Positions 1 through 39,193 of a stretch of DNA of 39,193 nt are shown here, piece after piece. Each line of letters starts with the position of its first letter. The first letter of the stretch is position 1. The translations under genes and the position numbers were made by a program. Origin of the DNA: Treponema sp. (GTDB lineage Bacteria; Spirochaetota; Spirochaetia; Treponematales; Treponemataceae); NCBI GenBank assembly GCA_017464425.1, contig JAFUDX010000022.1, forward strand, positions 1-39,193, read 5' to 3'. The notes under the pieces were generated by a model. That model was given only the letters and a program-made list of their open reading frames with translations. It ran no database searches and had not been told where the DNA came from.

Positions 1-2
1 AA

Positions 3-164
3 GAAGCTTTAACTGAAGCGATAAACGAAGTCTGTAAAGAAAAAGAAAAGTACAGCATAGTAGAAAATGCCTTTATCAGAAACAGAGAATTACCTCTTCC
101 AAAACTGATAGAAGATATCCTTCTGTTCGAAAACAAATCAAAAGAAGTTAAGCGAGATGTATGA
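3..164 (+). CDS. C-terminal end of an unknown protein (truncated by window edge)
   Basis: An open frame enters from the left edge and stops at a TGA at 162-164. It gives about 53 residues, rich in Glu and Lys, ending in a KLIEDILLFENKSKEV-type helix. I do not recognise the family. The next ORF starts at 157 and overlaps this stop by 8 bp, which suggests translational coupling. The real start lies outside the window. Confidence 0.45.
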   Translation, partial: EALTEAINEVCKEKEKYSIVENAFIRNRELPLPKLIEDILLFENKSKEVKRDV

Positions 165-360
165 AAATCAACAGAGTGCACATGGTATCTATCTTGATAG
201 GTTAGATAAATTTCCTGATAATGCGAATTTTTGTTTTATCTTGAATAAGCAAAGTTATGAGAAACTGTGTGCTGATGATGTGTGTCCTTGCGTAAAGCAG
301 GAAATCCTCACGCAGTTCTTCAAGGAAGTTATGGATATTGTGTTGCAAACATCGGCTTAA
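157..360 (+). CDS. Small hypothetical protein, 67 aa
   Basis: A 67-residue ORF whose ATG overlaps the stop of the partial ORF before it, so the two are probably co-transcribed. It has three cysteines (a CADDVCPC stretch in the middle) and no signal peptide or membrane segment. The family is not recognised. The frame stays open for another 59 codons after its TAA, into the GC-rich remnant at 361-540, so the stop may be secondary and this may be part of a decayed gene. Base composition is AT-rich like the left flank. Confidence 0.4.
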   Translation: MYENQQSAHGIYLDRLDKFPDNANFCFILNKQSYEKLCADDVCPCVKQEILTQFFKEVMDIVLQTSA

Positions 361-540
361 ATTATTGTTTACTTCCTAAATTCTGCGTTTTCTTTGAAGA
401 AGATGTTCGGGCTGTTCGGCGACTACAAGAAGATTAAGCTGGTGCAGGGCTGGCATCTCGGCTCGCCGCGCCGTGCACGCACGGCACTGCCGGAGCCGCC
501 CGCAGTCGTATCTGCGGGCGGTTGTTTTTCTTGTCAATAA
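361..540 (+). pseudogene. GC-rich gene remnant without a recognisable domain
   Basis: Directly after the TAA at 358-360 the same frame is open for 59 codons to a TAA at 538-540, with an internal ATG at 403. The peptide from 403 (45 aa) contains a KKIKLVQGWHLGSPRRAR segment followed by a Pro/Ala-rich tail encoded by a terminator hairpin. Composition changes abruptly to GC-rich at about 400. No family is recognised and there is no ribosome-binding site before 403. A short displaced fragment is the best reading; a real 45-aa gene is possible but unlikely. Confidence 0.3.
496..530 (+). terminator. Rho-independent terminator
   Basis: A perfect 10-bp GC stem, CCGCCCGCAG at 496-505 paired with CTGCGGGCGG at 512-521, has a 6-nt loop and is followed by TTGTTTTTC. 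It ends transcription of the left-edge ORFs before the ATPase gene. Confidence 0.8.
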
Positions 541-588
541 GTTTCTAGCTTAATGGCAATTGCAGCGGAAGTGTGATAGAATAAGGAT

Positions 589-2166
589 ATGATGAACGCG
601 CGAAAAATGCCGATTGGCATACAGGATTTTACAAAGCTTCGCGAAAGCGGATTTGTGTATGTGGACAAGACAGAGATTATCTACAATCTCGCAAAAAATG
701 AGTGTCCGTACTTTTTGAGCCGTCCGCGAAGATTCGGAAAGAGCCTTTTAATCACGACGCTCGAAGCGTATTTTCTCGGCAAGAAAGATCTGTTCCGAGG
801 ACTTGCGATAGAGAATCTGGAGAAAGATTGGATAGAGTATCCCGTGTTGAAGTTCTCTCTTGCGGGAGGCGAGTTCACGCAGACGGACGGGCTTCGCAAG
901 ACTCTGAACAGGTCTCTTTCTGTCTTTGAGCAAAAGTATGGACTCCAAGAAGGCGATTCAAATGACCTTCCAGGAAGATTCTTCGAGACACTCAAAAACG
1001 CAAACGAGAAGACAGGGCGAAAGGTCGCCGTCCTCATCGACGAGTACGACAATCCGCTGTTGAAGAACATCGGCGGAAGCTCCGAGCAGGATGAGGCGAA
1101 CAGGGCGTTGTACAAGGGCTTTTTCGCCGTGCTGAAAGACTGCGACGGCTATCTGCGGTTTGTGCTGTTCACGGGAGTGACGAAGTTCAGCAAGGTGTCG
1201 ATTTTCAGCGACTTGAACCAGCTGCAAGACATCTCTATGCACTCGCAGTATGCTGAAATCTGCGGAATCACGCAGAGCGAGCTTGAATCGACGTTCGCTC
1301 CCGAAATCGACGCATTGGCGGCGAAGAACCATCTGACGCGGGAAGGCTGTTTGCAGAAGCTCAAGAGGCTTTATGACGGCTACAAGTTTTCGCAGGAGTG
1401 TGAAAATATCTATAACCCGTTCAGTTTGATTAACGCGTTCAGTTCTCTCAAGTTCGGCAAGTTCTGGTTCGGCACGGGAACGCCGACATTCTTGGTGAAA
1501 CGGCTCAACGAAATGGGCTTCAATCCAAAGCGGTTCAGCGACGGCTCGCTTTATGCGTCCGAAGACGGAATCTCGGACTATCGTCCCGACAATCCCGACA
1601 TCGTGCCTCTGCTCTATCAGTCGGGCTATCTCACGATAAAGGACTATGACGAGCGGCGCGAGCGATTCGTGCTTGGATATCCGAATGACGAGGTGAAGTA
1701 TGGATTTATGAATAGCCTTGCCACCGAATACCTCAATCTGAAACGCCAGAGCGCGAACAATGATATTTTTGCTATCGATGACGCTGTGGAAGCGGGCGAT
1801 ACGGACACGCTGAGGGATCAATTTATTTCTCTTTTCGCAAGCCTGCCGTATCCCGCTGCTCCGAGCGACAATGTATTCGAGCGGGATTTCCAGAATGTCG
1901 TGTATCTCGTGTTCTACCTGCTCGGGCAGTTCGTGCAAGTCGAGCAACATTCTGCGAAAGGACGGGCGGATTGTATCGTCGAAACCGATGAGTATGTCTA
2001 TATCTTCGAGTTCAAGCGCGACGACACGGCGGAGAATGCGCTCGCACAAATCGACGGCGCGGGCTATGCCAAGCCCTATGAGGCGGATTCACGCAAACTC
2101 ATCAAAATTGGCGCGGTGTTCTCAAGCACGGAGCGCACGCTCACGGAATGGCTCGTGAAACTCTGA
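589..2166 (+). CDS. AAA-ATPase-like / PD-(D/E)XK nuclease family protein
   Basis: A 525-residue protein of the family joining an AAA-ATPase-like domain (PF09820 type) to a C-terminal PD-(D/E)XK domain (DUF1703 type). The N-terminus has the family's DKT...YFLSRPRRFGKSLL block at about 25-53, whose RRFGKS stands in for a Walker A, and a Walker B-like VAVLIDEYDNPLL near 147. The nuclease core is near 457-480: GRADCIV, then YIFEFKRDD. Length is normal for the family. Such genes are multicopy in treponemes, Bacteroidetes and clostridia; their role is unknown (mobile or defence-like functions are guessed). Two ATGs lie in tandem; AAGGA at 583-587 is too close to 589 and fits the ATG at 592 better. 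It stands alone between a terminator and a palindromic repeat. Confidence 0.85.
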   Translation: MMNARKMPIGIQDFTKLRESGFVYVDKTEIIYNLAKNECPYFLSRPRRFGKSLLITTLEAYFLGKKDLFRGLAIENLEKDWIEYPVLKFSLAGGEFTQTDGLRKTLNRSLSVFEQKYGLQEGDSNDLPGRFFETLKNANEKTGRKVAVLIDEYDNPLLKNIGGSSEQDEANRALYKGFFAVLKDCDGYLRFVLFTGVTKFSKVSIFSDLNQLQDISMHSQYAEICGITQSELESTFAPEIDALAAKNHLTREGCLQKLKRLYDGYKFSQECENIYNPFSLINAFSSLKFGKFWFGTGTPTFLVKRLNEMGFNPKRFSDGSLYASEDGISDYRPDNPDIVPLLYQSGYLTIKDYDERRERFVLGYPNDEVKYGFMNSLATEYLNLKRQSANNDIFAIDDAVEAGDTDTLRDQFISLFASLPYPAAPSDNVFERDFQNVVYLVFYLLGQFVQVEQHSAKGRADCIVETDEYVYIFEFKRDDTAENALAQIDGAGYAKPYEADSRKLIKIGAVFSSTERTLTEWLVKL

Positions 2167-2202
2167 ATACCTAAAAGGTGGAAGCCGTGGTATAGGGGGC
2201 GT

Positions 2203-2271
2203 TACGGGGGATTTCCCCCGTAGAGAGGGTAGAACGCAACGAAGTGCGGGCGTAGGGGGAGCCTTCCCCCT
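2203..2271. repeat. Paired GC-rich palindromes (dispersed-repeat-like intergenic element)
   Basis: Two perfect hairpins sit in the 178-bp gap after the ATPase gene. TACGGGGG (2203-2210) pairs with CCCCCGTA (2215-2222), and AGGGGGA (2254-2260) pairs with TCCCCCT (2265-2271). The sequence between them is non-coding. The second could act as a weak terminator on the plus strand (TTTCCATCTT follows). It looks like a repeated intergenic element, but no second copy is in this window. Confidence 0.55.
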
Positions 2272-2313
2272 TTCCATCTTGAAACAGTTTTCGTTTTTTG
2301 TTACAGTAGTATT

Positions 2314-2334
2314 TACATACTAGTTTAATGGGTA
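2314..2334 (+). promoter_or_regulatory. Predicted CymR-type operator upstream of aprA
   Basis: A 21-bp site with 7-7-7 geometry: arm TACATAC, 7-bp spacer TAGTTTA, arm ATGGGTA. It ends 10 bp before the aprA ATG. Its arms are the most diverged of the seven sites in the window but keep the same spacing. The aprA start has no clear Shine-Dalgarno sequence. Repressor identity is inferred from the cymR-like gene at 22697-23122. Confidence 0.55.
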
Positions 2335-2344
2335 ATCATTCTTT

Positions 2345-4105
2345 ATGAAAACTGAACTCTTAAAAACGGATGTGCTCATCATCGGCGGCGGAACGGCTGG
2401 CTGTTATGCGGCAATAACGCTCGGCTCGCACAGCGATATTTCGGTCATCATCGCAGAAAAAGCGAATGTCGCACGGAGCGGATGCCTTGCGGCAGGCGTG
2501 AATGCGCTCAATGCCTACATCACGGACGGTCATGTGCCGCAAGATTATGTCGATTATGCCTCACATGATGCCGACGGGATTGTGCGCGAAGATTTGCTTC
2601 TTTCGATTTGCGAGCGGTTAAATTCAGTAACTCACGATTTGGAAAAACGCGGGCTTGTCATTCTCAAAGACGAAAACGGAAACTATGTGAGCCGTGGCTG
2701 GCGAAATATCAAAATCAATGGCGAGAATATCAAGTCACTGTTGGCAAAAGGCGCGGCGGCTCAAAAAAATGTCAAAATCATAAATCATCTGAACATCACT
2801 GACCTTGCGACTGTGACCGAAAACGGAAAAACGCGCGTGGTCGGTGCGTACGGTTTTAGCGTGAATGAAAAAATTTCCTATTATATAGAAGCAAAAGCCG
2901 TTCTGATTGCGACGGGTGGAGCGGCAGGGTTGTACCGACCGAACAATCCCGGATTTTCGCGTCACAAGATGTGGTATCCGCCGTTCAACACGGGCGCGGG
3001 CTATGCGATGGGAATCCTCGCGGGTGCGGAAATGACCACATTTGAAATGCGATTCATCGCGCTTCGTTGCAAAGACACGATTGCCCCCACGGGAACGATT
3101 GCGCAGGGAGTCGGTGCAAAGCAGGTGAACGCAAAGGGCGAAATCTACGAAACGAAATACGGCTTAAAAACGAGCGAACGCTGCTGGGGCACGGTCGAAG
3201 AAAACCGAGCGGGAAACGGACCGTGCTTTCTCGCCACCAAAGGCATTTCAAGTGAAGCCGAGCAAGACTTATACAAAGCGTACTTGAACATGGCACCGAG
3301 CCAAACGCTCAAATGGCTCGAAAATGGCGTTGGTCCTGCAAGCGAGAGCGTTGAGGTCGAAGGAACGGAGCCGTACATCGTGGGCGGACACACCGCAAGC
3401 GGCTTTTGGGTGAACACCAAGCGCGAAACGACAATCAGCGGACTTTTTGCGGCAGGCGATGTCGCGGGTGGCGCACCGCAGAAGTATGTGACTGGCGCAC
3501 TCGCAGAAGGCGAAATCGCCGCAGAAAGCATTACGGAATTTTTGAAAATGCCACACGGATTCGATTTTCCTACGGAAAATCAACAACAAAAAAATCAAAA
3601 TGGGAATTGCGTAGCAATTCCGAATCCGCGTGACAATTCTAAGTTTTCTGAATATGAAAATCACTTGCTCTCAGGCGAGGAAAGTTCGTCAAATTCAAAC
3701 TTTGCACCATTTTCAACAGAGCAGATTGAAGAAGCCATGCAGAAAATTATGGACGAGTATGCGGGCGGAATCGCTACGGGCTATCGCTACAATGAAAGCC
3801 GCCTCATTCTTGCTTCACAAAAAATCGCGGAGTTACAGGCACTTGTTCCGAGCCTAAAGGCGAGCGATATGGACGATTTGTTGCGGATTTATGAAGTGCG
3901 GGAGCGGCTCATTGTGTGTCAGTCGCTGATTGCCCATCTTCGCGCACGAAAAGAAACGCGCTGGCACAGTTTTGGCGAGCATGCCGATTACCCCCAAAAG
4001 AGCGATGACGGCGTTTGCTATGTCAATTCCGTGTACAAAGACGGCGAAATCAAAATTATCACACGACCTCTCGTAACAGGAGCGCGCTATGAGCATCAGA
4101 ATTAA
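2345..4105 (+). CDS. aprA: Adenylylsulfate (APS) reductase alpha subunit-like flavoprotein
   Basis: A 586-residue FAD protein of the fumarate reductase/APS reductase superfamily. The N-terminal dinucleotide fold VLIIGGGTAGCYAA is at about 10-23, with ARSGCLAAGVNALN following it (AprA style). The C-terminal flavin block is GLFAAGDVAGGAPQKYVTGALAEG near 365-390. AprA reduces APS to sulfite plus AMP. Its neighbours fit: an overlapping two-cluster ferredoxin (AprB) and then ATP sulfurylase cysDN. With no sulfite-respiration genes around, an assimilatory role is inferred, as in some clostridia. Residues about 402-430 are a low-complexity stretch encoded by an inserted palindromic repeat; the following 20 residues are also low in complexity. 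A plain fumarate reductase is less likely given the context. Confidence 0.82.
   Translation: MKTELLKTDVLIIGGGTAGCYAAITLGSHSDISVIIAEKANVARSGCLAAGVNALNAYITDGHVPQDYVDYASHDADGIVREDLLLSICERLNSVTHDLEKRGLVILKDENGNYVSRGWRNIKINGENIKSLLAKGAAAQKNVKIINHLNITDLATVTENGKTRVVGAYGFSVNEKISYYIEAKAVLIATGGAAGLYRPNNPGFSRHKMWYPPFNTGAGYAMGILAGAEMTTFEMRFIALRCKDTIAPTGTIAQGVGAKQVNAKGEIYETKYGLKTSERCWGTVEENRAGNGPCFLATKGISSEAEQDLYKAYLNMAPSQTLKWLENGVGPASESVEVEGTEPYIVGGHTASGFWVNTKRETTISGLFAAGDVAGGAPQKYVTGALAEGEIAAESITEFLKMPHGFDFPTENQQQKNQNGNCVAIPNPRDNSKFSEYENHLLSGEESSSNSNFAPFSTEQIEEAMQKIMDEYAGGIATGYRYNESRLILASQKIAELQALVPSLKASDMDDLLRIYEVRERLIVCQSLIAHLRARKETRWHSFGEHADYPQKSDDGVCYVNSVYKDGEIKIITRPLVTGARYEHQN
3549..3635. repeat. 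Palindromic repeat element inserted in frame inside aprA
   Basis: Two hairpins face each other. CACACGGATTCG (3552-3563) leads into stem GATTTTCC (3563-3570), loop TAC, GGAAAATC (3574-3581). After a 21-bp A-rich spacer comes stem GGAATTGC (3603-3610), loop GTA, GCAATTCC (3614-3621), then CGAATCCGCGTG (3621-3632), the inverted copy of the first block (11 of 12). From 3552 to the end of GTGACA at 3635 is 84 bp, exactly 28 codons, with no stop. A related single-hairpin copy is at 24132-24180. Confidence 0.75.
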
Positions 4106-4403
4106 ACAGAACACCTGCATCGGCTGTTCAAGTTGCGTCGAAGTCTGCCCTGGAAATCTCATCAAACTGAATTCAGAAAAAAAAGCACACATCAAGCACG
4201 AACGGGATTGCTGGGGATGCACAAGTTGCGTAAAAGCGTGCCCCGTTCAAGCAATCAGCTTCTTTTTGGGTGCTGACATCGGTGGCAGAGGAGCAGAACT
4301 CACCGTCACCACAAAAGGCAGTGTGCGCACATGGACAGTCACCAAACGCGACGGCACCGTGCAGAACATCGTCGTTGACGGAAGCGTATCAAATAAGTAT
4401 TAG
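4089..4403 (+). CDS. aprB: APS reductase beta subunit-like ferredoxin, 2x[4Fe-4S]
   Basis: A 104-residue protein with two complete 4Fe-4S motifs: Cys10, 13, 16, 20 and Cys41, 44, 47, 51 (CxxCxxCxxxCP each). A 50-residue tail without cysteines follows. In AprAB the beta subunit feeds electrons to the flavin of AprA. Its ATG overlaps the end of aprA by 17 bp and has AGGAG six bases upstream, so the pair is translated together. It is shorter than dissimilatory AprB (about 150 aa), in keeping with the assimilatory type. A generic ferredoxin is the alternative, but the overlap with aprA argues against it. Confidence 0.82.
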   Translation: MSIRIKQNTCIGCSSCVEVCPGNLIKLNSEKKAHIKHERDCWGCTSCVKACPVQAISFFLGADIGGRGAELTVTTKGSVRTWTVTKRDGTVQNIVVDGSVSNKY

Positions 4404-4414
4404 ACATTACAACC

Positions 4415-4465
4415 TTGCATTATAATAGGTAATATGCTATATTAAACCTACTAACTCACTATGTA
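4415..4465 (+). promoter_or_regulatory. cysDN promoter with CymR-type operator
   Basis: The promoter has -35 TTGCAT (4415-4420), a 17-bp spacer, and -10 TATATT (4438-4443). The operator at 4445-4465 follows directly: arm AACCTAC, spacer TAACTCA, arm CTATGTA. It covers the expected transcription start, so binding would repress. An outward-facing half-site TAGGT lies in the spacer at 4426-4430. The cysD ATG is 20 bp downstream of the operator. Confidence 0.65.
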
Positions 4466-4484
4466 AAAAGAACGAGGCTCAATT

Positions 4485-5387
4485 ATGAGTGAATTATCCC
4501 ATTTGGACGAACTGGAGGCAGAGGCGATTTACATTATCCGCGAAGTGGCGGCTGAATGTGAAAAGCCTGTCATGCTCTACTCAATCGGCAAGGACAGCTC
4601 GGTTATGCTGCATCTTGCGCTCAAAGCATTTTATCCTGAAAAACCGCCGTTTCCATTCCTACACATCGACACAACCTGGAAATTCCGCGAAATGATTGCC
4701 TTCCGTGACCATGTGGCAAAAAAATACGGTCTTGATATGCTCGTGTACACAAATCAGGAGGGCGTGAAGGCGGGCATAAATCCGTTTGACCACGGCTCTG
4801 CGTACACGGACATTATGAAAACGCAGGCACTAAAGCAAGCACTCACGCAATACGGCTTTACGGCGGCTTTTGGCGGAGGGCGGCGCGATGAAGAAAAATC
4901 TCGTGCAAAGGAGCGCGTCTTTAGCTTCAGAAATGCGGCTCAGGCGTGGGACCCAAAAAATCAGCGTCCTGAAATGTGGAAACTCTACAACACGCAGATT
5001 CACAAAGGCGAAAGCATCCGCGTGTTCCCGCTTTCAAACTGGACAGAAAAAGACATCTGGCAGTACATCAAGCGCGAAAATATTGAAATCGTGTCGCTCT
5101 ATTTTGCGGCGGAACGGCCTGTTATCGAGCGCGACGGTTCAATCATTTTGGTTGACGATGACCGCTTAAAACTTCGGGAAGGCGAAAAAATCCTGCATAA
5201 ATCAGTACGATTCCGAACGCTTGGCTGCTATCCGCTCACGGGTGGCGTTTACAGCACGGCAAATACACTTGACGAAATCATCGACGAGACATTGAGTGCC
5301 GTCACGAGCGAACGAACGAGCCGCGTGATTGACAAAGACGGCGGAGCGGCGAGCATGGAAAAACGCAAGCGGGAGGGCTACTTCTAA
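4485..5387 (+). CDS. cysD: Sulfate adenylyltransferase subunit 2
   Basis: A 300-residue CysD, the PP-loop ATP pyrophosphatase subunit of ATP sulfurylase. Together with CysN it makes APS from sulfate and ATP. The PP-loop [11 protein letters not shown] is near 32-42. Other family blocks follow: [29 protein letters not shown], and the C-terminal [14 protein letters not shown]. Length is normal. It has its own promoter and operator and overlaps cysN by one base (TAATG), so the subunits are coupled. It lies 81 bp downstream of aprB. Confidence 0.96.
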
Positions 5388-7024
5388 TGAAAGGACTTTT
5401 AAAATTCATCACCTGCGGAAGCGTTGACGACGGAAAATCAACGCTTATCGGGCATATTCTCTACGATGCAAAATTGTTGTACGCTGACCAGGAGCAGTCG
5501 CTTCAACTTGAATCAAAAGTCGGAAGCCGTGAAGGAAAAATCGACTATTCGCTTCTTCTCGACGGACTTATGGCGGAGCGCGAGCAGGGAATCACAATTG
5601 ATGTGGCGTACCGTTATTTTTCGACTGAAAAGCGAAGTTTCATCGTTGCGGACACTCCCGGACACGAAGAATACACGAGAAATATGGCGGTTGGCGCGTC
5701 ATTTGCCGACCTTGCGATTATTCTGGTCGATGTCGTGCATGGCGTTCTCGTGCAGACCCGCCGACATGCCCGCATTTGCTCGCTCATGGGAATCAAGCAC
5801 TTCATTTTTGCCGTCAATAAAATGGATTTGGCCGGCTATAGCGAGGCGCGATTCAATGAAGTCACCACACAAATCAATGAAATCATCACCGAACTTGATT
5901 TGCAGGATGTCGTGATTATTCCCGTAAGTGCGACTGAAGGCGACAACATCACAAAATCAAGCGAAAATATGGCGTGGTACACGGGAAAGACGATTCTTTC
6001 ACACTTGGAAACCGTTGAGACTCAGCACGCCGATGAAGAATCAGGTTTTTACCTTCCGATTCAGCGCGTATGCCGACCGAACCACGAATTCCGTGGATTT
6101 ATGGGGCAGATTGAGCGCGGACAAATCAAAATCGGAGACGAAATCACTACGCTCCCAAGCCGCGAAAAGGCAAAAGTCAAAAAAATCGTCGTCGGATTTG
6201 AAGAAAAAGATGAGGCTTCTCGCGGAAAAGCCGTGAACATCGTTCTTGACCGAGAAGTTGATGTGAGCCGTGGCTGTGTCTTCACCAAAGACCTTGAAAT
6301 TCCGATTGCAACTAGTTTTACCGCAACGATTCTCTGGATGGACGACAGCGAACTTGAAACGGGCAAGAATTTCTTCGTCAAAATCGGCACAAAGCAGATT
6401 CCGGGATTGGTGACGCACATTGACCATTCAATCGATGTGAACACGGGAGCTGAAAAAAAGTGCTCGTCTCTCAAAAAGAACGAAATCGCCGTCTGTACCA
6501 TCAGCGTGACCGAACCGATTGTGCTTGACGAATTCAAAAAAAATCACACGCTCGGTGAATTGATTTTGATTGACCGAATCAGCAACATGACCAGTGCCTG
6601 CGGCGTGGTCACAGCCGTTTCCGAATCAAACAAAGCCGTTTCGCTGGTCGTTGACAAAAATCGCCGTGCCGCCCTCAAATTGCAGACTCCGCTCATCGCA
6701 GAGTTCATTCTTGGGCAGAACGGCATTACGGAAGAATTCGTGTCGTCGGTTGAAAAGAAACTCGCTGACGCGGGTCGCCACACCTACCGCTACATGCCAA
6801 AATCTGACGAAGACTATCTTTCTGTCGCCCGCCACTTGTACGAGGCAGGACTTGTCGTGCTCCTCGAACTCGACGAACGCCAGAAAAAAGAGCACTCCGA
6901 ATCAGAGAGCGGGGCATGGTATACAGGCTGGCAGAAAAATCTTTCAGGCGCAAACGCAAGCGATGTCGCGGAAACGCTCCGCAAAAAGACCGCATTCGTA
7001 TCTGAGGAAGATTATTCGATTTAG
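5387..7024 (+). CDS. cysN: Sulfate adenylyltransferase subunit 1 (GTPase) with a degenerate APS-kinase tail
   Basis: A 545-residue CysN, the regulatory GTPase of ATP sulfurylase. The G1 loop GSVDDGKS is at 11-18, followed by DTPGHEEYTRNM and NKMD; EF-Tu-like domains 2 and 3 run to about 430. It is longer than plain CysN (about 475 aa). The extra 110 residues align by eye with APS kinase (CysC): a collapsed P-loop at FILGQNGIT, then KKLADAGRHTYRY (compare CysC ...LGRHTYLLDGDN) and VARHLYEAGLVVLLEL. The catalytic Lys/Ser of the P-loop and the DGDN block are gone. A dead CysC fits a pathway where AprAB reduces APS directly and PAPS is not needed. The last 4 bases overlap the convergent gene at 7021. 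Confidence 0.93.
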   Translation: MKGLLKFITCGSVDDGKSTLIGHILYDAKLLYADQEQSLQLESKVGSREGKIDYSLLLDGLMAEREQGITIDVAYRYFSTEKRSFIVADTPGHEEYTRNMAVGASFADLAIILVDVVHGVLVQTRRHARICSLMGIKHFIFAVNKMDLAGYSEARFNEVTTQINEIITELDLQDVVIIPVSATEGDNITKSSENMAWYTGKTILSHLETVETQHADEESGFYLPIQRVCRPNHEFRGFMGQIERGQIKIGDEITTLPSREKAKVKKIVVGFEEKDEASRGKAVNIVLDREVDVSRGCVFTKDLEIPIATSFTATILWMDDSELETGKNFFVKIGTKQIPGLVTHIDHSIDVNTGAEKKCSSLKKNEIAVCTISVTEPIVLDEFKKNHTLGELILIDRISNMTSACGVVTAVSESNKAVSLVVDKNRRAALKLQTPLIAEFILGQNGITEEFVSSVEKKLADAGRHTYRYMPKSDEDYLSVARHLYEAGLVVLLELDERQKKEHSESESGAWYTGWQKNLSGANASDVAETLRKKTAFVSEEDYSI

Positions 7025-8202
7025 CGGCCCACCTTGTATTCCACATAGAACGGCACTGACCATTCCCATTTCCAGTCGTCGCGGGTGACCTGCTTGTGAA
7101 GGAAATCTGCGCCGACGGAAATTGTCCACTGGTCAACCGTAATCCATGCGCGGGGGTAGAATTCAAAAGTCTTGCGGCTCGCGTCAGAATCTGAATCATC
7201 AAGCGCGGCATAGTAGAAAAAGCGCGGCTTGAACGCGATATGCTCCACAATCGGAATCAAAAGCTGCGTGCCAGCGTAGAGCGGAATCATGTTGCCATCG
7301 ACCGTGTGACCCGCTTCGCCCTCGGCGATGAACTGCACCGCACCGAAATTCGAGCGGAAGTTGAGCGAGGCGAAGTTTGATTTTGAAACCGCCTTGTAAT
7401 TCGACACATTTTTGAAGACAGCACTTGCCACATACGGGTCAGAATTGTAGGAAAATGAAAGCGTTGCGTTCAGTTTGGAGACGAAGCCTGTGAGTTTTGG
7501 CGCGTAGTTTGCGCTCGCCGTCCAATAGACTTCATCGTTTGTTGTGCGCGTGACTTCTTTTGTTTTGGAATCTTGTTTTTCGCTCGCCGTGTATTCTGCT
7601 CCAAGCGAAAATCCGAGCGAAAGGGGAATGTTTTCATTCAGTTTGGCAAAATTGTATTCAATCGCACCGAATCCTGAACGAGAATTCCTGAATTCAACAT
7701 AACTTTCGGTAAGGGGAAGCGCCGCACCGAAAGTAAAGCCCGCAATCTGTGACTTTGCGCCCACGCCTGTTTTTCCCCAGCGGCTTGAACCCGTGTACAT
7801 TTCTGCGAGCTGGAAATAATTTCCCGTGAGATAGTACGAATAGAGTTTTCCGATGGAGACTTCAAGCGTTTTGTTTGCAAACGGTCGGTAACGGAGATAC
7901 GCGCGCTTGATTTCGACCTCTTGGGCAAGCGCTTTGTCGGTGTCCACATCTTTTGAATCATCGTACTTTTTGATGCGGTAGTACATTTTTCCGCCCGCGG
8001 TAAGACGGTCGCTTGAAAGCGTAAAATCGCCCATCGCGTATACGCCACCCCATTCAGTCGTCGATTCTTCAAATGTAGAATCCCAAGTTTTTTGAACGGC
8101 AGTACCGCCCACTAGAATTTTCCCGCTCGTCGTAAAATCAGCAGAAAAGGCACGGAACGACAACAACACGCCGAATCCAAAAAACAAAACAGATTTTTTC
8201 AT
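7021..8202 (-). CDS. Outer-membrane beta-barrel protein (porin-like)
   Basis: A 393-residue protein with a signal peptide (MKKSVLFFGFGVLLSFRAFSA, cut after about 21). The mature part is almost all alternating amphipathic beta strands with aromatic ends (FYYAAL, YPRAWITVDQWTISVG) and charged loops, as in a single beta-barrel. It ends in VEYKVGR. I cannot name the family; a substrate-specific porin is likely. The ribosome-binding site is GAGG, 6 nt before the ATG. A structured leader lies just upstream (8230-8303). It has no CymR-type operator, so membership of the sulfur regulon is not shown. It converges on cysN with a 4-bp overlap. Confidence 0.7.
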   Translation of the reverse strand: MKKSVLFFGFGVLLSFRAFSADFTTSGKILVGGTAVQKTWDSTFEESTTEWGGVYAMGDFTLSSDRLTAGGKMYYRIKKYDDSKDVDTDKALAQEVEIKRAYLRYRPFANKTLEVSIGKLYSYYLTGNYFQLAEMYTGSSRWGKTGVGAKSQIAGFTFGAALPLTESYVEFRNSRSGFGAIEYNFAKLNENIPLSLGFSLGAEYTASEKQDSKTKEVTRTTNDEVYWTASANYAPKLTGFVSKLNATLSFSYNSDPYVASAVFKNVSNYKAVSKSNFASLNFRSNFGAVQFIAEGEAGHTVDGNMIPLYAGTQLLIPIVEHIAFKPRFFYYAALDDSDSDASRKTFEFYPRAWITVDQWTISVGADFLHKQVTRDDWKWEWSVPFYVEYKVGR

Positions 8203-8229
8203 AAAAAACCTCGTGTGAAGAAAATAGAT

Positions 8230-8303
8230 AAACGCAATCCTAAGCGGCGGGGGGCGGAGAACTGAAGTTTCCGCCCCCTCTTTTGGTGGTCTAGATTACG
8301 CTT
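8230..8303 (-). promoter_or_regulatory. Structured 5' leader upstream of the porin-like gene
   Basis: Read on the minus strand, an outer 10-bp helix pairs AAGCGTAATC (8303-8294) with GATTGCGTTT (8239-8230) using two G-U pairs. Inside it is a 9-bp GC helix, GGGGGCGGA/TCCGCCCCC (8078-type positions 8070-8078 do not apply; arms are 8270-8278 and 8250-8258), with an 11-nt loop. On the plus strand the outer helix has two A-C mismatches, so the fold belongs to the minus-strand RNA. No known riboswitch consensus was recognised. The stretch 8203-8336 has no gene. Confidence 0.45.
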
Positions 8304-8336
8304 GCTGCCCTATCATCACACCGAGTTCTATTGAGA

Positions 8337-9110
8337 CTATTGTATCAAATTGTAGCGATAAAGAGAATCACATTCTTCGCTTTTTTTGAGACTTACGCCC
8401 ATCACGCGCCGCACGGTTTCGCCGTCACAAAGCACTTCTTCGGCGGTTCCTTGCGCGACGATTTTTCCGCTTTGCATGAGGCACACGCGGTCACAGATGC
8501 TGAAACTCTGTGGCAGGTCGTGGCTCGTAAGCACAATGCCCCGTCCTTCCTTTGCGAGCCGAGAAAGTACTTCAATCACTTCGACCTGATGCTTTATGTC
8601 CATGTAGGTCGCTGGCTCATCGAGCAAAATCATCTTCGTGTCCTGCGCAATCACCATCGCAAGGTAGGCACGCTGTTTTTCGCCGCCCGAAATTTCAGAA
8701 AGATTTTTGTCGCGTTTTTCCCACATGTCGGTGAGGCGGAGCGCATTTTCTATTAAGGCAAGGTCTTTTTCGCCCAAGATTTTTGAAAATCCGAGATAGG
8801 GGAAGCGTCCGTGGCAGACGAGCGTGTACACATCAAGGTTCGCGTTCTGATGAATCTGCGGAAGGTAGGCAACGAGTTTTGCCCGCTGTTTGTGAGAGAG
8901 CGCACGGAGATTTTTTCCGTCGATGAAAACCGAGCCCGAATTTCCCTGCACGCCCGCGTTCATGCCCACAATCGACTTTAAAAGCGTGGATTTTCCGCTT
9001 CCGTTCAAGCCGACAATCGCGGTGATTTTTCCGTCATCAAAGCGAAGGTGGTCAATGTCGAGAATCGTCTTTCCGTCATAACCCGCGCGAAGATTCTGAA
9101 TCTCAATCAT
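8337..9110 (-). CDS. ABC transporter ATP-binding protein (FecE/BtuD family)
   Basis: The ATPase of a metal-chelate importer. Walker A GLNGSGKST, signature ISGGEKQR and Walker B MILLDEP are all present, with ATYMDIKHQ (D-loop region) and a switch His (LTSHD). The start is MIEIQNLRAGYD at 9110: its ATG overlaps the permease stop as ATGA, while an upstream in-frame Met at 9170 lies inside the permease gene. Last gene of the chelatase-binding protein-permease-ATPase operon. The substrate class is cobalamin, haem or siderophore; sequence alone does not decide. Confidence 0.9.
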   Translation of the reverse strand: MIEIQNLRAGYDGKTILDIDHLRFDDGKITAIVGLNGSGKSTLLKSIVGMNAGVQGNSGSVFIDGKNLRALSHKQRAKLVAYLPQIHQNANLDVYTLVCHGRFPYLGFSKILGEKDLALIENALRLTDMWEKRDKNLSEISGGEKQRAYLAMVIAQDTKMILLDEPATYMDIKHQVEVIEVLSRLAKEGRGIVLTSHDLPQSFSICDRVCLMQSGKIVAQGTAEEVLCDGETVRRVMGVSLKKSEECDSLYRYNLIQ

Positions 9111-10147
9111 ACCGAAAGCCTCTTCTTTTTTGAAATCAGCATCCAAATGAAAAACGGCGAGCCCAAGCACGACAAAAATAAGCCGACGGGAAGTTCATAC
9201 GGGAAGAACAGCACTCGTGCAAGCACATCACAGAACAGCAAAAAGTCCGCACCGAGCAATGCGCACAGAATGATGTTGCGCTTTGTGTTGTTTTTGCTGA
9301 ACAGACGAATAAGATTCGGAATCAAAAGCCCCACGAATCCCAAAAGCCCGCACACGCTCACACTCGCCCCCGCGAGCAAGCCCGACACGATGATTCCCGC
9401 AATCCGACAGCGTTTTACATTCAAGCCAAGCCCGAACGCCGTTTCGTCTCCCAGTTGGAACAAATCAATCCCGCCCGAAAGCACGAACGCGACGACAAAC
9501 GAAGCAAGAATCACGGGAAAAGCAATGTACAGCGATGAAAGATTGAGATTCTGAAATCCGCCGAGAGAAAACGCCACTTTATCGGCAACGATGTCGGGTC
9601 GGAGCGTGATAATCACATCAATTCCCGCCGTCATCAGCGAAGAGACCGCCACGCCTGAAAGCACGAGCGTCGTTTTTGAAACACCCGCCCGCTTGCTGAT
9701 AAGATACACCGTAAGCACCGAAAGCAACGCGCCAAAAAATGCACCGAGCGAGCGAGCCAACGCCACATACGGAAAAACGAGTGAAACCAAAAGCACGAAA
9801 AGCCCAGAGCCAGCATTCACGCCGATAATACCAGGACTTGCAAGCGTGTTGTTGAGCGAAAGTTGCAAAATAAGACCCGAAACCGAAAGAGCCGCCCCGC
9901 ACAAAAGAGAAGCAAACGCGCGGGGAAAGCGCACTTTAAAAAGAATGAGTTTTGCGCTCGGAGAAACATCGCCGCCAGAAACAAGCGAGATGAGCGTTTT
10001 GAGCGAATCGGCGAACGAAAGCCCCTGCGTTCCTGCGAACACGGAAAGAAAAAAGAAGAGCAAAAACGCGATGCTTCCGAAAATCACGAGTATCTTAAAA
10101 TCAATGTTCCGCTTCGTCGGGGCGTGAATATCAGAAAGATGTGCCAT
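9107..10147 (-). CDS. ABC transporter permease, FecCD/BtuC family
   Basis: A hydrophobic protein of about 346 residues with 9-10 predicted membrane helices. It carries FecCD landmarks: FPRAFASLLCGAALSVSGLILQ near the N-terminus, GIIGVNAGSGLF, and the late CGLLGFVGLLIPNLIRL coupling helix. I chose the Met at 10147 (MAHLSDIHAP) because GGACGGAC precedes it; the Met at 10159 has no Shine-Dalgarno. The start lies inside the end of the binding-protein gene and the stop overlaps the ATPase start, so the operon is tightly coupled. Confidence 0.9.
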   Translation of the reverse strand: MAHLSDIHAPTKRNIDFKILVIFGSIAFLLFFFLSVFAGTQGLSFADSLKTLISLVSGGDVSPSAKLILFKVRFPRAFASLLCGAALSVSGLILQLSLNNTLASPGIIGVNAGSGLFVLLVSLVFPYVALARSLGAFFGALLSVLTVYLISKRAGVSKTTLVLSGVAVSSLMTAGIDVIITLRPDIVADKVAFSLGGFQNLNLSSLYIAFPVILASFVVAFVLSGGIDLFQLGDETAFGLGLNVKRCRIAGIIVSGLLAGASVSVCGLLGFVGLLIPNLIRLFSKNNTKRNIILCALLGADFLLFCDVLARVLFFPYELPVGLFLSCLGSPFFIWMLISKKKRLSV

Positions 10148-11060
10148 GTCCGTCCACATAGTCTGCGATATATGAATAGGCTTCTGCCCAGCGAGCGTTC
10201 GGCTTATAGTTGAACAGTTCGCGCGGAAGCATTTTTACCCGCCCGTTTTTGACCGCAGAAAGTCCACTCCAAGCAGGATTTGACTCAAACGCACGGTGAA
10301 AGGCTTCTTCGGCATTTTTTTCGCTACCTTGCGCCACCACGAAAATGTAGTCGGGGTCAGCTGAAATAATCGCCTCAACGCTCAAATCATCAAGCGGATT
10401 TTTGTCAGACACAATCGACCGTAAGCCAAGCCCTTCAAGAATCTCGTTCCCGAAGTGGTCTTTTAAGACCTTGTTTTTGGTCGGACTCGCGCGTAAAAAG
10501 AGGTATGTTCCCGCTGTTCCCTCTGCACGATTGCGGTCATTGAGCGTGTGCGGTTGCGAAGCAAGTAGCAAATGACCTTTGCAGATTTTTTCAATTTCCG
10601 CCTTCACTTGAACGACATTTTTTTCAAACAAATCATTCCGACCTGTCAGAACCGTAAAATCGCGCATGGCTTTTTCGTAATCGGCAAAAAATTTGACATC
10701 AACGATGTAGGTTTTGATTCCAAGCGAAGAAAGATTTGCGTTCAGTTTTTTGTGAACGGGAATATCCGCTGTCAAAAGCACCAAATCGGGATTCAAAGAA
10801 AGAATCGCCTCAATGCTCGAAGTGGTGAGCGTTCCGACAGAACGAGCCGCGCCGATTCCGTCAAGTTCCATCGCGTCCGCCGTCGTTCCGCTCAATTTTC
10901 CGCCGCTCAAAAGCCACATTTCCGCGATTGATTTTGAGAGCGCGACCACGCTTTTTGGCTCAGAGCCGTGCAATGCCACCGCACCGTCAGATTTTCCGCG
11001 TGCAAACAGAGGAGAAAGAAGCGCAAAAAGAAGGCAAAAAAGAGGAATTTTTTTATTCAT
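10131..11060 (-). CDS. Periplasmic metal-chelate binding protein (FecB/BtuF family)
   Basis: A 309-residue solute-binding protein with a cleavable signal peptide (MNKKIPLFCLLFALLSPLFARG) but no lipobox cysteine after the hydrophobic core. The class III binding-protein fold is shown by KSVVALSKSIAEMW, AILSLNPDLVLLTADI and ISADPDYIFVVAQG. It delivers its ligand to the FecCD/FecE-type importer encoded next. It overlaps the chelatase gene by 8 bp upstream and the permease downstream. The ligand is unknown; the chelatase partner points to a tetrapyrrole such as a cobamide or a sirohaem precursor. Confidence 0.85.
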   Translation of the reverse strand: MNKKIPLFCLLFALLSPLFARGKSDGAVALHGSEPKSVVALSKSIAEMWLLSGGKLSGTTADAMELDGIGAARSVGTLTTSSIEAILSLNPDLVLLTADIPVHKKLNANLSSLGIKTYIVDVKFFADYEKAMRDFTVLTGRNDLFEKNVVQVKAEIEKICKGHLLLASQPHTLNDRNRAEGTAGTYLFLRASPTKNKVLKDHFGNEILEGLGLRSIVSDKNPLDDLSVEAIISADPDYIFVVAQGSEKNAEEAFHRAFESNPAWSGLSAVKNGRVKMLPRELFNYKPNARWAEAYSYIADYVDGHGTSF

Positions 11061-11718
11061 TCACAAAGTCCTTAAACCACGCCTGCTCACCAAGCGAAGT
11101 GATTGATTTTTCTACCGTAATGCCGTTTTTTTCAAGAATCTGGCACAAACTTTTTCCGTGTGAAGCGACTTCAGAATCCGCCGCGCCAAAAATATCGTTT
11201 TTGACATGATGACCGCAGTTGATAAAAAGCGGCACAACGCGCACTTGAGACCAATTTTTGCGCTCACCCGATTTTTCTAAATCAGAAAGAAAATCCTGCA
11301 CCGTTCCCCGACCTTTTAAAAGCACGGCACGCACATTTTTTGCGCCGAGTTTGTGCAGTTTCCGTTCGAGCGAACGATATTCGCTGTTTTTAGAGTAGGG
11401 AAGTCCGTGCCCAACCAAAATCGTTTTTTCTTTCGGGTCAAAATACGAATGAGAAATCAGCTGTTTTGCAAACGCATAGATGCGCGTTTTTCCCGAAAGC
11501 ACGGGTTTTGTAAACGAGATTTTTTTGAATCGGGAAGAAAAAGCCCGTACGCGAGATTTCATCGCCTTGCATTCAAATCCGTTTGTGACAAAAAGCGCGA
11601 CAATACGAAGTCGCTGAATGCACGAAGAAGCGAGAGAATCCAGTTTTGATTCGAGACTGTCATCGCCTTTTTTTTGAAGGAGCGCATAATCTACGGTAAG
11701 GGTAGCCGATTGATTCAT
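11053..11718 (-). CDS. cbiK: CbiK-type anaerobic sirohydrochlorin chelatase (diverged)
   Basis: A 221-residue protein with the second half of CbiK well kept. GHGLPYSKNSEYRSLERKL at 103-121 holds the first metal-binding His (His104), and VVPLFINCGHHVKND at 161-175 holds the second (His171; CbiK usually has GDHAKND). ITSLGEQ follows near the end. The first 60 residues are shorter and diverged from typical CbiK (about 260 aa). CbiK inserts cobalt (or iron) into sirohydrochlorin. Here it heads an operon with a FecBCD-type importer and sits behind a CymR-type operator, so a link to sirohaem supply for sulfite reduction is possible. There is no Shine-Dalgarno and the predicted -10 ends 7 nt before the ATG, so the mRNA may be leaderless. 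Confidence 0.72.
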   Translation of the reverse strand: MNQSATLTVDYALLQKKGDDSLESKLDSLASSCIQRLRIVALFVTNGFECKAMKSRVRAFSSRFKKISFTKPVLSGKTRIYAFAKQLISHSYFDPKEKTILVGHGLPYSKNSEYRSLERKLHKLGAKNVRAVLLKGRGTVQDFLSDLEKSGERKNWSQVRVVPLFINCGHHVKNDIFGAADSEVASHGKSLCQILEKNGITVEKSITSLGEQAWFKDFVNE

Positions 11719-11725
11719 GCTGTCT

Positions 11726-11760
11726 AGCGTACAGATAATTACCTAGTTAGTCAATAGGTT
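11726..11760 (-). promoter_or_regulatory. cbiK-btuFCD promoter with CymR-type operator
   Basis: On the minus strand: -35 TTGACT (11754-11749), a 17-bp spacer, -10 TACGCT (11731-11726). The operator at 11740-11760 has arm TACCTAG, spacer TTAGTCA, arm ATAGGTT and covers the -35. It matches the site at 12614-12634 in 19 of 21 positions. The stop codon of the broken yeiH frame lies inside it. Confidence 0.7.
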
Positions 11761-12546
11761 TTGAAAAGATGGAGCGTGTTACTTCCGAGCGAAGCCGCAA
11801 AGAAACCGATGATGAACTTCGGAAGACGAAGCCAAATCTCGCTCGCACCGACTTTTCTTTCCGCATTTTCGCCGTTGTTATCGACATATTTTGCAAAGAA
11901 GAGGGCGACAAAGAACGCGATGAAGCCAATCAAGATATTCTGAATTGATTTGACCAAAACAGCCGCTTTCTGCGCTTCTGGACCGAGTGCCGTTCCCGCA
12001 ACCGTGACCGCACCCGTTGAATCGACCGTACCGCCAATCAACGCACCGCCGATAAGCTGGCTCACGCCGAGTGCTTTCAAAATGACTGGCTCAAAGACCA
12101 TCATCAAAACTGTGAAAATAATTGAAATTGAGACTGCGAGAGACAAATCCGTCTTTTTTGCCCGTGAAGCCGCGCCAGATGCGATTGCGGCAGATGTACC
12201 ACAGACAGAAGTTGCCGTATTTTGCACCGAGAGAAAAAAGCACACCGGTAACAAGGAATGTTCGGATAAGACCGAACCAGAATGAAGCCTGAGAAAGCTG
12301 AGCACCCAATGAAGAAGAAGCTCCCGGTCCCCATTTTGAAAAATTAATGGCTTTGAATGTAAAACTCGGAATCCATTTTCCATCTGCCTGCGTTCCCGTA
12401 AGCACCGAAATAGCCCCGATGATAATGACAATGAAGCCAATCCAGACTGCAAGCCAGTCTTCTTGCTTGATTAAATCGCTCCAGTGGAATGTATCGACTG
12501 AAACGACTTCATCGTTTTGTGAAACAGTTGTGGTTGTATCACTCAT
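11751..12546 (-). pseudogene. YeiH-family putative sulfate exporter, broken
   Basis: The N-terminal part (from 12546) reads MSDTTTTVSQNDEVV..., then membrane segments WLAVWIGFIVIIIGAISVL and LIRTFLVTGVLFSLGAKYG. Near 12225 the match jumps to another frame, NTATSVCGTSAAIASGAA, and continues through FEPVILKALGVSQLIGGALIGGTVDSTGAVTVAG and AAVLVKSIQNILIG to KFIIGFFAASLGS. These are landmarks of YeiH/UPF0324 transporters. Roughly 150 middle residues and about 100 C-terminal residues are missing, and the halves are out of frame. So a deletion with a frameshift has destroyed it. It keeps a good ribosome-binding site (AAGGAG) and two operators upstream. A sequencing error could explain the frameshift but not the missing core. 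Confidence 0.78.
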
Positions 12547-12558
12547 ACCGCACTCCTT

Positions 12559-12579
12559 TACCTACCGAAATAGTAGGTA
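12559..12579 (-). promoter_or_regulatory. CymR-type operator D1 (perfect palindrome)
   Basis: Arm TACCTAC, spacer CGAAATA, arm GTAGGTA: a perfect 7-bp inverted repeat with a 7-bp spacer. It lies in the leader between the yeiH-remnant promoter and its start, just before the AAGGAG ribosome-binding site. Confidence 0.65.
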
Positions 12580-12599
12580 TACATTTTTAGAATAACGGT

Positions 12600-12634
12600 A
12601 CGATACAACTTTTTACCTACTTAGTCAATAGGTA
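12600..12634 (-). promoter_or_regulatory. Promoter with CymR-type operator D2 (yeiH remnant)
   Basis: On the minus strand: -35 TTGACT (12628-12623), a 17-bp spacer, -10 TATCGT (12605-12600). The operator 12614-12634 (arm TACCTAC, spacer TTAGTCA, arm ATAGGTA) covers the -35, the same architecture as the cbiK promoter 870 bp away. It lies 7 bp after the stop of the rhodanese fusion gene. Confidence 0.65.
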
Positions 12635-12640
12635 AATAAT

Positions 12641-13720
12641 TTAAATAAACAGCGTCGCGTCTGATGTTTCGCAACTGCCCAAGAAGGTCGCAACGCCGCC
12701 GAGTTCCACGCCGTCGATGAATTCTTCTTTGCGGATTCCCATGATGTCCATGCTCATTTGGCAGGCAACGATTTTTACGCCGTGGTCGATTGCGCTCTGC
12801 ATGAGTTCTTCGAGCGAGGAGACGCTTTTGTTTTTCATGACCCAGCGAATCATTTTTGGTCCCATGCCGCCCATGTTCATGCGCGAAAGACCGAGTTTTT
12901 TTGATCCGCGTGGCATCATAAAGCCAAACATTTTTTCAATCAGATTTTTGCGGACACGCACTTTTTTTGCTTTACGCAAGATGTTCAAGCCCCAAAAAGT
13001 GAAGAAAAGCGTGACTTTTCGCCCCATTGCCGCCGCTCCGTTCGCCATGATGAACGCCGCCAACGCCTTGTCCAAGTCGCCGCTGAAAATCACGAAGGTT
13101 TTGTCGTTTCCGCCACTTCCCGCAACGGTCGTAAAATGCGCTTCTTTTTTGGTGACGAGTGCTTCAATCACGCCGTCTTTGATTTCGAGTTTTTCAAGGA
13201 CATTGCGTGTCCGCTGACACCACACGGCAATGTCGCTCGCAAAGGCATCTTCGGTCGCCTGAACGCGCACTTGCTCGCCGTCTTCAAGCGTTTTGAGCGC
13301 GTCGCTCACTTTTACGATTGGTCCTGGGCATTTCAATCCTTTTGCGTCGATAAAAAGCGGCTCTGATTTTTCAGCATTTGATTCAGCGTGGGCATTTTGA
13401 GCGGCAGGGAAACTTTGTGCTTCTTCAAGCGATTTTGTGCCACCCGCGAGATTGAATGCGCTGTAGCCGTGTTCCAAGAGAAGCTCTGCAATCTGCTCGC
13501 TTGTGTCACCTGTGCGGCACACGACGAGCACGGGCTTTTCTTTTGGAATGTCTGCGATATGCGCCGAAAGATTTTTGAGAAGGCTCGTAAACGGAATGTT
13601 CACCGTGCCTGCAAGCGGATGCACGATGATTTCAGCTTCGTCGCGCACATCGAGAATCGTGTAGTCCGATTTTTTGAGATTTTTGAATTCTTCTGCGGTG
13701 ATTGTCTTGATTTCTGCCAT
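12641..13720 (-). CDS. Rhodanese-TusA-DsrE sulfur-relay fusion protein
   Basis: A 359-residue three-domain protein. Rhodanese is at 1-100 with active Cys68 (VVCRTGDTS). A TusA/SirA domain is at about 121-190 with KGLKCPGPIVK (Cys131, CPxP motif). A DsrE/DrsE_2-type domain is at 205-359 (FVIFSGDLDKALAAFIMANGAAAMG), with Cys320 and Cys350. The same modules occur at the C-terminus of CoA-disulfide reductase-like proteins, but the FAD part is absent here. All three domains carry persulfide sulfur, so it should pass sulfane sulfur between partners. It starts 14 bp after the serine acetyltransferase gene and ends the encapsulin-side gene run, so it may relay sulfur to or from the nanocompartment. 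Confidence 0.9.
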   Translation of the reverse strand: MAEIKTITAEEFKNLKKSDYTILDVRDEAEIIVHPLAGTVNIPFTSLLKNLSAHIADIPKEKPVLVVCRTGDTSEQIAELLLEHGYSAFNLAGGTKSLEEAQSFPAAQNAHAESNAEKSEPLFIDAKGLKCPGPIVKVSDALKTLEDGEQVRVQATEDAFASDIAVWCQRTRNVLEKLEIKDGVIEALVTKKEAHFTTVAGSGGNDKTFVIFSGDLDKALAAFIMANGAAAMGRKVTLFFTFWGLNILRKAKKVRVRKNLIEKMFGFMMPRGSKKLGLSRMNMGGMGPKMIRWVMKNKSVSSLEELMQSAIDHGVKIVACQMSMDIMGIRKEEFIDGVELGGVATFLGSCETSDATLFI

Positions 13721-13734
13721 AGTCTGCTCCGATT

Positions 13735-14679
13735 TTATATGATATAAAACCAGTCTTCTTTTTGCTCAACTTCGGTCTTTTTGCCCGTTTTGATGTCGAG
13801 TTCCTGATTTTTGATGCTCACTTTTGCGTCAGGGGCGATTGATGTGGTGATGAAGGCGTTACTTCCGATGACCGCGTTCTTGCCGATGACGGTCTCACCG
13901 CCCAAAATTGAAGCACCTGCATAAATCGTCACATAATCTTCGATTGTGGGGTGGCGTTTTATGCCTTTGAGTTTTTGGCCCGCACGCGTTGAAAGCGCTC
14001 CAAGCGTAACGCCCTGATAGATTTTTACATGCTCACCGATGACCGCCGTTTCGCCAATCACAACGCCAGTTCCGTGGTCGATGAAAAAGTATTTTCCAAT
14101 CGTTGTGCCGGGATGGATGTCGATTCCCGTTTTTGAGTGGGCATATTCGGTCATAATGCGCGGAATGAGCGGCACATTGAGTTTGTACAGCTCGTGCGCG
14201 ATTCGGTTGATTGCCGTCGCCCAAATACCTGGGTAGGCAAGAATGATTTCGTTTTTATTGAATGCGGCAGGGTCGCCGTCAAAGGCTGCCTCAACATCGG
14301 TTGCCAAATACTCGCGCACGACCAAAAGCCGCTGCAAGAAGACTCGAATCACATGCTGAGTCTTTTCTCTGACATTCGCACCGACAACGCCGTTTTTGTC
14401 CAAACATTCGGGACACTGAAAGAGGGCAAGCGTGATTTGCGCTTCAAGATTATAGACGACATCTTCAATCAATGAATTTATGTAGCTCGAAAGATTATAA
14501 AATTTGAAATTCTTTTCACGGAAATAACCGGGGAACACAATTCGGAGCAATTTACGCGTTATTTCGTGTATCACATCAACATCTGGCTGGCTGTTAAACT
14601 CCACTTCCTCAATATGCACATCATTTTTGTAATTCGCAAGGAGCGTATCGACGATTTCGCCAGTTTCATAGTTTTCCAT
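13735..14679 (-). CDS. cysE: Serine O-acetyltransferase
   Basis: A 314-residue enzyme making O-acetylserine from serine and acetyl-CoA. The left-handed beta-helix hexapeptide region spans about 190-295, with the catalytic block DIHPGTTIGKYFFIDHGTGVVIGE and GVTLGALSTRAGQKLKG, then IYAGASILGGETVIGKNAVIGSNA. The long alpha-helical N-terminus is the type found in anaerobes and in encapsulin-linked EpsC-like enzymes. No cysteine synthase (cysK/cysM) is in the window. AAGGAAAA, 4 nt before the ATG, follows directly on a terminator hairpin, so expression depends on readthrough or an unseen promoter. Confidence 0.95.
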   Translation of the reverse strand: MENYETGEIVDTLLANYKNDVHIEEVEFNSQPDVDVIHEITRKLLRIVFPGYFREKNFKFYNLSSYINSLIEDVVYNLEAQITLALFQCPECLDKNGVVGANVREKTQHVIRVFLQRLLVVREYLATDVEAAFDGDPAAFNKNEIILAYPGIWATAINRIAHELYKLNVPLIPRIMTEYAHSKTGIDIHPGTTIGKYFFIDHGTGVVIGETAVIGEHVKIYQGVTLGALSTRAGQKLKGIKRHPTIEDYVTIYAGASILGGETVIGKNAVIGSNAFITTSIAPDAKVSIKNQELDIKTGKKTEVEQKEDWFYII

Positions 14680-14692
14680 AAGATTTTCCTTG

Positions 14693-14718
14693 ATAAAAAC
14701 AAGGGGGCAAAAGCCCCC
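14693..14718 (-). terminator. Rho-independent terminator immediately before the cysE ribosome-binding site
   Basis: On the minus strand: GGGGGC (14718-14713), loop TTTT, GCCCCC (14708-14703), then TTGTTTTTAT. The T-run ends about 14 nt before the cysE ATG, leaving room only for the Shine-Dalgarno. It therefore separates the desulfurase from cysE and could act as an attenuator. Confidence 0.75.
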
Positions 14719-14733
14719 AAATTGTTAGAGGGA

Positions 14734-14859
14734 GCCTCGAAAAACTTCAGTTTTTCGAGGCAACTCTGAAAATGCGATGTTTTAATTCCTGCTATTTTCA
14801 GGAATTAAAACTCGTCAGGAAGTTCGGAAAATCGCCGAAGGCGAGTTTCCGAACTTCCT
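14734..14859. repeat. Three consecutive long perfect hairpins between desulfurase and cysE
   Basis: Hairpin 1: GCCTCGAAAAAC (14734-14745), loop TTCA, GTTTTTCGAGGC (14750-14761). Hairpin 2: 13-bp stem, GTTTTAATTCCTG (14779-14791) with CAGGAATTAAAAC (14799-14811). Hairpin 3: 14-bp stem, AGGAAGTTCGGAAA (14817-14830) with TTTCCGAACTTCCT (14846-14859), with an inner CGCC/GGCG hairpin. The last touches the desulfurase stop codon. Together with the terminator at 14693-14718 they fill the whole gap. Confidence 0.75.
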
Positions 14860-16684
14860 AGAATGTATGGAGCACCCGGACAAGCGCGTCGATGTCGTCT
14901 GGCGAATTGTAAATTGCCAGAGTCGGGCGCACGCTTCCTTCGTACCCGTAATGGCGCAAAATCGGCTGAGCACAGTGATGACCCGTGCGGACTGCGATTC
15001 CATAGGCATTGAGCCGCTGTCCGACTTCCTCATCATCGTGACCGTCGAGTTTGAATGAGAGAACGCCCGCTTTGTTTGCCGCCTCGCCAATCAGATGAAG
15101 ACCTTTGACCGTTTTCATTTCCTTGATGGCATACTGCGTCAATTCGTGTTCCCACTGCGCGACTGCCGGCATTCCGATGCTTTCAAGATATTCGAGTGCC
15201 GCACCCAAGCCAACCGCGTCCGCGATAGAGCCAGTGCCCGCCTCGAATTTGTTCGGAGCCGGATTGTAAATCGTGCGCTCGAAAGTGACATCGGCAATCA
15301 TGTTGCCGCCGCCGTGATACGGTCGTGCCGCTTCAAGAAGCTCTTTTTTGCCGTACACGCCGCCGATTCCCGTAGGTCCGTAGACTTTGTGCCCTGAGAA
15401 CACATAGAAATCCGCGTCGCTCGCGCTCACATTGACCGGCAAATGCGCAATCGACTGAGCACCGTCAATCAAAATGCGAACGCCGTGCCGATGGGCGATG
15501 GCAATGAGTTCTTCCACAGGCGTGATTGTGCCCGTTACATTTGAAACCTGCGTGACCGAGACGAATTTCGTGCGCTTGGTGAACAATTTTTCGTATTCGC
15601 CAAGAAGAAGCTCGCCCTTGTCGTTCACAGGAATGACTTTGATGACCGCGCCCGTTTCTTCGGCAATGAGCTGCCACGGAACGATGTTCGCGTGATGCTC
15701 CAAAATGCTCACGATGATTTCGTCACCGGGGAGCAAAGTGGGCTTCACATACGCGTTCGCCACAAGGTTGATTGCCTCTGTCGTGCCGCGCACAAAAACG
15801 ATGTTGCTGCTTGACGGCGCACCGATAAACCTGGCAACGATGTCTCGTGCATTTTCATAAGCGTCAGTCGAGCGAGCCGCGAGCGTGTGCGCCCCACGGT
15901 GAACATTTGAGTTTTCGTGCTCGTAGTAGTACGAAAGGCGGTCAATCACCTGCCGCGGTCGCTGAGTTGTCGCGCCGTTGTCGAGCCAGACCAAATTGTT
16001 TCCGTTGATTTTTTCCTGCAAAATCGGGAAATCATCACGAATCTGCTGCAAGGTCTTTGAGCCGATGATGATGCTTGAATTGCGGCTGCTTCCGCTCGTG
16101 CTTGAAACGGATTTTTTGTCTCCGCCCAGAGAAGTCGGCGCGTTGATTGCCCGTGCGTTCTTCTGGCTTTCTTCCTGCGAGTAAACTTTTGGCGAATAGC
16201 TGACCTGCGAATTCTCAATCTTCGGATTTCCCTGCACCTCTCGCGGCTGAATGTCGTTCGGAGAAGCAACGCTGTTCACTTCGCCCAAGAACGGGTCTTC
16301 AAACGACGCGAAACTTTCTGCTTTCGGCACATTTCCGTACGTCGAAAGCGTGTTTTCCGCGTGATTCAAGTACTCGCCGTAAGACGGGCTTTCCTCGCTC
16401 GCAAAATGAGAATAATCATCTGCCACAACAGGAACAGAAGGCTCTCTGCCTGCTTCCGCCGCTGCCGCTGATTGCCCCTGAGAACCGAAATTGCTGAAAT
16501 ATTCCTGACCGAACCGAGTCGGGCAGAGTCCAGCATTTGCCTGCACTTCAGGTACTAAATCAGGGAACAGCGAATTTGCAAGCGACTCCAATTCCTGTGC
16601 GCTCGGCAAAAAATTGTCTTGCAATTTTTTGTAAGGCAATTCATTGCCGCCAAAATTGTATGCCTGTTCGTTAGTTGTAATCAT
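14858..16684 (-). CDS. SufS-like cysteine desulfurase with encapsulin-loading N-terminal extension
   Basis: A group II (SufS-like) cysteine desulfurase of 608 residues; plain SufS is about 410. From about residue 213 the PLP fold is complete: VWLDNGATTQRP, EHHANIVPW, the PLP lysine in FSGHKVYGPTGIGG (about 433), and active Cys571 in RTGHHCAQP. It takes sulfur from L-cysteine as a persulfide. The first 210 residues are a Ser/Asn/Gln/Pro-rich disordered region. LPSAQELESLANSLFPD at about 26-42 matches the conserved LARLANALF-type block of desulfurases packaged by family 2A encapsulins. The gene overlaps the shell gene by 14 bp. I chose the ATG at 16684; a GTG at 16693 is in frame and closer to GAGG. 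Confidence 0.95.
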   Translation of the reverse strand: MITTNEQAYNFGGNELPYKKLQDNFLPSAQELESLANSLFPDLVPEVQANAGLCPTRFGQEYFSNFGSQGQSAAAAEAGREPSVPVVADDYSHFASEESPSYGEYLNHAENTLSTYGNVPKAESFASFEDPFLGEVNSVASPNDIQPREVQGNPKIENSQVSYSPKVYSQEESQKNARAINAPTSLGGDKKSVSSTSGSSRNSSIIIGSKTLQQIRDDFPILQEKINGNNLVWLDNGATTQRPRQVIDRLSYYYEHENSNVHRGAHTLAARSTDAYENARDIVARFIGAPSSSNIVFVRGTTEAINLVANAYVKPTLLPGDEIIVSILEHHANIVPWQLIAEETGAVIKVIPVNDKGELLLGEYEKLFTKRTKFVSVTQVSNVTGTITPVEELIAIAHRHGVRILIDGAQSIAHLPVNVSASDADFYVFSGHKVYGPTGIGGVYGKKELLEAARPYHGGGNMIADVTFERTIYNPAPNKFEAGTGSIADAVGLGAALEYLESIGMPAVAQWEHELTQYAIKEMKTVKGLHLIGEAANKAGVLSFKLDGHDDEEVGQRLNAYGIAVRTGHHCAQPILRHYGYEGSVRPTLAIYNSPDDIDALVRVLHTF

Positions 16685-17624
16685 AGTATTCACCTACCTC
16701 TACATCTTCGAGAACTGCAATCGCATCATCAGCGAGAATTGCTGCAGAGCAGTACAAAGACAAGAGATAAGATGCAACACCTTTGTCGTCAATGCCACGG
16801 AATCGGACTGAAAGACCGCGTGAATGTTCGTTCTTCAAGCCAGCCTGGAAGAGACCGATAACGCCGCGTTTTGCTTCGCCCGTGCGAACGAGAAGGATGT
16901 TTGTCTTTCCGCTCTGAGACTGCGGATTTTTGAGACCGTCAACAAGCAATTTGTCGGTCGGGATAAGCGGAATGCCGCGCCACAAGATGAATGTGCCGCC
17001 CGCGATGTTTGTTGTTGCCGGGGGAACGCCACGGCGTGTGCACTCGCGCTCAAAAGCCGCGATTGCGCGTGGGTGAGCGAGGAAGAAGCTCGGCTCTTTC
17101 CACACTTTTGAGATAAGCTCGTCCAAATCGTCTGGAGTTGGGCGACCGTCTGCACGGAGCGGCTGAATGCGCTGTGACTCAGGCACATTCTTCAAGAGAC
17201 CGTAATCATCGTTGTTGATGAGCTGGCTTTCCTGTCGTTCGCGCAAAGAATCGATTGCAAGCGCGAGCTGTTCCTGCACCTGATCATACGGAGAAGAATA
17301 CACATCTTCGATGGCTGTGTTTACATTGATGATAGTAGAAATTGAGTTCAAGCGGTATTCGCGCGGTTCTGTCTCGTATTCGACATAGCCGTCAGGAATG
17401 ATGTCAGATTTTTTTGTCTGTGAGCAGAGCACATCAAGCGGAGTTTCGCCTTCAACGACCTTGTTTACGCGGAAAATTCCTGTTTCAAGACCTTTGAATT
17501 CGAGGACTTTTGTGAGCCATTTCGGTGTGAGCGCACCATACTGTGGCTTGGTTTTCGTGACATTGGCAAGGTTATACGCTGCCTTTGCACCCAATGCGTT
17601 AATTTCGTCTTTTTTGTCTGCCAT
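16671..17624 (-). CDS. srpI: Family 2A encapsulin shell protein (SrpI-like)
   Basis: A 317-residue HK97-fold nanocompartment shell protein. It closely follows the Synechococcus SrpI pattern from memory: VTKTKPQYGALTPKWL near 22-37, IFRVNKVV, YVEYETEPREYRLNSIST, EDVYSSPYDQVQEQLALAIDS, TPDDLDELISKVWKEPSFF, TRRGVPP, WRGIPLIPTDK, LSVRFRGIDDKGVASYLLSLY, and the ending ADDAIAVLEDVEVGEY. There is no cyclic-nucleotide-binding domain, so it is 2A rather than 2B. The start has GGAGGT 8 nt upstream. The next gene is the cargo desulfurase, overlapping its end. Such shells around desulfurases accumulate elemental sulfur in bacteria studied so far; that role here is inferred. It is easily mis-annotated as a hypothetical or phage protein. 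Confidence 0.96.
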   Translation of the reverse strand: MADKKDEINALGAKAAYNLANVTKTKPQYGALTPKWLTKVLEFKGLETGIFRVNKVVEGETPLDVLCSQTKKSDIIPDGYVEYETEPREYRLNSISTIINVNTAIEDVYSSPYDQVQEQLALAIDSLRERQESQLINNDDYGLLKNVPESQRIQPLRADGRPTPDDLDELISKVWKEPSFFLAHPRAIAAFERECTRRGVPPATTNIAGGTFILWRGIPLIPTDKLLVDGLKNPQSQSGKTNILLVRTGEAKRGVIGLFQAGLKNEHSRGLSVRFRGIDDKGVASYLLSLYCSAAILADDAIAVLEDVEVGEYYDYN

Positions 17625-17710
17625 GTTAGCTGACCTCCATTTTTGCCGCTTCAGAACCTACTGAAACCAGCTGATTTATATAAAATCACCGTCTGTGACG
17701 ATGTTTTTGC

Positions 17711-19174
17711 CTACAACCACGCGCCTTCGTGCGGAAGAATGATGTCTTTTGCCGCCTCTATGCCGCCCTTCAAGTTGTACATCGGACCTGTGTAGCCCGC
17801 CTCACGCAACGTGTTGATTGCGAGAATGCTTCGCTTTCCCTCACGGCACACGAAAATCGTGTCAATCGTGGGGTCGAGTTCCTTTTGACGACGAGCAAGC
17901 TGACCGATTGGAATGACGATTGCGTCAGGGAATCGGCTGATTGCCCGCTCATGCGGTTCACGCACATCAATAATCGTCATTTTGTCGCCACGGGAAATGC
18001 GCTCCGCAAGAGCCGATGCCTCAATTCCTTCAACGGGAATTTCATTGTCAGCCTGTTTGAGACCGCAGAATTCCTCGTAGTCGAAATCTTCAACTTCCGT
18101 AATCGACGGCTTTAGTCCACAAATTGGGCAATTATCGTCCTTTGCGATTTTGACTTTTGATGAAGTGAGATTCCATGAATCAAAGATAAAGCTCTCTCCG
18201 ACAAGAGCCTCTCCTCCGCCCACAATCAATTTTAAGACTTCAGTTGCCTGAATGCTTCCGATGATGCCGGGGAGCGAGCTGATAACGCCACCCTCCGCGC
18301 AAGTGGGAACAAGGCCACTTGGTGGCGGTGACGGGAATGCACAGCGGTAGCACGGTCCTTGCGTAGAATCAAAAACAGAAACCTGACCTTCAAACTGATA
18401 CACCGCACCAAACACATCGGGCTTTTTGAGCAACACGCACGCATCGTTAATCAAGTAGCGAGCCTTGTAATTGTCCGTGGCATCGGCAACGATGTCATAA
18501 TCCGCAATGATTTCTTCTATATTTTCTGCTTCGAGCTTGACATTGTAGGTTTCGACCGTGATTGACTGGTTGATTCCTTTGATTTTGTCTTTCGCTGACA
18601 TGACTTTCGGACGCTTCAAATCACGCTTTCCGTACAAAATCTGATTCTGGAGATTGTGCAGGTTCACCACATCAAAATCAGCAAGCCCGATTGTGCCCAC
18701 GCCCGCCGCCGCAAGATATTGGGCAAGCACCGAGCCAAGCGAGCCAAGCCCGCAAATCAAGACTTTTGCCGCCTTAATGCTTTTCTGCCCCTTTACGCCG
18801 ATTTCGCGGAGCATAAGATGTTTTGAAAATCGCTCGATTTCCGCGTCATCGAGTTTGGCTTCCTTTCGCCGTTCTTGCGGAATGACAGATTCAACGGGAG
18901 CACCGCCCGCAATCGAAGGCAAAAGAAGCACCGTGTCACCGTCGTGCAAGCGGGTTTCTGTTTTTTGAAGCTGATTGATGTTCACATCGTTTACGAAAAT
19001 ATTTATGAACGGACGCAATTCGCCGTTTTCATCGTACAATGCTTTTTTAAAATCGGGATATTCATCGGTGAGCGCGTTGAGCACACCCAACACCGTGTCT
19101 TTTTCAAATGAGAAGGAAGAAGTGCGTTCAGTAAATGTGCGCAAAGTCGCTGAAATCAAAACTTTTACAGACAT
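17711..19174 (-). CDS. MoaD/ThiS-ThiF/MoeB-rhodanese fusion (sulfur-carrier activating protein)
   Basis: A 487-residue three-domain protein. Residues 1-91 are a ubiquitin-like sulfur carrier ending in an internal di-glycine (SIAGG, Gly90-Gly91). Residues about 108-360 are an E1/MoeB domain: ICGLGSLGSVLAQYLAAAGVG, LADFDVVNLHNLQNQ, VADATDNYKARY, catalytic Cys292 (CAEGGVISSLPG), and zinc cysteines 275, 278, 349, 352. Residues about 384-487 are a rhodanese with active Cys443 (FVCREGKRS). E1/rhodanese proteins (MoeZ) adenylate a C-terminal Gly-Gly and load it with sulfur. Here the GG is buried in the chain, so a cut after Gly91 is required, and the preceding gene encodes a JAMM protease. It overlaps that gene by 10 bp; the encapsulin gene starts 86 bp after its stop. 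Confidence 0.93.
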   Translation of the reverse strand: MSVKVLISATLRTFTERTSSFSFEKDTVLGVLNALTDEYPDFKKALYDENGELRPFINIFVNDVNINQLQKTETRLHDGDTVLLLPSIAGGAPVESVIPQERRKEAKLDDAEIERFSKHLMLREIGVKGQKSIKAAKVLICGLGSLGSVLAQYLAAAGVGTIGLADFDVVNLHNLQNQILYGKRDLKRPKVMSAKDKIKGINQSITVETYNVKLEAENIEEIIADYDIVADATDNYKARYLINDACVLLKKPDVFGAVYQFEGQVSVFDSTQGPCYRCAFPSPPPSGLVPTCAEGGVISSLPGIIGSIQATEVLKLIVGGGEALVGESFIFDSWNLTSSKVKIAKDDNCPICGLKPSITEVEDFDYEEFCGLKQADNEIPVEGIEASALAERISRGDKMTIIDVREPHERAISRFPDAIVIPIGQLARRQKELDPTIDTIFVCREGKRSILAINTLREAGYTGPMYNLKGGIEAAKDIILPHEGAWL

Positions 19175-19587
19175 ACAATTTCCTCCTCAGTAAAATTCGC
19201 GTTTTTTGTTCCGACGATAAAGGCAAAACTTTTGACCGCCGCCGCCTTTCCGCCCAAAACGGAAACAATCGGGTACGAAAAACCGGGAATCGCGAAAGCC
19301 CGGTCTTTTTGGGAAGCGACCGCCTCAAAATCCGCGTGCGAGTGATAAAAACCAATCACATCAAGATTTTGTGAAGCCGCCGCTTGCTCCGCTTTTTGCA
19401 ATTCCGCCTGAGAGACAGCAAATTCCGTTCGCTTGAACTCAGCAGAATTTTCAATAGGGTAGAGTGCATTCACATTTCGTACCTCACCCTCACTGTTTCC
19501 CAACAGAACGCCAATGCACTCTTCGGGAAACGCTTGTTCGCCATGTTGCTTTATATGAGCCAAAAGCTCTTTTTCTAGTTTTAACAT
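19165..19587 (-). CDS. JAMM/MPN-domain metalloprotease (Mec-like)
   Basis: A protein of about 140 residues with the complete JAMM zinc motif: a Glu in PEECIGVLLG (about 22) and HSH-x7-S-xx-D in GFYHSHADFEAVASQKD (His82, His84, Ser92, Asp95). The bacterial relative Mec cleaves cysteine or a peptide from the sulfur-carrier protein CysO after its Gly-Gly. Its natural partner here is the internal Gly90-Gly91 of the fusion encoded next, overlapping by 10 bp. I chose ATG 19587 because GAGAGG lies 7 nt upstream; the GTG at 19593 is only one base from it. First gene of the encapsulin operon, behind the best promoter and operator of the window. Confidence 0.93.
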   Translation of the reverse strand: MLKLEKELLAHIKQHGEQAFPEECIGVLLGNSEGEVRNVNALYPIENSAEFKRTEFAVSQAELQKAEQAAASQNLDVIGFYHSHADFEAVASQKDRAFAIPGFSYPIVSVLGGKAAAVKSFAFIVGTKNANFTEEEIVCL

Positions 19588-19630
19588 AAACACACCTCTC
19601 GTTGTCGAGTCAGTACCACCTCTACCTTTT

Positions 19631-19664
19631 TACCTAGTATATTACTAGGGATAATAAATGTCAA
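19631..19664 (-). promoter_or_regulatory. Promoter and CymR-type operator of the JAMM-encapsulin operon
   Basis: On the minus strand: -35 TTGACA (19664-19659), a 17-bp spacer, -10 TATACT (19641-19636), both essentially consensus. The operator 19631-19651 has arm TACCTAG, spacer TATATTA, arm CTAGGGA; its core CCTAGTA-TAT-TACTAGG is perfectly palindromic. It covers the -10, so binding should block the promoter. Confidence 0.78.
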
Positions 19665-19713
19665 CAACCTTTTATTTCTAAAAAATTCTCTTTCTTTCTT
19701 TCAGATTCCGTGC

Positions 19714-19719
19714 TATAAT
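19714..19719 (+). promoter_or_regulatory. -10 element of the diguanylate cyclase-dctP promoter
   Basis: A consensus TATAAT 32 bp before the chosen ATG. The -35 region (TTTCTT, 17 bp upstream) is weak. It is divergent from the JAMM operon promoter. Confidence 0.5.
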
Positions 19720-19751
19720 ATTAAAGATAACTTTGCTTGACGGTGGCTTTT

Positions 19752-21653
19752 ATGGCTTTTAAAGAATCAACTCGCATGCCGAGATACATTTTTTTTGCGG
19801 TTCTTCTCACTCTTGTTACGGTTTTTTCTTTTTTCAGTTTTGAGCGTGCGGTAAACAAAAATGTCGCTGAAAGTTCCACCAACTTCCTTAAAGAAACGGC
19901 TTCTCTGTACGCAGGAACATTCCAAGTCAAACTGAACGACCAGCTTTTCATGCTTGAGTCTCAGGCTCGCTATTTCCAAGAAATCGACATGGACGACTAC
20001 AATGCGGTCAAATCCACGATTATTTCCACAAAGGGAGTAGGGGAATTCAAACGAATCGCGGTGGCAAATTCGAGCGGCATGACGGTCAACTACGACGGTC
20101 AATCTTCGGGCAACATCTTAATGAAGGATTACTTCAAAAAAGCGATGAAGGGGCGGGCGCAGATTTCCTCAACCATTTCCACTGATGAAGACGGCGAGCA
20201 AGTCCTTACGCTGGCAGTTCCGATTTTTCAAAAAACTGACGAAAATCAAAAAATCGTCGGCGTTATCACAGGTACATTCGCATATTCAGTTCTCGACAAT
20301 CTCTTTTCCGTTGACACATTTGGTGGCGAAGGCTATTCATTCATCATCGACAAAGAAGGCAAAATCTTAATCGGAAGCAAAAGCCCGAATCGTTTGTGTT
20401 TCGCTGAAAACTGGTTTGATTTTTTCAAAGCAAATGGTGCGCTTTCAACTTCGCAATTAAGCGCAATGTATTCCAACATACAGTCAAATCACACGGGAAT
20501 CACCGAGTATTCCGTAAATGACGCAAACCGAATCGTTGTCTACACTCCGGTCGGCGTAAATGACTGGTATGTCCTTTCTGTCGTCACATCGGACTTCATT
20601 CTTTCTCAGCAACGAAAAATCACCCGAATTACGATTACGCTCATCATCGTCATGCTGTTTGTGTTTGCAGTCATCACGATTTTTCTTACGCGGCTTATCG
20701 TGCAAAAGGCGAGGGTTGAAAAGGATGTTTCGCGCTATGCAATCAATTCCGAAAACAGCCAAACGCTCATTTTTGAGTACGATTTTGAAAAGAAAGTCAT
20801 TGAATTCACGGGCAACACGGATTTCGTTTTTGGCGAAAACCTCAAACAAGTCGAACTTTCTGATTTTGAGAAGATTTCTTCCCGAATTCACGAATCCGAG
20901 CGGGATTTGCTTGAGCATTTGCGGTCTTTCGTAAAAGAGGGTGGCATAAATTACAGTTCAGAACTTCGCTTTATCGGACATAACGGCGAATATTCGTGGT
21001 ACCGTCTTTCAGGCACAATCATTTTTGACAAAGACGAAAAAACGCCGATTAAATTCATCGGCAATCTGGTCAATGTAAACGCACAGGTTATTCACGAGCA
21101 GGAACTTAAAACACAGGCCGAAACTGACCTTCTTTCGGGATTGCTCAACAAAATTTATATGGAAAAGAGTGTCACAAAATTCATCGGCGAAAATAAAGAC
21201 ACCACTTTCGGCGCATTCTTCATCATCGATTTGGACAACTTCAAGCAGGTCAATGATAGGTTAGGGCACTCGTTTGGCGACCAGGCAATCTGCGACACGG
21301 CGACAAAACTTTCTCTCGTGTTTTCCGAAAAAGACTTCATCGGGCGAATTGGCGGCGACGAATTCTGCGTGTTCCTCTGCATTCGCAACACGATTCAAAA
21401 TCCGCTCGCAATTGTCGAAGAAAAGGCGAACACGCTCAAATCAATTTTGGCGGAATATTATTCAAACGAAGAAGAATCCGTGCATGTCACGCCGAGTATC
21501 GGAATTTCGCTGTTCCCTGAGCAAGCAAGTTCATACAAAGATTTGTTCAAACGCTCGGATATTGCGCTGTATCATGTCAAAAATAGCGGAAAAAACAATT
21601 TCGCAATTTATAATGACAGCATGAAAAATGCTGGGGAGTCGGTCTATGAGTAA
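19752..21653 (+). CDS. Membrane diguanylate cyclase, Cache-PAS-GGDEF
   Basis: About 633 residues. A membrane helix at about 10-28, a periplasmic dCache-like sensor at 35-285 (VKSTIISTKGVGEFKRIAVANSSG, then VITGTFAYSVL and GEGYSFIIDKEGKILIGSK), a second helix at about 291-316, a PAS-like domain at 330-450 (ELRFIGHNGEYSWYRLSG), and a C-terminal GGDEF domain with RIGGDEFCVF near 533 and DLDNFKQVNDRLGHSFGD. It should make c-di-GMP. The inhibitory RxxD site is replaced by SEKD, so product inhibition at that site is unlikely. Start ATG 19752 has GGTGG 7 nt upstream; a TTG at 19737 is an alternative. Its stop overlaps the next gene by 8 bp. Confidence 0.9.
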   Translation: MAFKESTRMPRYIFFAVLLTLVTVFSFFSFERAVNKNVAESSTNFLKETASLYAGTFQVKLNDQLFMLESQARYFQEIDMDDYNAVKSTIISTKGVGEFKRIAVANSSGMTVNYDGQSSGNILMKDYFKKAMKGRAQISSTISTDEDGEQVLTLAVPIFQKTDENQKIVGVITGTFAYSVLDNLFSVDTFGGEGYSFIIDKEGKILIGSKSPNRLCFAENWFDFFKANGALSTSQLSAMYSNIQSNHTGITEYSVNDANRIVVYTPVGVNDWYVLSVVTSDFILSQQRKITRITITLIIVMLFVFAVITIFLTRLIVQKARVEKDVSRYAINSENSQTLIFEYDFEKKVIEFTGNTDFVFGENLKQVELSDFEKISSRIHESERDLLEHLRSFVKEGGINYSSELRFIGHNGEYSWYRLSGTIIFDKDEKTPIKFIGNLVNVNAQVIHEQELKTQAETDLLSGLLNKIYMEKSVTKFIGENKDTTFGAFFIIDLDNFKQVNDRLGHSFGDQAICDTATKLSLVFSEKDFIGRIGGDEFCVFLCIRNTIQNPLAIVEEKANTLKSILAEYYSNEEESVHVTPSIGISLFPEQASSYKDLFKRSDIALYHVKNSGKNNFAIYNDSMKNAGESVYE

Positions 21654-22680
21654 ATCTAAATTCGGAATGACACTCTGCGTTGTGCTGTGTGCGTTCGGTC
21701 TGCTTTTTTCATCGTGCAACAAAAAGAATGTAAATCAGAATCAAGTGTCCCAGTCGGAAGAAAGCGCACAGTCAGTCACAATTTCGCTTGGATTTTCAAC
21801 GAATCTTGAAGACCCGCGTGGAGTGGCTTCGCTTCTTTTTAAAGATGAAGTCGAAAAGAATTCAAACGGCAGAATCAAAGTTATGATTCACCCCGACGGA
21901 GAACTTGGAGCCGACGGAGACCTAATCAAAGGCATTATCGATGGCAAAGTCGACATGACGGTTTCGAGCGCAGGAAATTTTGCCGTGTACGCCACAAAAT
22001 TGGGCATTTCTGCCATGCCGTTCCTTTTTTCTGATTTTGATGAAGCATGGGCGTTTATGGACGGCGATTTAGTTGCTGAAGTCAACAAAACGCTTGAAGA
22101 ATTCGGCATTGTCGTTCTCTCGCATTTTGACAATGGCTTCCGCTGCGTTACGACCACGAACAAGGCGGTCAAATCCGTTGCCGATATGCGCGGTCTTAAC
22201 ATTCGCACGCCGCCAAACCAAATCGTTATGGAAACAATGTCCGCGCTGGGGGCAAATCCAAAGCCATACGCATTCAACGAGCTTAAAAAGGCACTCAAAG
22301 ACGGCCTTTTTGACTCTCAGGAAAACCCGATTCCGATTATTTACAATTCAAAGTTGTTTGAAGAGCAGAAATTCCTTTCAATCACAAACCACAGTTACGA
22401 TGCCATGCCGCTCGTTATCCGCTTGGATTTGTGGAATGAATTTTCACAGGCTGACAAGGACATCATTCTTGCCGCCGCTAAAAAAGCGCAGGATTTAGAC
22501 CGAAAACTCGTCAAAGAGCAGACGGAATCGTATGTGTCAAAACTTCGTGAAGAGGGCATGACGATTACCAATCCCGACCTCAAAGCGTTCCAAAAAGCAA
22601 CTAGCGGCGTTATCGATGTGTTCACGAATGTGTACGGCGAAGAATTGCTTGCACGCTTAAAGGCGGAAACGGCAAAATAA
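21646..22680 (+). CDS. dctP: TRAP-type (DctP) substrate-binding lipoprotein
   Basis: 344 residues with a lipoprotein signal: hydrophobic stretch, then LLFSSC lipobox. DctP landmarks: FKDEVEKNSNGRIKVMIHPDGELG, MPFLFSDFDEAWAF, GFRCVTTTNKAVKSVADMRGLNIRTPPNQI with the substrate-pairing Arg, and a late FDSQENPI block. It starts at 21646 (MSKSKFG; GGGAG upstream), inside the end of the cyclase gene. No TRAP permease genes (dctQ/dctM) lie nearby: the next gene is cymR on the opposite strand. So it may serve as a periplasmic sensor partner of the Cache cyclase rather than in uptake. Substrate unknown. Confidence 0.92.
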   Translation: MSKSKFGMTLCVVLCAFGLLFSSCNKKNVNQNQVSQSEESAQSVTISLGFSTNLEDPRGVASLLFKDEVEKNSNGRIKVMIHPDGELGADGDLIKGIIDGKVDMTVSSAGNFAVYATKLGISAMPFLFSDFDEAWAFMDGDLVAEVNKTLEEFGIVVLSHFDNGFRCVTTTNKAVKSVADMRGLNIRTPPNQIVMETMSALGANPKPYAFNELKKALKDGLFDSQENPIPIIYNSKLFEEQKFLSITNHSYDAMPLVIRLDLWNEFSQADKDIILAAAKKAQDLDRKLVKEQTESYVSKLREEGMTITNPDLKAFQKATSGVIDVFTNVYGEELLARLKAETAK

Positions 22681-22696
22681 GCACAAATTACGCGCT

Positions 22697-23122
22697 TTAT
22701 ATGCAGTAATCAAACCCGTTAAATTGCCGATTTTTTTCGGCAATTTGTTCGAGTGTTGACGAATCCACATAATCGTTTATTACATTCTCAAATTCTTTCC
22801 AAAAATCATCATTTCCAACGGAACTGACCGCGTTTGAATCTGTAAGTGAACGCGGATTTAAATCGCCTTCCATTGCCCGCAAAATTTCTCCAACGGTATA
22901 TTTATCAGGCTGCCGTGAAAGTTTATAACCGCCGTTATTGCCCCGTAGCCCAACGACCAACCCAGACTTACTGAGCTGAATAAGGATTTGCTCCAAATAT
23001 TTTGCCGAAAGATTGTGCCGATGTGAAAGCAATTTGAGCGGAATGTATTTTTCTGGATCCTGCTCAGCAAGCTCCGTCATTATCAGAAGAGCGTATTGTC
23101 CTTTTGTCGAAATTTTAAGCAT
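22697..23122 (-). CDS. cymR: Rrf2-family regulator, CymR-like
   Basis: 141 residues. The winged-helix N-terminus MLKISTKGQYALLIMTELAEQD, with LSAKYLEQILIQLSKSGLVVGLRGNNGGYKLSR, is typical Rrf2. The C-terminus WKEFENVINDYVDSSTLEQIAEK closely follows CymR of Firmicutes. The three cysteines that bind Fe-S in IscR/NsrR are absent; only Cys140 is present. CymR represses cysteine and sulfur genes, with cysteine synthase as co-factor. Here it probably binds the seven 21-bp sites found in the sulfur promoters, including its own at 23148. Ribosome-binding site GAGGG. It converges on dctP with a 16-bp gap. Confidence 0.9.
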   Translation of the reverse strand: MLKISTKGQYALLIMTELAEQDPEKYIPLKLLSHRHNLSAKYLEQILIQLSKSGLVVGLRGNNGGYKLSRQPDKYTVGEILRAMEGDLNPRSLTDSNAVSSVGNDDFWKEFENVINDYVDSSTLEQIAEKNRQFNGFDYCI

Positions 23123-23147
23123 GTTTCCCTCTTGACGATATATAAAC

Positions 23148-23198
23148 TACCTAGTAGGTAGATAGGTATATTTTACCCGACATTTCCCGTTTTTTCAA
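23148..23198 (-). promoter_or_regulatory. cymR promoter with autoregulatory operator
   Basis: On the minus strand: -35 TTGAAA (23198-23193), a 17-bp spacer, -10 TAAAAT (23175-23170). The operator 23148-23168 has arm TACCTAG, spacer TAGGTAG, arm ATAGGTA and covers the expected start site. The spacer itself completes a second overlapping palindrome, CTACCTA-G-TAGGTAG (23147-23161). Confidence 0.72.
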
Positions 23199-23296
23199 TA
23201 GTCTCTTTTATTTTTTTCTGAAAAATTTTTAGAATCATGCGTTTTAGAAGATATATAATTACTTTTTATAATCTATGTTCTGTCTACCAATATCCG

Positions 23297-23327
23297 CTAA
23301 AATAAAGCAGACCAAAAACTGGACTGC
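23297..23327 (-). terminator. Terminator of the HU gene
   Basis: On the minus strand: GCAGTCCA (23327-23320) pairs with TGGTCTGC (23314-23307), with one T-T mismatch, followed by TTTATTTTAG. It lies 24 bp after the HU stop. The rest of 23199-23350 holds no gene. Confidence 0.6.
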
Positions 23328-23350
23328 CCTATTTTATACCGTGCCAAGAA

Positions 23351-23626
23351 TTATTTATTTACTCGGTCCTTCAAAGCCTTTCCTGCCTTGAATTTTGGTG
23401 TTTTTGTCGCAGCGATTTTGATTGTTTCGCCAGTCTTTGGATTGCGGCCTTCGCGAGCAGAGCGTGTACCAACATCAAATGTGCCGAAGCCGATGAGCTG
23501 GACAGAATCACCTTTTTCCATTGCACCAGAAACAGTCTCAACGAAAGATTTGAGGAATGCTTCTGTGTCTTTTTTAGTGAATTTTGTGTCTGCTGCAATT
23601 GCATCAATCAATTCTGATTTGTTCAT
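23351..23626 (-). CDS. hup: HU/IHF-family DNA-binding protein
   Basis: 91 residues, normal for HU. It begins [32 protein letters not shown], with the DNA-arm region [26 protein letters not shown] and a basic end [13 protein letters not shown]. It bends and packages chromosomal DNA. Ribosome-binding site GGGAG, 7 nt before ATG. It has its own strong promoter and terminator, so it is a separate unit from the sulfur island. Confidence 0.95.
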
Positions 23627-23656
23627 TTTTATCTCCCTAAAACTAAATCTTTCTTT

Positions 23657-23685
23657 ATTATATGGTATATAGTATATCGTTTCAA
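23657..23685 (-). promoter_or_regulatory. HU promoter
   Basis: On the minus strand: TTGAAA (23685-23680), 17-bp spacer, TATAAT (23662-23657), giving a short leader of about 25 nt to the HU ATG. Confidence 0.7.
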
Positions 23686-23786
23686 GACATTGATTTTAGC
23701 ACCAAAACGCAAAAGGCTAAATGTCTCAAAGAATATGCCGGTATTCAGGCTCTGACCATGCTATATTTAAAGCAAGGAGACACGCT

Positions 23787-23996
23787 ATGTATGGATTGAC
23801 ATATGAACAAGTTCTTCAAACGGCACTAAAAGAAATTTTCAAGAAAATCGGAAACCTAAAGAAGAACGACAATCAGAAAAATTTGAGCGGAAAATTGTTT
23901 ATGCACCTTGAAAAACAACGAAGGACTTATATATATGCCATAGACAAATACGGGGTCGTAAAGCACGACCCCTTTAGTAGCCCCGAGCAACGGTAA
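23787..23996 (+). CDS. Small hypothetical protein, 69 aa
   Basis: A 69-residue ORF starting MYGLTYEQVLQTALKEIFKKIG, with AAGGAG 7 nt before its ATG. It is Lys/Gln-rich with one predicted amphipathic helix and no known domain. Its last 13 codons run through a terminator hairpin (23952-23972), so either the ORF reads into the terminator or it is a remnant. An upstream in-frame ATG at 23721 has no ribosome-binding site. Confidence 0.45.
   Translation: MYGLTYEQVLQTALKEIFKKIGNLKKNDNQKNLSGKLFMHLEKQRRTYIYAIDKYGVVKHDPFSSPEQR
23952..23976 (+). terminator. Terminator-like hairpin
   Basis: GGGGTCGT (23952-23959), 5-nt loop, ACGACCCC (23965-23972), then TTTAG. Perfect 8-bp stem but a short T-run. It lies inside the 3' end of the 69-aa ORF. 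Confidence 0.5.
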
Positions 23997-24061
23997 ACCG
24001 CCACCCCGAACAGTTATTACTATACCACACTCCCCCGAAAAGTCAATAGACCGCTATATAC

Positions 24062-24108
24062 AAAAATCTCCCCCGCGCTACAGGCAAGATGCCTGCAATA
24101 CGGGGGAG
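24062..24108 (-). terminator. Terminator downstream of the pectinesterase gene
   Basis: A nested hairpin: CTCCCCCG (24068-24075) with CGGGGGAG (24101-24108), and inner CAGGCA (24081-24086) with TGCCTG (24090-24095). On the minus strand it is followed by ATTTTTGT, fitting the end of the pectinesterase transcript. Confidence 0.6.
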
Positions 24109-24114
24109 CGCGTG

Positions 24115-24180
24115 CCGTGTAACAAGAGATTTGTCACACGGATTCGATTTTGCTACGCAAAATCTAGACTTTAAGTGACA
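24115..24180. repeat. Palindromic repeat related to the insertion in aprA
   Basis: CCGTGT (24115-24120) pairs with ACACGG (24136-24141). The core runs from TGTCAC (24132-24137) to GTGACA (24175-24180). The block CACACGGATTCG leads into stem GATTTTGC (24146-24153), loop TAC, GCAAAATC (24157-24164). The aprA copy has GATTTTCC-TAC-GGAAAATC at the same place, so both arms changed together. The rest of 23997-24225 is GC-rich palindromic sequence without a gene. Confidence 0.7.
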
Positions 24181-24225
24181 TTCCCCCGCGCGGACAATGC
24201 CGCGGTGAGAGGGAAAGGATGACAA

Positions 24226-27200
24226 TTAGTTACTAGCCTTTGTTACAGCCGTAACAAGGTTACTTATTGAACGAGCAGTGTCAGGATTCGGATTAACCCC
24301 TGTAACAGCGATAGAAATCAAATAATCCTTTTCATCGCTTGTTGTTATAAGAACATATCCGTCAGAAGCTGTATTACCAACATTAAATACTGTCGTAGTT
24401 GTATCTTGAGCAACTCCACCTACCGTGAGACCAGCAGGAACACTTGTTGCACCGTATGAACTATCACGACAATTTACAGTAATAACACTTCCCGCAGAAA
24501 CAGGAACATAAATTTTTGTATCTTTATTCATCTGCGCATAACCAGAAGCGTTTTGTGACAATTTTCCCGAAGTCGCATCAACATACAGAGCAATTTTAGA
24601 ATTTGAACCTTTAATGTATGCAGTACCAGCGTTCACTTCTGTCTTTCCAGTAGAAGTTCCAAAGCTAGCATCCGAATAGCAGCCCAATTCGCCCATTTGC
24701 CAAGTTGAATCGACAGTAGTCGCAGCCGTTGCCGTCACTTCAATGCTTTTTGATGCATTTGAAGTCGCTGTAGCATCACTTGTTGCAGTTACAGTAATAT
24801 TTTCCGTTGTTGTCGCTGTTCCTTTAATCGTTGCTGTCAAAGTATCTGATGAAATTGTAATAGTAAAATACTCAGAAGATGTCGGTGTCCAAGATACCGT
24901 TTGTACAGGGATAGAGTCGGTATTGATGTAGGCATTCGTAAGTGTTGCTGTTAATTCAATCGTTTCATTAACAGCGACAGAAGTGTCACCATCCAACTTA
25001 ACAGCAACACTATTCGTCTTGCCTGTTCCATCAGAAATAGTAACACTACGGAAATAATGTGCTCCACCAAATGCAATTTTCAATGTAGTTGGTGTAGTTC
25101 CTGAGTACAAGAATGCAATGGCGGTGTCAGTTGATTTTACATTTTGGACAAGCGTATTTGTTCCTTCCGTCACCGTCATAGCGGCGTTATACTGCGTTCC
25201 ACCAAATGATTCAAAGCTAACAACTGTCGGACCTGCAACATCAATTTCCATCTCTGTAGTTGCACTTGTGGAAATCCAACTAGAGTTACTTGTGGCAAGT
25301 CCATTTTCATTCCAACGGAAAGAACCATCAGGAATAGAAGTTGCCCCCGCTACAAGAGAATCTCTCAGACCACCTACGCTAGCATCTTTGTTAAAATCAT
25401 ATTTTCCATTAGTTACTGCACTTGCACTCACTGTCACCGTCACTTCTTGGTCAGTAACATTTCCGCCACTTACTTTGACTTTTGCTGTACCTGCTTTGCC
25501 TGTAGCAAATACATCAATGCTAGAAGTAGCGTTTGTCGTGCCAATCGTAACAGCAGATGTTGCGCTCGTCGCAGCCGCCGTTGCACTCGTAAAACTGATA
25601 ATGTCATCGCCTTCGGTGATTTGCCATGTAAGACCGTCTGTGTCCGTATCAGCAGGAGATATTACTGCGTTCAAAGTTGCTTTCGGGTTTTCGTTGCTGT
25701 ACAAATCAATATTAGCATTCGCAACTTGAATCGTCTGAATCGCGTTGCTTGCCGTATTGAATGTAATTGCAGCGGCCGCCGAAGCAGAACCGTTCTTGTC
25801 GCTTACAGTGATTATCGGCGTTTTACCCGCACTGTAGGTTACAGTCGCACTCTTTGTGTCGCTGGCAGGTGTTACTGTCACCGAAGTGTCAGATGACCGC
25901 CATTCCAACTCAACAGGTGTTGCCGTAGAAGGAGTAACGCTTGCAGAGAGAACCACATTTCCTGTGCTTTGCAGTGTAATCGAATTATCCGCATCTACAC
26001 CACTTGCAGAAAGTGTAATTCCAGTTATTGCCACCGTGCCATCTGCCGTTACGGCATGGTCGCTCGACTCGGTCTTGATGCTGTAGATGTACATGTGTGT
26101 GCCTTTCACGCCACCGTTCATGATTTTTATGGTGGTGCTTGGCTTCACATAGAATGTGTAATCAGCCGCGGTATCGCTCATGGGCTCGCTCAGAGCGAGT
26201 ACTTTGCTACCTTCAAGCAGGGCGATGTATGAGTGTACGCCTACTTTGTCGCTCGCTTCTTTCCACTTCGCATTAATCGTGAGTTTGATAGAAGTCGCGC
26301 CTTCTTTTGCAAGTTGCGCCGCTTTCAGCTCAATGTAGGTTTTTGGAGTTGCCGTGCCACCAACTGCGGCAACAGCATCGCTATTCGTCGCATAGTAATT
26401 GAAACCAATACCGCCATTGTCGCCATCCATCAAGCCGTTTGCATCAGAATAGTAGTACAAACCATCAACATTCTGGTTCAGCGTGTAACTTTGGCCGTCT
26501 GTTTTTGTGCTATATGGGCCTGTCCCAGCAAACGCGCCAAATTCAACTGCAGCTGCGCCGTATTTCTTTGTTTCTGAGTCCGTGATGTTTACCGTCCACG
26601 GCACAGTGAGTGTCGCAGCAGACGGGTTATTGTTAGTGGGCTCTTCTGGTGTTGCGCCGAGTTCGCCAATGGTGATTGCGGTAATGTAGCGGTCTGCACC
26701 AACGGCATTCACTTTGAGATACTTCGCAGTTGCGACAATATCTGCGCCCGCCTGTTTTGCAAATGTGAGTGAACTGAGCGTTGATCCGAGCACAACGCCT
26801 GTCGTATCAGTGCCGTCGTAATCATAGGTGAATGTCGTGTTGTCTTCAGTAGCAAATTCTTTGGTACCGTCACCAATGGTGTATTTTTTGCTAGAATCAA
26901 CAGTAGCAGAATGACCGATTGTAATCGTGCATGCGCCTTCAACAGGAATATAGAGGAACACATTTTTTATCTGGATTTTTCCAGCATTTTTCATGCCCAT
27001 TTTTCCGTTTGAGGTAATGATTGTGCCGTCAGCCTTTGAATTAACAACCAACCCATCCCACAAGCCTGCATTTCCACTCTGGATATCCATTGCCATACGG
27101 ATTGCCGCTGCATCAGAATGATAGACCACATCTTTTCCTGTCGTGGAAATAGTTGTTTTTCCAGCGGTCGCGGTTGTATATTTTACGGATTTTACCGTAA

Positions 27201-29679
27201 CCGTTGCGTTAGAAAGTTCTGCTCCTGCCCACACCTGCACTTTTGATTCAGTTGTGGTAAGCGTATCAACGAGTGTCTTTTTACTTGCATCATAGAATTT
27301 AAGGTTTTCATTAGAACTTGTGAGTTCAATTTCACGGTCTACGGTGTCTGCGGGGGTAAAGCCAATGGTGAGCGTCTGGAGTCCATAGCGAGCCATCGTC
27401 GCTTTTTCCGCTGTCAAAGAAAGTGATTCAGCCGGAATATCCTTAGAAATAACTTTAATCTGTGCATAATCGGTCTTGTCGTTTGAACCTTTCATCGTGA
27501 TTTTCACAAGACCATCCGCATCTTTGACCGTAGTGACCAAACCATTTGCATCGACCGTAGCAAGGTTCTGATCAGAAGATTCATAGGTATAGGTCACACC
27601 GTCAGCCATTGAACTTCCAGAAAGCTGGACTGTATTTCCACCGATGATGTTCTTTGAATAGTCAGGCTCAACATAGACATTTGCCTTTGAGGTGTCTGCC
27701 GACGCGTTAAATTCTGCCTCATAGTCAGAAATATCCCAAATCGTCTCGGCAAAAGCATACGCATTTTTTTCGACATCAAATCCACGATTCAAGATTGCAT
27801 AACGACCATTGTACTCACGGTTCACCACACGCTCGCTCATCGTATAAGTTAGGGCAAGACGACCAGCCGTTGAAATTTCCGTGCCGTCAGCGAGTTTGTT
27901 TCCATAATCCTTGTATGCGATTGCGGCATCTCCAGCGGCATCGTTTCTGTTCTTTGTCGCTTCACTAGCCCACAAATTGCTGTTCAACATTTGACTGAAT
28001 GTGCAGTTGATTACCGCAGCCTGTGTGTCCGATCCAGAGTTGCGTCCGTAGTAGGCTTTTGCTTTTACGCCGTCCTCAACGGTGACTTCAGAATTATAGA
28101 GAACAAAGCCTTTGTTCACTTTGTTTGTGTCCACCGTGCGTGAGGCAAAGATGTACGCAGAAGTAGTATCATCGCCACGCATAAGAATTTTACATTCCTC
28201 AAACAACGCAACGTCAAGCGTACCCCAAATAAAGTCAACATCACCCGCAATATAGTCTTTGTAGAACCATGCGCGACCACCACTGTTGCCCATAATAAGC
28301 GTGTCCTGAGTGCCGATGAACGAAGAATTGTACGCCACCAAATATCCGTTTGACTGGAAATTCAAAACTTCGTTACGGGCATCGCTCGTTCCGTCTGCTT
28401 TTCTGCTGTAGGTTGATTTGAGCGTAATGTTCTTTAGGGTAAGATTACCACCCTGCCAGATGAAGTTTACGCGCACAGTGGTACCGCTGTTCCAGCCTTC
28501 CATGTTCTTCCAATCGACAACCGTTTTGCTTCCGTAGTTATCATCTGCCGCACCCACAATCGTCACATTTGCGCTTCCGTAGTACGCCAATCGTTCATGG
28601 TATTTTCCTTCCGCAACATTAATTGTCCAGTCGCCAGTTGCTTCTGTCGCGCGCAAATAGTTCAATGCGCCCTGAATTGTGGCGAAGTCGCCGTCCGTGC
28701 CGACAGAAATTTCGTTTTCTGCGATCGATGGGGCTGCTTTTGTGGTGTATGTACCGATTACTTTGTCGTCAATTTTGACTGCGTATTCTGTGTCTGCATA
28801 GAGTTTTGAGTAGCCCTTTTCGTCTGTGTGAGTGACGATTACGACATTTCCTTCATCGTCAAAATCAATGAGCTGATTTTTTACTTTGATTGCTCCGGTT
28901 GCGCCTTTTGAGCTATTGATTGTGTTGTAAGTGTCGTCAAGAGTGATTGTATCTACAACTGCAGTTCCCTGTAAAACATACACTTTGCTGTCTGCCGTGT
29001 AAGCAGGTTCTGAATCGAGCTTAAGGAAGAGTGAGCCGTCAAAAGATTTTTCAAGTTCTTTTACAGAGACGGTGCTTCCATTTGAATCTGTTACGGCTTC
29101 TGTGTTGATTGTACCGTCAGAATTTGCTTCTGCCGTGTACAATGTGCTTCCGTCTGAAGATTTAATGATGATGTCGCCGTTTTCTGCGATTTCAACAGCG
29201 CCTGTTGTTGCTGTACCGTCTGCACTGGTGATTGTGACCGTGCCGTCAGATGCAATAACAACTGTTGAATCCCCAAATGAATAAGTTCCGGCAACTGTTG
29301 AAGAGTCAGCAGTCTTTGGGGTGACAGTGATTTTTACTTTTTTTGTGTCTTTATATTTTGCCTGAATTTCTACAGTTCCTGAGTCTTTACCTGTTACTTT
29401 GGCAACGGTAGTAACAGTTCCGTCTTCCGCAGTTTCTTCGGAAAGTTCAACTACAGCTTTTGACTCATCGAGGGAAGAAAATTCTGCCAGATCCGTTACA
29501 TCTTTACCATCATATTTTGCGGTAATTGTGATTGAACTTCCGACTTCCACTGTGTTTGCGGAAGCAGAAAGTTTGAGTTCTGGATCATCATCGTCCCCAC
29601 CGTGGCACGAAGCCAATCCAAACCCGAACAATGCGAGCGCAGTTGTAAGGGCCGCAAGCGTTCTCCATGATTTTTTCAT
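24226..29679 (-). CDS. Multidomain lipoprotein pectinesterase with Ig-like (Big_2) domains
   Basis: 1817 residues. Lipoprotein signal with lipobox GLASC, then a His/Gly/Asp-rich linker. A Big_2-like domain is at about 35-118. The carbohydrate esterase family 8 domain is at about 320-650: FIGTQDTL near 458 and GDVDFIWG near 486 hold the two catalytic Asp, and YYGRNSG near 546 stands for the usual GRPW. It should remove methyl esters from pectin at the cell surface. The C-terminal 1100 residues alternate Big_2-like domains (SLTAEKATMARYG, ITLSASGVDADNS, VAVKLDGDTSVAVNE) with three copies of an unassigned beta-rich module. Ribosome-binding site GGAGG. It is divergent from a sensor-AraC regulator that probably controls it. 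Confidence 0.93.
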   Translation of the reverse strand: MKKSWRTLAALTTALALFGFGLASCHGGDDDDPELKLSASANTVEVGSSITITAKYDGKDVTDLAEFSSLDESKAVVELSEETAEDGTVTTVAKVTGKDSGTVEIQAKYKDTKKVKITVTPKTADSSTVAGTYSFGDSTVVIASDGTVTITSADGTATTGAVEIAENGDIIIKSSDGSTLYTAEANSDGTINTEAVTDSNGSTVSVKELEKSFDGSLFLKLDSEPAYTADSKVYVLQGTAVVDTITLDDTYNTINSSKGATGAIKVKNQLIDFDDEGNVVIVTHTDEKGYSKLYADTEYAVKIDDKVIGTYTTKAAPSIAENEISVGTDGDFATIQGALNYLRATEATGDWTINVAEGKYHERLAYYGSANVTIVGAADDNYGSKTVVDWKNMEGWNSGTTVRVNFIWQGGNLTLKNITLKSTYSRKADGTSDARNEVLNFQSNGYLVAYNSSFIGTQDTLIMGNSGGRAWFYKDYIAGDVDFIWGTLDVALFEECKILMRGDDTTSAYIFASRTVDTNKVNKGFVLYNSEVTVEDGVKAKAYYGRNSGSDTQAAVINCTFSQMLNSNLWASEATKNRNDAAGDAAIAYKDYGNKLADGTEISTAGRLALTYTMSERVVNREYNGRYAILNRGFDVEKNAYAFAETIWDISDYEAEFNASADTSKANVYVEPDYSKNIIGGNTVQLSGSSMADGVTYTYESSDQNLATVDANGLVTTVKDADGLVKITMKGSNDKTDYAQIKVISKDIPAESLSLTAEKATMARYGLQTLTIGFTPADTVDREIELTSSNENLKFYDASKKTLVDTLTTTESKVQVWAGAELSNATVTVKSVKYTTATAGKTTISTTGKDVVYHSDAAAIRMAMDIQSGNAGLWDGLVVNSKADGTIITSNGKMGMKNAGKIQIKNVFLYIPVEGACTITIGHSATVDSSKKYTIGDGTKEFATEDNTTFTYDYDGTDTTGVVLGSTLSSLTFAKQAGADIVATAKYLKVNAVGADRYITAITIGELGATPEEPTNNNPSAATLTVPWTVNITDSETKKYGAAAVEFGAFAGTGPYSTKTDGQSYTLNQNVDGLYYYSDANGLMDGDNGGIGFNYYATNSDAVAAVGGTATPKTYIELKAAQLAKEGATSIKLTINAKWKEASDKVGVHSYIALLEGSKVLALSEPMSDTAADYTFYVKPSTTIKIMNGGVKGTHMYIYSIKTESSDHAVTADGTVAITGITLSASGVDADNSITLQSTGNVVLSASVTPSTATPVELEWRSSDTSVTVTPASDTKSATVTYSAGKTPIITVSDKNGSASAAAAITFNTASNAIQTIQVANANIDLYSNENPKATLNAVISPADTDTDGLTWQITEGDDIISFTSATAAATSATSAVTIGTTNATSSIDVFATGKAGTAKVKVSGGNVTDQEVTVTVSASAVTNGKYDFNKDASVGGLRDSLVAGATSIPDGSFRWNENGLATSNSSWISTSATTEMEIDVAGPTVVSFESFGGTQYNAAMTVTEGTNTLVQNVKSTDTAIAFLYSGTTPTTLKIAFGGAHYFRSVTISDGTGKTNSVAVKLDGDTSVAVNETIELTATLTNAYINTDSIPVQTVSWTPTSSEYFTITISSDTLTATIKGTATTTENITVTATSDATATSNASKSIEVTATAATTVDSTWQMGELGCYSDASFGTSTGKTEVNAGTAYIKGSNSKIALYVDATSGKLSQNASGYAQMNKDTKIYVPVSAGSVITVNCRDSSYGATSVPAGLTVGGVAQDTTTTVFNVGNTASDGYVLITTSDEKDYLISIAVTGVNPNPDTARSISNLVTAVTKASN

Positions 29680-29942
29680 AGAAATCCTCCATTTCTAAAA
29701 ACATTTTTGTTATAATGGGAGAGAAATTTGCAAAAAAGCGAAATTTTCACCCATACACTGTGTTCATTTTCCGAGAGAATTCCCCATCTTTACATAAAAA
29801 ATTCAATTATTTTTGATACAAGATTTTGTGAATTTTCGCATTTTCTAAGAATATTCTAAGATTTTGTAAAACGAGCTGCCTTAAAAAATTTCTTTCAGAA
29901 TTTTCTATAAAATTCGCGACTTTTGTGATATACTTTTTTTGC
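29680..29942. promoter_or_regulatory. Divergent promoter region, pectinesterase / AraC-type regulator
   Basis: 263 bp, very AT-rich, without a gene. It contains a direct repeat TTCTAAGA at 29843-29850 and 29854-29861 (11-bp period, one helical turn, as for AraC-type sites) and AAGATTTTGT at 29820-29829 and 29858-29867. TATACT at 29929-29934 is a good -10 for the regulator but ends only 8 nt before its ATG. The pectinesterase side has TATAAC (29716-29711, minus strand) with a weak -35. Confidence 0.5.
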
Positions 29943-32153
29943 ATGACCCCCAAAATCACTGCCCGGCGCACTTTTCTCAAAAAACGCTCCTCCCCGCTCA
30001 CGATTGGCTTTACCGCAATCGCCGATTTTTCTTCTTTTATCGGGCAGGAGTATCTTGCGGGAATTATGAAGGCGGCAGAGCATTACGGCGTAAATTTCAT
30101 CAACATCACAAGCGCAATCCGCCCTTCCCTCTTCGTTGCCCCCAATTTTTTCAGCAGTTATCTTTCAAAAACGGCCTTTATGCGCGCTCCGCTTCTTGAC
30201 GGGCTTATCACATGGGCATCATCACTCAGCGCATACATGAAGAATGACGAAATTCAACGGCTGTTTTCTTCACTTTCGCCACTACCAATGGTCGACATCG
30301 GCTACATCGACATTCCAAACGTTCCTTCAATCCGAATCGACAACGACTATTCCATTCACATTCTTGTGGAGCATCTCGTAAAGTATCACGGATTTTCACG
30401 AATCGCATTCTTCGGCTCAAAATTTTCTCTTCCGCATCAGCTCCGTCTTGCCTCATTCAAAAAAGAAATGAAGTCGTTTTCCCTGCCCGTTTCTGACGAA
30501 CTCATTTTTCTTACGGATTCTTTGGACGAGCAAGCTGTCGCCGAGCAAACACAAAAATTCCGAAGCAAATTCATGCTGACTGATGCGCACGCCCGACCGC
30601 AGGCAATTCTTACTTCAAGCGACATTATTGCCCATCATTTAATCGAAGAACTTGAAAAATACGGCATCCATGTTCCCGAAGACATTGCCGTCACAGGCTT
30701 TAACAATCAGCTGGCTTCCCTCACTTCTTCCACGCCCATCACCACGATTGACCTTGCCTACTTTAAACGCGGGTATGAAGCCGTCGAAATCCTGATAGAC
30801 CAAATCATGGAGCGAGAAAGTCCGCACAAATCACCCGCACAAATCACCCACACCGTTCCCACATCACTCGTCATACGGCAAAGCTGCGGCTGTTTTGAAG
30901 CCGAGATTTTTGACGCGCAAAATTCTCAGTACGGCAGCAAAATTGATTTTTCAGAAAATTCAAGCGAAGTCGAAATCCGCTCATATCTTGAAACTTCACT
31001 TGAAGCAGTTTTCGGCTCAAACTCACCTGAGCAACGCGCGTCCCTGTCTCAGGCAATTTTTGATGATATATACGATACAAGCGTACCCCCCCCCCGTATA
31101 TACAAAACCATACAAGCCTTTCGCTCGATATTCTGCACTCATTCACCGCAAGCAAATTCGCCACTCACGGTAACCGAGCAGATTTCCGCACTCCGAAGAA
31201 TTGTGCTTCCGCTCACTTCTCACGCACCAGAACTCGCGCACAAAGCCGAAGACATTTTCCATGCACTCAGAGCACTTCATGCCCTTCAAGAAAATTACAA
31301 AATGACAAGCCGGCAGGGTGAGCTGTACAAGCCAGAAAATTTAATGAACCTTGCGTTGAATTTTTCTTCCGCAGAAAGCATAAAGCAGCTGGAAAATATT
31401 CTCCGTGTAAAGCTCGCTTCCCTTTCGATTCCGGGCATTATTCTGTGTCTCTCCCCTACCCTCTCAGAGAATTTGGATTCCGTGAGCATTGAGCTGATTC
31501 ATCCAGACACGCAAAATGAATTATCGCAGATGCTTCCGCTAAAAATCCGCGAGCCAGCCCTCTTCCCAAAGCGATTTTTTCCAAAAGACCGGCCGTTTTC
31601 TCTTACGCTTTCGATTCTGTTCCATGAAGGCTTTTATCTTGGCTACGCATACATCTTTATGAACAACGGAAATCTCGCCCTGTATGATGACTTGCAGGAA
31701 CTTTTAAGCCAGAATCTGTACAGAATTTATCTAAAGGAAGGAAAATCAAAATCAAAATCGGCGATTATGCCTGACCGTGAAAAAATCACCGAAAATGTAG
31801 GTTTTTCGCCAGAAGAAAATCCCGTCGTAAAAGGCGGAAAACTGAGCACGCAAAACATCGTTGATTACCTTCTTGACCATATCGAAGAAATGTGCGACTT
31901 GGATAAAATGGCCAGTTTTTTTGGAATGAGCAAAAGTTATCTTACCCGAAGATGCAAAGAACTTACGGGCTACCCCGTGCAAACGCTTCACGAACGGCTT
32001 AAAATCGAACACGCAAAAAATCTTATCAAAAGCGGAAAGATGAAGATGAACGATATTGCCACACGGCTCGGCTTTTCAAATCCGAATTATTTTTCAAATG
32101 TGTTCAAAAAAGTAACGGGTATGCGCCCCACAGAATTTGCGGCAAAAAAATAG
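29943..32153 (+). CDS. LacI-type sensor / AraC-type DNA-binding transcriptional regulator
   Basis: 736 residues. The N-terminal 300 residues are a periplasmic-binding-protein-like sensor (LTIGFTAIADFSSFIGQEYLAGIMKAAEHYG, PSIRIDNDYSIHILVEHLVKYHGFSRIAFFG, PEDIAVTGFNNQ), as in LacI/XylR proteins but with no LacI helix-turn-helix in front. A helical and GAF-like middle (about 330-610) follows. The C-terminal 100 residues are an AraC HTH (MASFFGMSKSYLTRRCKELTGYPV, then IATRLGFSNPNYFSNVFKKVTGMRPTEF). It probably senses a sugar and activates the divergent pectinesterase gene. Start ATG 29943 has no Shine-Dalgarno; GTG 29925 overlaps the -10, so leaderless translation is possible. The coding sequence contains a C10 run at 31086. 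Confidence 0.88.
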   Translation: MTPKITARRTFLKKRSSPLTIGFTAIADFSSFIGQEYLAGIMKAAEHYGVNFINITSAIRPSLFVAPNFFSSYLSKTAFMRAPLLDGLITWASSLSAYMKNDEIQRLFSSLSPLPMVDIGYIDIPNVPSIRIDNDYSIHILVEHLVKYHGFSRIAFFGSKFSLPHQLRLASFKKEMKSFSLPVSDELIFLTDSLDEQAVAEQTQKFRSKFMLTDAHARPQAILTSSDIIAHHLIEELEKYGIHVPEDIAVTGFNNQLASLTSSTPITTIDLAYFKRGYEAVEILIDQIMERESPHKSPAQITHTVPTSLVIRQSCGCFEAEIFDAQNSQYGSKIDFSENSSEVEIRSYLETSLEAVFGSNSPEQRASLSQAIFDDIYDTSVPPPRIYKTIQAFRSIFCTHSPQANSPLTVTEQISALRRIVLPLTSHAPELAHKAEDIFHALRALHALQENYKMTSRQGELYKPENLMNLALNFSSAESIKQLENILRVKLASLSIPGIILCLSPTLSENLDSVSIELIHPDTQNELSQMLPLKIREPALFPKRFFPKDRPFSLTLSILFHEGFYLGYAYIFMNNGNLALYDDLQELLSQNLYRIYLKEGKSKSKSAIMPDREKITENVGFSPEENPVVKGGKLSTQNIVDYLLDHIEEMCDLDKMASFFGMSKSYLTRRCKELTGYPVQTLHERLKIEHAKNLIKSGKMKMNDIATRLGFSNPNYFSNVFKKVTGMRPTEFAAKK
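31086..31095 (+). repeat. C10 homopolymer inside the regulator gene
   Basis: Ten consecutive C bases within codons for Val-Pro-Pro-Pro-Arg at about residues 381-385. Loss or gain of one base would shift the frame and remove the middle and AraC domains. No other run of this kind was seen in the window. Confidence 0.9.
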
Positions 32154-32154
32154 C

Positions 32155-33465
32155 CTACTCTACCATTCCCGTTTCAAAACTCACCGTGAACATCGCAGAA
32201 GAATCTGCCTCGCCCCACAGTTCCATAATTCGCGTTGTGACCGTAGCGATATTTGCGGAAGAAGTCTCTGGAAGGATAACAATGCACTGATTTTTGCCAT
32301 TTTGGGTAATCAAATCACTCTGCCGCAAAGAAGAGCTGAGCACAGTCATAAATTCATCGACGGCATCTTCAATGGGAACGGCGGCATGTTCTTTTTCTTT
32401 AAGTGAAAAGAGAAGCAAACTCGTTTTTTTTTGGTAATTTGCTTTGAGCCGCGAAAGAAATTGATATGAAGTGCGGAATTGCTCGAACGGAAGAATGAAC
32501 GCGCCCTTTGCTTTGTTGCGCTCGCTCAAAATTTGGATTGCATTGGAAAGATTTGTCGACTGCTCTTCTTGTTTTTCTGTATCTGTGGACAAATCGGTAT
32601 AAAAAAGATAGCCATGCTTGCCGTTTTTTTTGACCGCGTACAACGCCTTGTCTGCCTTTTTGTGCAGCGAATCAAAATCAGTGCCTTCATTTGGCACAAA
32701 AACACAGCCGATTGACGCTCCGAGCGGAATATTCATGTCCTCGCCCATGAATTCTTTGGCAGCATCGATGATGTACTTGTTTATAAAGCGAGACTTTTTT
32801 TCGATTACGATTTCATCAGTGACATTCTGGCAGAAGGCAATAAATTCATCACCGCCGAGCCGCCCAACAATATCAATGGGTCTGACAACTGCTTTTAAAA
32901 TTTCTGCGAACCGAATGAGGATTTTATCGCCCATTGCGTGGCCGTACATGTCATTCACCAATTTAAAGCTGTCCAAATCAATCATCATGAGGACACCCTG
33001 AGAATGTTTGCAGACATCGGAAATTTCTGCCTCTGAAGATGATTTGTTTAATAATCCTGTCATGGGCTCCATGACCGCAGCCTGTTTAAGCCCTTGAATT
33101 TTTTCGACCGTTTGGAGAATATTGGCCACTCGTTTAAGAAGAATGTCCGCACGGAACGGCTTGTGAATAAAATCCATCGCTCCGTTTTCAAAGCCTTTGC
33201 TTTCCGTTTCTTCGTCAGTGTCAGCAGTCATAAACATAAACGGAATCCGCTCATTGCACGATTTTTCCAAAGCCTGCTGCAGCTCGTACCCAGAAATTCC
33301 CGGCATTCGGAGATCAGAAAGCACCATGTCCGGCTTTTCTTTTTTAAAAAGAGAAATAGCCTCCTCGCCAGAAGAAGCGCACACAGTATCATACGCGGAA
33401 GAAAGAATATGATTCGTCATCATCAGGGAAATCTTTTCGTCGTCAACAATCATTATTTTCTTCAT
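32155..33465 (-). CDS. Response regulator diguanylate cyclase (REC-GGDEF) with C-terminal GGDEF-like remnant
   Basis: 436 residues. Receiver domain 1-120 with Asp8, Asp9, phospho-acceptor Asp51 (SDLRMPG), Thr80 and Lys102. GGDEF domain about 130-300: DLDSFKLVNDMYGHAMGD, GRLGGDEFIAF at 201-211, and an I-site RPID at 195-198, so c-di-GMP synthesis with feedback inhibition is expected. The last 110 residues look like a second, degenerate GGDEF domain (SSLRQSDLITQNGKNQCIVILPETS). No histidine kinase gene is adjacent. It converges on the sensor/AraC gene with a 1-bp gap and follows the nuclease gene. Confidence 0.92.
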   Translation of the reverse strand: MKKIMIVDDEKISLMMTNHILSSAYDTVCASSGEEAISLFKKEKPDMVLSDLRMPGISGYELQQALEKSCNERIPFMFMTADTDEETESKGFENGAMDFIHKPFRADILLKRVANILQTVEKIQGLKQAAVMEPMTGLLNKSSSEAEISDVCKHSQGVLMMIDLDSFKLVNDMYGHAMGDKILIRFAEILKAVVRPIDIVGRLGGDEFIAFCQNVTDEIVIEKKSRFINKYIIDAAKEFMGEDMNIPLGASIGCVFVPNEGTDFDSLHKKADKALYAVKKNGKHGYLFYTDLSTDTEKQEEQSTNLSNAIQILSERNKAKGAFILPFEQFRTSYQFLSRLKANYQKKTSLLLFSLKEKEHAAVPIEDAVDEFMTVLSSSLRQSDLITQNGKNQCIVILPETSSANIATVTTRIMELWGEADSSAMFTVSFETGMVE

Positions 33466-33518
33466 GAGGAATCTCCAATCAGACTACTGTATCACAAAAT
33501 TCCAAATTTCTCAACATT

Positions 33519-36500
33519 TTACCGCTCGCCGCTTACCGTAAAATACCGTCGGCACACCGCTTGGTAGTCAATGCAATTTGCATACTGCCCTTTTGCCGCA
33601 CACAGCATACGGCTTTGATTCAGCGCATTCACTGCGAATTTCTCATCGTTCACTTCGTCACAGAAACGCTTTGCATATTTTAAAAACTCTGCCGCAACAA
33701 GGTTTGTATCGATTTTTGAGGCTTTTGTGCCATCGGGAGCCGCGCCCAAAAAGAATTTTTCTTCACATTTTTTGATTGAATAGAACGCGGCGGATTCAAC
33801 ATGCAAACGCTCGCCCTCGTTAACGGCATGTCCAAGAAGATACAGATACATCGGCATTTGAAAATCAATCACTTTTTCTGCCTTGCCAGCTTCTTTTTCC
33901 TTTACCATGAGATTTACAGGAATTCCGTTCGTTTTAAAATCAACGATAATAAAGCTCGATTCATTTGGCATCGCCAGAATACAGTCAATTTTTCCGTCAA
34001 AATAATAGCCGCCCTGCCCTACCCCGTTTTCGTCAGTCGGCAACGCCTGCATTTCCTTTTCGACCGCATGAACCGTGCAACCGCGAAAAACATCACAAAA
34101 ATGAGCCAGGCTTTTTTCCAACATTCTGAAATTCGGATTATTTTGTGCGCAGTTTTCGTCATCAATGCGGTACTGCGATGAAATCACTTTGATTGTCGTT
34201 CGGCTCGCTGTATTTTTTTCGTATGATTCGCCAAAGAATTCTTTAAAAGCCGACTCTAAATTTTGAGCAGAAACAGCCTTGTTTATCGAAGAAATCAGAA
34301 TTGCCGAAAATTCTTCGCCCAATTTTTCTGAATTTTCATCGCTTGGACATAATTTCGCCTTTCGCTTACACAAATCGGCAAAGAAAATCTCGAAAATTTT
34401 ATGATTCACCGTGCCCAAAATGTATTCGTCAATCAGTTCCGCCTCATTATCAAGGGGCTTGATTTTCAGCACATCCTTAAACAGCCATTTTCTCGGACAC
34501 TCAAAATAATTTTTAAGCGTTGTCTGCGAAACTTCGATTCGATTTAAAAGGAGCGGATTTTTTTTCTTGTGACCGTCACGGTTTTCCGCAAGATAATGAA
34601 GCCGATTCCGAATCAGCTCGGTGAATTTTTCTGATTTCTCAAATATGCCGGAATCAACGGAATCTTTTTTGTGCAAATTCTTCCAATTTTGAAGTCCAAG
34701 TGCCTGCCGTGAAAAAATTCGATGTAACATCTCGCCGTTTTGCAGCCAGTTTTTTTCTTCCGTAAAAATATCGGTTCGCTCAGGAACAGTTTCCGTCGTT
34801 TTTTCCATTTTTCCATAGCCAAAACCATACTCACCGTTGTACGCATGCCGAGAAGCCGTAAAATATGCCTTAAAAAGCGCAGAATGTTGATAGAGCACAA
34901 CAAAACCAAAAGTCGGGTCTGTGTCGGCGAAGCCTAAATTCTCGTCCAAGTCACCCATTTTCATAAAAAGACGGCGTTTATTTTCATTCAAAAAATCAAG
35001 CGGTTTGAACGAATCAGCAACCGAAAGCGAATCTTGCGTTGCATCCAGCACCACTTGAATCTGATAGGGTGCTGTGGCAGCAGTGCGATATGGATACACC
35101 TGAACGCAACGGCTCTCGCCCTGAGAAAGATACTGCACATGGCTCAAATGGCTCACAAAAAAGGCGAAGGGAGAGGCAACCGTATAATTCGGAAAATCAG
35201 CCTCCAAATCGACGATTTCATTGAGCGAAGACACACAACGGCTCAGCACATTGTTTGAAGTCTCCATGTTTTGGAATTCCGCAAAATCAAAAAAAGTCTC
35301 GCGAAAAACTTCATACGCCTTTCTGATTTCTTTGAATGTTTTTGCATTCACGAGCGAGGGCAAAATTTCCACAAGATTTTTATACAGATTTTTAATCAGC
35401 TCGTCATTGTTAAGCCCAGTTCCGTTGTCATTCTTGGGATTTTTAAAAGCCTCGTCCCAGACAGTGACCGCTTTTCCCTTTTCGTAGGTGACTTCACCAG
35501 ATGTACAAATACAATTATTCATACGACCAAAAAGCAGCAGATTCTCGATTGCGGCCTTGTTCAACCACGGCACATCTTCGTTTAAAAGCAGATTTTTAAG
35601 ACTTTCATACGAAAACTGATTTTCTACGCAGTCCTGAATTTGAGCAAAAATAGCCCCCGCTCCATATGAAGAAAGCGGACGGCTGTATCTGAGCGTATGG
35701 GGAATTTCATACAAAGCAAATTCGCGGTCAAGATAGGAGCCAAAATTATCCAGATTCGGCACATTCACCGCCATATCGCTCCATTCAATTCCGTTTTTTT
35801 CGTGCATTTCACGCAAAAAAAGCGCAACATCTTTGATTTCAAGGGAAGAATTCTCAAAAAAGTACGATTCGTACTCGCCTTCACTTTCTGGAACGCTCAC
35901 AAAGTGAATTTTTTTGATTTTTTCAAGTTTATGGCGATACTGCTCCCAGTCCTCAAGAATCTCAGGATACATCAGAAAATACTCACGCCCGTCGCCCGAA
36001 AAATCAGGCTCCACCCACGCAGGGTCAAAAAGCCTGTTCTCTTCAAGAAATTTGCTGTATTCCGCATACAGAATTTCAAAATCCTTGTCCTCATCGTCAG
36101 TAAAATCAGAATTTTTATAGGTTTCGTAGAATTGATGCAGAAATTCATCTTCTGAAGAAAACAGTCCGTCAGTAACAGGAAGTGTTTCCGAGCCATGACG
36201 AAACACATCTGCCTGCCGTTCCCGCAATTTTTTCCAGAGTTTGAGCGATGGCAGAATCGACGCAATCCAATCTGCGAACGCGGAAGATTCTTTGGCATAC
36301 TTTGGGATAATCACGCTTTTAAAAAAAGGAGCTTCCGCATTTTTTGCAATCAGACACTGCGCAAAAATCTTTCGCATGGTTGCTGGCACCGTGCGCAAAT
36401 CAGAAATATCGCTTCGGATACATTCGCCTTTGAATTTGTCCCATGCCAGAAACCGCTCCATCGCCACCGCTTTGATGGAAGTGTTTTTGATTACCCAATC

Positions 36501-36593
36501 AGCCCATTTTTGGCAGGCTATATCGGTCGGAAAAACAAAAACAGCGTTCTGATTCGAGATTTGCTCTTGAAGAAGCGATTGTATTTTCTGCAT
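33519..36593 (-). CDS. PD-(D/E)XK nuclease family protein, AddB/RexB-like
   Basis: 1024 residues. The C-terminal third is a RecB-type nuclease: GTVNH near 728, GKIDCILAMP, IIVDFKTNG near 881 and QMPMYLYLLG. FECPRKWLF near 697 and cysteines in NCIDYQAVC near 1012 resemble the 4Fe-4S clamp of AddB, though the last cysteines are not in the exact AddB spacing. The N-terminal part has no clear Walker motifs, as expected of an inactive-helicase AddB. It would act with an AddA helicase-nuclease in double-strand-break repair; no addA is in the window. It starts 7 bp after the P83/100 gene and is probably co-transcribed with it. Confidence 0.75.
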   Translation of the reverse strand: MQKIQSLLQEQISNQNAVFVFPTDIACQKWADWVIKNTSIKAVAMERFLAWDKFKGECIRSDISDLRTVPATMRKIFAQCLIAKNAEAPFFKSVIIPKYAKESSAFADWIASILPSLKLWKKLRERQADVFRHGSETLPVTDGLFSSEDEFLHQFYETYKNSDFTDDEDKDFEILYAEYSKFLEENRLFDPAWVEPDFSGDGREYFLMYPEILEDWEQYRHKLEKIKKIHFVSVPESEGEYESYFFENSSLEIKDVALFLREMHEKNGIEWSDMAVNVPNLDNFGSYLDREFALYEIPHTLRYSRPLSSYGAGAIFAQIQDCVENQFSYESLKNLLLNEDVPWLNKAAIENLLLFGRMNNCICTSGEVTYEKGKAVTVWDEAFKNPKNDNGTGLNNDELIKNLYKNLVEILPSLVNAKTFKEIRKAYEVFRETFFDFAEFQNMETSNNVLSRCVSSLNEIVDLEADFPNYTVASPFAFFVSHLSHVQYLSQGESRCVQVYPYRTAATAPYQIQVVLDATQDSLSVADSFKPLDFLNENKRRLFMKMGDLDENLGFADTDPTFGFVVLYQHSALFKAYFTASRHAYNGEYGFGYGKMEKTTETVPERTDIFTEEKNWLQNGEMLHRIFSRQALGLQNWKNLHKKDSVDSGIFEKSEKFTELIRNRLHYLAENRDGHKKKNPLLLNRIEVSQTTLKNYFECPRKWLFKDVLKIKPLDNEAELIDEYILGTVNHKIFEIFFADLCKRKAKLCPSDENSEKLGEEFSAILISSINKAVSAQNLESAFKEFFGESYEKNTASRTTIKVISSQYRIDDENCAQNNPNFRMLEKSLAHFCDVFRGCTVHAVEKEMQALPTDENGVGQGGYYFDGKIDCILAMPNESSFIIVDFKTNGIPVNLMVKEKEAGKAEKVIDFQMPMYLYLLGHAVNEGERLHVESAAFYSIKKCEEKFFLGAAPDGTKASKIDTNLVAAEFLKYAKRFCDEVNDEKFAVNALNQSRMLCAAKGQYANCIDYQAVCRRYFTVSGER

Positions 36594-36600
36594 GGCCGCT

Positions 36601-38076
36601 TTATTTTGCGTCTACCGTGCTAGTGGAATTGAGACGCCACACCGAAAAGAAATTCGATTTATCCAAAAGCACTGGATTTCCACGCTCATCCGTGACCAAA
36701 ATTCCTTCATCAAAAACATTCAGCGGACTTGACCCGTTGATTGCAACATCGCTTTTCTTTTTGAGCGTAAGATTTTTATCGTATGACGCAAGATAATTTT
36801 TGCCGTTTTCGCTTACAATCACAAGATACGAATCGCCCAATTGCAACAGCGGTGAATTTTCACTCAGCGTTTCCGTGCTTTCTTTTTGAATTTCAAGATT
36901 TTCTGAATCAATCAAGCAGAGTTTTATCGCAGATTTGCTGTCATTTACGCCACATACCGCAAGGAACAATTCTGCAAACACGGCGTTTGTTCCGTCATCT
37001 TTTTGGAAACTGATATTTTGGACGGGATAAATCGTCTTTTCTCGGATTTGCTTGAGCGGAGATTTTTTGACCACCGTTCCTGTCTTTGGATTTACCGTCA
37101 TTAATGAATACAGTTTATTTTTTTCATCAGCGATAAAGAGGCTCGTGAGATACTTTTCGCTCTCCCCTCCCCTCTCAGCTTCTGATTTTTGAACTTCTTT
37201 TTTATCTTTTGCAATTTGCTCGCGCTCAGTCTTTGCTTCGCCTGCCTTGCGGTCGGCAATTTTCTGCTGTTCTTCGGCAGTCTTTGCGTTTTCTTTGGCA
37301 GCAGTTTTATCGCCATCTTTTTTAGCCTGAGTCGCGTCTTTTTGTGCTTCCCGTGCCTTTTCGCTCGCCGTCGCAGCTTCTTTTTCTTTGATGTCGGTCA
37401 TTTTTTCGCGCGTATCGACACTTTTGTCTTCTTCAGCACGCAATGCCTCAACAACTTTATCATCACTGATTACCGAAGTTTCAACGCCAGCCTCACCCTC
37501 AATCACGCTTCCAAGCGGAATGACAAGCTGTGTTTTTCCCGCCCATTCTTCCCAATTCGTGCTCAAGCCTACAGAATCTTCTGTTAAATAGGTAAGAACC
37601 GCACTTTTGTATTTGCCAGCGAAATTGGAAAGATTTCCGCGATATACCGCATTATACACCGTAATAAAAATCGCAAGCGTTTCAGAATCTTCACGAGAAT
37701 AACCGTACGCCGCCATGAGGTAGCCCGTAACAATCCGCCGCAAATTGTTGATATGGTCAACGCCCGCCGTTTCGTTCAAAAAGAGAATGTCAGCGTCCAG
37801 GCCTTTTTCTTCCAATCCGCCCACGACATGATAGAGGGAATATTTTGCATACGGCTGCACAGAACGCGGATTTTCGACATCGGCGGCAACCTCGTTTCCG
37901 AGTGCCGTACCAATCCCTACAATACTCGCTGCAGAATCAATGACCGCATGAGGACCGCTATAATTTTCAAACTGAACGGCATCGCTCTGTGCCGCTTCAA
38001 GCTCGCTCCGATTTACCTGCGCAAAAAGCGAAGCCGAGAGAAGCACACCCGCACAAATCAAAAAAAACTTTTTCAT
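36601..38076 (-). CDS. P83/100 family protein
   Basis: 491 residues with a signal peptide (MKKFFLICAGVLLSASLFA). It belongs to the spirochaete P83/100 antigen family (Borrelia P83, Treponema TP0486 type): globular N-terminal region with YAKYSLYHVVGGLEEKGLDADILFLNETAGVDHI, a long Lys/Glu/Ala coiled coil at about 215-310, and a C-terminal beta-propeller-like part (YLTSLFIADEKNKLYSLMTVNPKTG). Function is unknown; localisation is periplasmic or membrane-associated. Start ATG 38076 has AAGGA 8 nt upstream; the longer frame to 38130 runs through a palindromic repeat and is not used. Its presence is the clearest marker that the host is a spirochaete. Confidence 0.9.
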   Translation of the reverse strand: MKKFFLICAGVLLSASLFAQVNRSELEAAQSDAVQFENYSGPHAVIDSAASIVGIGTALGNEVAADVENPRSVQPYAKYSLYHVVGGLEEKGLDADILFLNETAGVDHINNLRRIVTGYLMAAYGYSREDSETLAIFITVYNAVYRGNLSNFAGKYKSAVLTYLTEDSVGLSTNWEEWAGKTQLVIPLGSVIEGEAGVETSVISDDKVVEALRAEEDKSVDTREKMTDIKEKEAATASEKAREAQKDATQAKKDGDKTAAKENAKTAEEQQKIADRKAGEAKTEREQIAKDKKEVQKSEAERGGESEKYLTSLFIADEKNKLYSLMTVNPKTGTVVKKSPLKQIREKTIYPVQNISFQKDDGTNAVFAELFLAVCGVNDSKSAIKLCLIDSENLEIQKESTETLSENSPLLQLGDSYLVIVSENGKNYLASYDKNLTLKKKSDVAINGSSPLNVFDEGILVTDERGNPVLLDKSNFFSVWRLNSTSTVDAK

Positions 38077-38093
38077 ATTATTTTTCCTTAAAA

Positions 38094-38161
38094 TGTCATT
38101 GCCGTGCTCGACACGGCAATCTTTGCTCAAAAGATTATCGGGTCGATGCCCGATAATGACA
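38094..38161. repeat. 68-bp compound palindromic element
   Basis: Termini TGTCATT (38094-38100) and AATGACA (38155-38161) are perfect inverted repeats. Inside are hairpins ATTGCCGTG/CACGGCAAT (38098-38106, 38112-38120) and ATTATCGGG/CCCGATAAT (38134-38142, 38149-38157), and a central AATCTTT/AAAGATT pair (38118-38124, 38130-38136). It fills the gap between the qmcA-like stop and the P83/100 leader. The TGTCA/TGACA ends recall the repeat at 24132-24180. Confidence 0.75.
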
Positions 38162-38163
38162 GA

Positions 38164-39048
38164 TTATTTTATTAACTCTTTCGCGCTCGCCAAAAATCCC
38201 GCCATGTTCTGAATGTCCGACGGAATGATGATTTTGGTGGCTTCACCCTCGCTCACTTTGGCGAAAGTCTCAAGGCTCTTCAATTTAATGACCGCATCAT
38301 CTGCGCCCGCCTCACGAATCATCTGGATTCCCTGCGCGGTCGCTTTCTGCACTTCAAGGATTGCCTCAGCCTCGCCCTTCGCTTTCTGCACGGCGGCTTC
38401 CTTCTGAGCCTCCGCTTCAAGAATGGTCGCCTGCTTTTTGCCCTCGGCTTCCAAAATCGCGCTCTGTTTGTGACCTTCGGCAATCAGAATCTGCTCGCGT
38501 CGCTCTCGCTCGGCGCGCATCTGCTTTTCCATCGCTTCCTGAATCGCCTTTGGCGGGTCGATGTTCTTCACCTCAACGCGCGTGACCTTGATTCCCCACG
38601 GGTCAGTCGCCTCGTCAAGAATGCTCCGCATCTTCGTATTGATTACATCGCGGCTCGTGAGCGTTTCGTCAAGCTCCAGCTCACCGATAATGTTTCGGAT
38701 AGTCGTTGAAGTGAGGTTCTCCAGCGCAAAATTTGGATTCTCAACGCCGTAAGTGTACAGTTTTGGGTCAGTCACCTGGCAATACACCACCGTGTCAATC
38801 TGAATCGTAACATTGTCCTTCGTAATCACCGGCTGCGGCGGAAAGTCCATGACCTTTTCTTTGAGCGACATTGAATTCGCAATTCGGTCGATAAACGGAA
38901 ACTTCACATGAAAGCCCACCTGCCATGTCGTATGATATGCACCAAGCCGTTCTATAATACAAGCACGAGACTGCGGCACCACACGCACATTTGTCACAAT
39001 CACAATGAATAAGATAAATAGAACAATTATAACAACAGGAATCATCAT
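38164..39048 (-). CDS. qmcA: SPFH/band-7 membrane protein (QmcA/paraslipin-like)
   Basis: 294 residues. One N-terminal membrane helix (MMIPVVIIVLFILFIVIV), then an SPFH domain at about 20-185: VPQSRACIIERLGAYHTTWQVGFHVKFPFIDRI and ENLTSTTIRNIIGELELDETLTSRD. An Ala/Glu/Lys coiled coil follows at 165-240 (EGKKQATILEAEAQKEAAVQKAKGEAEA). Such proteins form oligomeric membrane scaffolds, often with an NfeD protein and with FtsH; neither is in the window. Ribosome-binding site GAGGAG, 8 nt before the ATG. It lies upstream of P83/100 on the same strand. Confidence 0.93.
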   Translation of the reverse strand: MMIPVVIIVLFILFIVIVTNVRVVPQSRACIIERLGAYHTTWQVGFHVKFPFIDRIANSMSLKEKVMDFPPQPVITKDNVTIQIDTVVYCQVTDPKLYTYGVENPNFALENLTSTTIRNIIGELELDETLTSRDVINTKMRSILDEATDPWGIKVTRVEVKNIDPPKAIQEAMEKQMRAERERREQILIAEGHKQSAILEAEGKKQATILEAEAQKEAAVQKAKGEAEAILEVQKATAQGIQMIREAGADDAVIKLKSLETFAKVSEGEATKIIIPSDIQNMAGFLASAKELIK

Positions 39049-39102
39049 ATAGTTTTCTCCTCGTATATTAATGTTATTGAATTATCTTATTCGATTTGGG
39101 AT

Positions 39103-39130
39103 AGTATACCCGTGACATATGACCCGATAA
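39103..39130 (-). promoter_or_regulatory. Possible promoter of the qmcA-like gene
   Basis: On the minus strand: TTATCG (39130-39125), a 16-bp spacer, TATACT (39108-39103). The -10 is good and the -35 poor. No gene is visible from 39049 to the window end. Confidence 0.4.
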
Positions 39131-39193
39131 CCCGTTTTCTCCTTGGGGCTTTCCCCGTAACAAAGACTGGGTTTCTTGCTCTGGATGGCAGTA

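What the first reader, a model, noticed from the sequence alone, without database searches (positions are those of the whole stretch)
14858..19587. A family 2A encapsulin sulfur nanocompartment operon in a spirochaete
One minus-strand operon encodes a JAMM protease, a MoaD-E1-rhodanese fusion, an SrpI-like shell protein and a desulfurase with a long disordered N-terminus; serine acetyltransferase and a rhodanese-TusA-DsrE fusion follow. Shell and cargo overlap by 14 bp. Established: family 2A shells package desulfurases and store elemental sulfur in bacteria studied so far. New here is the coupling to a JAMM/E1 sulfur-carrier module and to assimilatory APS reduction under one operator set, in a treponeme. 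I infer a cell that buffers cysteine sulfur in a protein shell and releases it through carrier proteins.
Basis: partly seen in the sequence, partly recalled or inferred. Interest (0 to 1): 0.93.

Follow-up and report, generated by a model that had tools for sequence, protein, structure and literature searches.

The report
Sulfur shell with ubiquitin-like carrier operon
A gut spirochaete carries in one gene cluster a family 2A encapsulin shell protein, the cysteine-stripping enzyme predicted to be packed inside it, and a ubiquitin-like sulfur carrier with its activating enzyme and protease; the same gene set recurs in other gut bacteria and would likely let cells bank cysteine sulfur and rebuild amino acids from it.

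Summary
The 317-aa protein at 16671-17624(-) is a family 2A encapsulin shell (NF041162 475.7 bits, cut-off 380). A SufS-type desulfurase with a long N-terminal extension overlaps it by 14 bp. Upstream are a JAMM protease and a carrier(CysO/MoaD-like)-E1-rhodanese fusion.

The coupling is not a treponeme oddity. E1 precedes the shell in 76 of 76 testable relatives (Treponema, Fibrobacter, Clostridia, Aliarcobacter) and JAMM in 72 of 74; 0 of 9 ordinary family 2A loci have them. The carrier's GG is kept although buried in the fusion (66 of 66), and all seven free carriers read have 1-15 residues after it, so JAMM very likely unmasks a pro-carrier. In 32 of 70 relatives a cysteine synthase or MetY-type enzyme stands just before JAMM. 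MoaE is absent in 11 of 11 shell genomes tested, against molybdopterin.

Best reading: a sulfur-storage shell joined to protein-thiocarboxylate cysteine/homocysteine synthesis, under a CymR-like regulon (7 operators, 0.17 expected). Each half is known; the searches made found no paper joining them. Storage, cleavage and sulfur transfer are untested.

The parts
19636..19664 (-). promoter-like site TTGACA-17-TATACT
   Evidence: 11 of 12 consensus matches; a consensus match only
19632..19650 (.). operator ACCTA-N9-TAGGG (1 mismatch) over the -10, 45 bp before the JAMM start
19165..19587 (-). JAMM metalloprotease
   Evidence: Prok-JAB 8e-17; E23 and H82-S-H84-x7-S92-x2-D95
17711..19174 (-). carrier(ThiS/MoaD/CysO-like)-E1-rhodanese fusion, 487 aa
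   Evidence: ThiS, ThiF, Rhodanese; 31-row alignment
18902..19174 (-). carrier domain, residues 1-91, ending in A89-G90-G91; predicted JAMM cut after G91
   Evidence: GG kept in 66 of 66 full-length fusions; best PDB match 3dwg_C; residues 88-93 under pLDDT 50
16671..17624 (-). family 2A encapsulin shell protein, 317 aa
   Evidence: NF041162 475.7 bits, cut-off 380; 8t6r 6.5e-110, SrpI 6x8m 2.7e-104
16911..16943 (-). shell insertion (about residues 228-238) typical of the JAMM-linked lineage
14858..16684 (-). SufS-type cysteine desulfurase, predicted cargo, 608 aa
   Evidence: TIGR01979 535.6 bits over cut-off 475.1; NF041166 769.5 bits under cut-off 800
16559..16594 (-). N-terminal motif ELESLANSLFPD (residues 31-42), like the published LARLANEFFS
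14680..14857 (-). gap with several strong stem-loops, last one terminator-like
   Evidence: MFE -88.6 kcal/mol, z -11.0; terminator-like site 14718-14703
13735..14679 (-). serine O-acetyltransferase, EpsC-type
   Evidence: NF041874 152.2 bits over cut-off 150; C-terminal Ile
12641..13720 (-). rhodanese-TusA-DsrE2 fusion
12615..12633 (.). operator, exact
12560..12578 (.). operator, exact
11741..11759 (.). operator, exact, 23 bp before the CbiK-like gene
22697..23122 (-). Rrf2 regulator, closest to CymR, predicted to bind the operators
   Evidence: Rrf2 4.9e-29; NF047409 CymR 109.4 bits, under cut-off 195
23149..23167 (.). operator, exact, 27 bp before the Rrf2 gene
2345..4105 (+). adenylylsulfate reductase alpha (AprA)
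   Evidence: NF005331 868.1 bits, cut-off 557
4089..4403 (+). AprB-like ferredoxin
   Evidence: TIGR02060 56.9 bits, under cut-off 135.65
4412..4430 (.). operator, 1 mismatch, before cysD
4446..4464 (.). operator, 1 mismatch, before cysD
4485..5387 (+). sulfate adenylyltransferase CysD
   Evidence: TIGR02039 over cut-off
5387..7024 (+). sulfate adenylyltransferase CysN
   Evidence: TIGR02034 529.2 bits, cut-off 336.1

Best explanation
The operon encodes a family 2A encapsulin shell protein, a desulfurase with the N-terminal motif shared by shell-associated desulfurases, a JAMM protease and a CysO-like carrier fused to its E1-rhodanese enzyme, which together would likely pass cysteine sulfur out of the shell as a carrier-bound thiocarboxylate and use it to rebuild cysteine or homocysteine. 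Steps: (1) shell and desulfurase genes overlap by 14 bp (shown) and the desulfurase is loaded by its N-terminal extension (predicted). (2) The desulfurase turns cysteine into alanine and leaves sulfur as persulfide, polysulfide or elemental sulfur in or at the shell (inferred from studied relatives). (3) The sulfur moves to Cys443 of the rhodanese domain, or by way of the rhodanese-TusA-DsrE2 fusion (inferred). (4) JAMM cuts after the internal Gly91 and frees the carrier's GG (predicted). (5) The E1 domain adenylates the GG and the rhodanese sulfur makes it a thiocarboxylate (inferred). (6) A PLP sulfhydrylase (CysM- or MetY-type, next to JAMM in many relatives, elsewhere in this genome) adds the sulfur to O-acetylserine made by SAT, or to O-acetylhomoserine, and JAMM cuts the product off the carrier (inferred). 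(7) A CymR-like Rrf2 repressor turns the set on when cysteine runs low (predicted).
For: Family 2A shell over cut-off and close to solved 2A shells; desulfurase beside it in 79 of 79 testable loci; N-terminal motif 1 in 68 of 73 by a loose pattern. E1 in 76 of 76 and JAMM in 72 of 74 testable loci in three to four phyla, against 0 of 9 ordinary family 2A loci. Internal GG in 66 of 66 fusions; 7 of 7 free carriers have residues after AGG; cut site modelled as flexible. Precedents: MoaX needs cutting at its internal GG (PMC4326299); a JAMM cuts a MoaD-MoaE fusion (PMC8832034). Sulfhydrylase just before JAMM in 32 of 70 loci and in 5 of 5 loci of a second spirochaete family. Carrier's best PDB match is 3dwg_C. 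MoaE 0 of 11; ThiG 0 in this genome. Operators 7 against 0.17 expected.
Against: No biochemical step was tested. In the window's lineage no sulfhydrylase stands in the operon and no CysM-type enzyme was found, only a CysK-type one. The E1 keeps CxxC pairs (C275/C278, C349/C352), which PMC3227635 assigns to MoeBR; MoeBR did not sulfurate CysO. SAT is missing in 12 of 71 testable loci and JAMM in L008 and L011. No sulfhydrylase was found before JAMM in 38 of 70. The second SrpI-cargo motif is absent in 73 of 73. In S. elongatus, knock-outs of shell or cargo gave no growth defect (PMC8049743). The 80 genome loci are the closest of 495, so the linkage counts are biased to near relatives.
Confidence: 0.55

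Rival explanations
1. Two independent sulfur-starvation modules share one operon: the shell with its desulfurase stores or scavenges sulfur, and the JAMM-carrier-E1 set makes cysteine or homocysteine with sulfur from sulfate reduction. No sulfur passes between them.
For: Carrier-E1-JAMM operons with cysteine synthase or sulfate-reduction genes exist without mention of a shell (PMC1779556). This genome has a second carrier-E1-JAMM cluster without a shell and with sulfite reductase and MetY-like genes. A common regulon would keep both together.
Against: The E1 beside the shell carries a rhodanese domain, fit to take sulfur from a desulfurase, while the shell-less cluster's E1 has none. The order JAMM-E1-shell-desulfurase is kept in 72 of 74 testable loci, and the five shell-less spirochaete E1-rhodanese loci examined have no JAMM or carrier match beside them.
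Confidence: 0.28
2. The carrier is a protein tag: it is conjugated to shell, cargo or other proteins (as archaeal SAMPs are) and JAMM takes it off, controlling assembly, loading or turnover.
For: JAMM's best NCBIfam match is the archaeal desampylase (68 bits, under cut-off 130) and the carrier also matches SAMP1 (56.4 bits, under cut-off 60).
Against: A rhodanese domain and sulfhydrylase neighbours point to sulfur chemistry; nothing found here speaks for conjugation.
Confidence: 0.06
3. The carrier-E1 set serves molybdopterin or thiamine synthesis.
For: Domain names (ThiS, MoaD, MoeB) and database names such as MoeB.
Against: MoaE in 0 of 11 shell-bearing genomes tested, control 11 of 14; ThiG absent here, over cut-off in only 2 of 11.
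Confidence: 0.03
4. The 317-aa protein is a phage capsid or another HK97-like protein, not an encapsulin.
For: HK97-like folds are shared by both (established knowledge).
Against: Family 2A model over cut-off, solved family 2A shells at 1e-93 to 1e-110, desulfurase partner in 79 of 79 testable loci. Its own fold could not be modelled here.
Confidence: 0.01

Closest known systems
SrpI/CyD family 2A encapsulin of Synechococcus elongatus (PMC8049743; PDB 6x8m)
   Same: Shell family, SufS-type desulfurase partner with extended N-terminus and a LARLANEFFS-like motif; cysteine synthase, SAT and rhodanese near by.
   Different: There the rhodanese is separate and no JAMM, carrier or E1 lies within 8 kb; the gut shell has a 7-8 residue insertion and its cargo lacks the second motif AASPYYFLDG.
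Family 2A desulfurase operons surveyed in PMC8346489 (passages)
   Same: Shell, desulfurase, SAT and rhodanese.
   Different: ThiF, JAMM and Spirochaet- do not occur in that main text; its supplement was not seen.
Mycobacterial CysO-CysM-Mec-MoeZR cysteine synthesis (PMC3227635, passages)
   Same: CysO-like carrier, JAMM protease, E1-rhodanese; CysM-type synthase in the operon of several relatives.
   Different: Here the carrier is fused to its E1 and masked; E1 keeps CxxC pairs; an encapsulin and desulfurase join the set; no operonic CysM in the window.
Carrier/JAB/E1 operons 4b-4e of Iyer et al. 2006 (PMC1779556, passages)
   Same: JAB, E1-rhodanese, carrier, with cysteine synthase (4c) or sulfate-reduction genes and O-acetylhomoserine sulfhydrylase (4e).
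   Different: No encapsulin or desulfurase named in the passages seen; 4e is closer to this genome's other cluster on contig C46.
Cut carrier fusions MoaX and Deinococcus MoaD-MoaE
   Same: Carrier with an internal GG that must be cut to work; a JAMM does so in Deinococcus.
   Different: The fused partner is MoaE, not the carrier's own E1; the pathway is molybdopterin.

Membership tests
Family 2A encapsulin | Shell protein over the curated family 2A model cut-off | tested here: met
   NF041162 475.7 bits, cut-off 380; 2B model 365.8, under its cut-off 400
Family 2A encapsulin | No cNMP-binding domain (that would be 2B) | tested here: met
   317 aa, only PF19307 matched
Family 2A encapsulin | Adjacent cysteine desulfurase with extended N-terminus | tested here: met
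   about 210 residues before the catalytic domain; 79 of 79 testable loci have the desulfurase
Family 2A encapsulin | Cargo over the cut-off of the family 2A cargo model | tested here: not met
   NF041166 769.5 bits, cut-off 800; the catalytic part matches, the early N-terminus does not
Family 2A encapsulin | Cargo N-terminal motif LARLANEFFS (in most SrpI-type cargos) | tested here: met
   ELESLANSLFPD in the window; 68 of 73 relatives by a loose pattern
Family 2A encapsulin | Cargo N-terminal motif AASPYYFLDG (in most SrpI-type cargos) | tested here: not met
   0 of 73; a YSPxVxS-like motif in 49 of 73. Reported for most, not all, so it marks a variant
Family 2A encapsulin | About 25-nm T=1 particle loaded with desulfurase | not testable with these tools
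   shell model failed (pLDDT 32.8)
Family 2A encapsulin | Sulfur accumulation in the shell | not testable with these tools
   recalled for a studied relative; the paper was not in the library
CysO-type protein-thiocarboxylate cysteine pathway | Carrier with C-terminal GG | tested here: met
   GG kept in 66 of 66 fusions, but internal; best PDB match 3dwg_C
CysO-type protein-thiocarboxylate cysteine pathway | JAMM protease with intact metal site | tested here: met
   HxHx7SxxD in 60 of 60
CysO-type protein-thiocarboxylate cysteine pathway | MoeZR-type E1-rhodanese, mostly without CxxC pairs | tested here: not met
   E1-rhodanese present but CxxC pairs kept (C278, C349, C352 invariant in 31)
CysO-type protein-thiocarboxylate cysteine pathway | CysM-type synthase in the operon | tested here: not met
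   absent in the window; present in the operon of 8 of 11 shell-bearing spirochaete genomes tested, all under the cysM cut-off
CysO-type protein-thiocarboxylate cysteine pathway | Thiocarboxylate formation and use | not testable with these tools
   needs mass spectrometry
Molybdopterin synthesis (MoaD/MoeB) | MoaE present in the genome | tested here: not met
   PF02391 in 0 of 11 shell-bearing genomes, control 11 of 14

The most novel reading that the evidence does not exclude
A reversible cysteine battery: in gut bacteria an encapsulin shell is the dedicated sulfur source of a ubiquitin-like carrier. The shell charges by stripping sulfur from cysteine, and discharges only through a pro-carrier that JAMM must unmask, which rebuilds cysteine or homocysteine. 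It would supply the kind of sulfur donor that was named as unknown for CysO-type synthesis, and would be a bacterial protein organelle with its own ubiquitin-like partner.
Probability: 0.35. Interest if true: 0.87.

Novelty: new variant of a known kind. Interest (0 to 1): 0.72.

Why it matters
How sulfur leaves a family 2A shell, and for what, is open; in the one cyanobacterium whose passages I read, knock-outs of shell or cargo gave no growth defect (PMC8049743). A large gut lineage keeps shell, desulfurase, a rhodanese-bearing E1, its carrier, JAMM and often a cysteine or homocysteine synthase together, which names both an exit route and an endpoint. From the other side, the sulfur source for thiocarboxylation of CysO was stated in 2011 to be unknown (PMC3227635); this operon offers a candidate donor for the analogous system here that can be tested in isolates such as Treponema zioleckii and Pseudobutyrivibrio (L002, L048, L049). 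The masked carrier suggests a simple control point.

Tried and rejected
Shell structure prediction gave no usable model (pLDDT 32.8 with 18 near-identical rows), so I ran no fold search and the shell's fold was not tested beyond sequence. A survey of other phyla by whole-genome search was not possible because the centre must be a genome handle; other phyla rest on the 80 closest of 495 loci and on plasmid records. Molybdopterin, thiamine and phage-capsid readings were considered and rejected. Rfam at gathering threshold and a tRNA scan found nothing in the window. The hairpins before SAT are not a repeat family by the patterns tested: one match in this genome, and among 203 loci only the three that hold this stretch of this species or its near twin.

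Caveats on counts. L128 is very probably the same contig as L002 (both 43,140 bp) and was counted twice among the 85 loci. L083-L085 (window and repeated genomes) were left out of the tree, but are among the 84 shells; L132 repeats L001 and was left out. In one search, 9 of 85 loci had less than 1.7 kb upstream, 11 less than 2.6 kb upstream, 6 less than 1.9 kb downstream and 14 less than 3.5 kb downstream, and were not counted for the gene concerned. In L101 the counted E1 gene is cut from its rhodanese by an insertion sequence, and in L130 the carrier is a separate gene and the desulfurase match covers only residues 286-605. The cysM, AprB, CymR, desampylase and cysE model matches are under their cut-offs; SAT does pass the EpsC model. 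MetY and cysteine-synthase labels are by BLAST similarity only. The desulfurase cysteine motif was found by one pattern in 63 of 73 and read by eye in the other 10. Motif 1 misses 5 of 73: in four a variant can be read, in L061 none. In one search the shell insertion could not be read by my pattern in 1 of 9 ordinary shells (L207); L038 misses the strict pattern by one letter.
Full report
What is there. The minus strand from 19587 to 12641 encodes, in order, a JAMM protease, a carrier-E1-rhodanese fusion, a family 2A encapsulin shell, a SufS-type desulfurase, a serine acetyltransferase (SAT) and a rhodanese-TusA-DsrE2 fusion. JAMM and E1 genes overlap by 10 bp, shell and desulfurase by 14 bp; E1 and shell are 86 bp apart, desulfurase and SAT 178 bp. 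The shell passes the curated family 2A model (475.7 bits, cut-off 380) and matches solved family 2A shells, best 8t6r (6.5e-110) and SrpI 6x8m (2.7e-104). The closest genome locus, with an identical shell, is a Treponema assembly from roe-deer reticulum (L001).

Working parts look intact. The JAMM has E23 and HxHx7SxxD (the latter in 60 of 60 relatives). The desulfurase has the PLP-lysine motif SGHK in 73 of 73 relatives and the catalytic-cysteine motif in 73 of 73 (63 by pattern, 10 by eye). The rhodanese cysteine is invariant in 31 aligned fusions (C443) and present in 66 of 66 full-length fusions. SAT ends in isoleucine in 59 of 59 relatives longer than 280 residues; that such a tail binds cysteine synthase is established for CysE and recalled here.

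The pro-carrier. The ubiquitin-like domain ends in A89-G90-G91, but inside the 487-residue fusion. A GG after A or V is kept in 66 of 66 full-length fusions, and the distance from it to an E1 helix motif varies from 21 to 35 residues. In the AlphaFold model (mean pLDDT 79.5, pTM 0.62, 31 sequences) residues 88-93 are one of five stretches below pLDDT 50, so the site is probably flexible. In seven relatives the carrier is a separate gene, and all seven have residues after AGG: I (Aliarcobacter L101), RR (L130), TSRG, IQG, RRG, SPARTAIRIKAP and AFFDRFMGGGGKWEK (L163-L167). A carrier needs a free GG to be adenylated (established for MoaD, ThiS and CysO), so masking is the rule and JAMM is the likely unmasking enzyme. 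Precedents: MoaX, a MoaD-MoaE fusion, must be cut at its internal GG (PMC4326299, abstract and passages; protease unidentified there), and a Deinococcus JAMM cuts such a fusion (PMC8832034, passages). One database protein holds JAMM, carrier, E1 and rhodanese in one chain (P0087).

Conservation of the linkage. A scan of genomes of 84,980 species found 495 stretches encoding a relative of the shell; the 80 closest were kept. With the Aliarcobacter plasmid and four Treponema stretches I examined 85 loci (one a likely duplicate). Counting only loci with enough sequence, an E1 gene precedes the shell in 76 of 76, a carrier domain in 76 of 76, JAMM in 72 of 74 (not in L008 and L011); the desulfurase follows in 79 of 79 and SAT in 59 of 71. 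These are near relatives by choice. A less biased test is the model search of one phylum: 9 of 392 Spirochaetota genomes have a shell over cut-off (10 any match). Eight of the nine also have an E1-rhodanese over 450 bits; the exception (G357) has two tandem longer shells, SAT and desulfurase, and no JAMM or E1 match within the 16 kb read. Nine genomes have such an E1; the one without a shell (G202) and four with weaker matches have no JAMM, carrier, shell or desulfurase match beside it at E 1e-6. In the family sample 6 of 195 genomes have the shell and the same 6 have the close E1 (over 500 bits, next best 294). As a control, 0 of 9 ordinary family 2A loci (two Azospirillum, Synechococcus, Methylosinus, Variovorax, two Burkholderia, Paraburkholderia, Acinetobacter) have a JAMM, carrier or full E1 match within about 8 kb; Synechococcus has a rhodanese match only. 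A 7-8 residue shell insertion follows the linkage: 83 of 84 shells by strict pattern (some from repeated genomes), the five of the second spirochaete family (one read in part) and Aliarcobacter, against none of 8 readable ordinary shells.

What the module makes. Just before JAMM, on the same strand and within 400 bp, 25 of 70 testable loci have a MetY-type gene, 7 a cysteine synthase, 11 a second (Hcy-type) JAMM, 3 a sulfite reductase, 3 CysN, 1 a ThiF gene, and 20 none of the queries used; the window's own lineage (L001, L002) is among the 20. In a second spirochaete family all five loci read CysM-type synthase, JAMM, free carrier, E1-rhodanese, shell, desulfurase; L164 has a gap of about 2.4 kb before the shell, L167 has the synthase cut by the contig end, and SAT was found in 3 of 5. 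The carrier's best solved relative is 3dwg_C (8.6e-10), listed as 9.5 kDa culture filtrate antigen cfp10A, which I recall as CysO. MoaE is absent from 11 of 11 shell-bearing spirochaete genomes tested and found in 11 of 14 controls; ThiG is absent in this genome and over cut-off in 2 of 11. Cysteine or homocysteine synthesis is thus the likeliest endpoint.

Regulation. ACCTA-N9-TAGGT with at most 1 mismatch occurs 7 times in the window (0.17 expected; 0 of 100 shuffles reach 7), each 14-69 bp before cysD, the CbiK-like gene, the PF03601 gene, JAMM or the Rrf2 gene. The whole genome has 13 exact sites and none of the reversed pattern: four in the window, one before a second SufS-type desulfurase on C18, two by a methionine-type (NIL-domain) ABC transporter and NlpA lipoprotein on C44, and six on C46, the first before a MetY-like gene that heads a cluster with sulfite reductase, TusA, ThiS-like carrier, E1 without rhodanese and JAMM, the others among nitrogenase-like, radical SAM, binding-protein and SAM-synthetase genes; not each of these was assigned to a gene. 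The operon's own site overlaps the -10 of an 11-of-12 promoter match, which suits repression. The Rrf2 protein is closest to CymR but under that model's cut-off.

History. In a tree of 87 shells the 82 gut shells form one group with Aliarcobacter as nearest outsider. Treponema and Fibrobacter shells form a supported set (95/96) nested among Lachnospiraceae and other Clostridia shells, with one Lachnospiraceae shell inside it. With 85-93% shell identity to loci of other phyla this points to horizontal transfer in the gut. E1, desulfurase and SAT are typically less alike (about 60, 67 and 55%) and JAMM least (24-42% outside Treponema).

Known and new. SAT and rhodanese were reported as the most enriched accessory genes of family 2A desulfurase operons (PMC8346489, passages). 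Carrier-E1-JAMM operons with cysteine synthase or sulfate-reduction genes were reported in 2006 (PMC1779556, passages). The mycobacterial CysO, CysM, Mec+, MoeZR pathway is known, with its sulfur source then unknown (PMC3227635, passages). I found no paper joining the two: 'encapsulin' with 'thiocarboxylate' 0 papers, with 'ThiF' 0 papers, with 'rumen' 1 paper, on pig mucosa by its title; of 190 papers holding two of six terms, none of the 20 listed holds 'encapsulin'. ThiF and JAMM do not occur in the main texts of PMC8049743 and PMC8346489. The library holds open-licence papers only and no supplements were seen, so this is weak evidence of novelty.

Against my reading. The window's own genome lacks an operonic synthase. 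The E1 keeps CxxC pairs that the mycobacterial study assigns to MoeBR, which did not sulfurate CysO. The second SrpI-type cargo motif is absent and the cargo model's cut-off is missed. The module could be a neighbour by co-regulation only. I therefore hold the combined mechanism at 0.55; family 2A membership of the shell itself is close to certain.

Noticed in passing
14680-14857 (-): The desulfurase-SAT gap folds into several strong stem-loops (MFE -88.6 kcal/mol, z -11.0), the last terminator-like; it may set a shell-cargo to SAT ratio.
   Followed up: partly
11751-12546 (-): A PF03601 membrane-protein gene (C-terminal piece 2e-24; N-terminal piece matched nothing), with operators before it, is split between two frames; both pieces also lie side by side in L001 and L132.
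   Followed up: partly
L119:9362-18178 and L120 (own genome, contig C46): A second carrier-E1-JAMM cluster with sulfite reductase and MetY-like genes, followed by nitrogenase-like genes, variant radical SAM genes and binding proteins, with six copies of the same operator.
   Followed up: partly
19165-19587 against L001: JAMM is only 82% identical to its twin in L001, where the shell is 100% and the E1 fusion 96% identical; fast change or recombination at the operon's 5' end.
   Followed up: no
L168:6003-11491: Another spirochaete (G357) has SAT, two tandem longer (2B-like) shells and a desulfurase, without JAMM or E1 match.
   Followed up: no
L101:4013-14527: On an Aliarcobacter cibarius plasmid the linked operon is interrupted by two insertion sequences, one between E1 and its rhodanese.
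   Followed up: no
L048, L049, L053, L017, L020: In some Pseudobutyrivibrio and Fibrobacter the AprAB and CysDN genes lie within 10 kb of the shell operon, as in the window.
   Followed up: no
24226-29679 (-): An 1817-aa predicted lipoprotein with a bacterial Ig-like domain near the regulon; function not studied.
   Followed up: no
phage collection records CAKLQH020000001.1 and CAKLQF020000001.1: Two records named Acinetobacter phage (about 329 and 379 kb) hold a family 2A shell and sufS; they may be mislabelled bacterial DNA.
   Followed up: no
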